DNA from: Parelaphostrongylus tenuis
Lineage: Eukaryota > Nematoda > Chromadorea > Rhabditida > Metastrongylidae
Assembly: GCA_019055375.1 (NCBI GenBank)
Contig: JAHQIW010003641.1
Coordinates: 1 to 64,000 of the forward strand
Reading direction: 5' to 3'
DNA length: 64,000 nucleotides
Both the position numbers and the translations under genes were made by a program. This document shows positions 1 through 64,000 of this stretch, piece after piece. Under the pieces are notes generated by a model. It had not been told where the DNA came from. It saw nothing but the letters and a program-made list of their open reading frames with translations, and did no database searches. How positions within the stretch are numbered: the stretch's first letter is position 1; every line of letters begins with the position of its first letter.

Positions 1-180
1 CGACCCCCGTTCACAACGTTCCCCGCCATCCTCCCACCCCTTCCGCCCCCCCGGCCTGCTCCCCCTTCCCCTCCCCCCAGCCCCTCCCCGTCCATCAGTA
101 TTCCCCGTTCCTCCCCACCCCCCCCCCCCCCTCCCCCCCTCCCGCCCTCCCCCCTCCTCTCGCCCTATCCGCCCGTCGCC
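1..180. other. C-rich low-complexity tract
   Basis: The first 180 bases are almost wholly C with scattered T and G and show long C runs. The composition is unlike the rest of the window (about 40% GC). No exon or repeat can be read in it. It may be a simple-sequence tract or an assembly-edge artefact. The remaining exons of the isomerase gene should lie on this side but are not visible. Confidence 0.6.
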
Positions 181-189
181 CAGGTCTCC

Positions 190-580
190 GCTTCGTGTAT
201 CGGGCTGTACAAAGACCCTCACCAGACCACATGACATGTTGGTTCAAATAAAATGAAGGGATCTATTGTAATTTGAACGTGGTCTTAATAAAACACTTGA
301 AATAAAGGTATAGTATGAAAAAACTACCAGCCAAAGAACAATCGAGTTACAACACTGCGTATTAGAGGAAAATTTCACTTGATATAGAGTGTAGAGCGTT
401 CGTCTTCGATAACTCTCTGTAGGGGGAGTAGAGCTTCCGATAGAACTGACTAATAAAAAGATCGAAAGACGACGGGTTCTGCCCGACTGACGAGTCTGTA
501 AGGACGAAACACGTGTATCGGGCTGTACAAGAGCTCACCAGACCACATGACATGCTGGCTCAAATAAAGTAAAAGGTTTC
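190..580. repeat. FB1 foldback element, right-end fragment plus partial copy
   Basis: Two FB1 right ends occur here (192-270 and 480-575), each with the shared block around ACGTGTATCGGGCTGTAC followed by a CATGACATG segment. The second keeps about 290 bases of FB1 interior and a full hammerhead-like core at 481-523. Confidence 0.6.
481..523 (+). ncRNA. Hammerhead-like ribozyme motif (FB1)
   Basis: Seen: helix I strand GCCCGA (481-486), core CTGACGA (487-493), helix II GTCT-gtaa-GGAC (494-505), GAAA (506-509), helix III palindrome ACACGTGT (509-516), cleavage-position A517, and helix I return strand TCGGGC (518-523), complementary over 6 bp. This is the arrangement of a type I hammerhead with minimal helix III. 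Activity is inferred. Confidence 0.65.
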
Positions 581-848
581 ATTGTTTTTTCAGTTGAATT
601 CATATGCAACTTCTTTAAATTTTCAAGGGGTGTCAAAAAATTATTTCCTCAACTTATTTTTATGGTTCCACTCGAATTTAGCAGCGCATGAATTGATTAC
701 GGCAGAAAATTATCTCCCTGCCTCAACATATCTCTTATTTAGCAAATTGAAAACTAAGTATAACGTTTTTTAAACTAAATAGCTATTATTCACGTCTTTC
801 CAGCTAAATATCATTATCGCGGCGATTCATGTGATTGTCCACTCATAC

Positions 849-1724
849 CTCCAATGAATAGCTCAATCCCACCGACGCTAGCGATTTTCTCTTCATATCT
901 CGGCATTCTTTTTCAACATCGGTAGCATTCCCGTCAAGAATATGCACATTATTGGGTTCGATGTCAATATGGCGGAAGAAATTGTTGTACATAAATGAAT
1001 GATAGGATTCTGGATCTTCACGTGGCAGACCTAAAGAAACATTTTTGAGATCGGTTGTTGATTTCATTTTGAGAAAAAAAAGTTTCAACTCCGATATCAA
1101 ACCGTGATGACCCATGGTGGTCTGAACTGAATGGACAAGTAATCAAACGCAGCCGTGAATGATCAGGTTTATAAACGACAAAAAGCTACAGCATTATAGG
1201 AAGTTGGATTGAATTAGTGGGAGAGAGAATCTTTGAAGCTCCTTCACAAAGCTTCTCTTAGCTACTGTTCGATACCGCTTTCAACAAGGATTGAACGATT
1301 ATAGCCTAAGGCGTTCTGTGCTCATAGACCTCTTAACCTCAGAGCATATATTGAGAAATTTGTAAGGTTGTAGTTTCAAGTAGTCTATTCCAATCGATAA
1401 AGTTAATATTATTGGTGTACTCACCGACATACTCGTCCATATTGAATGTTATTACATATCTGAACGATAAACTGCCGTCTTTATAGAATTCAATGAGTTT
1501 CTTATACATTCAAGCGGTGTGAGAACCTACAGTGATACATGTGATGTGTTAGGGCATATCAGTTGACACATAGAGGATACGCTGAATAGATCAGAACTCA
1601 CAGTCGGTAGGCCAAGCACAAAATGGCGATTTGGTCCACAGTTGTAATCGTTGATTCGTTTACGAACATACCGTGCTGCAAAATCAGCAACTTGCTCATC
1701 GGTGTCCTCGATGATCAACTTCAT
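849..1724 (-). pseudogene. Glucosamine-6-phosphate isomerase (GNPDA/NagB family), broken 5' half
   Basis: Three exons read right to left: 1724-1602 (MKLIIEDTDEQ at the ATG, ending GLPT), 1526-1425 (KKLIEFYKDGSLSF and FNMDEYV) and 1030-849 (SYHSFMYNNFF and NVHILDGNATD). The family deaminates and isomerises glucosamine-6-phosphate to fructose-6-phosphate in the cytosol. Introns have GT..AG ends, so this is not a processed copy. Damage: the G-S of the phosphate-binding GSTPLG loop is missing, with a frame slip and TGA near 1513-1524. A second slip near 895-903 separates the EKEC frame from the EKIASVGGIELF frame. Exons for the C-terminal half (family length about 270 residues) are not visible between 1 and 848. 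It is either a duplicated pseudogene or a real gene carrying assembly indels. Family identity is sure; pseudogene status is less so. Confidence 0.8.
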
Positions 1725-3490
1725 CTACAAACTGTTCAATTAGTTTCGTATCTTTTATTGTCATCATCGTATATTTACTCCCGAATAAAATGTGATATAG
1801 TAATTCTAAAGATCGATTTTATTCTAACCGCGGAGTTGACCAATAAAATTCAGAACAAACGCGAGATTGTTATTATACCAATTATTACTCCTTTAAGGCC
1901 CAGCGTTGGTAGGGAGGCGGCGTCGTGCCGTCACTTGCGCGGCAGTCAGACAAGCGGCTCTGCATATCTGTGCATGCGTGTCTGGCTGACTATGTTGCCC
2001 ACGAAATGCGATGCCGCCATTATAGTAGCTAAATGAGAGTTAACGTCGCGCGGTGAGCATCAAAATGACTCTCATGGTCCTCAAAGAATTACAATTGCCG
2101 ACATCTTGAAGAATTTCACTTCCTAGAGCTTAGAACGATCAAAATGATCTCAACGTAGTCAACTAAATACCTTAGAGTTATAGAGGTATTTGGTGAATAG
2201 GTTACAGTCAGTTTGATCTCTCCACGTTATCAGTAAGTTGAAATCGGCCCACATCGTCAATGTTGTGAATAAGTGATAGTAGGATAGAGAAGAAATTCTG
2301 CCGTATTCTCAAAAAATGGATATGAAAAATTTATTTGCACACCAAGTAAGCCCAACCAAATGGTGAATCAGTAGTCAAAGTAGTCTGCTTTCACATCAAG
2401 ACAATTCAGCTACATATCCTTAACGAACATCGCAAATTTCGTCACCATACGCTTCGCAGATTCGTCAATGAGCCTCATCAAAAGCGCTAGCACCGAATTT
2501 GTAGCGCAAGTGAAGCATTGAACGAATTTCTTCCTTGAACAGTACCACTCTGAAGGCTGCATAGACAAATGATATATCGCTCGATGCGCAAGAAAACAAG
2601 CTTTCTGATAAGCTCATATTCGCGCAAAATACCTGTGTAGAAATATATCTTCTCAGGCAATACAGCAGAACTTTTTTTTACAACCTGATTTGCTCATCAA
2701 GTAAAAAGCACTAAATTACGTTGTAGTGCTCATAAAAGTGCTCGGTGTTCATCAATTTCACAGGAAAAGCCTATGAGTCATTGATTCAATTACCACCGTA
2801 AAGGTGACTGTTGGTTATATGGCCAATGTGATAATTTTCTTGTGTCTACTGAAGTTGTAAGCCGGTGTTTCTGATTTTTAGAACAAGTCTGGCACCAATT
2901 TGTCAACTAAATTGGATCAGAGGGAGCTAATTACTACGCTACCTTGAACCAAACCGACGACTATCTATGTATTGCAAGGCATTTCAAACTATTTTTCTAA
3001 CCATCGAACCATGAAATTCCACTTAAATTAACTGTATGTGAAAGATAATACGCATCGAATAGCAGTTTGATTAGAAGAACGATTTTCTCGATCTATAACA
3101 AGGCTTGACTGGTTCAGTTATTTCTAAATTACTCTATCAATTTCTTGATTGTGATATATTAGACGGCCTGCTAACTCCGTTTATGTTTGAATTTCCCTAG
3201 TTAATTCTTCATTTGTTAGTTTGATAGTAAAGTTACCAGATTTGCTTCGGCATCTCTTTGGAAAGGCATCAAAAGAAGCAGCACATTCTCTAATATATTT
3301 GTCACAAGAAGATAGGAGAGTGCCGAATTATATGCAGAAATTTGACCAAATTTAGATAAATTTGATAATCTGGTAATGTGACAACGTGTTTCAAGCCTTC
3401 TGTAAGGTACGGCACTTGTACAGAACTGGACAGCTGCTATTTCACTCCTGAAGGCTATTCAGTGGCACGATGTCTTTCGATTCACCCAAT
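1725..3490. other. Intergenic, one MITE, otherwise nothing recognised
   Basis: Upstream of the isomerase start. Apart from the TTAA MITE at 1886-2092 I see no exon with plausible splice sites, no RNA gene and no repeat family shared with the rest of the window. Confidence 0.5.
1886..2092 (-). mobile_element. TTAA MITE, piggyBac-like (copy 1)
   Basis: It begins TTAAGGCCCAGCG and ends in TGGTCCTCAAAG, with the family interior (a GC-rich GGCGTCG-type core and a run complementary to CTACTGTAATGGCGGC). The TIRs have diverged. Confidence 0.6.
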
Positions 3491-3494
3491 CCTT

Positions 3495-3935
3495 TGCTGA
3501 TATATATACCCCTACTTATAGAGAAATAGTGCCTAATTATTGAATCACCGCATGTTAAGAGGCAAAATCTCCCGACGCTGCAATGAAAATAGACGAGCGC
3601 TTATGGCTGGTAGAATGAATAAATCAATGAATCATCATAATCATATCATAGGTAGGTCTATCTACACAGTCGAGAGTAAAGGTGTAATTCATTCTATCAG
3701 CCATAAGCGCTTGACTATTGTCACTGCAACGTCGAGGGATTTTGTCTTTTGGCATGCCAGTGATTTGATAATTAGGCGTCGATTCCTCCATAATTAGGGA
3801 TGTATTCCCCACAAAATATCGGCTGAACCGAAAGGCACCGTTCTACCAATGTTGCAATGTCCAGCGCTGTATCACTGCTGTATCAAACCTCGGAAAAGGT
3901 TCAAAACCTGTTATCATGTCATGAGACTATTAGAT
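3495..3935. repeat. FB2 foldback element, old copy
   Basis: Inverted arms at about 3558-3600 and 3700-3745 share the GCGCTTATGGCTG block and its complement. The right half then reads GGCTGAACCGAAAGGCACCG (3823 on), the FB2 hallmark. The terminal hammerhead region is eroded. Confidence 0.55.
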
Positions 3936-4904
3936 TGTTAGTGTTTTTGAGCTAGGTCAAATATATACAGTTGCGAGTAAAGATGTGAATAGTATTTGGT
4001 TTTCTAGTTCTGGAAGTCATAAGTGAATCAAACTTTTGTCGATGAATCAAACTTTTGTCGATAATTTAGCGATATATTGAGCTCGACTTCATACTCAATA
4101 TATCAACACTACGCTAATTACGCTTGCTTTCTATAAAGATTTTTCGATGTTCATAGTAAGGAAGATGCTTGATAAGCTTCAAGCCATGCAAGGTTTACAG
4201 GGTAGTCTGAAGCAGCTTTCAGATGAAGATATCAAACTCCTTCTCATCTAGACTGATCTGATTGGTGGATAAATTTCCTACCATACTTCAGTTTGGCGCT
4301 TTTGTTCATGTTTTGGACGGACACGTGCGAAGAGTAGGGAAGTAACAACTCTTAGAATCCATATTAGCATGAACTTCGCTTAGATTTTTGTGAAAACTGA
4401 CACCTGAGAAAAGAAAACTAATAGATGCTCACCGATAGTTTGTTGGAAAGCTAGAAAATTAAACGGTTATCATATCCAATAGGATAATGTGTGATTTCTG
4501 CTGATCTCTAATTTTAGAGATTGAATAACCAGTTTGAAACGAAAAAAAGACATTCCAAAGTACGTACTCTCAAGTAAGGTAAGAAAAGCTGTGTTATTTA
4601 TCAAAGCATTACTCTAGTGTAGGGTTCTCTGAGCTGCACTTGGCTATCGTCAAGAATAATAGAAATAATTTTCACTATGCAGATAGGATGAAACCAGAAC
4701 AGATAGAGGATTTGATGCTCATTAAAGGTAAGGAAAATTTCGATAATCTTTGCTTAGTTGACCGCCGATTCGAAGGATAATAAACTCAAATGAAAGGTGA
4801 AAAGGATAACACTCAACTAAGGAGAATAGGAGCAGATGGAGAACCTGACCAAGAAAAAAGAATAATACTTGGGAAAAACTGACTAAAAAAACAGAATATC
4901 TCCT

Positions 4905-5245
4905 TGATTTACTTATTCAGCAAGTACGAGGTTGTTGATTTGAAGGTTTATTCGGTACAAACGAGCAGTACAATGAGCTTGATCGTGATGGCTGACATTT
5001 TGGCTTTGCCGCCTTCTTCAGAGCCTTTTTGTTTCATGGCGTGTGACACAGTCCTCGTCCATAGAAGTGTGTGAGCGACTGGTCCACATAACATATCACA
5101 GACGATGAAACAAAAAGGCTTTAAAGAAGGCGACAAGACCGAAACGTCAGCCATCACGATCAAGTTCATTGAACTGCTTGTCTGTACCGAATAAATCTTC
5201 AAATCAACAACCTCGTACTTGATGAATAAGAAAATCAAGGAGATA
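4905..5245. repeat. FB3 foldback element
   Basis: Near-symmetrical arms: AGTACGAGGTTGTTGATTTGAAG at the left is mirrored by CTTCAAATCAACAACC at the right, and both arms carry the block GGCTGACATTT or its complement, with TTCTTCAGAGCC. The arm-internal block matches the FB3 hammerhead-like motif (minus near 4988-5026; plus near 5108-5152, where the core is TTAAAGA). Confidence 0.65.
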
Positions 5246-5249
5246 TTCA

Positions 5250-6285
5250 ATCAATGCCGAGGTTAATTGATAGTCGGTGATGGGAGTTGCTTGAAGAAGA
5301 GAATCATATGTGAAAAGAACTTCACATAAAGATTACCAGGTACCCTTAGACATCGGAATTTCATTAATGCTGAGCTAATTGGCTTCACCATTTCCTATAA
5401 ACTGATGTTCGTAGAGAAAATTTCTTTTCAGTTAGGTGGCTTGTAATGTTTCATTTATACGTCTAGAAATCTCGACACATTGTATAAGCCTTACAACTTG
5501 AACAGGTTAAGGTGCAACTCGGTTGTGAGATTAGCTAAGCTTCCGACAAGTCTCGAGAACAGAGAAGGTTCCTCAATGAAAGAGATCCGATTCAACTCTT
5601 CTCAACAATAAGAAGGCACCTCTGATCATTCTGTTATCATCCGTCAATAGATATAAGTTGATGAGAAAGTCTACATTTGTATCTTTCACAGATGTCTTTC
5701 TTCTTTCCTCACTAAGCCCCAGTAAAGTTTTGTTTCTGCTGCTCATTTGCATACCTTTCAAGCCATAAACTATTGTTTAGCACTGTGAGGCACTTTGTAG
5801 CTATGATAGCTAATAGGCCGTCCAGACAATTCGATGACCTCGCAAACAACTGCTCTGAGGTGTTCGCACGTGGGAACAAATGTTGCTGCAGGACACGACG
5901 CTTTCTAACTAGTCTCAGTTAGAATTGGAAAAACGCTACCAGAAGTTGTGGAAACCTTTGAAGCGGATCAGGAACTGTGATCAAGTTATTGTCTTAAACT
6001 GTCAACAAAGCACAAAGGTGGTAGATCGAATAACGAAATGGTGAGAATAAAGCGAAACTGTGTAATATAAAACCACTAGGTCAGAGTTTACATGAGATTT
6101 GTTTACTTCGACCAGGATATCGAGCAACAACAGATGTGAATAAATATTACGAAAACAATGATAATCGACTAATTCATCTGATCTTTCGGCAGAAAAACGT
6201 TGAACTGAATAAGAAATGTTCGCAAGAGTCCTAGAAACCAGAAATCATTTTATTTGACCGCCTATTGCCGTGTTATGATGTTGCA
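5250..6285. other. No feature recognised
   Basis: AT-rich single-copy-looking DNA. I see no exon, RNA gene or repeat hallmark. Confidence 0.4.
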
Positions 6286-6405
6286 ATAAACCCCATGATG
6301 TGTGCTGTGCAAAAACGTTTGAGGCAGCTGGGACTTTAATCCGGATTTGGGTTCAAATCCTAGCTGACGCAAACGTTTTTGCACACCACTCTACATCGTT
6401 GAGTC
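6286..6405. repeat. SINE-A remnant with collapsed tRNA-like part
   Basis: Flanks matching the subfamily at 38500-38625 (GTGCAAAAACGTTTG) surround a shortened centre with GGGTTCAAATCC, a box B-like stretch. The complementary GCAAACGTTTTTGCAC closes it as a foldback. Confidence 0.45.
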
Positions 6406-6716
6406 TTAAAAATATTTCGACAAAAAAATTACAGCAATGACTAGCTCAAAAAGGTCATTCCTGATTCAAAACATAGGAAGCGCTAATTTAGCAAAAATAG
6501 ATGTTGGAATTGAAGAATCCTAGTCGCTATGCAGTAGATTCCAACCGATCTACGAAGACAGCAGGCTGAGCTTGTAATAAAGGCCCAGGAAACGCCCTAG
6601 CACGGCTGTCTCAGGAAACCACAGAAAGCAACGACCAGTAGCGATCACATTAATGTGGAGGAAAAACAAACAATCCTCAAAGATCAAACAAACTCAAAAT
6701 TAAACCTCACTGACTG

Positions 6717-6800
6717 CATATATATGTATATATATATATATAAATGTATATATATATATGTATATATATAAGCATATGTATAAGTATATATATGCATGAA
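6717..6800. repeat. TA/TATG microsatellite
   Basis: Alternating ATATATGTATAT-type repeats over about 85 bases. Confidence 0.85.
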
Positions 6801-9800
6801 TACACTTATTAAGTATATTTGTAATAAATGCATTCACAATAAATTCTAATGAAACGACGAGAATTGCTCTGAGCCGACATTATATGTGAGGAAAAGATAT
6901 CTACTTAACTGAGTAATGGACTAGCTTTCTAATCAAAATAACCGATGACGCTCTGATCAGCCAAATGCCATGTACTAGGCTGTACATAATCTCTTTCTCA
7001 TTTCGTGAGTTCTTTGATTCAGTTGTTGCTCAATTAGAGAAATCAATTAAACATCAATACAACCACTGTCATGATCGATGATAAGCAAGGTTTGCTGAGC
7101 AAAGTTTGGGTACCTTCCTCCCAGAAGGAATGATATGGTGACCAAAGAAGTCGCAAGGGTCACTTCTGAGCTGCTCGTACTCCTTAGATTTTCCTCCCTC
7201 ACATGTTGCTGCAGGGTGCAAAAGAAATGATAATCCGATGGAGCAATCTCAGAGCTATACTGTGGATAGGTGGATGTGGTACCTGGTCCAGCTCAAATGC
7301 GAGCCATGATGCTGCGCTATATTCAAGAGCTTCTGGAAGATTCTCCAACATGCCGCAACTTTTTGGCAGTGACTTGATTTAAGATAGAAGAAATCGAATA
7401 AAACATTTGTGCGAAAGAAGTTATCGCACAATCCAACACATATTTGGGTGTATTCATTATTCACTGCACAAAATTATTCTCTTTGATCAACTCGCGACTT
7501 TTCGTACCTGTCGCAGTGCGGAGTCCAGAATCGGTTAATGAGTTCCCATTAATGAAATTAATAGAGTCAGCAGAGAAGATAAGCAAGAAAGATCATCAAG
7601 AAGAGCACGGATGATTTCGGAAACTATTGGCTATTTCGATATGTCGCGTGAAGGCAGATGTTACTGCAGTGGTCGTGACTCATTCCTGCTCAGTAATTTC
7701 ACTTGCGTGCAGGTGTTAACATACAGTGACACTACTCTTTCGAACCTGCTTCAAAATACAAACATGACAAAGTTGTTTTCAACCGTTTTCAGCTAATGTG
7801 GACTTTTTCAAAACAAAATGAAAAGCAAGAAAATCATAAGATCAAATATCTCACTATTCAAACGATATGCCCTCATTGTCGCATTGGTTTCAGCAGATCT
7901 ATTTGTATCAAAGTCGTTGACTCGTCATCTATGGAGCTGGTCAAGCTTGTACGTAGGGTTCGGTTTTGAAGTTATGATCCTTCCTGATCTAGCATGGTGT
8001 TACTAGAATCCAGAGGTAACATTGCTGAGACATTTCAGGTCTTCGTCATGGGCAGTCATCGTTTCGCAAAAGCATGGGATGAGGGTTCCTGCCTGTATGT
8101 ATATTTCTCTTATGAAAGCCATGATTTCTTAGTCGTATGACGGTGGCGAGCGCTCCTGCGATTAGCCAACCGACCAATAGTTGACAAAATGTCACAAATG
8201 CTTTTAGAAAAAGGTGAAATAAAACGTAACGCCTTGTCCACTTCATAGCGAACAATCTTATCTCTAACTCTTAGGAACGCCTAAATTGCGACCTCAACAT
8301 TGATCAACAAGTTAATGTTTCCTAGATAAGAAGATATGAGGTTGTTGAAGACAAAACTGTAGTGGTGTAGTGGAGCATATACTATATAGGCAAAATGGAA
8401 ATAGAAGTCGCTAATCTTGCATAGGAACAAAAAAAATTAGAGCGCAAGGTTTTCGAGCCATTTCTAATAGATTTCATTAATTAATGAGAAAAAAGCGAGA
8501 TAGGTTACTACTAATTCCACCTGGGTTCAACTCGCACCTTACGCTCATTCCTGACTTGAATCATACATATCCCACTCATGTTGCGACTGGTCCCCATAAG
8601 AGTAGAAGACGTTTGAAGAGCAGTACGATGAGTGTTTGAAAGAATTTTTTGCCTCAAGTAGTTTGGATTTAGGTCCTGAATTTCTTTATTTAGGATTGCG
8701 TAGGCGTTTGGCTTTCTAAACTTTAGTTTTCGCAAGCATAGAAGAAGGCGAAATATGTCAAAGCTTAAGCACAGTTGAATAAGTTTTGCGTTGAGAACCT
8801 CATGACTGTTTATCGAGGAAACATTAACTTATTGATATAAGTTACTGAACGTTATTTTTTTAATCGTATTTATGGAAACGTACGGCAAACCTACTAAGAA
8901 AGATCAAGGATTCTTCACTAAATAGGAGACAGTTCGTTTAATTTCACAGAGTTCGTATCATAGCACAATAAGGCGAATTCTATCAGAATTATTCGGTCAA
9001 TATAATCTAAAAGTGTTGAAGTCTTATTGAACCTGCACGAACTCACAGGAAAGAATAGGTGAAAAATGTAGAGAGTGCATGCTTGTTGACGACTTCGTTC
9101 TCGCTGTATCTTATCGTGGATTGCGTAGGCTAAGACTCCTCAAAAACCGATGTCTTGCTGTAGAACCGTATGGAAAAGAAATCGATTTTATTGAAGTGCG
9201 AGAAGAAGCGAAGAAAGTTCAAAAAGCTTCCGATCTTGATAAAGTCGTTTTTTGTGTGCCATGTGTCCATACCTGCTTGACATGATTGAATGCATAAGTG
9301 CCCTTTATGATGGTTTTTGAGATTCGCAACGATATTTCAGGTCGGTTTTACCTTCTTAAATAAGACCATATTGCCAATACCGACCAGATGGGTGATTTGC
9401 TGAATTCGAAGCCCACGATTGGACCGGTGACCAATGTGTGTGCAGAGTACTTCTACCCATTGTGCCACATGCGTTCTACATTCCCAACGAGTGTATTGAT
9501 GTCGTATTGAAAAAGTATTTCCATTATGATGCGGATGTGGAGCTCACCCAATAGTTAGCAGACATTACAAGGAGCGCTTATTCCTACATTCGAGGATCAT
9601 GTTAAGATTTATTCGAATTGTGCAGGCACAGGACGTGGAAGAAAAGGTTTATCAAAAAAAAAAAAACTCCGATGCAACGGAGATCATGTACGTCTACTTT
9701 CTTGCAGGATGACATAAGTTACTACGCATGAGGAGAAAGCTAGATTATGATTGACAGACAAATGGTTCACAAGAAAATGAATGAGACCAGTGAAGTGATC

Positions 9801-12149
9801 ATTTGTGATTAATCACAACTGCGTCTTTTTTCTGTATAATGCGAGTTCTATGACTCATATCGTTTCGAAGCGCAGGACAGAAAGATTTCGAAATAAGCGA
9901 TAAATCACTTGGAGACTCAAAAAGACAAATAAGTTTGTCTCACTAAATGACTATGCAGAGACTGTGTAAAAAAATTTTTTAGACAGTATCAGGTAAAAGA
10001 TGTCTGTGTTTATTCTACTGATGTGATATAAATACGCCGAATAAATAATTGATGACAAATAAAGTCGAAACAGGGAAAGAAAAACTGTCGGGATTATATG
10101 AGTCCTATGTGACTCGTCCCGTCATGAATGTCTTGACATGGTAGTGCAGTTTTCAACTAGCAACAGTTATTATTGTTTAGAGTGTACAGTCATATGGCTT
10201 GAACCTTTCCTTCGTCTTTTTGCTAATTAATCTTGTTCGCAATCAATATTTTCGGAAGAACACTGTTAGAAAGCTAATATTGCTATTATGGAAATAAAAT
10301 TTAATTTGAAAAGATTATTTATCCTTCAGTTGGCCAGTTTCCTAATTCACTGAGCTCTTTGAAAAGATGCTCATAAAAATCTCATAGAAATGCACAAACG
10401 TATAGCGATAGCTTGATAGTATTAAGTCTTCGAATCAGTCCTCGGCAGCGAATGTCGCTAATTAATAGTGGCTACTTTATACGAAATTGGCTGGCGGAAC
10501 ATCTGATGATGTTGTCAGAGAGGAGATAAACAAACTTTAAATCAACTTTATAATCCAAATGACACTCTAGGAGTAACATGAGGGAAATATCAAGACTTGA
10601 AACACTGTGGGGAGAATGGCTGAGCTATCGCGTCAAGTCTAAGGAAGAAGCAAAATGTTTTGTGGTAGGGGGTGTGATTACATTAGGTAACTTTTATACG
10701 AATGCATATGTTCATATATGAAGAGAACTCAAAAGTCTTTTTATCTACTAGATCTTTTTCAAGAGAACGCATGCAAGAACAGAAGGAAGTGATAAGACAG
10801 TTGTTCTAAAGTTTTGCAGGTGGCAGCAGCCTGAAGATAAATGAGAACGCGGTACAATAGCATGTAAAAAGTCTATGCAAATTTAACTGAGAAGAGATAG
10901 CAACATTCGTTCTATGCTGGTATTAATATTTGATCCTCGAATATAAAATAGTATTTGTGCTAAAACAATGAGAAGGGAGAGAAAAAGAAACACAGTACTG
11001 AAATGACCTATGACAAGAACGTGCTGATGGTAGCGTATCCACTGGTTTATCTTACAAACGAAGCCGTCAATGAAGCCATTAGTCCTTGAGTGTGTATTCA
11101 GTGCCACATTTATCAAGGGAACGCTTCACCTAATCCACAAGCTGTTTACTAGCAGTGATGAAGACCAGTGATCTCCCTAGCATCACTGTCTCAAAATTTC
11201 AAGGAGAATCTACTCGAGCGGTATCCAACGACATTCCTGAAGAAGACAAAGTGGTTAACTAGAAGCCATACCTAAACCCACAATACCACACTTCTTTCAA
11301 TGACGGATGCGAAAGAGCGAATCTAGTGAAAGAGATTACGGATTCTTTTAATATATGAAGTCTAGTGAATTATATTGGAAAAATTAATATGTACACCTAT
11401 ATATTTCTTTTAGTGTGTTACTAGTTAATATGTTGGGAGTGTCTCTCGATTTCATAGAATTTAGGAAAAAAGTGCATGGTTACTGCGAAAACATAAGGAA
11501 TTGCTTGCAGCTCAATGGCAAGTGGTGCTTATAGTGATGATACTGGAGATACTGGCAGTGCTATCTCATGATCCTAGAAAAAGTAAAACTATATCTAACC
11601 TAGTAACGACTTGAAATGCAAACGCATTATGCTCATTTTGCGCCGACAGGTAATGATCTTGCGAGCACTGTAGTATTTAGGAAGTTGGTAACGAAATCAA
11701 ATTACAAGTGAGAGCTTGCAATATGTCCTTAGGCGTGAACATTAATTCTACGAACTATTAAGTTTTGAAATCGCGAAGAATTAAAATTCTTAGAAGACTG
11801 GAAAGAAATTCAAGTGCTTTGAAAATTCTAAGTAGGTGAGAGGATCGTAAATTACAGAAGCAAGTATGAAAAAACACAATTGTGGGCCTGAATTATAACT
11901 TCCGTGGATATTCCACCAACACGTGGATATTTTCACCAACACGTTCAAAGCGATGGGAGCCGAGGACAGTTTTACGCATAATATACTTGTTCTTCCTGTT
12001 TGGTTCTATTGCAGTCATGCCGCTTGTCAAACATGATAATTGAAGCTTCCTCTAAGCAACAAGTTAGTACAACTTTAACAACACAACGATATTAACAAGA
12101 TTGACAACGTTTGCACAAGAATAGGAAATGGTAAAAGCTCACGCGAGAT
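6801..12149. other. Long gene-empty AT-rich stretch
   Basis: Short open frames occur, for example 9079-9285 on plus and 10883-11116 on minus, but none shows a recognisable domain or neighbouring exons. No tRNA box B or known window repeat is evident apart from faint SINE-like wording near 9410-9480. Confidence 0.4.
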
Positions 12150-12375
12150 GGTATATCTTTCCAAAACCGATAGCTGACATTTCGGCGACTTTGCCTTCCT
12201 CAGAGCCGTTTAACTACTTATACGGGAAAGGTCACCTTGTTACGCACACCTATTCATAGCGAGTGACATTGCAACTGTGACCTTTGCCGTATAAGTAGTT
12301 AAACGATTCTGAGGAATGCAAAATCAGCGAAATGTCAGCCATCGATTTTGAGAAAGTATACCAACCTTGCGAAAG
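12150..12375. repeat. FB3 foldback element, compact copy
   Basis: Arms of about 85 bases: GCTGACATTTCGGCGAC at the left, its complement GTCAGCC at the right, with TACTTATACGG and CCGTATAAGTA nearer the centre. The minus strand of the left arm reads CTGAGGA, then GGC..GCC, then GAAATGTC AGC. Confidence 0.7.
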
Positions 12376-13328
12376 TTTTTAAGAAAGTGCAATTCTTGAG
12401 ATGATTTTTCATGCTAAGGTTTGCTAAGCGCTCGGCCTTTTCATTAATTACGAATGTACCAGCGGTGGTTGGATATATCTTTCAGCACACAAGTGTCGTT
12501 AATTCAATTTCACACCATCGGGCTGAATAACCTTGCATCCTATGCGTCTATTTTCTAGGTATTGTCAGTGAATTTGTTTCGTGGGACAGAATTACGGACT
12601 TGGTGTTGGGTGGTCACCAAAAGTCACTGCATAAGGGAGGCATTACACATGTTCATGATAGTTGATGAAGTCCAACACATGTCGCGTCATTGAGGGTATG
12701 ATCAACACCGAACGCTTCACCCTTTTGGCTCTGTGCTTACTATGCCTTACCATAGCTAATACAGCCTATGTCGATGGAGAGCTCAACTGCGCGATTTGAG
12801 AAATAAAATGATGGTGAAAACTCTAGGAATAGCATCTTTCATGGTTTAGCGAGCCGACTGTCTATGGCCTTTCGCCTTGCTTATGATTCGAGCCAAATCT
12901 TTTTTAACGTAGAATCGCTCGAATGAAGAATCTCACTAAGCAATGTCCATACTATATAGGGCGGTTGTTGATGGAGCTGATAGCCCTTGATAATATTTAG
13001 TCCTTTCATCAGGCAATCCATCCTGTAGTATCGGTATCATTATAGAAACGAAGACGTCAAAACGTTAGTTAAGTCAAATTTTCATATCAGCCTTACGGTA
13101 TTACTGCTACTGATCGGTAATGCAGATTTCGAAGGAAAGCAGATTTCTAGAGCAATTCAAGAACAGCACCTGGGTAAATGGAGAACTTCTGCAGTGCTTT
13201 CAGGGAACAGAGTTAGCTTCAAACTTTAGCGGTTAGTCTAATCAAATGGGGTGCAAGGAGGCTAATGTTGCACATACGGACGAAGATATGGTCACAGTTT
13301 ACTCAGAGATCGTATACTAGATAAAAGC
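12376..13328. other. Nothing recognised
   Basis: No exon, RNA gene or family repeat seen. Confidence 0.4.
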
Positions 13329-13613
13329 TAAAAGAAGCTCTCGGCGTTGATCAATTCCTGGGGAATGCGCCATGCATTCGTCTTTAATTTCTAACGTTGG
13401 TTAAGGTGACTGAATACATATCTGGCCTTCAAAATGACACGTGATGGCCTCCCAATGTATCGAATCAGTGCTGCTTGTCCTTGTCTGAGACAAATCCGTT
13501 ACCGATCTAGTGACGCCGGATGGATAGGGACTTGGTGAGCCATGAGCGCGAGACCGAACCATCGACCTCTCGTTCGGCGCAGAGCACCTCTAACCACTGC
13601 ACCACATGCGCTC
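13329..13613 (-). repeat. SINE-B, full length
   Basis: On the minus strand it begins GAGCGCATGTGGTGCAGTGG (box A-like) and has a tRNA-like head of about 75 bases. It continues through the family body and ends near GATCAACGCCGAGAGC. Confidence 0.8.
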
Positions 13614-14345
13614 GTATTCTAGATCAGATGTATAATTAACTCAGCGCGTTTCGAAAAGTTGCTACGACCTTTCTACACGACTTTTATAATCACTACCTGC
13701 GGGATAACAGGATTGAATAAGGGTTGTTTTCTACGATGTAAGAAATATCTTGTAAACGGGGAAATCTCGACAAAAATGATAGTGCGGACATCGTAGAGGC
13801 GATATGACAAGTTTACGAGAAAGACTAGAAATTAGAAGTAACTGCTTATTGCGCGGATGACACCAACCTACTCGAGCTGTGGTTCGACCCACACATAAAG
13901 CTCACTAAGCCTATCATCTCTTCAGGTTTATCTAAGATAAGCTCTTCTTGATCCATGTGAGGATTTGCTTTATCACGGCCCCCTCAAAATTCCCATGGAT
14001 ATTTGACTCCACCGGCCAGCATTCAACAGCATTCGTGACGGAGACAAGAAAATCTCCAACTAACAGCACTACTTAGCCTTTTTGAGACCATGGACCAGAC
14101 CCCCTGCGTTTGTAACCTTTAGCATTTTGCGTCTAACAATGGAGCGATCTGCGTGGCTGGAGGGATAGACGCAGGAGGCTGGGTCCATGGTCTCGAAAGG
14201 GTTAACCGCATAGGAGTAACTGTTTCAAAGACTTCGTGGATGTTGAAGGTAAGGGATCAAATGTTATGAAAGTTTCACATTATGACACTCATCAGATCTC
14301 GAATCTCACTTTGATTTATTTTACTTATTATCGGTTCTTACAGAT

Positions 14346-14580
14346 TTTTGTTTACTGTGTGGATCCCAGTACATCTAGCATTCGATTCGTTTCTTCGCCT
14401 TCTTCATAAAGTCATAGAATACTGGCTGAGCGAATCTTCTTGCAACCTCGAGGATAGCCAGGCTGTGGCCCATAGGGCGTTCCTTGTTGAGTGCCGGAGG
14501 GAAGTGGGGGGTGGAGCTCGGCTTCAGACGACCCGCGACGAGCTTCACAACCGCTCGGCCAGGGCGCCACCTGTTTCATA
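14346..14580 (-). repeat. SINE-C
   Basis: The minus strand starts GGCGCCCTGGCCGAGCGGTT, a Ser/Leu-type box A. Its far end contains the hallmark GAATGCTAGATG and GGGATCCACACAGT. Confidence 0.7.
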
Positions 14581-14675
14581 AAATTAATAAATAAAAATCT
14601 ACTTACTTTGGTAAGTATATCTAATGATGTCAAGTGATCTGCAATGATCAAATACAATTCTTTTTAGCAAGGAGG

Positions 14676-14775
14676 TAGAGTGATGTGCAATACATCTGCG
14701 TCAGGCGGGACTCGAACCCGCATCTCACTCTACCCGGGAGCGCATGCTCTAACCCGTTGCAGTGCTGATATGCAA
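14676..14775 (-). repeat. SINE-A tRNA-like head
   Basis: The minus strand carries GGGTTAGAGCATGCGC and box B GCGGGTTCGAGTCCCGC. The anticodon arm cannot be folded as a normal tRNA. Confidence 0.65.
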
Positions 14776-14830
14776 TACTTGAGGGATGAAGCAGGAGTTA
14801 AGTCCACGCGTCACCTTTGAGGAATTAGGG

Positions 14831-14985
14831 GGTCCGGGTAGCGCAGAGGTTAGCAGACGCTCCGGAAAGGTGGAGACACGTGTTCAACTCCCGTCCGAAG
14901 TTTGAAAGTTTTTCATAACACTCAACATTCTCTAACGTACAGATATAACATCATAACACTGCTTCTAAAGCGGCAAATAAATATT
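14831..14985 (+). repeat. SINE-A
   Basis: GGTAGCGCAGAGGTTAGC (box A) and GTTCAACTCCCGTCC (box B), followed by the family tail CATAACACTCAACATTCT and the ATCATAACACTGCT block. Confidence 0.7.
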
Positions 14986-15105
14986 ATATTTTGAATGAGT
15001 TTTCTCGCCCCCCACTACGTCCCAAACACCCTTGCCACCGGCGTCCCCAAGTCGTCATCGGGAATTTCGCAGACTTTTCAAATCTCAGAAACTTCCGTCC
15101 CCCCG

Positions 15106-15175
15106 CCTGGGGCGCCGTGGCCGAGTGGTTGTGATGCTCGTCGCGACAGGTCCTCCACCAGACAGTTCACAATCA
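15106..15175 (+). repeat. SINE-C head fragment
   Basis: GGGGCGCCGTGGCCGAGTGG, then TTGTGATGCTCGTCGCGAC: the box A end only. The body is replaced by unrelated sequence in which CGGGACCGCGTGCATAC is repeated twice (15369 and 15416). Confidence 0.65.
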
Positions 15176-16111
15176 TCACCGTGCGACTCAGGCTTTTCGC
15201 ATGGCATTCGAGTGTAGGTGCCGAGATTACGGACAAAGGGCTTAATTTGTCGACAAAGTGATTTCAATTTCCTTCCGTCTTATCGTACTGAGAGTAGATC
15301 CAGCGTTTTTATGTTGATCTGCTATCGGAGATCATATTGGACAAAGTGGGTCATCATCTTGATGCTTCCGGGACCGCGTGCATACTTTTTTATGCCACCA
15401 CCACTAACGCTTTCGGGACCGCGTGCATACATTTCTATGCCCACCACCACCAACTCCGTTGGGGACGGCAGCTGACCGACCGATCGCGCAGCGCAACCAG
15501 CGAGAGACGCGCGATTTTCGTTATCCAATTCGGGTTTTTCCTGCGCTTGGAATGTGATATCCTAAGTTTTTTGTGTTATTCTGATACTCCATGATTTCCT
15601 CTACATGGTTATTGGTTTTTCGTCCATGTTAAACTCTTCTGCACGATAAAATCTTTGAGTGCGAAAAGTGATCTTCTTTTTGCTTTTATAGCGTCCTTTG
15701 ACATCTTTTAAAAAGCCAGTTACAGCATCGAAATCGTCGAGGTTTGAGCTATCTAATGACTGCTAAGAGTTGGGCGAACAACTATGTACAAACCCCAGCC
15801 GAGCAAATAAAACAAACTGGGTGTGATCTTTATTTTCGCTGCTACAACGTAATAAAAAGTCTTAAACTCTAGATTGATTACCAGGTGTCTAGGCGAAAAG
15901 CTTTGTTCAGTAAGGAAGGAGCTTAGACAATCGTGTACCTTATCTGGTACACGACCTCGCTAAGGGTTTAAAATTACTTTTAAAATAATGTGTTGAAACA
16001 AATTGAAAAAAAATAAAGGAACATCGTTAAGCGCCCTTTGAGCACTTTTTCAACCTTGTAATCCAGAGAATAGAACGACAGTCTCAAAAAAAAATTAGTA
16101 CGCTCCTCGAA

Positions 16112-16832
16112 AAGTGATTACTGATAACTAGATCAATCCTAAGTTCAATGCGATGGCGCGGCGGCGCTGTGTGGTTGCGCCGTCCCGAAAGTGTCGGGGC
16201 GTTTCTTTCTCAGCGAACCGACCCCTCCTATATTGATTAGTGGTTACTAGATCAGTCCAAAGTCCAATGCGGTGGCGAGCGGTGCTGTGTGAATGCGTCG
16301 GTCCCGAAAGTGTCGGGGCGTTTCTTTCTCAGCGAACCGACCCCTCCTATATTGATTAGTGGTTACTAGATCAGTCCAAAGTCCAATGCGGTGGCGAGCG
16401 GCGCTGTGTGAATGCGTCGGTCCCGAAAGTGTCGGGGCGTTTCTTTTTCAGCGAATCCTGCTCCTCCTATATTGATTAGTGGTTACTAGATCAGTCCAAA
16501 GTCCAATGCGGTGGCGAGCGGCGTTGTGTGATTGTGTCGTCCCGAAAGTGTTGAGGCGTTTCTTTTTGAGCAAACCGACCACTCTTATATTGATTACTGT
16601 TTAGCAGATCAGTCCTAAGTTCAATGCGATGGCGAGCGGCGCGTGTGATTGCGTCGTCCCGAAAGTGTCGGGGCGTTTCTTTTCAGCGAATCCTACTCCT
16701 CCTATATTGATTACTGGTTACTAGATCAGTCCTAAGCTCCAGTGCGACGGCGAGCGGCGCTGTGTGAATGCGTCGGTCCCGAAAGTGTCGGGGCGTTTCT
16801 TTCTCAGCGAACCGACCCCTCCTATATCTTAT
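16112..16832. repeat. 119-bp tandem satellite, six units
   Basis: The block TCCCGAAAGTGTCGGGG recurs at about 16183, 16302, 16421, 16540, 16657 and 16777, spacings 119, 119, 119, 117 and 120. Each unit runs from GATTACTGGTTACTAGATC through GGCGAGCGGCGCTGTGTG to GAACCGACCCCTCCTATA. The recurring block can fold as a CCCGA/TCGGG stem with a 5-base loop. The first unit is the most diverged. Confidence 0.9.
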
Positions 16833-17115
16833 GTGCTGTAGATTTAGGGAAGAAGATTTTGAGTGTTCAATTGTCTCTGATAATTGAATTTATCACTTAT
16901 TTGTCATAGATCTTAATTTTAATTCCAGTTTTAACATCAGTCAGGATCGGACCACATATTTCTCAATATCAACCATGGTGGATGACCAAGTAATGCACGA
17001 TGTCGCTAGTGAGAAAAGTACGACTCATGTCTCTTCTTCAGTTCTTCTAGCATTTTTTTTCACACAAGCTTTACGATATTTTTCCGTTTGTTAGCACAGA
17101 TTTTCAATCCTATCC

Positions 17116-18150
17116 CCCACGCTGGACAAGAGCTTTTCATTATGTGTATTAGTAATTATTCGAAAGCTTAAATCTCAAGCTAGCGCCGTGCGCGGCCGGT
17201 TTTCAAAAAAAAAAACTCTTCTACAACGCTGTAAAATACAAAATAAATTTGTTTCATATCGGCCGCTCAAGCACATGAACGTGTAGAGAAATTTTTCTAG
17301 CATCAGATTCAAACATTAGATCTGGAATTTATTCCAAAGCTGAAAAGTATTTTCTAATCAAGTACACTTTACTTAAGTGATATCTATTGACGCTCGTGTC
17401 GGCCACCCTTGTTGCCCCATCACGCAGCCCATAAATTGGCCAAAGATCATGTACTCACTCGTGTGGATCAATTTTATTCTCTCTGCTACATTGCAAAGAA
17501 ACGGCCCTTTTAAAATACAAGCACAAATTTTGAAAAGAGTAATTAATAAGCTGTCGAATGATAACTAATAGTCCAAAAAAAAGCTCTGTCCAGGTTTAAT
17601 TTGAGAAGATCCTTTAACGACGCTTTGAAATTCCAAATAAAATTGTGCTTCACACGCGCGCACTACTCGCTGGACAGAGCTTTTCCTTTGGCCTTTTAGT
17701 TATCATTCGACAGCTTTTAATTACCCATTTCAAAATCTGAGCTTGTATTTTAGAAGGGCCGTTTCTTTGCAACGTAGCAGAGAGAATGAAATCGATTCAC
17801 GTAAGTGAGTACGTGATCTTTGGCCAATTTATGGACTGCGGGATGGGGCAGCAAGGGTGGTCGACGCGAGCATCAATCGATATCGCCTATGTGAAGTGCA
17901 TTTGATTAGAAATTACTTTTCCGCTTTGAAACAAATTCCAGATCTAATGTCTGAGTGTGATACTAGAAAAATATTTTCACGTGTTCATGTGCTTGAGCGG
18001 CCGATGTGGTACAATAATTATTTTGTATTTTACAGCGTTGTAAAAGAGTTTTTTCAAAAAAACCGTCCGCGTACAGCGCTAGCTTTAGATTTAAGCTTTC
18101 GAACGATTACTGATACTCTATGAAAACTTCTTGTCCTGTGTAGGGGAGAG
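17116..18150. repeat. FB5 giant palindrome, copy 1
   Basis: A foldback of about 1,035 bp: arms of roughly 480 bp (17116-17595 and 17671-18150) around a spacer of about 75 bp. The outer ends read CACGCTGGACAAGAGC and its mirror near TCTTGTCCTGTGTAG. Inner mirrors include AAAGCTCTGTCCAG against CTGGACAGAGCTTTT, and CATTGCAAAGAAACGGCCC against GGGCCGTTTCTTTGCAAC. No coding sequence or ribozyme core was seen. Confidence 0.85.
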
Positions 18151-18229
18151 GCTTGAACATCTGTGCTACCAAATGGAAAAGAACCAACTTTTGTCAATGC
18201 CACATTCAAACTGGCTAGAATAGTAGTAG

Positions 18230-18520
18230 AGGCGGCATAACACAGTGGTTAGAGTTGCTTTACGACGCACTCGAACACGTAGTCGATGGTTCGGTCCCGC
18301 GCCTGGGCTCACTTAGCCTTCTATTCCTCCCCAGTCAGCAAATTATCAGCAGACTTGTTTGGGAGAGTAGCAGCATTCGCTTGATACATAGGCAGGCCAC
18401 CGCGAATAAACATAGAAGCCAGATATGCCTCCAGTCGCCTCGATGATGCTACGAATGGAGGCGAGTGCATGGCTCATTCACCAGGGATAGATTGGTGTCG
18501 AGAGCTCTATTCTTTTAACC
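18230..18520 (+). repeat. SINE-B, diverged
   Basis: GGCGGCATAACACAGTGGTT (box A-like), GATGGTTCGGTCCCGC (box B-like), then a GCCACCGCGAAT-type body and a GTGTCGAGAGCT end. Confidence 0.65.
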
Positions 18521-18559
18521 TGTTTTGGAATTCTCATTCAGACCCTGCATAAAACCAGT

Positions 18560-18670
18560 AGCAGAGCGATGGCCTCAGCAGTGTAATGGGGTGGCATAGC
18601 CCTGAGTGTGAGTGAAACACGGGTTCAATTCGTGCCTGACGTCGAAAGTTTCGCATAACACTCGCATTCG
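18560..18670 (+). repeat. SINE-A
   Basis: GCCTCAGCAGTGTAATGGGG followed by GGGTTCAATTCGTGCC, then the GCATAACACTCGCATT tail. Confidence 0.6.
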
Positions 18671-18847
18671 GGCTGCTACGCATCTAAGCGTGCTAAATTT
18701 TAAGCAAAACGTGTTTGATCCCAGGAGGGAGTTGAACCCAAGTTTCGCTTATCATGGGGCGCGTGCTACCCTACGACACCATTGCCATTGCCCTGCTACA
18801 CTTCTTCTTCAATTTGAATCAGCGAAGCAGTCAGAAACCAATCCTCG

Positions 18848-19066
18848 ATCCTTTATGATCATTAGAGTCAATTTGATGCGTGCCGCGTGACCTCAGCTCA
18901 CACCCAGCTACTGTAATGGTGGTGTCGCGTCTCGTGGGAAAGCAGGCGGACAGTCAGACAGCCAGACTCACATACACACAAATGCAGATGCCGCCCGCCT
19001 AACTTCCGCGCAAGTGACGGCACGACGCCGCCTGCCCTTAGGCGCTGGTCTCCTGTGGGTTAATTA
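18848..19066 (+). mobile_element. TTAA MITE (copy 2)
   Basis: Interior AGCTACTGTAATGGTGGTG and CGTCTCGTGGGAAAGC. The right end GGTCTCCTGTGGGTTAA keeps the TTAA target. Confidence 0.65.
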
Positions 19067-19204
19067 GGTTGGCTTATTAAACTGATTTCGACATTGAATC
19101 CAGTTGTGCTGACAGCTTTCTGCTGTGTTCATAGTCTGCATAAATCTTTATTTGACGGCTTCTCAGCAGTTGTATGACGTTATAAATGAAGAGTAGTAGC
19201 AGAG

Positions 19205-19310
19205 CGAAGGCCTCGGTGGTGTAATGGAATAGCACGCGCCCTCTGTATGGATGGGACGTGGGTTCAACTCCAGCGTGAGGTCCAGTAATTTGCATATCGG
19301 TCAGTGTCCT
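19205..19310 (+). repeat. SINE-A
   Basis: GGCCTCGGTGGTGTAATGG and GACGTGGGTTCAACTCC. The head resembles tRNA-Gly except for the anticodon arm. Confidence 0.65.
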
Positions 19311-19557
19311 TGGATGTGTATTTATGACGTCATACCACGGCTTAGAACGGTAAATTAAAATATCGTGTAGGTCAAAACTTCATCGTTCTTGTACGTTTTG
19401 CCGATACTCTGAGTCCCTGGGGGAGAAGTTATGCAGAAGTTGAGAGAGAGAGGTTTACCCGTTGATTTCCTGGTTAGATTGTATATTTCCGAGTAACGTT
19501 CAGAGGAAAACTCGGGTTGTTTTCCATTGTGGGGCGACAATTGAAAACCTATTTCAT

Positions 19558-20320
19558 TTGCTGGACAAGAACTTTTCGTAGGAGTGTCAGTAATCGTTCA
19601 AAAGCTTAGATTTCTGACTAGAGTCGTGCGTGACCGGTTTTCAAAGAGACCCTTTTATAACGCTGTAAAATCCAGAATAAAACTGCGTCCCAGAAGCGCA
19701 TATTTCTCGCCGGACAGAGCTCTTTTTTTCAGACTACTAGTGATCATTCGATAGCGTAATGTTTGCTGTTTGCATTGCTCTGCTTATACCCTGAAAAGAC
19801 CGTTTCTTTACAACGCAGCAGGTAAAATCAGTTAAGTTTGCATGTGCGAAAAGGTTGTCTTTGGCCAATTCACGTGCCGGTGGCTGGGCGGCCTCGTGAA
19901 TGGGGCGACGATCATCGATTCTTGTGCATTTGAGCGTATAGAAAAATTTGTCGCGTCACTAGTTCACGTGGTCGCCTCGCCTAGCGGCATGTGAATTGGC
20001 GAAAGACTAGTTTGCACGCATATGTCAATTCAACTTATTTCCCCTGTTTTATTGCAGAGAAATGGTATCCAGAAATAATCAGAGCGTTGGAATCAGCAAA
20101 CATTGCGCTATCGAATGGTTATTAAAAGTCTAAAAAAGGCTCTGTCCAGCGAGAAATATGCGCGTCTGAGGCACAGTTTTGTTTGGATTTTACTGCAATA
20201 TAAAAGCGTCTTTTCGAAAACCGGCCTCATAAGGCTCTAGCCAGAAATTTAAGCTTTCGAATGGTTGCCAATAGACCTATAGAAAGTCGTCGTCCAGTGA
20301 ATAAGATTGATTTTTAATTT
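19558..20320. repeat. FB5 palindrome, copy 2
   Basis: Ends GCTGGACAAGAACTTTTCG and the mirrored GTCGTCCAGTG; the inner mirror GGACAGAGCTC against GGCTCTGTCCAGCG is kept. It is shorter than copy 1 because of internal deletions. Confidence 0.75.
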
Positions 20321-20389
20321 GTCGCCTCACAATGGACAAGTATCAAATCGCGAATTCCATCTAGAAGAGAGTGAAGATGATCAAAACAT

Positions 20390-20475
20390 TGAAGGCTCCG
20401 GTATGGGTGAGACGCGCTGGTTCAACTCTCGTCTAGGGCCAAAGTTTTGCATAGCATTCGCATTTCTAGGTTTGT
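20390..20475 (+). repeat. SINE-A fragment
   Basis: Box B-like GGTTCAACTCTCGTC and the GCATAGCATTCGCATT tail. The 5' part is weak. Confidence 0.45.
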
Positions 20476-20530
20476 AATTGTCTGAGCCGGATCTGGATAT
20501 TAATAGACTGCTTTTCTAGAAATAAATAAA

Positions 20531-20830
20531 AGGATAAAGGATAAAGCTCTCGGCGTTAATCAATCCCTGCGGGATGCACCATGCATTGGACTTAAATTTT
20601 TAACTTCTTCTAAGGTGATTGAATGCATATCTGGCCTTTACATTGACTCGCCGTGGCCTCCCGCTGAACCGAGTCAGTGCTGTTTATCCTCCCAGACAAG
20701 TCTGAGACCTGCCTGGTACTAATTTACCGACGTCGGAGGGATGGATGGCTTGGTGAGCCATGAGCGCGAGATCGACCATTGACCTCGTGTGCGACGCAGG
20801 GCACGTCTAACCACTGCGCCACATGCGCTC
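20531..20830 (-). repeat. SINE-B, full length
   Basis: The minus strand begins GAGCGCATGTGGCGCAGTGG and ends with GCCGAGAGCTTTATCC. It lies just upstream of the first apc-2 exon found. Confidence 0.8.
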
Positions 20831-20883
20831 TAGAGATAGATGTACTATATTTAATCCCCCCGATATATTGTTCACTATTTAAG

Positions 20884-23800
20884 AGGTATTATCGATAAAG
20901 AATCCTTTCGGGAAGAAGAAATTCACGGTGGAGATTCCTGTTGGTGGTCCACAAGATGGTCGTGTCTGGGAAACAAAGGCTCTGGCGGCAGTCAGGTGAG
21001 ATATTAACTCATGTGGTTTTCTTTTGACAGAGATATGCCCTGTCAAGGGTTTCTATTCCTACCATGAGTGTTAACTTGCTTTTATTTAATCTTTTTTTTT
21101 AGATGGTTCATTGCTGATACACTCAAGCCACACATGATGGTATGGTTGAGTGGTTTGCCTTCGAAATTCGCCAACAAGGAATTGGCTGACGAACTCAAGG
21201 CAGGTCTATGGGCAACGGAGAAGTGCATAGATGAGGTAGTGAGATTCAAAACATTCCTCATAATCGACAAGAGTTCTTATTAAACCCTTTCGGGACGGTA
21301 CACAAACCTTCTCTGCATCCCCAGCCCCAGCGTGGGAACGCATCGATCGTATTAGTACAATATTCCAATGATATTATTGTTGATATTCTCCTTCTTATGA
21401 TAACATCATATATTTACATACTACATTGCACAAAATAGCAACTGTAGAGTGGACGCTACAAGAATTTACTCGTCCCCAGGACGACCACCTCCACGTCGGG
21501 CGGATGTGTTCGTTAGAAGAATTGATCGGCTTCCAAAAAAAAGAATGTTTTTAGCTTAAACGAGGTTGGTACGCCAGGGCCATACACCAGTGTTTCGGAG
21601 GTTTCGGCCTACTCTTCAGTGACCCCGCCCCACATTAAGCCCCTGCATTGAAGCAAGGGGTTAGGCTTAATTCAATGCAGGGCTTAATGTGGGGCGGGGT
21701 CACTGACGAGGAGGCCGAAACCTCCGAAACACCGGTGTATGGCCCTGGCGTACCAACCTCGTTTTGGCTAAAAATATCCTTTTTTTTGGAATTAATTCAG
21801 AATGTTTATTACGAGGTTTTAGAAACAGTCGATCATATGGATTAATTGATCGGCTCTATTCATAGCTGTATTCGCATCAGCTGTGTTTGTACCTCCCGAT
21901 ATTCTACAGATCACCGTATGAAACTCACACCAGTGGCCATTCTTGCATGAAACACCACCATGGACAACAATCGCGAGAAGCAAGACGAATGGGAGCTGTG
22001 CTGGGGTCTGCACAATTTGTGAAGACGGATCGTCCAAGTTTCGAAGCAAGTTATTAACAAAATCACGCATTTAAACAGTTGAAAAATGCAGTTATACATT
22101 CGTGCGTTCCCACGCTGGGAGTTAGAGATACAGAAGAGGTGGAGCAGACCGTTCAGCATTGCCACGCTGGATGTTTGAGATGCGGAGGAGGTGGATCAAC
22201 AGTTCCGAAAAGGTTAATTTCTTTAGCGATGCGATGTTGTTATCACATATGCTATGATTTTAAGTGATATGCCACGGCTCCGAATCTCGGCGAGAGCTGA
22301 GCCCACGTTCCATCCTACTCGGGGACGCCTGCTAGCCACTGCAAAGCCGGGGCTCGTGTTGTTCTCACTCTATCTGAGGTCAATACCGATATGTGCTTAC
22401 CAGGCTAAACCATTAACGATGGTTTCTGACAGGTCGATACGTGGTTATCGCAGAAAGGTTGCTGGCAGAACAGGGACCGTGCTAGTGCAGTGATTAGCTC
22501 ACGCCCCCGGAAACGATGAGACACGGGTTCAACTCGCTGTGTTTTGATATTTTGCATATCTTGTCAGGCATCCTCTCCTCTAAGGGCGCGTGTGATCATT
22601 GGTTTCCCCGTAAAGGCAGTGGTTCTATCGATAATAATTTCGCGTACATATTCTTCGTTGGTCATGCAGTAGCGCGAATCTGATAAAAATAAGCTGATTT
22701 AGCTGACATTTCGGCGTATTTATTGACTTCTGAGCCGGCTTTATGCGAGCTGATTGTCAGTCAAAAATAAAACTATTGGCTCGAATCATAGCGCCTTTGG
22801 CGAAGAGTCAGTCAAATATGTATCAAGCTCGTGCTAGTGGCTTGTTTAACAAGGATTTTGTAAGTGAATGGTAGTGCAAAGCCAATATAAAAGTCGGTCC
22901 CCAAGCTGGAAACCTCAAAATTACTTTTTCCGGCTTATTGTTTACCTACCGGATGGTTTATCGCCTCATCTTGACCGGGTGTTCCTGAGTAGGACTGCTA
23001 AGTACAGCGGCGAGTTCAACTTCCTACAGTAGGGCCAGCAAAGCTGAGGAGTCCGACGTTTCCACTCGAAAAGTCCAGCTAAAGGTGATCCGTACACGAA
23101 ATCACTGCCGTTCCGGTAGCTACTAATGACTTGGTAGTAATCTCCCTCTGATCCACAAGATCGCTTGCGCGGCGACTGCTTCAACCTATTAAGGATCATG
23201 CAGTACGTTTCTTATCGTGCTTCACGACGTTAAATCTCACTCAGCTACTATTATGGCGGTGTCGCGACTCGTGGGAAAGCAGGCAGACAGCTAGACATGC
23301 ACGCACAGATATGCGCATGCCGCCTGTCCGTACCGCCGCGCAAGCGGCGGAGCGACGCCCCATGCCTATTAACGGTGGTCCCCAAGGGTTAATGTGGTGA
23401 TGACCTGATGAAGCCCATGCTAGGCTTACCCCGGTACATTATTTTACAGAGCAACTTAAACCAGCATAGTTTTCTGTGCTGGGGCCCGCGCTATCAGTCA
23501 AGACGGGCCGTACAAGTGCCCAAGTAAGTTTTATAGCCTTATTCTGTTTTTATATTTCAGCTCCTAGACGAGGTGTTACGAGGTTGTGCCGATTGTACTG
23601 CAGAGAGTTTTTACGAGGAAATCTGGAATCACGTCTCGGATCTGCTTTTTCCTCGGCATGATTGGGCTGAATTAACTCAACGATTAACGCCTTTCATGAT
23701 CAATCACTTCACTTCTATCAGGTGTGAGTACAGATCAATTTTTCCTATGTTCTTGAGCTTCAGTTTGTCAATTTACTGCTTCTCACAAAACATATGAGGT

Positions 23801-26800
23801 TGAGGTTGAGGGGGAAGGGGTAGGGGGCGGTGGTCTAGTCTTTAATGATGCTTGGGACGGAGTTAATCCTCTTTACGGCGGAAATCAATCAACAAAGCCT
23901 CTGAGGAATGCCGCAGCCTGGCTATCACCGAGACTGCAACAGTACAAATGTGATCCAGGTCGTGATGTGTTGTAAAACATGTGAAGACGGGGAAACTTAG
24001 CGGTTAGCGATGTATCCCTCGAAGCAAGGGTGCAGGTTCGATCCCTTCCCCAACATTTCCTTGCAGTAGAACGCCTTAGAGTGGCTACCTCTTGGGCGCC
24101 GAAGAATTCGTCTCGACCAGCATTCTACACCCATGATAAGATCTTTGTGGAGGATGAATTAATGGAAACGAATCGAATGCATGAAGTGCTGTATCCACAT
24201 AGCAAATTGAGATGAAAGGCCGAGTAGGGAACATAAAGCATTTAAGTTTTTCTCTTTTTTCCACTCTTTTTTCTTTTTAACATCTCTATAGGATCTGAAA
24301 GAGCGCATGTGGCGCAGTGGTTAGAGGTGCTTTGCGTCGCACACGAGGTCAATGGTTCGATCTCGCGCTCATGGATCACCAAGCCAATCATCCCTCCGGG
24401 TTCGGTAAATTGGTACCAGGCTGGTCCCAGACTTGTCTGGGAAGATAAGCAGCACTGACTCAGTTCAGCGGGAGGCCACCGCGAGTCATTGTAAAGGCCA
24501 GATTTGCATTCAATCACCTCAAACGAAGTTAAAAATTGAAGTCGAATGCATGACGCATCCCTCAGGGATTGATCAACGCCGAGAGCTTTATCCTTTAGAG
24601 CTTCATGGGGTCTCAAAGTCAAAGTAGTGTTCTTCATCTTTGTTTTATTATTGAAGTGTCCATTTATGAGTAGTCGTTGTCAGGTATGCTCGTGGTGGAG
24701 GCAAACACCTGTCGTCGGGATGCCCTCGAGCAGGGTAATTTTTTCGATCATATTCTCTCGAAGCGATCGGGGTAAACTAGAAAACGCCGAGCTACTGCTA
24801 ATGCGATGAATGCTGCGATTGCTGACATGTAAGTTCTTATATTAACCCTTTTCCCGGGGATCTCCGAAAAGAGTAATCACGGGCGGCGAAGCCATCTCGG
24901 GGTCCAAGTTTCGCTTGTAACTCAGGATATTGTGATTATTATTGGAACCGACTATCTGTTAACCTCGGCACAGATCAAAGCAGTATTGTTCGTTGATAAG
25001 TTGAAGCGAGGTTGTTGATCTATCGAGTATCGCACAGTACAATAAAGTAATGGCTGACGTTCCGGTGGTTTCGCTTTCTTCAGAGCCTGGAAAGGCCATA
25101 TCGAATCGTAGTGCACTCAGTAAACTATCTCCTACTTCAATAGATGGCTTCATTCCATCATTCACCGCTTAACCCTTTGAGGACCAGCGTTGATAGGCAG
25201 ACGGCGTCGCGCCGTCGCTTTCCCACGGGACGCGACGCAGCCATTGTCTGTGCATGCTGTCTGGCTGTTTCTACCTGCTTTCCCACGGGGTGCGATCGCG
25301 CCATTACAGTAGCTGAGTGAGATTTGACTTCGTGCGGCACGGCACGAAAGGTGCCATTTGGTCCATAAAAACCTAATTTTTTTTAGTTCTTATTACCTTA
25401 TTATTTATATTATTCTTTATTTTTTAAAATTGATTATGTTTACTCTTTTCTTAACAACTTTTAGCAGTGTTATGATGTTACAAATGCGTATCGAATTGGT
25501 GAGTGATGTGCAAAATTTTGAACGTCGAACGGGATTTGAACCCACATCTCATCCTTTCGTGGACACGTCCTAACCATTGCATTGCTGGCGCTCGTTTTTC
25601 CATCACTCTTTCGGCAATACAATTGTATCGATCTATCATCAAGCAATTGTCAAAATTTTGGGGTCTGGCATATAAACCGATATCGGCATTAAAACAGTCG
25701 GCCGTCAGATATTGGATCTATTTGTGATCGACTAAAATTCTTTTTATTACCGGTTTTATTGGTAGTGCAATGGTTAGCTCACGCCCGCGGAAGAGATGAA
25801 TTGCGGGTTCAAATTCCGATCGGACGTTCAAAGTTTTGCACGTCGTCCAACAATATTGGATCTACATTCACCACTTCAAAAGTTCGACTTCTATAAACCT
25901 CGGCATTATCAATTGATATATGAAATGGAGGAAAACTTATCTTGATTAGCTGACGCGGGTTGATAAAACAGTTGTAGAAATTCGGCTGACGTTTCGGCGA
26001 CCGCCTTCTTCAGAGCCTGGACGTATATAGTATTAGTCTATTTGAATGATCGGATGGTCTTATTTATATGCTGCCTAGGTCACGTTAGAAGATCAAACGA
26101 AGAAAGGGCGCGAGATCTCGCGTGATGGTGACGCACTCGTCCTTCCGATTCATTCGGGGTTTGGGGCGTTTATCCCAAATGCCTCAAGAGTCTTGCGCGT
26201 GGACGTTTTGATTCCTGCGCCAGGATGTGACATCACATCAAGATGTTAAAGAACGAGCGGTCCGGCAAATGTGCCTCTGTGGTGTAGTGGTCAGGATACG
26301 CGTCCCCGGATAGGAATAAAAAATGGGTTCGATTCCCGCCTAAGGACGCGTTTTTTGCTCACCACTTAGTTGTTTTTAACTCTTACATTTATCAGTTCTC
26401 TTAGGAATATAGGAAACATCATAACAGTGCGAAATTCACTAGAAATACTATCAATTTCGAGTATTAGTAATCAGAATAGCTATCAGCTCAACTGGGTTTA
26501 TGAAGCGAAATCGCATACCCGATCAAAGCTGTCAAAGGTTGGTGGCTGATAGCTAACATTGAGATGTTAAAGAACGAGTGGTCGGGCAAATGTGCCTCTG
26601 TGGTGTAGTGGTCAGGATACGCGTCCCCGGATAGGATAAAACGTGGGTTCGATTCCCGCCTAAGGACGCGTTTTTGCTCACCACTCAATTCTCTCTTTCA
26701 TTTACTTCATTGGAGAAATGCTGCTGAACGTCGGGCATCAGGTGAGTTAGCGTGGGATTCATTATGGGAACAATACTTCCTTTTTATCAAAAGATTACTA

Positions 26801-29800
26801 CTCTTCTACTGTAATATGTCAACTTACTGTCTCGTTGTCATCCGTTTGTTTGCTGGTTTGATCACCTAAGTTCAAGGCTCTGAAGATAGCGTGAGTCATC
26901 GGAATGTCAGCCACTGTATTATTGTATCGTTCAGCATTACCGTATAATTATATTGTATCACTGGTATTCAATAGCACTGCTATTACCAACCTCGGAATTG
27001 CTTATGAGGAAAAAGCAGCTGATTCATTCAACTAAGCTGAGGTTAATAAATAGTTGGTTGGAAGAGTTGTTTTACGGTTATCTTCGAGAATTGTTTTTGA
27101 GGAACACTCTTAGTGATTTCCAATGAAAGATGCCGTGTATTTCGCTTTGTAACGAAGCATTTTGTTTCCTGTCAACTCCATCTTTTTGTTCTATACGATT
27201 TGTGTAAATCTTTGAGTAATTTTATGACTCTAATATTAATCCTTTCCTTCGAGTGCTTTATTAAGCCCCTGCTCAAATTTCAATAGATCCTTTCATTTTT
27301 ATTTGAGCCAACATGTCATGTGTTCTGGTAAGGGCTCCTGTACAGCCTGAGACACGTGTTTCGTCCTTACAGACTCATCAGCCGGGCAGAACCCGTCGTC
27401 TTTCGATCTTTTCATAGTCAGTTCTCTCGGGAGCGTTACACTCCTTCTAGAGAGTTATCGACGACGTACGTTTTACACTCTATGTCAAGCGAAATTTTCA
27501 CCTAACACAGAGTGTTTTCGCACTCGATTGCTAGCTGGCTGGTATTTCTATCATATTATACCTTTCCTTCGAGTGCTTTATTATAACCACGTGTATCGGG
27601 CTGTACAAGAGCCCTTACCAGACCACATGACATGTTGGCTTAAATAATAATGAAAGGATCTAATATTGATTTTGAAGGGTAAATGGGCGATTCTGTCTGA
27701 ATCAACTTGTCATCGCTGTGGTTCATGCCACGTATGTTAAAGTAGGAAAAGCGTACGTTGAGCACGTACTTGAACGAACTGGAGGTCTTACTGTCGACGA
27801 AATGGAACAGGTACTTAGAGACTATGATTTGCATTCCCTGATATTATTGCCCCTCTTGCAGATCTACGAGGTTCTGTGGGAATGGTTGAGCAGAGTTCCT
27901 CTATATGATAAAGAAGAACTGCAACATATCCGTGATTGGGGCAAAGACTTCCTCAGGAAGGCGGTTATAGACCGCCTGACCGGTTCAGTGAGTATCTTTA
28001 TTGATATTTATTCCATGCTGAGGGCATAGAGCTTGATGTTGATAATAACCTTAGAGATGCGCCACGCACTTCATTAACCCTTTGGAGACCACGTGGTGCA
28101 AAACACAACATACCGCGCGACGTCGCGTCGCACTCAGCTACTGTAATGGAGGCGTTACGTCTCGAATCAATGTCAGGTGGGCAGCATTTACAGGCGCAAT
28201 CGATGTACAGATGCTGCCTGCTTGCCAATGCCACGCGAGCGACAATGTAGATGTGATGGAGCGGATATATGACTAATAACTGGAATGGGGGAAGGGGAGG
28301 AGGGGGGGGGGGGGGTGGCCAAGTGGTTAAAGATATTCGGCGCGGGTTCGATTCCCCCATTTACCTCAGCCTAGCTAATCTCAAGACTGCAAAGAGAGGT
28401 GTCCAATCAAGATTCGACGATGTTCAGGAAGGCGCAGTCGTTAGGGATGCTATGAAAGGGACTGATCCAGCGATACATCAATTCACTGTTTTTTCTTACC
28501 AGACGAAATCTGAACCATTTTTTTCTCTATGAAGTCATGAGGGTTTGAGTTTCTCGGGAAACCAAGCCAGCAACCACATTTGTATTACATGACATCTGTA
28601 ACCCTTGTACGGCTAACCGCCTGTGGACGTGTAGAAATACATATATCTATAGGCGCGTGTGGCCCAGTGGTTGTACATGCTCTGCGACACACCCTGGCAA
28701 TGGTTCGGTCCCGTGCCCAAGGTGTTCACGAAGCCCCCCATTCTTACGAAGTTGGCGTATTGGTACGAGACTTGTCTGCGAGGATAGCAGGAAAGATTCG
28801 ATACATCGGTAAGTTGCCGCGTGTCCTTCTGATGGTCAGATATGCATCTAATCATTTTAAACGATGCTCGATGAAGTCGGTTGCATACGTATCCCTCAAG
28901 AGTTCATCAACGCCAAGGGCTTTATCTACATATATGTATATATGTAAGCATTCATATGCATATACATATATATGTGTATTTGCATGTATATATGTATGTA
29001 TCTATGTGTACGTGTGTATTTGCACATGTATATGCACGTATATATGCGTGTATGTGCCTATGGACACACGTATATACAGATGTCTGCACACATATGTACA
29101 AAAACATATACATATATACACATATATACACATACTTTAGATTTATGACATGGCTGTAGTGAATTTCCCAAAATCCTATCCGACTTTGTCGACACTGCGG
29201 AATTGTATGATGAATGTGCAGGAGTATGGCCGAGAAAAATTGGTCAACACATTAATCCATGAAGTGGAATCGAAGCTTCTGCATATAGGTTAGTCCGTCT
29301 TACTTTTGACTGCCAGTGTTTTATTTGATACTTGAGCGGCCCGTCTTCACTGATGGTGCGAACCCCAGCACAGGGAAGCTGTGCTGGTTTAGCTGTTGTG
29401 TTCCCTGGAGCCTCGTGGTAAGTCTGAGTAAGGCTTCCTCAGATTACCACCACATTAGAGCATTCACCGGCCCGTGTGGATCAGAGGGAGGTCGCCACAT
29501 TGCGACTAGTAGCTGTCAAGGCGGCTGTCATTCCTGGTACGGTTTAATCTTAGCCGGGCTTTCCCGGTGGAAACGTCGGACTCTTTTTATGTTGGGTGGT
29601 GAACTGTACTTCGCAGTTCGACACCCAGGAACACTTCCCAGCAAAGATATGGATTTCGAATAGGTAGAAGCAGAGCGGTGGCCTTGCTGGTGTAGCGGTA
29701 GGACGTGCCTCCAGTGTGGGTGAAATACAAGTTGAATCTCTCCGGAGATCGAAAGTTTCGTATATTATACAGCTTGTTTTATTCTGTCTTCTGTTCCCAA

Positions 29801-32800
29801 TTCTGCTTGGATTCAACTATATACGAGTTCTTTTTTCAGCTGTGGATACACCAGCAATTTTAAATGGCTACTCACTTTGCGTCGAATCACTTCGTGAAGT
29901 GGATCCGTCCTGTGTGATTATGCATCGAGTTTGCAAAGTTATCAAAGAGTATCTGAAGTGAATCCAATCGCAGCGATTATCTATTTATGGTTTTTTTCTA
30001 CATTTCAGAAAAGAATTAGTCCTCTTTCTTTTTGTAGGAAACGTCCAGATACAGTTCGACAAATAATCAATTACATCACTTCTGAAAAACGTGACGATCT
30101 TGCGGCACACTTGGTAAATTATCCTTCTATTCGTTCATTTGCTAAATCGTAGCTCCAAGGCTTGCGTTGTCATTATGGCCCCAACTGAACCCTTATTTCT
30201 TTGTTAACCCTTATGAGAATCCATTGATTGGTACATTTCGTACCAGACCGCGCCACATCGTATCTCACTCAGCTACTGTAATGGCGGCGTCGCGCCTCGT
30301 GGGAAAGCAAGCGCAGATAGCCGCACATGCATGCACGAACATGCTAATGTCGTATGCCTCCGACTACCGCGTAAGCGACGGCGCGACGTCGCCTGCATAG
30401 CAGCGATGGTCCGCAACAGGTCATAAGCGGGTTCACTATCATGTCCATCGTCGGTGCGAATAGGCAAAATTTCTTCGTCGCAGAGTTCTTTTTATTTTAA
30501 AATATTCTTCAAAGCAATACAAAGTCATCCAGAACTGCTATAGATTTCGTTTATCAATTAAACTATGGTGAATGAATAATTGGTAATATTTGAATATCTG
30601 GCATCTAGCCTAATAATGCTGAGTTCTATGCAGAACATTGAACCTCGAGTGGGAGCTGAATCTGCAACTGATCCTTTCCGGGTTTGCTCCTAACAGAATC
30701 GATATCTTTGTGTCGCAGAAAGGTGATAACAAAATGGAGCTTTCGGTTAAGCAGGTTAGCTCGGACACTTGAAAAGAATTAGCTGTGGGTTTAACTCCTG
30801 CTCGAGGTTTAAAATCTCGCTCATCACTTGATATCATTGGACAAGTGGTCATGACGTCATGTCACTGCTAAGAAAGTGATTAAAAATCGATTTTTTGTTG
30901 ATTTACAGTCCATCAGTTTCTTTTTTTAGGCCAACAGATGCGGTACAATTGTCGACGAGGACGAACTTGCTGGAGCTAATGATGATTTCTTGCCCGAGGC
31001 GATGAATTTATCACAATGGCGGCAGTGGGTCCCTGATCCGATCGATGTAACTCCTGGTATGTTATTCCAAAAAGAAACCGAATTGTCAGTAGTGTGAGTG
31101 AAAAATTTACTCATCGGCTGCTTTTAAGTTTCGCTGTAAATGTTCAGTTTAGTTTGTGAGAGTGTTCAGAGCCTTTTCGAAGTGTGTACGTCGAAGCCAT
31201 TCGCACGTTTCAGCGGTGTCACCCGATTCATCAGTGTCCCACGCTCCATAATAAACCCTACTTTATAGCCGGAATGGGGAGACGTTGCGATCTCAACATG
31301 TTATATTGTGTCATCACCATTTTCTTCAGGCAATCGATTACGGCTGATAGTGAATACGTAGAAATCCATCATATCGACTGTTTTAAACCTTGCCTTAAAC
31401 ATTCAATCTAGTTTGAAACAACATGGTACGTGTATCTCTGACATACCAACCTTGAAAAGGCTCTGAACTTTATCACGGACAATACTGGATGTTAAAAGCG
31501 AGGTTTGAAAACAGTGGACGAGATGAATTTCTGCCTATTCACTACCAGCCGTAATTTATCGACTGAAAAAATGGTTATAACTTAATATCACGTGGTATTA
31601 TCGTGACGTCATCGCGGCTCAAAAGTATGGCTTAGTGTGGGGCGTGGGCCACTGATGAAGCGGGCGATACCGCGGAAACATACGAATGCCTCCGATACAG
31701 CGACCTCGGAAAGATTCTAAACATTCTTACATACTATTGTGAGTGATGTAGTTCCTGCAAATAATCCACAGTTCCACCCATGCCGAGGGCGTGTGCTACC
31801 ACTACACCACCGACGCCACCGCTACCCTAACACTCATTGTTCAACATCTCACTGTCATAGCTATTACCTACTAACTGTTAGCAGGTTTGGTCGGGTGGGC
31901 ATATATCGCTTTCTGAAGCCCGTTAAGCTGACAGCCGTTCTTCCCATGCAATACTCAGGATTACTTATGTTTTGGCTGCTTTTTTTCGCAGTGCTATGAT
32001 GATTCAAATATGCTCAGGAGATTTGAGTGGTGCGAAGAGATTTGTTGAAGCGCGGGTTCAACTCCCGTCTGAGAGTCGAATTTTGCTGACTTCTCAAGTC
32101 TCTTAGGTATATTTGGGACATCTTAGCACTGCTAAAAAGCAGTCAAACATAAGATAGTCCTGAATTCACTGTGTTTTTTCTCTCGTTAACCCAAAAGGGG
32201 TTGATATTGTACCACTTATATCATGCATGGGGCAGTTTCGGTGTTTCACTCTTCTCCAGAACCTGCAAAGATCAGGCTGTTCCTAAGCCCAGTCAAGCAA
32301 ACACTTCCAGTAATCCATTAAGAAAAATCACTAGGCCTAGATTACAATCGCATCAAAACAAAGCGACTTATCTACGTACTTACCGCTTTTTGTAAGTTCT
32401 CTACTGAGTTGTTTAAGTGTAGACCGCCGAGCAGCGATCACTTGGGCTGCGAATGGATTTCGCACATCAGAATAAAAGTCTAATCTACTTGTTCAAGTTC
32501 GAATCCATAGAATTCATCCAGAATGCTTTGGTAATCTTAGGCGTCCCTTTTTTGTATTCCCGCGTGAGGATGGTGGCTTCTACTTTAAATTCCTCTCCGA
32601 TCCTTTTTATTGTGTGCTTGTATCCTTAGGATTTGGTTTAGCTTCAGCTTGTCCATTACGTGTTTCTTTTTTGGTGGAGTTTCTAACTCTAGTCTGGGGA
32701 CTGGAGCACCCACACAGGATTGGCAAAGACGAGAAGGGGTAAGTGCCGGACTGACGAATCGCAAGATCGAAACACGTGTAGCGGCTCTTTGAGTCATCCC

Positions 32801-35800
32801 TCTTTGACAGACCACTGACATGCGTGCTCAAAAAATGATTGTCAGCATTTTTTTCTTGTTCACGTCGTTTTTCATCTCAGCAAGAAAAACTGTGAATGAA
32901 TGAACATGCCGAGGTTGATGGAGAGTCGAACTTGCGAATTTCTATTGCAAATTGTCAAATATTCTGAGTCTTTAGGTACTCAACAACATACTTTTGCTCA
33001 TCTTATCGATTTTTGTTGAACTTTTCAGGTGAGAGTGGTCGCTTTCGACAGGCAGCAGACGTTTTTAATATGCTTGTATCTGTGTACGGGAGTAAGGATA
33101 TGTTTGTAAAAGAGTATCGTCAGTTGCTCGCGGAAAGACTTACAAGTAGTAACACCAAGGATGTGAGTAATCTTATCTCACAATGTTCTTCTACTCCTGA
33201 ATGTATCACTGTCAAATTTCATTTCAAATCTCTTTATCCTTTCGGAACCGTGAACCCACGGCCTCTGCGTCTCCAACTGGCAACTCCGGACGGTCTGCCC
33301 CGCTTTCTCTGCATCTCTAACCTTCACAAGACATTGTTAGGCGCATCACAGCTTTGTCAGATGAACAGCCCGCTATTGCTGGACGCAACACGCGGGGTTG
33401 GAGATGCGGAGGAGGTGGAGCAGACCGTCCAGAATTGCCACTTCTAGATGCAGAGCCCGTGGGTCCGCGATCCCGAAAAGGTTAATATTCATACGACCCT
33501 TCCACATTTCACTGTGCGAATCCCGGCACTTCTTTCATTCGATTCGTTTCTTCGCTTTCATCTTCCACAAAGGGCTTCAAATACTCCACGTGTCACTGCG
33601 TGCTGCTGTTCGAGGATTTCGCCTTTTCTATGAGTTTGTAGAATACTGGCCGCAAGGATTCTTCTTGTCAGTCTCAGAGATAGCCGAGCTGAAGCGTTCC
33701 CTAAGGCGCTCGTTAAGTGATTCCAAGAGATTGTGGAACAAAAGATCGAACAAGCGCCTTACTTCCGCATTTGCTTCTGATACACTGTGTCATCATCACG
33801 CTACCCTTATTCACATTAACAGTGTAAACTTTTTCAGCCGATTTTTGAGCGGCGGTATTTGGATCTGCTCAAACTTCGCTTTAATGAAGGTGAACTGCAA
33901 CAATGCGAAGTCATGCTGAAGGACATCCGAGATAGTCAACGAATCGACAGAACTGCCTTGGGAAAAAAGGTATGTTGATCGTAGGAACGACTTCCTAGGA
34001 CCACTATTTCTTGTTTAAAAGATTTCTAACATCCGGTAGAGACCACTTTTTAGTGTGTTCCAGTATCTGCTTGCATAATATCTGCCCATTTTTGGCCGAA
34101 AATCGACTCAGAAACGGTTGCGGTGGGTTAAATATTTCCATTTTCATTTGTGTAAATGTGATAATTTTGATTGTTATACGTATAACAGTCAGAATTCTTT
34201 TCATTTGACTGCCCTTTTTGTAGTGGTATGATGTTTATGGTATACCCTCTAATGTGGAGTTCTGTGCAAAAACATTTGCGTCAGCCGAGATTTGAACCCA
34301 GATCTCACTCTTTCCGGAAGCTATGCTAAGAAAAGAGATGAAGAAAGAGTGAGATCTGGGTTCGAATCCCGGCTCACGCAAATATTTTTGCACAGCAGTC
34401 CACATTATCGGGTGTTTTATACGTATGCTTGAACGATCCGTCATCGTACTTTATTGTGTGGATCCCAATACTTCTAACATTTGATTCGTTTTCTCGTATA
34501 CATCCTCCACAAGTCTCTTAACTTTTCGCATGTTCAGCACGAATTTGAGACTTTACGACAGTTCCGACTCTCGTCTTTTTAGTGATCACCGTACAGTGTT
34601 GGTTGAGCAAATCTTGCAATGTCAGAGGTACCCAAGCTAGAGAGTTGGTTAGGGCGTTCGTCGATTAATTACGAGGATATTAGGAGATAGGATTGAACCA
34701 AAGCCTTGCTCCCTTAGCCTATGTCACTAGCAACTCGGCCACAGCCATCTTCATTACATTCTAATCATTGATATCGGTTATTGTTAGGCAAATGGCGCAG
34801 TTCTGTTAGGCGCGATTAGTCTGCAAGTATTGCATATTTGATCACTGCTATGAAGCCATCTGAACCAGGAACTTACTTGCTGCTTTCGGACTTTTTGTAT
34901 AGAAACTGAGTTGTGAACTCGACTCTGAGCGAAAATGTGAGAATTGGTGTTTGATGTAAACGAAAAGCGGAAGCGGCGACAGTGGCCGGATGGTCTAGGG
35001 GTATGATTCTCGCTTCGGGTGCGAGAGGTCCCGGGTTCGAATCCGGTTCGGCCCAACTTTTGTATGGAGACCAGGTGCTTTCAGTTGCTCTTATAAGCGT
35101 GAATATTTTGAAGTCTGTGCTTGAACTCTCGAAACGAAGCCCATTCTCGCTTTTCTGTCGCTGCAGACGACGCCTTCCATAAGTACCTGACTACGGACTC
35201 AATCGTTTTAGCGCCACAAGATTGTTAATGGTGTTCGAGTCAAAGCAATAAAGGAAACACTGCCAGTGTTTGATGGATCTAGATACGATCTTCACTTTGG
35301 ATCTAAGAGGTCCCGGGTTCGAAGCCCGGTTCCTCTCGACTTCTGAATATAAGTCAGCATCCTGAAATCGTTCTGATGAACAAAATTGTGGGGAAACTTA
35401 TGCTTCAAAACCTTCGTGACAACACCTAATTCCTCTCTTATCCGCATCCTTGGACGCTTTTTTGAAATTTTACGGACTCAGCGGTTTTCAGTTCTTTGGT
35501 GAGCCGCAATTTCTATAAGCTCTAGCGCTATTATTTCTGTATGCCCAGTTTTCTAATCTTACAGTTGTCAGGAATTTCCGCCAGCTCTCGAAGAAGCTCT
35601 TGTAGAGTATGAGAAAGCGTTCATGGATCATAAGGAGTCTCGACGTCTGCAATGGATGAGAGGCGTTGGGTGAGCACTCAAACTTACTGAGAAATTTGTA
35701 TTTTTCGCTTTGTGTGTATACTTTCAATGATAAGCTAAAACGAGATTGGTAAAAGAATACTTAGAGCTGTAAAACAATACGTAAGACTACTTCATTTTTC

Positions 35801-38800
35801 TTTCCTTCCGAGTGTTTTCTCAAGACCACAGCTCAAATTCCAATATGCTTGATAATCATTTTTGAGCCACGCATGTCAGTGGTCTGTCAAAGACTTCATT
35901 TATTAGATCCGTCTCACACTGTGTACGGTGCGAATCCCATGGATCTAGCATTCAACTCGTTATTCGTTTCTATCTTGAACGTCGTTAAATGCTGGTTGAG
36001 CGCGTATGTCTGCAATATCGGAGATGGCCTGATTGTGACGTTCTATGGGACGTTCGTTCTTGACTGCCGAAAAGTGTTGGGGGTGGGATTGGTCCCACAC
36101 GCCGCGACAAGCATCACAACTACTTGATCACCCGCTTCTCCACTCCATAGGTGATATTAGTACGAATTGAATGAAATTACGTCTCATAACTATTATTTGA
36201 GCGACATGTCATGTGGTCTGTTATGAACTCTTGTACAGCCCGGTACACGTGTTTTAGCCTTCCAGCCTCGACAGTCAAGCAGACCCTTCGTCTTTAGCCA
36301 ATCCTCTCTGGGGCCCCTACATCCCCCTATAAAGAGGTGGACGACGACCGAACGATTTAAACAATCGCCGTCAAGTGGAAAATCTGAAGATTGGCAATTT
36401 ACGACAATTTCTGAATGAAATTGATCTAAGAGTGTTGACATGCAGAAGATTACACCCCAGACGGAGGCTGAACCCGCGTTTCATCCATACTGAGAATGTG
36501 TCTTACCACTGCACTATCAAGCCTATGGCTTTGCTACCACTCATTTTTCTATATAAACTAACAAAACTCTCAGCCGCCAACCTTAACGTGTTTGGTTTTA
36601 TATAATTAGGACATCACAACACTGCTAGAGAGCAGCAAAACAAAGGATTTTCATAGGTATTGAATTGAACCAATATAGCCCGCGTCTCATCCTTTTCGAT
36701 TTTTCCCTGCATAAAGTCGTAGCAGAAGAGAAATCGCGGTAGTGCAGTGGTTAGCACGTACCCCGGAGAGGGTAAGGCGCGAGATCACCACTCGTTCGAC
36801 GTTTAAGATTTTGCATCACCGCACATTATTGGGTAATTCAGTGAAGTCAATCTACTTAATAATATTGTACTAATGAAGTAATGTATCATAACATTCGTTT
36901 CGAGTGTTTTCTTAAGACCACAGCTCAATTCAATATGCCTTGCAATCATTTTTGAGCCACGCATGTAAGTATCTGTCAATGAGGGCAATGAGGGAAGTAA
37001 TGTATATCGATCAGTTGTCTGATGAAGAGTTGGTTTTGCGATAGATATCATTTCAGGTGCGTAGAAGTCTCGTTGAAGCTAGGAGATGTCGAAGTGAATA
37101 AGGTGGTACCAAATCCCATCGCTGCTGTTCTATATCTTTATTTGGAAAAAGGTTTGCAATACGATTCTATTGTATAGCCTATATTTTTAGATTTAACTGC
37201 CCTTAATAGAGGTATGATGTCGCAATATTTGTCTAGAAAGATTAAATGGCCTGGAGAAATTCCACATCAGTCGGGAGTTGAACTCGTGTTTCACCTTTGC
37301 CGGGGCATTGGCTACCACTACAGCACCAAGGCCACCACTTTGCCACCCTTTCTTTGATATAAACTATCGAAGCTGTCAGGAACTAACCCCTATTTCGGCA
37401 TTGAACCTACTTGAGCTGACAGCTTCAACTGAACATATAATCTATATTTCTTCAATTGAACTGCTTCTTATCAGTGGTATGATGTGGGAACATTCATCTG
37501 AGAACACTGAGTGGTACACTAATTCGACTTCAGGCGAGAGTTGAAGCAGCCGTTCAAGTCTACCGGGGTCGCTTACTACCACTATACTTCGAGGACTGCT
37601 GCTTTTCTAGCTTTCTTTCTTCGACATAAACTATTGGAGCTGTCAGCAACCAACTCTTAACGGTATTTTTATATAGAAAAAAGAGTGTTCGTAGAGCGTT
37701 GGACTTGTTGGTTTGGTGGGACCACACGCCCTCCGTAAGGGCGAGATTCAAGTTTAACTCCCGCCCGAGGTCGGATTTTTGCGTACCACTCAATCTTCTT
37801 GATGACATATTTTACTGTCGCAATGTCTCTTGAGGACATTTGAGTGAATTTACCAGTATGATACAATATAATCAGTGTAAAATAACGGAGTAGTAGAAAT
37901 GATAGTAACGACAGTATTGACCTCTTGGGAATGGCGTGCATGCGGCTAGCTTCCTCGGAAACCCTCCTGTTGCACTGTGGAAGTTTACTGGGAATATTAA
38001 GTCAAAGGAAAAGTTAATGCTTATTGAACGATGGCACGATTCTACAATTCTGAGAGGTCCCAACTCTTTGGAGTACTCAAACAATCAAGAAACCCAAAAT
38101 TAATTCCAAAAAAAGAATGTTTTTAGCCTAAACGAGGTTGGTACGCCAGGGCCATACACCGGTGTTTCGGAGGTTTCGGCCTCTTCGTCAGTGACCCCCG
38201 CCCTACATTAAGCCCTGCATTGAAGCAAGGAGGGAGGCGTATGTGGTAATGGCCTAGTGTACAATGACACTGGTCCATCACCACTGTTCAGTCGATGGTT
38301 TTCAACTGGTAGACCAAAATAATCCACATGATCGACTGTTTTTATCAAGAAACTATTGAGAGTTATCTGTGAATTGACACCTTATGCAGTGCGCAGCATC
38401 ATTTTTGGCAAGGTTTCCATTGCTTTCTGATCTCTTCACTTTAAGTGTCATAATCCAAATATTTTGTTTGACCTCCTATTGCGGTGTTATGGTGTTACAA
38501 TAAACCCGATGATGTAGAGTGGTGTGCAAAAACGTTTGCGTCAGCCGGATTCGAACCCACATCTTACTCTTTCCGGGAGCATGTGCTAAACCGTTGCACC
38601 ACCGACGCTGGTGCGTCAGCCGGGATATAAGTGTTATACATGTATGATAGCATGGGAGGGTGTATATCAAAGCATGGAGCGTCAAAATAATAGCAAAAAA
38701 ATTCGAATCTCAGTCAGAAAAGAGAAGAATTTCAAAAAATAAAATTGCCCTCCGCGCAGCAATTTCAACTACAATCTCCAGAGAGTTAATAATAGGAGTG

Positions 38801-41800
38801 AGAACAGAGGAAAACTTAAGACGGTTCGTTGTAACTTTATTGCATTGGTGCTGCAATCCGGCTATTTTTCCTTTAGTTGGTTTTTCCTAGGTCATTTAGG
38901 GATAGAATTTCTTTTTATAGAAAGCTGGACTATTGCTGAGGTGGCTGAACGATTGTCTATTTCGAAAGGAGTTGCCCGTCGTCGATTGGAGTGGTGGAAG
39001 TCTCAGGGTCTTCTGACACAAGTGTGTAAAATTTCTTCTCTGAGTAGATCTTCTTAAGTTTTTTCTTATATGCCTGATAATCATTTCTCGATCCAAGCAT
39101 GTCAATGGTCTGTCAAGGAGGGCTGACTTATAGAGCCCGATACACGTGTTTCGATCTTGCGAACTCGTCAGTCAGGCAGTTACTCTTTATCGTCCTTTGC
39201 TAATCTCTGTGGGTGCTCCAGTCCCCACACTAAGAGTTAGCGACGACGAACGTTTTACACTCTATGTCCAGTGAAAATCTCACCGAACACAGAGTGTTGT
39301 ACACTCGATTGCTTTTGGCTGGTACATAAGTCAGCCCTCCTTGACAGACCACTGACATGCGTGGCTCAAGAAATGATTACCAGGCACATTGAATTTTTGA
39401 GCTGCGATTTTGAGAAAACACTCAAATCGAAAGATATGAGTTTTTTTCTTATATTTGGGTTTTTAAAATGCTTAAGATAGATATGAGGAAAAACTGGGTT
39501 CTATTTCTTGGTATCACAGAATCTTCCAACCGGTGCAACTGCTGAAGAGTGGTCGCTGGTGACGAATCCAACCTTGCTAGCGACATCACGTAATGCTGCC
39601 GATGATGAATCGGATGAAGACGAAGAAGCAATAGAGGATACGACCGATGCAATCGATGCTTTGGAGCAATATTGGAGTTATACGAAGAATTTCATTGTGA
39701 GTTTGAACGTTTACAACCCGGACACTTGACATGTTAACGTAATTCTGTCATTTTTTATTTTTACACAGCATATTATCACAATTTTACTGGCGAGGTCCCT
39801 GCCCTTCGTGCATTCGTTTACTCGCCCCATGTGCACAAAAATTTTCGAATGTCTCACGTGATGCTTTGGCTGCTTCTTAAAGATTTCATGAAGCTAGTCT
39901 TCAAATATCTCGGCGTTGATCAATCCCGACGGATTGTACCATGCATTGGTCTTCCTAGTATCGAATGAGGTGGTTGAATGCATATCTGGCCTTTACGATG
40001 ACCCGCTGCGGCCTACCGCCATACCAGCTCAGTGCTATTGTTTACCCAGACTTGTCCAGTACCAAATTCACCTGTTCCGGAGGATAGGAAGGCTTGATGA
40101 GCCTTGAGCACAGGAATAAACCATCGACAGTGTGTTTGATTGATCCATGAGGGATACATATTGCATTCACCTTCATCCTACATCGTCAGAGGTGACTGAG
40201 GACAAATTTGACATTTACGATGACTCGCGGTGACCTGCTGATGCATCAGATCAGTTCTGCTGTTCTTCCGAGACATTAGAGCGCATGTGGCGCAATGCTT
40301 AGAGGTGTTCTGCGTCGCACTGAAGGTCGATGGCTTGATCTCGCGCTTATGGCTCACAAACCTTCCATCCCTTCGCAGTTGGTAAACTGGTAACGGAGTG
40401 GTCGTAGACTTGTCTGGGAGGATAAGCAGTACAGACTCGATGCAGTGGGAGACCGCCTCGAGTAATTGTAAAGGCCAGATATGCATTCAGTCACTTCGAA
40501 CGAACTTAAAAATTAAAAAAAAAGAAGACGAATTGACGGTGCATCCCCTAGGGATTGACCTACGCCGAGAGCTTTATCCATTGGTCTTTTATTTTCCGAG
40601 ACAAGTCTGGCACGAATTTTCCGAGCGCGGAAGGATGGAAGGCTTTGAGCCTTGAGCGCAGAGTCAGATCTCCGATCATCGGTTGACCGATCATCTGTGT
40701 CGCAAAATACCACTAAGCACTGCGCCACATACGCGAAGATTTTATATTCTCTATAATTGTCGTAGAATGCTGGTTGAGAAGATACTTCGCCTCGCAACTA
40801 GCCGAAAGCTAAGGTGTTCTGAGGCGTTCCGCTGATTGATTGCAAGAGAGTGAAGGGAACCAAATCAAATCAGCGCCTTGCTTATCACTGTGCTTCATGA
40901 TGCAATGCATCGCTAATCGCAGCGCTGACCCTTTCAAAGTATTGTGGCCTGCAACTACCTCCTATCTGCTATTTTAGACCAGTTTTTTCAAAGCTGTCGG
41001 ATTGAACTCTTTTTTTTTTGTTTCAGTCATCATCAGGTCATAATATTTGGGAAATGGGTAACACATTGGTTAGAAGTTCCCAGCAGTACACTCGGGATAG
41101 GTTGCTGGTAAAGTCGTTATCCCGGACTCACCATGCTCCCTATATAGCTGGTGTTGGGAAGTAAGTAGCAGATTTGTCTGGGAGGACAAGAGCACTGATT
41201 TTGTAAGTCAGTTGACTATTGCGAGTCACTGTAAAGACCCAATATGCTTTTAATAGCTTCAAACGATGCTTTACAAAGTGAAATCCATGACACATCCTCA
41301 AAGGAGTGGTAAATGGCGAACGCTATGCTGTTTTATCTTGCGAACTGTGGCTTTTGTTACACAATAGTATCTTGATGCTTGCAGTTGTCGGTGAAGGGCC
41401 GGTGGCTAAGTAGCTAGTGATGCTCGACGCAGTGCGAGGCGAGGTTGATCCTCCGGGTACCCCCAATACCCTCCTATAATAAGGAGCGCTCTGCGAAACG
41501 CCTCAGCCTGGCTAACTCTGAGGGTAGAGACGTGCCCGATGATTATTTCAGCGTTCACGAGGAGGACAAAACCCTCAATGAAGCGAGGAGACGAATCGAA
41601 TGCTAGAAGTATTGAGACCCATACAAGTAAGGGAAAAACTATGATAAGGAATTAATAGCATTTCAGTGCATCTCACATTGTTATGATCTTTTCTATATAC
41701 CTAAGAGAATTGAGTGGTGAGCAAAAACACGGCCTCAGGCGGGAATCGAACCCGCGTTCCATCCTATCCGGGGACGCGTGCTCTACCACTGCACCACCGA

Positions 41801-42222
41801 GGCACGCTTACCCGACCACTCATTCTTCAATATCTCAACGTTAGCTATCAGCCTATGATAAGGGTCAATTAAAGTGAAGATTTCCAAAGAAAATTCGTCT
41901 TGAACATTATTTTCATACGGTTTTTATAGTCGGGGTGATCACCACTGGAAAAGTAGTTTATTTTCACATTATCAATTCAAACATTACACTTAGAGAAATT
42001 CTCGGAAACGCTTCTATTTAGGCTAACCATGACAATGGAGAGGTGAAAGCGGAGCGTATGCATCGTATCTATCGTATGTTCTCATCTCCATCAGCACAAG
42101 GTCCATCACTGGAGACTGTCACGGCATTTCTGATGAGAAAAGTGAAGCAGAATCTGCTCACCTATAACAATGGATTCTTTCGCGTTGTTAAGGAGAGCAC
42201 CACTAAGGCTAATGAGCGATGA
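20884..42222 (+). CDS. apc-2: Anaphase-promoting complex subunit 2 (APC2, cullin-like), N terminus incomplete
   Basis: Exons: 20884-20995, 21103-21235, 23561-23721, 24684-24734, 24781-24828, 27678-27810, 27862-27987, 29141-29288, 29840-29957, 30038-30113, 30930-31056, 33029-33162, 33838-33969, 34054-34122, 35572-35669, 37057-37151, 38921-39021, 39520-39696, 42022-42222 (stop TGA). All junction phases agree, giving about 745 codons, close to the family's 730-820. Landmarks: RWFIADTLKPHMMVW near residue 38, the hallmark EYLKKRPDTVRQI (about 340), WVPDPIDV (about 405), the cullin-homology start VSVYGSKDMFVKEYRQLLAE (about 425), ISAHFWPKID (about 510), a winged-helix region SWTIAEVAERLS (about 588), an acidic linker DDESDEDEEAIED, and the C-terminal cullin winged helix (HRIYRMF..FFRVV). 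APC2 binds the APC11 RING and forms the ubiquitin-ligase core that drives mitotic exit. No in-frame ATG precedes the first exon, so a short 5' exon is missing. Introns hold most of the repeats listed. Confidence 0.92.
21575..21627 (-). ncRNA. Hammerhead-like motif (FB4, left arm)
   Basis: Minus strand: helix I GGGGTCA, core CTGAAGA, helix II GTAGG-ccgaaa-CCTCC (one U·C mismatch), GAAA, helix III ACACTGGTGT, cleavage-position A, return strand TGGCCCTG. It is antisense to apc-2. Confidence 0.6.
21695..21747 (+). ncRNA. Hammerhead-like ribozyme motif (FB4, right arm)
   Basis: Seen: helix I strand CGGGGTCA (21695-21702), core CTGACGA (21703-21709), helix II GGAGG-ccgaaa-CCTCC (21710-21725, 5 bp perfect), GAAA (21726-21729), helix III ACACC/GGTGT (21729-21738, palindromic), A21739, then return strand TGGCCCTG (21740-21747), pairing over 8 bp with two G·U. 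It is sense to apc-2, so it would be present in the pre-mRNA intron. Activity is inferred; competition with the long hairpin is likely. Confidence 0.7.
22275..22340 (-). repeat. SINE-A fragment
   Basis: Complement of a box B-like stretch around GAGCCCACGTTCCATCC and of the GGGGACGC block. Confidence 0.4.
22480..22570 (+). repeat. SINE-A
   Basis: GTGCTAGTGCAGTGATTAGC, then ACACGGGTTCAACTCGC, and a TTTTGCATATC tail. Confidence 0.55.
22690..22760 (-). repeat. FB3 fragment
   Basis: TTTAGCTGACATTTCGGCG followed by TTCTGAGCCGGC, a degraded FB3 arm. Confidence 0.4.
22966..23515 (-). repeat. Repeat J, split by a TTAA MITE
   Basis: 22966-23190 and 23398-23515 align in order with the minus-strand equivalent of the copies at 29335 and 43595. 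The MITE at 23191-23397 separates the two halves, a nested insertion. Confidence 0.55.
23191..23397 (+). mobile_element. TTAA MITE (copy 3), inside repeat J
   Basis: Starts TTAAGGATCATG; interior CTCAGCTACTATTATGGCGG and CGCGACTCGTGGGAAAGC; ends GTCCCCAAGGGTTAA. Both ends retain TTAA. Confidence 0.65.
23818..24220 (+). repeat. SINE-C
   Basis: Head GGGGGCGGTGGTCTAGTC; tail AAACGAATCGAATGCATG and AGTGCTGTATCCACA. Confidence 0.6.
24302..24598 (+). repeat. SINE-B, best-preserved copy
   Basis: Starts GCGCATGTGGCGCAGTGG with TTAGAGGTGC following, box B-like ATGGTTCGATCTCGC, then the body GGCCACCGCGAGTCATTG and the end CAACGCCGAGAGCTTTATCC. Length is about 297. Confidence 0.85.
24955..25165. repeat. 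FB3 element, partial
   Basis: Contains GTTAACCTCGGCACAG, AATGGCTGACGTTCCGG and TTCTTCAGAGCC. The minus strand has CTGAAGA and GTCAGCC, but the GAAA box reads GGAA. Confidence 0.5.
25168..25370 (-). mobile_element. TTAA MITE (copy 4)
   Basis: Begins TTAACCCTTTGAGGACCAGC, the best-kept TIR with its TTAA. The far end ACGAAAGGTGCCATTTGGTCC is the other, weaker terminus. Confidence 0.7.
25500..25605 (-). repeat. SINE-A
   Basis: Complement of box B ACGGGATTTGAACCCAC and of box A CCTAACCATTGCATTGC. Confidence 0.6.
25760..25850 (+). repeat. SINE-A
   Basis: GGTAGTGCAATGGTTAGCTC, then GCGGGTTCAAATTCCG and a TTTTGCACG tail. Confidence 0.6.
25965..26110 (-). repeat. FB3 arm
   Basis: AAATTCGGCTGACGTTTCGG..TTCTTCAGAGCC with no clear opposite arm. 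Confidence 0.5.
25984..26017 (-). ncRNA. Hammerhead-like motif (FB3)
   Basis: Minus strand: helix I GGCT, core CTGAAGA, then A and helix II GGC-ggtc-GCC, GAAA, minimal helix III ACGT, cleavage-position C, return strand AGCC. Helix I is only 4 bp and position 10.1 is A instead of G, so this is weaker than FB1, FB2 or FB4. Confidence 0.4.
26236..26420 (+). repeat. SINE-A, tRNA-Gly-like, copy 1 of a close pair
   Basis: Starts AAGATGTTAAAGAACGAGCG; head GCCTCTGTGGTGTAGTGG; box B ATGGGTTCGATTCCCGCC; tail TTTTGCTCACCACTTAG and an ATAGGAAACATCATAACAG block. About 325 bp from a near-identical copy. Confidence 0.75.
26562..26712 (+). repeat. SINE-A, copy 2 of a close pair
   Basis: The same start and head as the copy at 26236, differing at a handful of positions (AACGTGGGTTC instead of AAAATGGGTTC). 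Recent duplication or independent insertion of the same source. Confidence 0.75.
26870..27070. repeat. FB3 element, partial
   Basis: Plus strand AGGCTCTGAAGATAGCG, ending GGAATGTCAGCC, with a CCTCGGAATTG / GAGGTTAATAAATAG mirror further right. GAAA is replaced by GGAA. Confidence 0.45.
27243..27672. repeat. FB1 foldback element ending at an apc-2 splice acceptor
   Basis: Left end CCTTCGAGTGCTTTATTAAG and right end TGTTGGCTTAAATAATAATG, then AAAGGATCTAATATTG. The outer right edge runs into TTTTGAAG, the acceptor used by apc-2 exon 27678-27810. The left arm carries a hammerhead-like core; the right arm is truncated before it. Confidence 0.7.
27345..27387 (-). ncRNA. Hammerhead-like motif (FB1) with canonical CUGAUGA
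   Basis: Minus strand: GCCCGG, core CTGATGA, helix II GTCT-gtaa-GGAC, GAAA, helix III ACACGTGT, cleavage-position C, return TCAGGC. Helix I has one mismatch and one G·U. Confidence 0.6.
28072..28262 (+). mobile_element. TTAA MITE (copy 5), 3' end lost
   Basis: ATTAACCCTTTGGAGACCACG, then GCGCGACGTCGCGTCGCAC and CAGCTACTGTAATGGAGGCG. The right TIR is absent. Confidence 0.6.
28296..28315. repeat. Poly-G run
   Basis: A G-rich tract with a run of 13 uninterrupted G, next to a tRNA-like GGTGGCCAAGTGGTTAAAG box A at 28311-28332. Confidence 0.8.
28650..28925 (+). repeat. SINE-B, diverged
   Basis: AGGCGCGTGTGGCCCAGTGG, then ATGGTTCGGTCCCGTGCC and the end CATCAACGCCAAGGGC. Followed directly by a microsatellite. 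Confidence 0.65.
28926..29135. repeat. TATG/TACA microsatellite
   Basis: About 210 bases of imperfect ATATATGT-type repeats, ending just before the CTTTAG acceptor of an apc-2 exon. It produces long artificial open frames. Confidence 0.85.
29335..29655 (+). repeat. Repeat J, intact copy
   Basis: GGCCCGTCTTCACTGATGG .. CCTGGTACGGTTTAATC .. ACTTCGCAGTTCGACACCC. Shared with 43595-43940 and, inverted and split, 22966-23515. Function unknown. Confidence 0.6.
29680..29770 (+). repeat. SINE-A
   Basis: GCCTTGCTGGTGTAGCGG and ACAAGTTGAATCTCTCC; box B is damaged. Confidence 0.45.
30203..30425 (+). mobile_element. TTAA MITE (copy 6)
   Basis: TTAACCCTTATGAGAATCC, then CTCAGCTACTGTAATGGCGG and GTCGCGCCTCGTGGGAAAGC. 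The right end GGTCCGCAACAGGTC is diverged. Confidence 0.6.
31185..31275 (-). repeat. FB4-related fragment
   Basis: Resembles the left half of 58195-58415: CGAAGCCATTCGCACGTTTC, then CAGTGTCCCACGCTCC. Confidence 0.4.
31620..31735 (+). repeat. FB4-related arm with decayed hammerhead-like core
   Basis: Core CTGATGA at 31652-31658, then AGCGG/CCGC (helix II, loop gcgata) and GAAA at 31675-31678. The helix III palindrome and helix I have decayed. Confidence 0.5.
31745..31840 (-). repeat. SINE-A
   Basis: Complement of GTTCCACCCATGCCGAGG and of box A ACCACTACACCACCGACGCC. Confidence 0.5.
32575..32845 (+). repeat. FB1 right half
   Basis: GGAGCACCCACACAGGATTG, then GCCGGA, CTGACGA, ATC-gcaa-GATC, GAAA, ACACGTGT: a hammerhead-like core at 32745-32785 lacking one base of helix II. 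Ends TTTGACAGACCACTGACATG. Confidence 0.6.
33500..33790 (-). repeat. SINE-C
   Basis: CACTGTGCGAATCCCGGCAC and CATTCGATTCGTTTCTTCGC are the complement of the SINE-C 3' hallmark. Confidence 0.55.
34245..34415. repeat. Inverted pair of SINE-A tRNA-like ends forming a hairpin
   Basis: AATGTGGAGTTCTGTGC .. GAGATTTGAACCCAGATCTC is mirrored by GAGATCTGGGTTCGAATCCC .. GCACAGCAGTCCACATT. Arms of about 75 bp leave a loop of about 20. Confidence 0.7.
34445..34750 (-). repeat. SINE-C
   Basis: TTGTGTGGATCCCAATACTTC and CATTTGATTCGTTTTCTCG match its 3' end in complement; the head side reads CTAGCAACTCGGCCACAGCC. Confidence 0.6.
34984..35054 (+). tRNA. tRNA-Pro (CGG), one base short in the T stem
   Basis: Acceptor GGCCGGA pairs with TTCGGCC (one G·U); the anticodon arm CTCGC-ttcgggt-GCGAG gives anticodon CGG; T-loop TTCGAAT. 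The discriminator is C at 35054. The T stem's 3' side has CCGG where CCCGG is usual, so the gene is 71 instead of 72 nt. It lies within an apc-2 intron on the same strand. It could be functional if the missing base is a sequencing error. Confidence 0.8.
35265..35338 (+). pseudogene. tRNA-Pro-like remnant
   Basis: GATGGATCTAGATACGATC with GAGGTCCCGGGTTCGAAGCC keeps Pro tRNA wording (loop CTTTGG, TGG-like), but the acceptor stem and anticodon stem do not pair. Probably a decayed duplicate of the gene 230 bp upstream. Confidence 0.5.
35795..35915 (+). repeat. FB1 left end, cut by SINE-C
   Basis: TTCCGAGTGTTTTCTCAAG, then GAGCCACGCATGTCAGTGG, TCTGTCAAAG. SINE-C sequence follows directly. Confidence 0.6.
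35915..36130 (-). repeat. SINE-C next to FB1
   Basis: TGTGTACGGTGCGAATCCC and GCATTCAACTCGTTATTCG on plus; head-side complement CGACAAGCATCACAACTAC. Confidence 0.55.
36160..36400 (+). repeat. FB1-like arm
   Basis: GAGCGACATGTCATGTGG, TCTGTTATGAACTC, GTACACGTGTTTTAGCC. The hammerhead core on minus is degenerate (TTGACTG). Confidence 0.5.
36440..36640 (-). repeat. SINE-A
   Basis: Complement of GGAGGCTGAACCCGCGTTTC and of box A ACCACTGCACTATCAAGCC; tail ATAATTAGGACATCAC. Confidence 0.55.
36735..36830 (+). repeat. SINE-A
   Basis: GCGGTAGTGCAGTGGTTAGC, then a damaged box B GCGAGATCACCACTCG. Confidence 0.5.
36890..37000 (+). repeat. FB1 left-end fragment
   Basis: TTCGTTTCGAGTGTTTTC, then TTAAGACCACAGCTCAATTC and GAGCCACGCATGTAAG. 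Confidence 0.6.
37255..37350 (-). repeat. SINE-A
   Basis: Complement of GAGTTGAACTCGTGTTTCACC and of ACCACTACAGCACCAAGGCC. Confidence 0.55.
37690..37800 (+). repeat. SINE-A
   Basis: GGACTTGTTGGTTTGGTGG, then AAGTTTAACTCCCGCCCGAGG and the tail GCGTACCACTCAATCTTC. Confidence 0.5.
38100..38225 (-). repeat. FB4 single arm
   Basis: Near-identical to the left arm at 21528-21651; the opposite arm is missing and unrelated sequence follows GCATTGAAGCAAGG. Confidence 0.8.
38147..38199 (-). ncRNA. Hammerhead-like motif (FB4)
   Basis: Minus strand: GGGGGTCA, core CTGACGA, helix II AGAGG-ccgaaa-CCTCC (4 bp), GAAA, helix III ACACC/GGTGT, cleavage-position A, return TGGCCCTG. Antisense to apc-2. Confidence 0.65.
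38500..38625 (-). repeat. SINE-A, GTGCAAAAACG subfamily
   Basis: Complement of GCCGGATTCGAACCCACATC and of ACCGTTGCACCACCGACGC; flanks GTGGTGTGCAAAAACG and GATGATGTAGAG. Confidence 0.65.
39050..39445. repeat. FB1 foldback element, both ends present
   Basis: Left arm from CTTAAGTTTTTTC to GTCAAGGAGGGC; right arm from GCCCTCCTTGACAGACC to TCAAATCGAAAG. Inner mirrors include ACTCTATGTCCAGTG and its surroundings. The hammerhead-like core is in the left arm only. Confidence 0.8.
39135..39177 (-). ncRNA. Hammerhead-like motif (FB1)
   Basis: Minus strand: GCCTGA, core CTGACGA, helix II GTTC-gcaa-GATC, GAAA, helix III ACACGTGT, cleavage-position A, return TCGGGC. Antisense to apc-2. Confidence 0.6.
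39908..40133 (-). repeat. SINE-B, 5' truncated
   Basis: CTCGGCGTTGATCAATCCCG on plus is the complement of the family end; the head stops at the anticodon region. Confidence 0.65.
40278..40582 (+). repeat. SINE-B, full length
   Basis: GAGCGCATGTGGCGCAATGC, then ATGGCTTGATCTCGCGC (box B changed) and the end ACGCCGAGAGCTTTATCC. Confidence 0.75.
40583..40735 (-). repeat. SINE-B head fragment abutting another SINE-B
   Basis: GAGACAAGTCTGGCACGAAT to CACTGCGCCACATACGCG; the two copies meet head to tail in opposite orientation. Confidence 0.65.
40755..40935 (-). repeat. SINE-C fragment
   Basis: TCGTAGAATGCTGGTTGAG on plus is complementary to the SINE-C body. Confidence 0.45.
41052..41340 (+). repeat. 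SINE-B, strongly diverged
   Basis: GAAATGGGTAACACATTGG, CAGATTTGTCTGGGAGGAC and CATCCTCAAAGGAGTG keep the family order. Confidence 0.5.
41395..41630 (+). repeat. SINE-C
   Basis: GGGCCGGTGGCTAAGTAGC, then GTGATGCTCGACGCAG; the end GACGAATCGAATGCTAGAAG and ATTGAGACCC. Confidence 0.65.
41690..41860 (-). repeat. SINE-A, best tRNA-Gly-like copy
   Basis: Minus strand: GCCTCGGTGGTGCAGTGG, TAGAGCACGCG, box B GCGGGTTCGATTCCCGCC, and an acceptor-like GCCTCGG against CTGAGGC closing. The anticodon arm is about 4 bases too long for a tRNA. Family tail TTTTGCTCACCACTCAATTC. Confidence 0.75.
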
Positions 42223-42639
42223 ATATCCAGAACAGTATTCTTTTTGTTCTATCACTTTTCTTGGGCTGACGTTTCGTTATCTTCATCTTTTCCAGTGTAT
42301 TTGATTTGATTTAAATCGATTGTCCTAAGCCGCTCATCCTTGCGATATGAGATCTTGTCCCATCCGGTCGAATCTTTTGGGATAAAACATCGCTCGAAAG
42401 CGCTTGTCTCGAATCACTGAGCGGTGCTTTATCGTAGAGATTCGATTCGAGCGGACAACGAAGACATACTTCGCAGGGACTTAGGACTGTAGACCAGCGA
42501 CTCGAATCGTCGAGACTCTGAAGAATGCGAAGACGACGAAACATTGGCCGAAGAAAAGTTGTACAACCGCCTCGTGGAAGCGGGTGAATAGAACAAAATG
42601 CTATTGATTAGATGAAAGTTGCTCTCCAAAATATTCACG

Positions 42640-43015
42640 AGTACATCCTGGCAGCATATTTTAAGCTTTTATGAGGTCTGTTATGGCACTATCAGTACTA
42701 TACGTACGTTTCGCCTTTCTGCCCTCATCATAGCACTGTGTCTTTCGGTTGATTACCTGTGAGGGAATATACCCCAACATATAAGAGAATCGACGCCGAA
42801 TTGGTCACAGTTTCTGTAAAGTGAGATTGTGAAAAGATGTAGAGTGATCTCGCAGGCTGTGTAACTGATTTGGCGTTGGTTTCCCTATATGTAGGGTATA
42901 TTTTCTCACAGGAGATTGGCTGAACCGAAAAGCACCGGTGCTACTGATGAGGTCAGAAGGGCGAAACGTACGTCTAGCACTAAAACTGTCGTGACAGACC
43001 TCGTGAAAGGCTAAA
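42640..43015. repeat. FB2 foldback element
   Basis: Left arm GCATATTTTAAGCTTTTATG to CTTTCGGTTGATTACC; right arm GGCTGAACCGAAAAGCACCG to TGACAGACCTCGTGAAAGG. The arms mirror each other; both hold a CTGATGA-type core (TGATGA with one base lost on the left). Confidence 0.75.
42938..42980 (+). ncRNA. Hammerhead-like motif (FB2), 715 nt past the apc-2 stop
   Basis: Helix I GTGCTA (42938-42943), core CTGATGA (42944-42950), helix II GGTC-agaa-GGGC (three pairs, one mismatch), GAAA (42963-42966), helix III palindrome ACGTACGT (42966-42973), C42974, return TAGCAC (42975-42980), perfect 6 bp. Sense to apc-2. Confidence 0.6.
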
Positions 43016-43304
43016 AATATGCTGTTAGGATTTTTGTTTTCAAGTGAGGCCTTTAAAAACAGTCGAGTTGCACGAATAGCTCTTACTGAGAATCGATTAT
43101 GTATTATGTTTTTGTGTAGTGCTGTTGGTCAAGAATTGCCTTTTCCATCGTTGGATAGCATCAGTCTTTGCGTTGTTGGATCGCGAAGAGTACCACGAAT
43201 TGAGTGTCAGTGAACGAAAAGCTCGACTTTCTCTACCCTTGGCCTGAGAAATGAAAAGTATCTCGTGAACTGTCCTTATATAAAGCTTGGCAGGATTGCT
43301 ATCT

Positions 43305-43560
43305 TCTTCAGAAACGATGGCTAACAAATAGACAAATTCGCCTTCGTCAGAGCCGCTAAATAACTAGTGGGAGAGCTCACCGATGCATTGTCACACGCTT
43401 TGAATACATCCATATTATCTTACTAAAATATTTTATTCATCAGAGTGACAACACGCCGTCGGCTATAAGTTCAGAGCTTAAAGGAAAGCGAATGGCCGAA
43501 AAGTTGGCCGTCGTTTTTGAAGAAGAAGCCAACCTCGCACCAGATCCATAGACAATGGAA
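43305..43560. repeat. FB3 element, diverged
   Basis: GACAAATTCGCCTTCGTCAG and AGAGCCGCTAAATAACTAG mirror GTTTTTGAAGAAGAAGCC. Confidence 0.4.
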
Positions 43561-43594
43561 CTTTGGCAGTGGAACTATTTGAGGCTCAACACCT

Positions 43595-43940
43595 AGCTGG
43601 GTACCCGAACGGTCCGTCTTCACGAATTGTGCGGACCCCAGCAGATCAAGATGTGCTGTATTAGCTGTTTTGCTCCCTGGGGTCTCGAGGTGAGCCCAAC
43701 CAGGGTTTCCTCAGGTCGTCACCACATCTGAGCAGTCGTCGGCCTTGTGCACGAGAGGATGATCACCGCCTTGCAACCACTGGCTACCAAGACGGTGGTC
43801 ATTCCGGGTACGGTTTACTCTCACCTGAGCTTTGCGAGTGGGGACTTAGACTCCTCAGCCTGGGTGGCCTTGCTGGGGGTTGAACCCGCTGCTCTACTTC
43901 GCAGTCCGGCACGTAGGAGAACTTCCAAGCCATGATGAGG
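43595..43940 (+). repeat. Repeat J
   Basis: GGTCCGTCTTCACGAATTG .. CCGGGTACGGTTTACTC .. ACTTCGCAGTCCGGCAC, the same order as the copy at 29335. Confidence 0.6.
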
Positions 43941-44164
43941 TGATAACCATTTGGGAGGAGGCTTATATGTCTTCATAATTATAATTTATGTTTGTAAGAG
44001 CTTTCTAACTGGTTCATCGTCATCGGAAATTGTATAGCGCAAGGAGTAGTAATCGATCAATCTCTCCTAGGTTTCCATTGAATGGGTTTGATGTTCCTTT
44101 TTTGGACCAAATGAAATTGTTTTTAGGTAACCGCTTTTAGCGGTGTTATGATGTTTCTACCAGA

Positions 44165-44295
44165 TATCCATTGATATAGAGCGATGTGCAAAATTTTCGC
44201 GTCAGGCGGGATAGAACCCGCACCTCACTCTTTCCGCGAATGCGTGCTCTATCCGTTACACTATGGACGCCCATTTTGCACATCGCTCTTTCTAT
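44165..44295 (-). repeat. SINE-A variant with Arg-like tRNA head
   Basis: Minus strand: GGGCGTCCATAGTGTAACGG, ATAGAGCACGC, GCGGGTTCTATCCCGCC. Flanks repeat GAGCGATGTGCAAAATTTT. Confidence 0.6.
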
Positions 44296-44639
44296 GTTCC
44301 TTTTTTGCCTGTCATGTTGTTCTCTTTATATCGTTGTGAGAGATTTCTCGTATCCTCTGAGCTCCTAGGGAGTTCAAGTTTGTATTTTTTTCTGTTGAGT
44401 TCTTGAAGTTCGACGACTTTTAGTGGTTTTTTATTATGAATAAAGACTTATTTTTCTGGAAAAATCGATCTTAAATTGTACATGAACTCATAAAGACTAT
44501 TGATTTCATAGTTATTTTTGTCGGTGCTAAGCTCTCGGCGCAATATTGCGCAATGTTTCTACGGGAGAAATGTGTATAAATAGAAGCGATTTAAGTACGA
44601 ATTGTGCAAGTTTTACATAAGTTTAAGCGTTTTCTAGGT

Positions 44640-44940
44640 CGCTAAGGTTTTAAATAAACTTAGAATTAACTTAAATAGTAGACTTAATTAATTTAATCAA
44701 AAACTAAGTCAAAAATAATTTTAAAAAACCAGTAAATTTTAATTAGCTTAATTAAAATAAAATTGATTTAAATTTAATTAATTAGCTTAAATAACAATAA
44801 CTTATTTAATTATCAACTTATAACTTAAATAAGACTTTATCACGCGCTCGTTTATCATTATGTTCATCTGGTCATCTATTTTTATTATTATTATTATTTT
44901 TATTATTTTTTTATTATTATTATTTTTTTTATTTTTTTGG
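44640..44940. repeat. AT-rich block ending in a (TTA)n microsatellite
   Basis: 44640-44860 is AATTAA/TTAATT-rich; 44878-44937 is TTA repeats with T runs. Confidence 0.75.
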
Positions 44941-46239
44941 TCATCTGCTAGTCGAATCCGATCATTACAGGATTTCTGCGCACTGAGATTTCCAATAATG
45001 TATCGAAGAAGCAATAGGGTAAGTTCAGTTAATTTTCGGTGGGAAAAAAAGAGAAGGTTCGAAAAATTGTATGCCATATCAAATCGGTGAAATGAGAATG
45101 CGGGTTCGATTCCTCCCGGGAATAGGTCAAAGGTGAACACCGTAGAACTGGCCGTTCCCCGCGCGTCGTGTTTATTGATTTTATTGATTTTTTTGTGCCG
45201 ATTCTCTGTTTATTTAAATCATATTTGTATTTCTAAATGTTCTCTACATTTGTATTTTGTCATTTTTGTTGTATTTTTTTGATAAAACTCGAATAAACCT
45301 TTGAATGACGTCGAATTAACCCTGCCGATTTCAAGTATGCGCCTTGAATTGCGCATTGACGTAAATGGCGAACATTGCGTGTTATAGTCGGAAGTTACTC
45401 GTCTCTGTTGAGTGACGACGACTTCCTCGTTTTTTTTTTATTTCTGTGTCGTATCTCTGTTATTTTGGGGGTGGGTTGGCGCAGTGGTTAGTGATTTAGT
45501 CTATTAGCAGGGAAGGTGATGCTGGTTCGTTCCCCTCCTCATCATTATGTCAGCACGGACGTCTAGAGACCGTGAAACGCAGTCTCATCGTACGGCTTTT
45601 TGTTGACGGTTTTCCTTTGTTTATATTTATTTTTCTTGGAAATCGGATCTTTTTTTTAGGTTTTAGACGGTGTTAATCGATAGATTTGCGGGAAAAGCCC
45701 AAAAATAATCTATTTTTGTTTCACGCAGATAGCCTGTAGTGTTTATTTTCCCCCTCGTAAAAGTTTTTCAGGCTTGTGAAAAATAAAATCACTAGGTTAA
45801 TTATAGTAAGAGGTGCTTGGGCACCTGGCTATAGTTCAGTGCTGCTTTAGGGGTCGTGATGACTGATTGACCCTCTTTATAGCAGGCAAATTCTTTGTTC
45901 AGTCGCTGCTTCTCACCGCTTCATCCGGTCGACTTCCACGGACCCAACTGAACGTGTCCGATTGGCAGGGGCCTCAGTCTCCAGCACGGGAATGCCTCCA
46001 ATCCCCTCTTATCTGCGACTCTAACCTCAGCTTGGCGATCGCTTAAGTCATTTCTTCCCTCAGAATGTTTTCGCTAACTTGTTATCCATGTTGACTTTGG
46101 TTCTTTCAATCTGTTTCTTCTCGCTGGAGTTGTTTCTCCTTTCTCTCATTTTTATCTCAAAGTTTTTCTTTTTTTTTTATCCCAATTCCTTTCCTTGTAT
46201 TAACACTTTCGACCGAGTGATATTATGATGACATTATTG

Positions 46240-46488
46240 AGCCCTTTATGAGGTGCGATATGACCCTTATCCCCTCAAGGACGATGTGGGACGTTTCGTG
46301 TCATGCCGTGCGACGTCAAATCTCCCTCGGGTACTGTGATGGCGGCGGGGCGTCTCGTGGGTACGCAAGCAGACGCAGACAGCATGACATTCTCGCACAG
46401 AAACGCAGTTGCCGCCCTCTAGGAGTACCTCGCAAGCGGCGGTGCGAAGCCGCCTGCCTAACAGCGCTGGTCCTCAAAGGGTTATCCA
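46240..46488 (+). mobile_element. TTAA MITE (copy 7)
   Basis: CCCCTCAAGGACGATGTGGG, CGTGCGACGTCAAATCTCCC, CTGTGATGGCGGCGGGG; right TIR GCTGGTCCTCAAAGGGTTA. It abuts an FB2 element. Confidence 0.65.
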
Positions 46489-46830
46489 GTACTGGACAGG
46501 CCTTTTTCTCCTTTACAGTGATTAGTACTGAGCCTTTTGGTTCAACCGACCTCTTGCAGGGGATAATTCCCTATATAATGTACATGTGTACGTGTATACG
46601 CATGTATGTATGTGTATATATGTGTACATATATGTGTGTATATTTGTATATATGTGTATATCTAGAGGAATCGCTCTTCTTTTTATTTTTTACTCCTTTG
46701 TATGTAGGGGTATATCCCCGGCAAGGGGTCGGTTGAACCGAAAGGCGCCATCCTACTGCGGACGGAGCTGGGAAATCGAAACAGGGCTGTCTAGTACTCA
46801 TAAAATTCTATACCAGACCTCATAAAAGGT
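46489..46830. repeat. FB2 element with internal microsatellite
   Basis: Left GAGCCTTTTGGTTCAACCG and right GGTCGGTTGAACCGAAAGGC frame a TG/TA microsatellite at 46577-46665. The hammerhead-like core near 46764-46805 has decayed. Confidence 0.6.
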
Positions 46831-46989
46831 TAACATGTTATCATACTATCAGATTCTTGTTGTTTTTGAGTGAGTTTATAAAAGCAGTCGAATGAGGAGT
46901 TATGTTTTAACCGACTATTTCGAAATTTCGCTCAAAATTAATACATCCAGATAGCATATTTTGAGCCTTTCACGAGTTTTTTCCACGTT

Positions 46990-47258
46990 ATTAGCCAGTT
47001 GACTCCCACGGACCCAAGCTGGGCGTGTCCGTCAGCGTGGGAACGACTCCGCCTCCTCTGCCCCGGCTACTCGCCGACTACACAGTGCTATTTGTAGTAC
47101 TGGCTACCAGACCGCACACAAAACAGTTGAAAATCTAAGCCATGGGTTTTGCAACGAGAAGTAGTGCTGTAGTCGGCGACTATTCGGGCAGAGATGGTGG
47201 GGTATTCCTTACACTAGCGGACACGCCCACCTTGGGTCCGCGGGAGTCAGCCAGTTGA
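46990..47258. repeat. FB6 GC-rich inverted repeat
   Basis: GTTGACTCCCACGGACCC, AGCTGGGCGTGTCCG and CGGCTACTCGCCGACTAC are mirrored by GTAGTCGGCGACTATTCGG and GACACGCCCACCTTGGGTCC. Arms of about 105 bp. No ribozyme core seen. Confidence 0.75.
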
Positions 47259-47621
47259 TGTGTATTCATTTGTATAACTAGTATAATGTGGGCTCAAGGT
47301 TGAGGTTATGGTGACGTAAGCTGATTTGTCATTTGTTTTTATGAAGTGATAGCATTTATCTATGGTGATAATGACAGTAGTGGCGTCGGCATCGTTTACA
47401 ATGTTTTTCTTTTGTATTAACCAAATGTGGGAATGTAATTGGTTTGGTTCAATTTTAGGTGCGTGTGTGGAATGTTGTGCAACGGTGTTTAATTTCCCAA
47501 TTTTTTGGAAGCTACCGGCGGTGCCCAAATCTGCTAATATCATCGCCTCGTAGTGTTTGTCCTAACTGATTTTATTAGGTGCTGCAAAGCCATCCATTCA
47601 CTTGTATGTGGTGATTGAATT

Positions 47622-50600
47622 ATGGCGGTCACGTTCAATCCGGCTGATCTCACCGAGGAAGAGGTATGTCAGCTGCGTGGCTTGCGAAAACGGAAAATGG
47701 AACTCATGGGCGAGATCGAGAACATCAAAAATGAGGTTAGCTCGAGTTTTTTTCTCTTTAACCGATTTTTTTTTTGCTTGGTTCTTTTCAATTTCGCTGT
47801 TTGTATTGGTTGAGGTGGTAGGGAGCTACGTAAAGAAGCATTGATGGAGTATTGATCTTTAGATATTTATTACTTATCCAAGCCTACAGGTATATGTCTC
47901 CCAGGCCATTCCTGCAGCCTTTATCGTATAAGTTAGAGGTGTTGAAAGAAGTGCAAATTGTAGTTTTCATAATAACAGCAATTCTTTCGTTTTGAGCGTT
48001 TTCTTAAGACCACAGTTCAAATTTCAATATGCCTGATATTCATTTTTTGAGCCACGCATGTCAGTGGTCTGTCAATGAGGGCTGACTCACAGAGCAGCGC
48101 TCTGTGTTCGGTGAGTTTCACTGGACATAGAGTGTAAAACGTTCGTCATCGCTAACTCTTAGTGTGGGAACTGGAGCACCCACAGAGATTAGCAAAAGAC
48201 AGAAGGGTAACTACCCGACTGACGAGATCGCAAGATCGCAACACGTGTATCGGGCTCTATAAGTCAGCCCTCTTTGATAGACCACTGACATGCGTGGCTC
48301 AGAAATTGCTTATCAGGCATAACAGCAATTGTTGGCAAAATCAACGCAAGCACCTCAGATACCTGCGATACTGTGATAAGAGGGATTTGAAAGATTTCGT
48401 GTTACAATTTTTCTTCCTTAAAGTTGCATGTTTGTTTGTTTACAACCATAATTTACTAGTAGTGTCGTCAGTATTTTTTGGATACTATTCATCTGTCTTT
48501 GCAGTGTTTTTTTCACTGTGCGGATCCTAGTACGTTTGATATTCAATTCTTTTTTTTTTGTGTTCTTCCTGAACCTCGTAGAATACTGGTTAAGCCAGTC
48601 GACTTGCAATCTCGGGGATAGACCGGCTGTGGCGTTTCACAAGGCGTTTGTTGCCGACTGTTGGAGGGTTGGGTTGGAGGTGAAACTCGGCTCCACGTGA
48701 GCTGCGACGAGCTTCGCTAGCACTCTGCTCATAGCTCCCGCATTGTTGGGTATTGGTTCATAACTAAACACTAATCTGCTTTAACTAGCGCGTATTCAAA
48801 TCCCGCCTACGGTTCAGGCTCAGCATCCTCGACTATACGGACATAAATATTCTGTCATAGACAATTATCAATTAGTGATGATTCATGACTTTTTTTTCGA
48901 CTACTTTTGAGACCTCGCTCAAAACAATGATTAATAACATATTTTGAGCCTTTCATGAGATCTATAATTGGCGCTTAGTTTTGATCGAGGTTACAAAAAC
49001 ATTCGAAAGGGTTTGACAGCATACGTTTTACCAGTCATAAGCAGTCGAGTGTATCGCACTGCCCGTTAGGTGATTTTGTCACTTACCGGTACGTGCAAAT
49101 AATTATTTCGACATTGGTTCTTCTACATAGGTTGAAATCCCCGGGAAACTGACTGAGCTATGAGGCGCTGTGCACACTGACGAAGGTGCAATGCCGAAAC
49201 ACGTGCCTTGCATTGTATAAGTGCTCATAAGATGCCTTATGAAAGGTTCAGTTTTTTTTTTGCCAGGTAATTGTGGAGTATCATGACATTCGTTTCGAGT
49301 GTTTTGTTAATATCGCGCTCAAATTTCAGTAGGTGTGTTTATTTTTTTGAAGCAATGCATGTGGTCTGTTATGGGCAATTTATAGAGCCCAATAAACGTG
49401 TTTCGGCCTTGACAGCCCCGTCAGTTGGGCTCTCGAGGGAACCCATCCCCTTACGTAGACGCGTAGCCGTGCTATCTGCATGTGCCGTCAGGTGAAGGAA
49501 ACTACTAGGTCGGCAGTGTTGTGCACTCGATTGCTCTTGGCTGGTATTTATGAAATGGTACCGTTCGTTTCGCTTGTTTTCTTAGGACCGCGCTAGAATC
49601 TCAATATATCAATATGCCTCATAATTATTTCTGAGCCATGCGCATGGTTTGTGGCACTTTTACTCTGCCAGTACACGTGTTTCGGCTTTTTACCCTTGGC
49701 TGACGGCGTGTGTAAATTTACGTTTGTGGTTCCTCTTCGCAAGAGGGTTCTCTTCCTAAGAGTGAAGAAGTTGAAAGGCCGAAACACGTGTATTGCACTG
49801 TATAAGTGCCCATATGAGACCACATGCATAGCTCAAACCTAATGATTGGGCATATTGAAGTTTGAGCATGATCCTAAAAAAAAATACTCTAAAAGAGTGG
49901 CTTAAAACTTTTCATGAGGTTAATGACCCTTAAACTCATATTTTCGTGCGATTTGTGATGACTCAGTTATCATGCGGTTTTTTAAACGATAGATTCATTC
50001 ATGCCATTCTAATGAGTAATAGATAACCAGGAATTGTTATCATTGCGTCATTCATTTGAACGATTATTACATTTTTCTTCATGGCAGGCAGTCTATAAAA
50101 TGGTGGAAATATTTGTTATTAATATCATGTATTAGCTATTTCCTGCAAACCTGATATATGCATTATAAAACTAGAAGAAGACACTATTTTTCTCGTACGA
50201 TGTGGGAACTGCTAGCCACGGCAAAGAAAAGGAGAAAGCGTATCTTACCCTTGAGCGAGGAAGTGCGTCTTTTCCACTTAGTTTTCATATGGTGGCATTT
50301 TTATTATCTTTATCCCCTTGTATTCATTACCCTTCGAAGTTTATTTTTTATCTTTTCTTGCAGCTATGTTTTCTGTTGATTAAAGAACATTATTTACATT
50401 TATTTTTGGTCATTCTCCTCTTAGTAGCACAAATTTCCAAGGCTATCCCTCACGCTGGACAAGATCTTCTTCTTATAAAGAGTGTTAGTAAGCATTCGAA
50501 AGCTTAAATCTCTGGCTAGCGCTTGCATGGCCGGTTTTGTCAAAAAGAATCTTTTATGACGCTGTAAAATTTAAAATGAAAGTATGTTTTACACAGGGCG

Positions 50601-53600
50601 CGCAATTCGACTACTACACAAAAAGCGCATGAATGTGTAGAGAAAATCTTTTAGTATCAGAATCAGACATTTAATCTGGAGTGTCTTTCAATGCGCAGAA
50701 ACAGTACTTAATCAAATAACAAAAATCGCATTCCACATAGGCGCCAATGGCCGATAAATCGCGGCATTCCCCTTGCTCACACCCCTCATCTCGTGAATTG
50801 GTTGAAGAACCCCATATGCCCTGCTACAATGCACAAGATGGTCTTCTAGAAAACAAGCACAGAGTTGAAATCAGCAAATCTTATGCTATCGAATGATTGC
50901 TAACAATCTAAAGAAAGAGCTCTGTTTCGAGAGATAAACGCGTGTGTGAACGCAAATGTTTTCATTTCGTTGGAGGGATATAATAACGACTTTTCAAATA
51001 TGATTGATATTTTTTTGAGCCACGCATGTCATGTGGTCTGTTAAAGATGGTCTGACTTATAGAGCCCGATACACGTGTTTCGATCCTGCGATCTCGTCAG
51101 TCGGGCAGTTACTCTTTCTCGTCTTTTGCTAATCTCTGTGGGAGCTCCAGTTCCCACACTGAGAGTTAGCAATGACGAACGTTTTACGCTCTATGTCCAG
51201 CGAAATTATTACCGAGCACAAGTGTTGTGCACTCGATTGCTCGTGGCTTGTATATTTGATATATCATATCTTTCGTTTCTAGTATTTCCTTCCACAACTC
51301 AAATTTCAATATGCCTGGTAATTATTTTTGAGCCACGCATGTCAGTGGTCTATCAAAGAGGGCTGACTTATAGAGAGACTCTTTTAGTATCGGACATCTA
51401 CAACGCTGACCCGAGATTTAAGCTTTTGAATGATTACTAATACTCTCTATGAAAAGTTCTTGTCCAGTGTAAGAGATAGACTTGGAAATCTGTGCTAACA
51501 AACGGGAAATTACCTAGTGTTTTCCGCTGCGAGCGTATAGAGCAGTGGATGAAGTGCTCGGTAACACACACTTAGTTGATGATTCGATCGCGCGCTTTTG
51601 GTTCACCATTTTTTGATTTCTTGAGTGGGATTGGGTTATCACCAGGAGCAACAAGTGGTGAGTAGTATCTTTACTCCATGATCATTACCCGCTTTTCAGC
51701 TTCGAGACGTTGATGCTGAACTCGAGTCATTGTATTACGTCGATGAGGGATCACGATCCAGGCATAAGCTCATATTTACGGGTAAGAAGAAATTCAACCA
51801 GGATCCAATGCGTGGCATTGAGTACCTCACCGATCGGGGACTTCTGAGTCGTCAACCGTCCGCCATTGCTCAGTGGTTGTTCAAGGTAAATTGAATATCA
51901 GTGATCTAACTCTTGAGCACATTTGTCGTTCGTATTTTCTTTTCTTATTTTCCTCATTTCAGAGCATTCAGGAATAGTCCCCTGTTCAACAATGTTCATT
52001 TGTAGGGTGAAGGTTTGTCGAAAACTGCAATCGGCGAGTTACTAGGATCGCATGACCCGTTTTGCCTTGAAATCCTCGATCATTTCGTCTTATGCCATTC
52101 GTTTCAGGATATGTTCATAGTTGATGCTCTGAGGTAGGGCTTTCTTTCTTGATATTTCTGTTGATCGAAACTTGAAATCCTGTATTTTTGTCATCATCTC
52201 CCGAATAAACTGCAGCTTCTGTATTGCTTGGCGCTTCTCCTTATATTTCCTCTTTTCGGGGGGGGGGGGGGGGGGGGATTTCGTCTGGACTCACTAGTTC
52301 TAACTTGAGAGTCTATAAGCCAGGTTTAGGTATGATGATTGAACCTTAGATCCATTATGGCCATCATATCACAATCGTTTGCTGAGGTCTTTTTGTGTCC
52401 CATTTCTTGTCTTCAGCGTTTGTCGTGGTGCCTGAAGAGGTGCCTTGCGGCGCACGAGTGGTCGTTGGTTCAATTTCGCGCTCAAAGCTCACCAGGCCTT
52501 TCATCCCTCCGGGCTGGGCGGATTGGTACCTTACTTGTCTGCAAGTATAGTTGTACTAACTTGATGCGTCCATCACCTCAAACAACATTTAACAAAATTG
52601 AGGGCATGGCTGATGCCTGAAGGATTGATCAGAGTCGAGAGCTCTTATTAGTTTCATCATTTATCATGGATTATCATTGAAATTTTGAACGAACACGTGA
52701 TCTTATGAAATGAAGAGCGCTTGTTTTACGAATTTATACTTTGTATAGGTGTTTCGTGTAAGCGCATGTGGCGCAATGGTTAGAGGTGTTGTGCGTCACA
52801 CAGAAGGTTGATGGCTGATCTCGCGCTTATTGCTTACTAAGCGATCCATTCCTCCGGGGTCGGTAATTGGTATTGCACTGGTCGCAGACTTGTCCGGGAA
52901 GACAAGCAGCACTGAGTAGATACAGCAGGAGGCCATCGCGAGTCATGGTAAAGGCCATATTCGCATTCAGTCACCTCAGACGAAGTTAAAATTTGAAAGT
53001 GAACGAATAGCGCAATCCTTAGGGATTGATTAACGCCGAGAGCTTTATCCTTTACAAGTGTATCGTAGCACGTTGTTATACCTGTGAGTTGAAGGTTCTG
53101 CTTGGTAATGATCAGTTTTCCCAAGAATGCTAAATGATATGGGAAACTTTGGACTCCAAGCGGGAGTTGAACCTGCGTTTCATCCCATACGAGTGGGCTG
53201 TGCTACCGATACACCACCGAGGCCATTGCTCTACCACCTCGTTCTTTGATACATGGCATCGAAGAACCCTAACTTTCACTGGGGTCGAATGGTTTGCGTA
53301 ATGTTATCACATCTTGATAAATAATCATAGCATCGCAATACTTCTAATAGGGTGGTGATTTGAATACTTTTTTTGTAATTTTATTTAGAAACAGAGAATT
53401 TTTCGTCCGGCGGTGGGCAGAAATCCATGCACCCTCTTCACTTGTACTCGTCATCAGACATCACATTCTGTTTTAAGATATCCTGGTGTGCAGTGACCTC
53501 CTGTGTTTGTGCTCATTTTCGTTTATCATTTGCATATCAGAACGTTGAAAGAACCCACCTACTAGGCAAACTAGTAGGGCAATAATTTTTCGCCCTTAAA

Positions 53601-56600
53601 TTACATAGCGACCCACACGTGATAGGATGATACGATCCCGCGCCCACGGTTTGTATTGCTTAGAGACTATGGTAGACCATGGCCTTAAGCCTTAATGAGG
53701 GCTGGTTTTAGATTTTTCCAAAAATGCCTAATTCATTCAAAATGAGATGAAACAAATTATATGTCATACACTGTGCTGTGCTGTCTCTGTATTTATCATA
53801 CAATTTTTCAGAGCATTCCTGTGGTCATTTCGTTTGCCAGGCGAGTCGCAAAAAATTGATAGAATTATGGATCGATTTGCAAAACAATATGTGGCGACAA
53901 ATGAAGGCGTGTTTGTATTCAATCGGTTTTTTATATCTTTAAAATTTTTGTAATTGATATTATGTCGTTTTTGGTTCGGTGGCGTATCGATAATCATCGC
54001 CAATTTTTATACGCCTGCCTTTTTGACGTTTGAGAGGCAGAGTCCCAAAATGTTCTTAATATTGAGAAAAATCGTCAAATTTTCTTCGAATCGAAGCATC
54101 GAGGGTTTTACCGCCACGGACTATCCATGCTGCCGGATAAAAGAATAAAGTACGAAGCTCTCGGCGTTGGTCAATCCCTGAGGGATGCGCTATGCATTCA
54201 TCTTCAATTTTCAGCTTCGTTCAAAGTGACTGAACGCATATGTGGCCTTTACAGTGGTTCGCGGTGGCCTCCCGCTGTATCGAGTCAGCGTTGCTTATCC
54301 TCCTAGATAAGTCCGAGACCAGTTTGGTACCAATTTATCGACCCTGAAGGGATGGATGGCTTGCTGAGCCATGAGCGCGAAGTCAAACCATCGCCCTTGT
54401 GCGTGACGCAGAGCACTTCCAACCACTGCGACACATGAGCTCATTTCAAAAAAGCTATTTTTAACAGGAATAACGACAATGCTTTCTAATGAACAAAATA
54501 ATTTCCTGTCAAAAATTATTGTTTGTCAAGATTGAAAATTATTTCTTGATGCGCCTTGCACTGTAAATCGTTTTTCTGTAGTGTTGGTGTATATATTTTT
54601 TCGGAAATGTTGGTGTATGTCGTTCTGAAAAGTTGTTGAAAACCATTAGGGTTAGGGTCAATACCAGTGTCTTGTTTTCTCTGTAGTGTATTGTAAAGCT
54701 TCTAATCGTTGATAGAGTAGAATTATTTCAAATAAGTAGAGTTAGAATAACAGTGATCAAATAGTTCGCCCCAGCCAGCCGAGTCGCGGCGCGGCAATCG
54801 GTTACCCGAAAATGAGACACGTAGTACTCAAAGGGCAAAGGCTGTATCATTTATGCCGTTGTAACACTTGAAAAATCGTGTAAAGTAATGAAGCTAGAAA
54901 ATCTTACATTTTAGCCCTTAACATTTTGAACTCCTTTTAGTGGCGATAATAATCTAAATTTCATCAGAAGACTACAACTACGTTGTCATTGGGGCCCTTA
55001 CCACTCGCCGCGCGATTTCATCGCTTGCCGCGTCAGAAATCAACATGGCACCGAAACGAATTATCTTGTCAATTGGTGAAGGGGATAATTGTGATGTTTT
55101 TAGGAGTCTTCAGCAGTTCGGACACATGCTATACAATTGCTTATTCTTGTGTTATGCTTAATACTTTGCTGCATAATCCAAATGTGAAAGACAGACCGAC
55201 TTTTGAACGATACCAGAACATGAACAAGGTGAGTCCTGTCAGGGTGAATACATTGAATCTTGAGATTCAACTTCTAAGCTAAGCTTGATGAGAAGAAACA
55301 GTTTTACTCATTCAGAAAATAGTAATAAACAGGTGTTATACTTTGTTGCGATTTTCTTCATTCTCACTCTCCAGGAGCTCTTGGAATCTGGATCAGTGGA
55401 TTCTGTCGTTCTATCGCAAATTTTCGATTCGATAAGAACACGAGAGTTCGAGATTCCGAGTGATGATGTAGCATGTTTGGACAATATATTTCTACATCCA
55501 GATCGTGAAGGCTGGTTGTATAAGCAAAGTAGTAGCCAGTTTATCTCCGGACCTTTGTCGTGGAAACGAAGATGGTTCGTTGAGTACTTTAAATATAAAC
55601 CCTATTGGGTCAATCTAGCAAATTTCCACTCAATTTGGTGCAGTTGTAAGCGTCTAGTACTTTGCATTATTCTACTCTTGGTAAATAGCACAGCACACTG
55701 TGGCCGCGTGGACACTATAGTACTCGTGCGCGACCAAACAACTCATCAAGCGTTTGACTTCGGAGGACCCAATTTGGGCGTGTGTAACGAGCAAGGGCTC
55801 CCACCCTCAGCGTGGGAACGGCCCCATCTCCTCTTCCGCGGCGTGAGAACGGCCCCATCCACTCTCTCCGACTGTAACCTCAGCGTGGCAATCACTGACT
55901 GTCTCACTCCTGCCTGCCACTCGGCACTCTATCGGGAAGAAGTTTGCTGGTTCCCGCCCTTCTTTTTTGTGTTATCTTTTTATTTTCACTATAATATGCT
56001 CGAATCACTGGCACACTGAATCACACCATATCTTATAATGATACCGTAACCAAATGGTCAATGCATGTAGTTTATTGGTATTCATTGATTCAACAGTCTG
56101 CAGCTTACAACAATAAGTTTCAACAATCTGTAGCTCTATAACAACGTAATATATTTACATATATCATAGCAAATGGTGATAAATGGGTCATATACATTGA
56201 TTGCTTGTATTACGGTCTTACTGTATCCGAAATGGTGCGATTTGGTGTGTCAGTGATTCGAGCATAAATTAGTGGAAACAAAAAGATGACATCAGAAAAA
56301 ATCACAGTGAGGTGTTGTGGACGGGTGCCGAGTGGCGAGAGGAGTGAGGTAGACAGCGATTGCCACTAGGTTAGAGTCGCCGTGGAAACGGTGAGACCGT
56401 TCCCACGCTAGGGGTGAGGGCCCTTGCAAGTTGAACAAGCCCCCAGGTTGAGTAATGTTTGTCCCAAGAACGCAGTAGTCCCCACTTTTAAGGGTCCTAC
56501 CGAAATTTGAATAAATTTGGATATACGTAGATATAGCACTTCAATGGCGCACTCCTTTAAGACGATCTTTAATATGTTAAATACAGAGATTTTCGTAGTA

Positions 56601-58699
56601 TTACAATATTCTCACATTTCTTGAATCATATGTATTTATATATATATATGCATATATAATATATATTTATCTTATGCAGGTTCGTTTTGAACGACTCATG
56701 TCTGTATTACTTTGATCAAACAGCGGATAAGGAACCGCGTGGTATCATTCCTCTTCAAAATGTCGGTGTACGACGTGTCGACTCGCCTTCTCGTCCGTTC
56801 ATGTTTGAGGTGAATGCCTTTTTCCGCACTTCTTACTAGTTCAGTCATTCGCTGGGGTTTTTTTTTCTTTCGGTCATCAGTTAATCACTACGTTTTAATC
56901 CTTTACGAACGACAGCATGATTGATTCTCGCAAGCGGTCCGCGTCTTCTGTTATTTGAAATGGTTTTTTTTTTTTGTTCGCTTCGGGAAAAATTTCTCGA
57001 TATCTCATATAACACCAATTAAACATAATTTCCTAGACGCTCATGTACTTTTTGTGCTTAAATCACTCTTGTGTACGAAGAAAGCTCTGAAAGTGAAGCG
57101 TAATTCTATTTTCGCTCTATAGCACACTATGAAGACTTCTTCAATGGCCAGATCTTCGAAATTGTCGAGATTTGTGCTGTCGAATCAGTATCAGTATATT
57201 CAATAAAGAGCTATCGACAGCCCTTAACCAAGCAGACGAAGTAGATCGAGTGTCAAACAATTTCATTTTCGCTGCTAGAGCTCACTGAGGAGGTTTCCCC
57301 AAAAACTGAACAAAGTGTTTAGTTGCCAAGTTCCAGGCTTTTATTTGACTCTAAAAATCTGGATAGTAGAGCTTTGTTTAGCGGAAAAAGTATCCTAAAA
57401 ATTGAGAGATCTAAGATAACCTCATCGTTCGCAAATGGTTCAAAAATTGAATGTCTTGTGTGTTCAAGCTTTTCTTTGCGGCGTCCAGCGAAAACAACAT
57501 ATACCCTTGCTTGCCGGTTTATGAGGACTGGCGCGATTCCCAGTGAAAATAAGGCACTTATCTGATTAACTGGGGTTTTTGAAAGGATTCCAATGGCGAT
57601 GAAATATCGTCTAACGTCGTTGCTGAAGCACGTTGAGCCAGCCGCTCTTCGTAACCGTCCGAACTGCCAGCCAGCTGAAAACGGCCGCCGTAGCTAAAAG
57701 GTTAACATCGAATATAGTTTTCCATTAAGAATATTGTTTGAGTAATGATATAACATGTTTTGAGTCGTTTGTGAGGTCTAATAAATGTTACACAGGCGCC
57801 TGTTCCGCCCTCCAGGACTCCTCTGTAAAACAGTCCCCTTCGGTTCAGCCGATCCCTTGAGGCTATACTTCGGTACAAGGGAATCGACGCCGAATAATAA
57901 ATCACCGCAAGCCAGGTGACAGATTCATTTGACAGATGATTCATTTCATCATCCGGAAGCTGGACTGTTAGTCACTGCAATGTCAAGTGTCGGCGTCGAT
58001 TCTTTTGTCGAGGAGTATAGCCTTAAAGGTCGGGTAAACCGAAGGGGACTGTGCTATTGACGAGTTCTGAAGTATGAAAAGGTGTCTATCTAGCACTTAT
58101 CAGACTTTACAAACAGCGCAAAACATGTTATATCGTTATCAGAGTACATCATCGACTGTTTTCTAGCCTTGCAATAAACATTCAATATAATTTGTGAGAA
58201 TCTTTGAAGCCTTACCGAGATTGTCACGTCAGAGCCATACGCGTGTTTCGGCGGTCTCTCCCTCTCCATTGGTGGCCCATGCCTCACATTAAGCTACAAT
58301 ACAGGGCTCAGTGTGCGGGCGTGGGGGCACGGGCCACTGATCGAAGGGCGAGACCTCCGAAACACGTGTATGGCTCTGACGTAACAACCTCGGTAAGGCT
58401 TTAAAAATTCTCTCAGATTATCAGACTATTATTGCTTTTGAGCCAGGTAGATAATAAGCTTACAAATGAAGGGAATATTGTTCTTTGATAGATCAGTTAT
58501 TCTGTGTATTTAGATATTTTCACTCTCTGAAGATGGTCGGATAAAAGCCTGCAAAACTGAACAGACCGGCAAGATGGTCGAAGGCCGTCATAGTGTTTAT
58601 CGTATCTGTGCATCGAATTTGGATGATCTCAATGCATGGATGGAAGCGATAGCGGGTGCGGTCAATGTCTATCCGACTAGACCGCGTAGTGTTCACTAG
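47622..58699 (+). CDS. grp-1: Cytohesin-type ARF guanine nucleotide exchange factor
   Basis: Exons: 47622-47735, 51700-51885, 52006-52133, 53812-53906, 55104-55228, 55375-55574, 56680-56809, 58514-58699 (stop TAG). Phases agree; 387 residues against about 400 for the family. Domains: N-terminal coiled-coil region with [20 protein letters not shown] (residues 10-29); Sec7 about 60-245 with [29 protein letters not shown] (the catalytic Glu about 154) and [15 protein letters not shown] about 260-375 with EGWLYK, SWKRRWF and KEPRGIIPL. The Sec7 Glu finger drives GDP release from ARF proteins at membranes; the PH domain binds phosphoinositides. The PH beta1-beta2 loop ([12 protein letters not shown]) is long. 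The 53906 donor reads GCGTGT, a GC-AG intron. A TTTTATTAG acceptor at 47578 could take a spliced leader; a 2-codon upstream ORF (ATG TGG TGA) starts at 47606. No polybasic tail follows the PH domain. Confidence 0.93.
47975..48345. repeat. FB1 foldback element in cytohesin intron 1
   Basis: Left arm from TTTTGAGCGTTTTCTTAAG to GTCAATGAGGGC; right arm from GCCCTCTTTGATAGACC to TTGCTTATCAGGC. Confidence 0.75.
48213..48255 (+). ncRNA. Hammerhead-like motif (FB1), core mutated
   Basis: ACCCGA, CTGACGA, helix II GATC-gcaa-GATC (perfect), then GCAA in place of GAAA, ACACGTGT, A, TCGGGC. The change at the second GAAA position should inactivate it. Sense to the cytohesin gene. Confidence 0.55.
48515..48735 (-). 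repeat. SINE-C
   Basis: CACTGTGCGGATCCTAGTACG, GATATTCAATTCTTTTTTT and GCTGCGACGAGCTTCGCTAGC. Confidence 0.6.
49280..49550 (-). repeat. FB1 copy
   Basis: TTCGTTTCGAGTGTTTTG to GTTGTGCACTCGATTGCTC; the left arm carries the motif at 49387-49430. Confidence 0.65.
49387..49430 (-). ncRNA. Hammerhead-like motif (FB1) with compensated helix I change
   Basis: Minus strand: GCCCAA, core CTGACGG (last A changed), helix II GGCT..AGGCC, GAAA, then ACACGTTT, A, return TTGGGC. The usual FB1 pair GCCCGA/TCGGGC has become GCCCAA/TTGGGC on both sides, so pairing is kept. Confidence 0.55.
49560..49870. repeat. FB1-related palindrome
   Basis: TACACGTGTTTCGGCTTTTT is mirrored by AAAGGCCGAAACACGTGTATTG, and CCTCTTCGCAAGAGG sits at the centre. 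Confidence 0.6.
50993..51375. repeat. FB1 element inserted in FB5
   Basis: GAGCCACGCATGTCATGTGG at the left, GAGCCACGCATGTCAGTGG again at 51332 in the same direction, so it is a complete left part plus a second FB1 left end. Confidence 0.65.
51064..51106 (-). ncRNA. Hammerhead-like ribozyme motif (FB1), cleanest FB1 copy
   Basis: Minus strand from 51106: GCCCGA, CTGACGA (51100-51094), helix II GATC-gcag-GATC (4 bp perfect), GAAA (51081-51078), helix III ACACGTGT, A51070, return TCGGGC (51069-51064), 6 bp perfect. Every conserved core position is present. Antisense to the cytohesin gene. Confidence 0.7.
51525..51605 (+). repeat. SINE-B head fragment
   Basis: GCGAGCGTATAGAGCAGTGG, then GATGATTCGATCGCGCGC. 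Confidence 0.5.
52256..52278. repeat. Poly-G run
   Basis: About 20 consecutive G in a cytohesin intron on the coding strand. It could form a G-quadruplex; length is likely unreliable in assembly. Confidence 0.85.
52420..52645 (+). repeat. SINE-B, 5' truncated
   Basis: GAGGTGCCTTGCGGCGCACG, GTTGGTTCAATTTCGCGCTC, end GATCAGAGTCGAGAGC. Confidence 0.6.
52758..53058 (+). repeat. SINE-B, full length
   Basis: GTAAGCGCATGTGGCGCAATGG to TTAACGCCGAGAGCTTTATCC. Box B has lost one base (ATGGCTGATCTCGCGC). Confidence 0.75.
53148..53240 (-). repeat. SINE-A
   Basis: Complement of GGAGTTGAACCTGCGTTTC and of CCGATACACCACCGAGGCC. Confidence 0.55.
54152..54445 (-). repeat. SINE-B, full length
   Basis: GAAGCTCTCGGCGTTGGTC to CACTGCGACACATGAGCTC on plus; the CGCCCTTGTGCGTGACGC section matches the tRNA-like head in complement. 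Confidence 0.75.
55690..56460. repeat. FB6-type inverted repeat in a cytohesin intron
   Basis: GGGCTCCCACCCTCAGCGTGG, CACTCCTGCCTGCCACTCGGC and GTGCCAGTGATTCGAGC-type mirrors pair 55790-56015 with 56240-56450. The intron is the one that splits the RRWF of the PH domain. Confidence 0.65.
57735..58145. repeat. FB2 foldback element
   Basis: Left ACATGTTTTGAGTCGTTTG and right CAAACAGCGCAAAACATG are mirrored; TTCGGTTCAGCCGATCC against GGGTAAACCGAAGGGG. Plus core near 58051-58096 has TTGACGA with GTGCTA/TAGCAC still paired. Confidence 0.75.
58195..58415. repeat. FB4-related hairpin
   Basis: AGAGCCATACGCGTGTTTCGG is mirrored by CCGAAACACGTGTATGGCTCT. Plus motif 58331-58376: GGGCCA, CTGATCGA (one extra base), GAAA, ACACGTGT, A, TGGCTC. 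Confidence 0.65.
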
Positions 58700-59412
58700 T
58701 AGTCCTGGCTGGTTGTGACAGTTATCGGCTTGAATTATAATTTTCTTTCATTTTTCAGACTAATGGTGTACAGACCTCATTAATTTCCATTGTTAAACCC
58801 AAGTTAAAAGTCCTGGTGACATCGAACTTAAGCAATAGTCACGTCTTTCACTTTGTTTTGGCGTTTATATTTCTTCTTAAGTGGAATTTCAGGAGCATAG
58901 TAGTGCACTGAATATTAGAAATATTCTAGATAGGTGAGGAGCACCGTATTTTATATCAGTGCTATCGTGTACTAATGTGTTTATTTCTCCATTGTAACTA
59001 TTTTAGGGCTTTAAAAAATCTTTAGGGCTTAGGTATGGCCTCGTTTATTCCTTTTATCTCGTCATTGGTCGTCTTTATTCGTCATGACTATCTATTTTTA
59101 TTGATATTCCTTCTCAGCGTACTGTCTTTGGCATAGTAAGCACCTTTCGTAGTGCTCCAGGAATACTTTTCTCATACATTCTATTGACACAGGATTATTG
59201 CTTAGAGCAGTTGGCACTTTTCCTCTGTTGCTCCACTGGTTCTGTCTATCTATCTTCTGCAGAATGTCGGAGCAGTCCTATCTATTGGGTGTTATTTTGC
59301 ACCTATGCTGATTTAATATGGCATACAATTCCGAATGGTTGTGAGCTGTAAATACGCTTCTGTAGCGACACAGAAATAAAATTGTATTGCTAAGTTGAAG
59401 TTGTGAAATCAG
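58700..59412. other. Cytohesin to vms-1 interval
   Basis: About 700 bases with no recognised repeat or exon. AATAAA at 59375-59380 is the only good poly(A) signal, 32 bases before the first vms-1 exon found. The closeness leaves an operon-like arrangement possible but unproven. Confidence 0.45.
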
Positions 59413-62400
59413 GCCACAATTTCACTACGAGATTCGCGGTGGCAAACAGGTCAGGTGGAGGAGCTGAACACGAGGTCGACTGTTCTGGAGAGGTCAACCG
59501 ATGTGGAACACATTGAAGACGCTCCCACAAAGGTCTACGAGAAATTCGATCCATTCGTGGACTCAAGTGGGTTGTAGAAGTCATCATTTATGTGAAATTA
59601 GAGCTAAAATTTGAGCCTAATATAAATCACTTTTATAGCGCTAGCGGAACACAAATGTACCATTTGTTCTTTGCTATTGGAAATGGTGGATCGCGAAGCA
59701 CTCATCGAACACTATCGGAGTCAATGGCACCGGTGAATTTTATTTGTATTTATTGCTTTTTATTGTTATCGCTGTTCGATAATTAAGTGGTAATGATTTG
59801 CATGTGCCTATGTTTTAGGGTTAACTAGAAAGAACGGATTAACCCCTTAGGTCGCGTGTATTGTTTGGAACACAATGCTGAAGAGACTTTTTTCGCTGTA
59901 AAGAGCTGTTCGACTAGACTTTTAGTAGTCCTTTGATAGCCTAAACCTCTATTTTTTTGATTAGCTCTAACCTCGATGATTTTGAAATTCCGTTCGGTCT
60001 CTGAACAAGTTATACTTCAAAAATATGGAGTACTGTATAGAAAATCATGTAGCATTAAATTAGCTTGAAAATTCTGTAATTTCTCTTTCAGAGGGGACGG
60101 AAAACCCCACCAAGTAACGGAAATTTTGTGAGCGTAGCGAGCAACTTCGGTTAACTAAGGGCTAATGTAGTGGCATATGTTTAAGTTTCAAATAGTATGG
60201 TTTAGGATTTTCTTCAAGGTGTAGCGTTGGGCAGCTAATCGTACTCTCTGAGCAGCTGCTATCGAGAGGACGTGATTGGTGCTGCTTTGATTGCTTGCAA
60301 ACTTAAGAGGCTTTGAAGAAATAATGCTAACAGATCCTTGGCTTCAGCGATTTAGTGGTATCAAGTGCCTTCGATATGGGTGAAACGCGGGTTCAGTTCC
60401 TTCCTGATAACGCGCTGCATATCATTCAACATTCTTAGATACATAAGTCTTTGATTACATGAGATGTCGTTTCCAGTCCAGAATAGCTAAGAAAGAATAT
60501 TCTCTTCAGGTTCAATGCTCGTAATGCTCTCAAAGGACGACCGCCCGTTGATGAAGCTCAATTTGAAGAGTTGGGAGAACAAGATAGAGAAGGTGAGCTG
60601 ATTCATTCCTGAACATTTTACGGATTCATGAGTCGAAAGATTGTCTAGATTACAACATTTCAATGTGTAAAAAATGCTAGTTTACCTTGTTTTATGGATC
60701 TAAAGTGGTACTGGGAGAAGAAATAGAAAGAGCTTATGTGAGTATTCCGTTATTGAGTGGAAATGTTTCAGAAGATGATGCTACGTCATCCTCAACGGAT
60801 TCCGAGCTTTCAATTGAAATAGATATACCGCAAAATTGCCGATCAAGTCACATCTATTTTGTTCATAAAGGCGAAGTATTTTCGATTTATCGGTAAGTTT
60901 TCTTAGAATGTATTTTGGCTCTAATTCTCTCAAATTGAGTGGAGCCGTTCAGTGCACATTAGGCTAACTCATGCCTTTTCTTCGACGGACCAATCCCCAC
61001 ATGCTTTCAGAGTGCGTAGGTTACTACAAGATTTTACTCGAATCAGATTTCTCCCTTCATTCCACGAAAGATAGCGCTTGTTTGTGGCGGAGGTGGCGGA
61101 ATGTCTTAGAACGGCTATTCCAGAAGAATCGACTTTACCTCCTTCAAGTACATTTATGTAGACCAATAATCTCAAAGTACCACCTAACCCCGTATGCGTA
61201 CCAGAATATTTTTATGAATGATGGATTCGGGGAGACGATTAGAACGCAAGATTTTCGGATGTACAAATTTCTGATCTTGAGTCATGTATAATGAATGGAA
61301 GGCATGGTCACGGTCTTATTTTTTGAATTTCAGTTGTATCCTCAATCGCGATGAATCAACAATTTCCGCGGCCGTATTTAGTAGACCTCTGAATTGCGCA
61401 ATCTTTCTTCTGGCCGGCGGTCATTTTGCTGCTGGTGTGTTTAGTGGGTGAGTCAAGGCCTTTTCAAGCATCACTTGATTTTCCAAAGGCAATATTCTTG
61501 TTATTTATTTGAGAATAGGTAGGTGGGTTCTTAACTACTATTTAACTTAGAATTTTCCTTTGTTAGATTCCATTATAGAGAAAATTGCTGAGTTGTGAAG
61601 TTCTCTTATTTCAGAGACAAAATGATAGCACATAAAGCATTTCATCGATATGTGGTAAGAGCAAAACAAGGCGGCGTGCAGAGTGTTAACGATAGGTCGA
61701 AAGGCACCGCACATTCTGCTGGTGCTACTTTACGTAGGTATGTCCTTCAGTAACCATTGTAAACACTTTAAAAACGACTTAATAACATTTTAATCATGCT
61801 CTTTTGGCTCAATAGGTATTCTTGGAGTTAAATCTTGTTTTTCCGAATCTGCCTTAATATTGAATCGTTAGGCCAGGCGCTGTAAATAGAGATGCTTTGC
61901 GACACACACGCGGTCGATAGTTCGATCCCACGCTCAAGGCTCACCGGGCCCTCTAACCCTCTGGAGTCGGCGAATCAGTACCAGACTTGTCTGGTAGGGT
62001 AGCAGCACTGAATTGGTACATTGGCAGGCCACTTCGACTTGTTGTAGTGGTCTTATATTTCATTAAATCATCTCAAATGATGCTTATGAAAGCTGAATTC
62101 ATGGTGCATCCCTGAGGGATTCATCAACGCCGATAAATGAGTCACTGTTGATGTTTACTTGAATACTGGTTTATTTAAGATCGGCTACTTTCATAGTGTT
62201 TCCATCATATTATTTATTGTATGATCTGACACCAATGTCACACGCTGTGCGGAACTGAGCACTTCTTCCCATTCGATTCGTTTTTTCTCAAACTTCGTTC
62301 ACGAAGGTTCAACATGTCTATTTGGTTACTGCTTTTCTTTCCCCTTCGTCATGGGTGTCGTGGAGGGCTGGTTGAGTCGGGTATCCTTGAAGTCTCAGGA

Positions 62401-64000
62401 TAGCTACGTTAGAGCATTTGTAACTGGATTAGAAGGAGTAAATGTAGTAGCCGAATCTTGGATCCGGATAGATGCGAAACTTGGCTGGTTTGGGACTGAG
62501 TTCGAGTCAGTGCACAGTTCACTTTGCTGTTAAAACAGGATCGCTACTTTTGCTATACCTATCCTTTAGATTTCATAGACAAGTCCAGAAGATTGTGTGT
62601 AGATTAGGTGAAAAGAAATAAGATTAAAAATTTTGGTTCGCACAGTCTCTACAAAGAATTGCTTCAATTGTTTATGAGTCGGTGGCTCAGTATTACGTAG
62701 TAGATGCCACATAGTTGCACCTGTAAATCTTTATGAGGCTAGTGAGCACTCCCAAGTTTTTCTGTTTGTTTATTGTTATACATCTTCTTTCGACTGCTTT
62801 TATAGACCTCACTCAACACCAATGATGATGTGAAAATCACAAAACATGTTTTGAGCTGTTTGTGAGGTCTGATAGGGGCACTTATGCAGCGCTAGACAGG
62901 CGCCTTTTTCGTCCTTGCGGACTTCTCAGTAGCACAGTCTCCCTCGGTTCAGCCGATCTCTTGGGTTCTGCTAACTGACTTGCGGTTATCTGTTATACGG
63001 CGTCGATTTCTTTAGGGGTTTATTCCCAAAAGATCGGCTGAACGGTGGGGGACTGTGCTACTGAGGAGTCCGGAAGGACGAAACAGGCGCTTGTCTAGCA
63101 CTGTAGAAGTCCCCTTATCAGACCTCACAAACAGCTCAAAACATGTTATATGATTGCTAGGTTATTGTTATACTGTCTGTGATAGTGACTGTTGCGCTAC
63201 AGCGGCTACAAACTTGAATCATAATCAGATACAATGAACGTGCGTTACGAGAAGATGTCATGAATGTGTTGATGTCGTGGTCCGCACATCTTGCCAATAC
63301 ACCGCTAATCTTCATTCGATGTGCAAGTTATCAAAGGGTCATATTCCACGAAATTGATGAAGGCGGATTCGACAGAAAGGATCCGAGATTAAGGCAGGTT
63401 GAAAGCATCTTCTTGGAATCTTAAAAGTCTCCACAAATAGTCGTGTTCGGTTAGTTCCATCATCACTCATTTTTAGGACAATCCCATTTGAAACGAAACG
63501 TCCACTTGTGGATGAGGTCCAACGTGTTGGGAACGTCTAGGCTCTGTATCTCATCATGGCGCAATTAACGATTTCATTGCCGAAAGAACAAGACGAAAAC
63601 AGAGAGCCAAAGTTTTGGTAAGGAAGAAGAGGCCCGATGTCCAATGGAACCCTGAAGGTGATAAGTCGGTTGAAAGATGTTCAAAGGAAAAGAAAGTGAG
63701 TTGTATTCCGCCCGTCTGCTTGTGTGCTGTTCATTTTTCGTAGCGCCTTTATGTTATATTACTAACCGAAGTGATTCTATTCCAGACGGACCACTTAAAA
63801 CCACTCGTAAATATCCGTGACCAGCCGGTAGAAATTGATCCATGGCCATCGTTGGACAAGAATGTCCGAAGAGAGATATATGCACTGATTAAAGAAAACA
63901 ATGCGGACGCGCTTAGGGAATTTGTCAACGGGCGAAATGAAGAGGAAAAGGATGAGGTCCTCTTCCTCAGTTTTTCGAAAATATGTACATGTAGAGTTGT
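59413..64000 (+). CDS. vms-1: Vms1/ANKZF1 family peptidyl-tRNA hydrolase, partial, with one frameshift
   Basis: Exons: 59413-59566, 59639-59732, 60510-60592, 60772-60892, 61334-61447, 61615-61737, 63229-63393, 63477-63695, 63786 to the window end. Order: a C2H2 finger CTICSLL..HYRSQWHRFN across exons 2-3; an acidic-serine linker; the VLRF1 catalytic domain with AGGHFAAGVFSG, KAFHRYVVRAKQGGVQS (catalytic Gln in GGVQ) and HSAGATLRRYNE; then a basic region and the start of the ankyrin part (NADALREFVNGR). Family role: releases nascent chains from tRNA on stalled 60S subunits in ribosome quality control, with p97/Cdc48. The first exon found has no ATG, so the start lies upstream. One T appears missing at 63526-63531 (RV then WERLG). 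The 63393 donor reads GCAGGT, a GC-AG intron. Identity is certain; the frameshift may be an assembly error. Confidence 0.9.
60345..60440 (+). repeat. SINE-A, diverged
   Basis: GCTTCAGCGATTTAGTGG and AACGCGGGTTCAGTTCC, with the CATATCATTCAACATTC tail. Confidence 0.5.
61875..62140 (+). repeat. SINE-B, 5' truncated
   Basis: GAGATGCTTTGCGACACACGC, GATAGTTCGATCCCACGC, then GGCAGGCCACTTCGAC and CATCAACGCCGATAAATG. Confidence 0.65.
62235..62525 (-). repeat. SINE-C
   Basis: GCTGTGCGGAACTGAGCAC, CATTCGATTCGTTTTTTCTC and GCTGGTTGAGTCGGGTATCC on plus follow the complement of the family. Confidence 0.5.
62889..62935 (-). ncRNA. Hammerhead-like motif (FB2, left arm), core mutated
   Basis: Minus strand: GTGCTA, CTGAGAA (conserved G8 is A), helix II GTCC-gcaa-GGAC perfect, GAAA, a GC-rich helix III, C, TAGCGC (6 bp with one G·U). 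Confidence 0.55.
63055..63101 (+). ncRNA. Hammerhead-like ribozyme motif (FB2, right arm)
   Basis: Helix I GTGCTA (63055-63060), core CTGAGGA (63061-63067), helix II GTCC-ggaa-GGAC (63068-63079, perfect), GAAA (63080-63083), helix III ACAGG..CTTGT (63083-63094), cleavage-position C63095 in a GUC triplet, return TAGCAC (63096-63101, 6 bp perfect). All invariant core bases are present. Sense to vms-1, inside its intron. Confidence 0.7.

What the first reader, a model, noticed from the sequence alone, without database searches (positions are those of the whole stretch)
21695..21747. Hammerhead-like self-cleaving ribozyme in sense orientation in an apc-2 intron (FB4)
All invariant core positions (CUGANGA, GAAA, UH) are present, with a 5-bp helix II, a 5-bp palindromic helix III and an 8-bp helix I. 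If active it would cut the apc-2 pre-mRNA intron. The palindromic helix III suggests dimer-assisted folding, as described for minimal type I hammerheads in Penelope-like elements.
Basis: partly seen in the sequence, partly recalled or inferred. Interest (0 to 1): 0.88.

Follow-up and report, generated by a model that had tools for sequence, protein, structure and literature searches.

The report
Ribozyme-bearing foldback retroelement in worm intron
The reported self-cutting RNA motif is real, but it belongs to an abundant small mobile element inserted head-to-head with its own mirror copy in a nematode gene, where that mirror copy probably keeps the ribozyme switched off.

Summary
The hammerhead at 21695-21747 (+) is real and not chance. 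It lies in the sense strand of an apc-2 intron (between exons 21101-21241 and 23552-23725) of a strongylid-like nematode. It is not a ribozyme of that intron: it sits in the right arm of a head-to-head foldback of a short mobile element (21532-21843) with a 12-bp target-site duplication and a 48-nt tail at one end only. The left arm carries the same ribozyme on the other strand.

The genome holds 1,631 matches to this ribozyme. Some copies are direct tandems of a 270-bp unit. Of 34 loci examined, all 25 inverted neighbours are head-to-head; 11 of 24 loci have 10-14-bp duplications, all 11 with a tail at exactly one end. These are published marks of Penelope-like elements (PLEs). Endonuclease-bearing PLEs of this genome carry related minimal hammerheads and a similar 3' end and tail.

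Tandem transcripts are predicted to form a double hammerhead at 0-8.6 kcal/mol above the best fold (4 arrays). In FB4 the antisense arm is transcribed first and buries the ribozyme (80-88 kcal/mol), so efficient cutting of apc-2 pre-mRNA is unlikely. Best reading: a retrozyme-like, non-autonomous PLE. Activity and PLE mobilisation are inferred.

The parts
21532..21843 (.). FB4: one mobile-element insertion, two truncated units head-to-head
   Evidence: Inverted repeat, flanking 12-bp direct repeat, family of relatives in the genome
21520..21531 (.). Left copy of target-site duplication AATTGATCGGCT
   Evidence: Perfect 12-bp direct repeat with 21844-21855; repeats of 12 bp or more in 9 of 24 head-to-head loci against 0 of 552 mismatched pairings
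21844..21855 (.). Right copy of target-site duplication AATTGATCGGCT
21531..21642 (-). Left arm (unit in - orientation, no tail)
   Evidence: 94% complementary to 21680-21791
21680..21791 (+). Right arm (unit in + orientation)
21695..21747 (+). Hammerhead ribozyme, all core positions intact; predicted cut after A21739
21577..21625 (-). Hammerhead of the left arm, antisense to apc-2; one mismatch in helix II
   Evidence: Model R1 26.0 bits, E 1e-4
21755..21762 (+). 3'-end motif AACCTCGT, can pair with 21811-21818
   Evidence: 295 of 320 cells paired in 41 related copies; 1000 shuffles of the 3' letters reach at most 279 cells
21796..21843 (+). 48-nt one-sided tail, resembling the ORF start / tail of endonuclease-bearing PLEs
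38098..38229 (-). Solo single-arm copy of the same element, hammerhead at 38149-38197 (-)
   Evidence: 93% identical over 133 bp; R1 24.3 bits, E 3e-4
21101..21241 (+). apc-2 exon upstream of FB4
   Evidence: tblastn with H. contortus APC2 P0001 and D. viviparus P0002; protein search E 7e-17, 83% identity
23552..23725 (+). apc-2 exon downstream of FB4
   Evidence: tblastn with P0001

Best explanation
FB4 is an insertion of a short non-autonomous retroelement of the Penelope kind (retrozyme-like, 270-bp unit, no ORF) in an apc-2 intron of a strongylid-like nematode. Each unit carries a minimal type I hammerhead with a loop-less palindromic helix III, a 3'-end motif and a tail region. In direct tandem copies two successive hammerheads pair their palindromes, form a double hammerhead and cut the transcript into 270-nt monomers; these (linear or circular) are reverse transcribed and inserted by the protein of endonuclease-bearing PLEs in the same genome. 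That process leaves head-to-head inverted copies, 10-14-bp target-site duplications and a one-sided tail of about 48 nt. FB4 is such a head-to-head product. In apc-2 pre-mRNA its antisense left arm emerges first and zips up the sense ribozyme into a 112-bp hairpin, so the intron is most likely spliced out uncut. Shown: the motif, its location, the family, orientations, duplications, tails, base-pair covariation. Predicted: the folds. Inferred: cleavage, 270-nt RNAs, PLE mobilisation, silence in FB4.
For: Motif and independent model hit. Covariation of all three helices: 135 of 140 cells paired over 10 hammerheads, at most 117 in 2000 shuffles. Family: 1,631 genome matches to the 35-nt hammerhead pattern with up to 2 mismatches, 0 to the pattern read backwards. 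34 loci: 25 of 25 adjacent opposite-orientation pairs head-to-head, 0 tail-to-tail. Cut-site spacing 270, 270, 270, 271, 270 nt in L018. Duplications of 12 bp or more in 9 of 24 loci against 0 of 552 controls; 11 of 11 loci with 10 bp or more have a tail of 38-49 nt at exactly one end. Endonuclease PLEs: 150 of 150 scored GIY-YIG places over the cut-off, frames up to 902 aa; hammerhead-like motif in the 3' repeat of 12 of 12 fetched PLE loci; FB4 past its ribozyme resembles the PLE's own 3' end and tail in the five loci that show a tail there (0-16 of 500 shuffles as good). Double-hammerhead folds against burial in FB4. PLE hallmarks in print: PMC3846280 (passages), PMC11167929 (main text).
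Against: No catalytic, RNA or insertion assay. FB4 versus PLE similarity past the ribozyme is modest: the PLE's own 3' region beats shuffles clearly in L055 (0 of 500), L054 (2) and L050 (4), less so in L059 (12), L051 (16) and L057 (18), and not in the other six of 12 (34-271 of 500). The PLE's own hammerheads have a 2-bp helix III and are not found by model R1 at E <= 10. No autonomous element with exactly the FB4-type repeat was found. 13 of 24 head-to-head loci show no duplication of 10 bp or more. The double hammerhead is not the MFE in 2 of 4 arrays with two readable cores, and 3 of 7 tandem stretches tested have only one readable core. Nested MFE folding ignores co-transcriptional kinetics and proteins. 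In Anolis the PLE ribozyme needed protein and was dispensable for insertion in vitro (PMC11167929), so the ribozyme may not be needed for mobility.
Confidence: 0.76

Rival explanations
1. A domesticated intronic ribozyme that cuts apc-2 pre-mRNA and so regulates apc-2.
For: All core positions intact, sense strand, inside the intron.
Against: One of over 1,600 matches in the genome, with its own target-site duplication and tail; buried by the antisense arm at 80-88 kcal/mol; no second sense copy in the foldback for dimer action. Conservation of this insertion in relatives could not be tested.
Confidence: 0.05
2. A foldback or MITE-type DNA transposon with terminal inverted repeats moved by a transposase; the hammerhead is a passenger.
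For: Near-perfect inverted repeat with direct repeats at the ends.
Against: Direct tandems and solo single units of the same family exist; in the 11 loci with clear duplications the two ends are never alike, one having a tail of about 48 nt, on either side; the duplications vary from 10 to 14 bp; the covarying hammerhead.
Confidence: 0.06
3. A PLE-moved element in which the hammerhead is no longer active and is kept only because copies are young or because the structure is needed for insertion.
For: PAc ribozyme mutants inserted normally in vitro (PMC11167929). Only 33 of 68 arms keep all 17 pairs, and conservation of the ribozyme over its flanks is slight: 0.93-0.96 against 0.87-0.90 modal frequency for the multi-nucleotide segments.
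Against: Compensatory changes in all three helices across families; double-hammerhead fold at or near the MFE in tandem arrays.
Confidence: 0.2
4. Chance resemblance to a hammerhead inside a hairpin.
For: No Rfam hit over threshold.
Against: 0 in 300 shuffles, E 4.7e-6 with an independent model, covariation.
Confidence: 0.01
5. The foldback serves as a small-RNA hairpin (siRNA or miRNA-like) source.
For: 112-bp arms; weak sub-threshold microRNA hits, best mir-4446 at 36.4 bits against a cut-off of 79, as any long hairpin may give.
Against: No small-RNA data; microRNA families fall far below their cut-offs.
Confidence: 0.07

Closest known systems
Minimal type I hammerheads in Penelope-like elements (Cervera and de la Pena 2014; Lunse et al. 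2017; neither paper is held, known here through passages of the reviews PMC6155905 and PMC7761336)
   Same: CUGANGA/GAA core, very short helix III, ends in helix I, in the repeats of PLEs, thought to act as dimers; thousands of dispersed copies in metazoan genomes are already reported (PMC7761336)
   Different: FB4-type helix III is 5 bp and loop-less, longer than the 2-bp form in the EN-bearing PLEs of this genome; the carrier has no ORF
Metazoan non-LTR retrozymes (PMC7229834)
   Same: Short (270 bp) non-coding tandem units each with a type I hammerhead, predicted to give monomer RNAs
   Different: Ribozyme is of the minimal kind; insertions show PLE marks (head-to-head copies, one-sided tail, 10-14-bp duplications); circular RNA not tested. 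PLE mobilisation was only proposed as a strong candidate there
Endonuclease-bearing Penelope elements of Adineta vaga (PMC3846280, passages)
   Same: Inverted terminal repeats, most often head-to-head, 8-10-bp duplications, optional 31-bp tail on one inverted repeat
   Different: FB4 has no ORF; tail about 48 nt
SMalpha SINE-like elements and W-elements of Schistosoma (PMC8490949, passages)
   Same: Short repeated element with type I hammerhead in a parasitic worm
   Different: Different phylum; sequences and insertion marks were not compared here

Membership tests
Hammerhead ribozyme, type I | CUGANGA, GAA(A15.1), U16.1-H17 core | tested here: met
Hammerhead ribozyme, type I | Three helices, open at helix I, with compensatory variation | tested here: met
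Hammerhead ribozyme, type I | Rfam RF00163 match at gathering score | tested here: not met
   a sister motif in the window also falls just short, 31.6 against 34. This is a detection threshold, not a structural feature
Hammerhead ribozyme, type I | Loop I - loop II tertiary contacts | not testable with these tools
   No 3D RNA tool
Hammerhead ribozyme, type I | Self-cleavage after H17 | not testable with these tools
   Bench assay
Penelope-like element insertion | Inverted terminal copies in head-to-head order | tested here: met
   25 of 25 adjacent opposite pairs in 34 loci; 12 of these loci (FB4 included) match the foldback query over most of its length, 13 were picked mainly for single-arm or multiple hits
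Penelope-like element insertion | One-sided tail and target-site duplication | tested here: met
   11 of 11 loci with duplications of 10 bp or more, FB4 included; 13 further loci have no such duplication
Penelope-like element insertion | RT plus GIY-YIG ORF | tested here: not met
   No reading frame of 130 aa or more overlaps 21532-21843; the claim is therefore only a non-autonomous derivative. GIY-YIG frames elsewhere in the genome
Penelope-like element insertion | Sequence shared with an autonomous PLE of the genome | tested here: inconclusive
   3' end and tail alike; 0-16 of 500 shuffles as good in the five loci with a tail, 18-271 of 500 in the other seven
Metazoan retrozyme | Tandem units of about 150-400 bp with type I hammerhead, no ORF | tested here: met
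   L018, 270-bp spacing; 267-271 nt in L012, L042 and L048
Metazoan retrozyme | Abundant linear and circular monomer RNA | not testable with these tools
   No RNA data

The most novel reading that the evidence does not exclude
These elements are the missing link between retrozymes and Penelope elements: 270-nt ribozyme-cut RNAs of a nematode that are inserted in trans by PLE protein, leaving its signature at the insertions; and the head-to-head product is a built-in off switch, because the mirror copy masks the ribozyme, which lets such insertions be tolerated in sense orientation in host introns.
Probability: 0.35. Interest if true: 0.75.

Novelty: new variant of a known kind. Interest (0 to 1): 0.56.

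Why it matters
Which machinery moves metazoan retrozymes is open; PLEs were named only as a strong candidate (PMC7229834; PMC7761336), and the role of the minimal hammerheads in PLEs is called unknown there. A short tandem hammerhead element with insertion marks of the PLE kind (one-sided tail, head-to-head copies, duplications) in a genome with many endonuclease PLEs makes that idea directly testable. It also warns that a perfect ribozyme motif in an intron may be silent because of its surroundings. On print: among the papers listed (15 of 16; 1 of 1; 7 of 7; 12 of 34; none holds all of Penelope, Haemonchus and hammerhead) no title or abstract start deals with retrozymes or hammerhead-bearing PLEs of nematodes. 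I saw listings only, and the library holds only open-licence papers.

Tried and rejected
Rfam type I model as judge: rejected as insensitive here. Single-molecule MFE as judge: it gives a non-hammerhead fold of -19.7 against -17.2 kcal/mol for the hammerhead with a 3-bp helix III, because the program cannot hold a loop-less hairpin. microRNA families: far below their cut-offs. Phage collection: no match. PDB search for the 21104 exon: no hit, replaced by the protein database. Pfam scan of 6-15 kb, three + frames: nothing. An automatic search for the 3'-end/tail helix gave mostly noise (second half) and was replaced by fixed columns. 487-type similarity to FB4 past the ribozyme: not significant, 95 of 500 shuffles as good. 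The alignment with element 63061 misplaced its longer helix III, so that row was dropped before the model was built and the pairs counted; it is included. R1 hits in PLE loci (42.1 bits in L054, 30.7 and 24.1 in L058, 25.6 in L060) are other short elements, not the PLE's own motif; two of the three best FB4 scores (L058, L060) come from such copies, so one search repeated the comparison on the PLE's own 3' region only. Rfam RF00163 over the whole genome: not completed.

Full report
What was claimed and whether it is there. The motif at 21695-21747 (+) is exactly as described: CUGACGA, a 5-bp helix II, GAA, a palindromic loop-less helix III ACACC/GGUGU, H17 = A21739 and an 8-bp helix I. A strict scan gives four full hammerheads in the window (481-523 +, 21695-21747 +, 63055-63101 +, 51064-51106 -) and none in 300 dinucleotide shuffles. 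Rfam does not list it: no hammerhead family over its gathering score in the whole window, none at E <= 10 in 501 nt, and only RF03152 at 12.3 bits, E 5.6, in 76 nt. As a control, the equally clear motif at 481-523 reaches RF00163 with 31.6 bits against a cut-off of 34. A tandem stretch of L018 gives no hammerhead hit at E <= 10. I therefore built a model from five hammerheads of the window that are not of the FB4 type (63061 was dropped because it misaligned) and searched the window without filters: FB4 is found with 30.7 bits, E 4.7e-6, its left arm with 26.0 bits, the solo copy 38149-38197 with 24.3 bits. In all, 20 of 32 listed matches have E <= 0.025, five of them the training rows. E-values of this model are rough.

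Base pairs. In the five training rows 95.7% of cells pair, 7 of 14 pairs show changes on both sides, and sliding the partners by 1-3 columns drops pairing to 18-43%. With FB4, its left arm, 38191, 63061 and L018 added (10 rows, partly related), 135 of 140 cells pair; 2000 shuffles reach at most 117.

Where it lies. The exon at 21101-21241 matches APC2 of Haemonchus contortus (83% identity in the protein search, E 7e-17; 2 of 7 candidates at E <= 0.001, the other from Dictyocaulus viviparus). tblastn places apc-2 exons from 20886 to 42219 on the + strand, with FB4 between 21101-21241 and 23552-23725. Human APC2 in the PDB matches three downstream stretches, the first weakly. The host is thus a strongylid-like nematode. 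SL1-like RNAs in a 568-bp tandem array agree (36 matches among 50 scored, up to 47 bits, under the cut-off of 75). The genome has 481.5 Mb in 5,105 contigs.

What carries it. FB4 is an inverted repeat, arms 21531-21642 and 21680-21791, 94% complementary, 37 nt apart, flanked by a perfect 12-bp repeat AATTGATCGGCT at 21520 and 21844. DNA search of the own genome scored 40 of 1,387 candidates and gave 122 matches on 39 contigs. I examined 34 loci on 33 of these contigs: 12 search loci, 20 stretches (picked mainly because several hits lay close together) and two places of the window; search loci that repeat the same place were left out, and six contigs (C75, C771, C911, C2725, C4115, C4798) were not examined. 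They show solo units, direct tandems and inverted pairs. All 25 adjacent opposite pairs are head-to-head; 21 neighbouring matches are in the same direction, some of them pieces of one unit, as in L030. 12 of the 25, FB4 included, come from loci that match the foldback query over most of its length, which favours them; the other 13 were picked mainly for single-arm or multiple hits (two of these, on C4762 and C2832, also list a long match). In L018 one inverted unit is followed by direct units whose cut sites are spaced 270, 270, 270, 271, 270 nt. The 35-nt hammerhead pattern occurs 1,631 times (824 and 807 on the two strands) with up to two mismatches and never when read backwards.

Insertion marks. 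Of the 25 head-to-head loci, 24 had both flanks (L018 ran off its locus). The longest exact repeat between the two ends is 12 bp or more in 9 of 24 loci against 0 of 552 pairings of ends from different loci, and 10 bp or more in 11 of 24 against 6 of 552. In all 11, one end carries a tail of 38-49 nt past the unit's 3' end and the other lies between -13 and +2. FB4 has -5 on the left and 48 on the right. The remaining 13 loci show no duplication of 10 bp or more.

Penelope connection. GIY-YIG domains score over the cut-off in 150 of 150 scored places (1,723 candidates), with open frames up to 902 aa; several lie in divergent pairs, for example C3445 53957 (-) and 57878 (+) (pairs not counted). 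L050 holds a 902-aa frame between two repeats, each with GGCU-CUGAAGA...GAAACGUC-AGCU, then ACACCTCGTGTTTTGCTTAAA and CGAGGTTAATAGACAGTCGG. 12 of 12 fetched PLE 3' regions have a CTGANGA...GCC(G/A)AAA motif; in L052 the GAAA is broken. Five of them (L053-L057) carry TACCAACCTCGT downstream of it, in L055 one C shorter; FB4 has TACCAACCTCGT at 21751-21762, closer to its ribozyme. Against the PLE's own 3' region only, FB4 21748-21843 beats shuffles in L055 (0 of 500 as good), L054 (2), L050 (4), L059 (12) and L051 (16), the five loci that show a tail there; the other seven give 18-271 of 500. An earlier comparison gave 3 of 1000 for L050 and 5 of 1000 for a tandem unit of L048 against L050; element 42944 aligns to FB4, and element 32751 to the PLE, with scores reached by 0 of 500 shuffles; the 487-type does not align to FB4 past the ribozyme (95 of 500). 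So the relation to PLEs rests mainly on the insertion marks and on the 3'-end/tail resemblance, and only moderately on alignment scores. The 3'-end motif AACCTCGT can pair with ACGAGGTT at the tail start in 295 of 320 cells of 41 copies (1000 shuffles reach at most 279; the copies are related, seven from one array), with a T-A to C-G double change in one subfamily. Matching motifs, ACCTCG and CGAGGT, stand in the PLEs.

How it works. The dimer MFE of the 53-nt ribozyme is -54.7 kcal/mol and is a full double hammerhead; two monomers sum to -39.4. A 360-nt stretch of L018 with two units folds, without constraint, into the same double hammerhead. Of seven tandem stretches tested, four have two readable cores, with cut spacing 267-271 nt. 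The double hammerhead is the MFE in L018 and L012, which belong to one subfamily; it is not in L048 and L042, which are closer to FB4. There it lies 0.8 and 8.6 kcal/mol above the MFE with long flanks and 0.5 and 0.0 with short ones. In FB4, by contrast, 50 of 53 nucleotides pair with the left arm, and forcing the hammerhead (3-bp helix III) costs 80.0 kcal/mol once the ribozyme has emerged and 87.8 thereafter. So tandem copies could cut and FB4 should not. Of 68 arms, 52 keep a readable core and 33 keep all 17 pairs; the ribozyme is only slightly better conserved than its flanks, which is what dead copies of an active source would show and does not by itself prove selection.

Comparison with print. 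PLE repeats with head-to-head inverted copies, 8-10-bp duplications and a 31-bp tail are described in A. vaga (PMC3846280, passages). Internal initiation that explains the tail, and a protein-assisted hammerhead that is dispensable in vitro, are described in Anolis (PMC11167929, main text read). Metazoan retrozymes of about 170-400 nt and PLEs as candidate movers: PMC7229834 (abstract, passages and discussion) and PMC7761336 (passages). The latter also says that thousands of dispersed minimal type I hammerheads are known in metazoan genomes, so their number here is not new in itself. Cervera 2014 and Lunse 2017 are not held and are known here through these reviews.

Verdict. FB4 is a head-to-head insertion of an abundant retrozyme-like, PLE-type element. 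Cleavage, monomer RNA, trans mobilisation and silence in FB4 remain to be shown.

Noticed in passing
window 481-523(+), 51064-51106(-), 63055-63101(+), 39135-39177(-), 27345-27387(-), 42938-42980(+), 48213-48255(+), 49387-49430(-): Further hammerheads of other short-element families: the first three pass the strict scan, the next three have one helix mismatch, the last two a changed core base. 20 model matches at E <= 0.025 in 64 kb, a high density.
   Followed up: partly
window 12149-12363: Another inverted repeat (85%) with PLE-like CTGAGGA...GAAATGTC motifs in both arms.
   Followed up: no
window 58051-58421: Diverged relative of FB4 (67% identity) with inverted arms and weak ribozyme matches.
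   Followed up: no
window 16115-16827: Six copies of a 119-bp tandem repeat; no hammerhead core pattern match lies in it.
   Followed up: no
L050 and G000 in general: Endonuclease-bearing PLE with an open 902-aa frame; the 12-bp stretch ATTGACAATGGA is seen at both ends. Several GIY-YIG domains lie in divergent pairs.
   Followed up: partly
G000:C3131:160-24504: SL1-like RNA array with a 568-bp period, scoring under the Rfam cut-off.
   Followed up: no
window 34984-35054, 38537-38608, 41731-41803: Three tRNA matches of modest score; two look alike and may be tRNA-derived repeats.
   Followed up: no
window 21755-21762 with 21811-21818 and relatives: Possible helix between the 3'-end motif and the tail, with matching motifs in the PLEs; perhaps a recognition structure for the reverse transcriptase.
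   Followed up: partly
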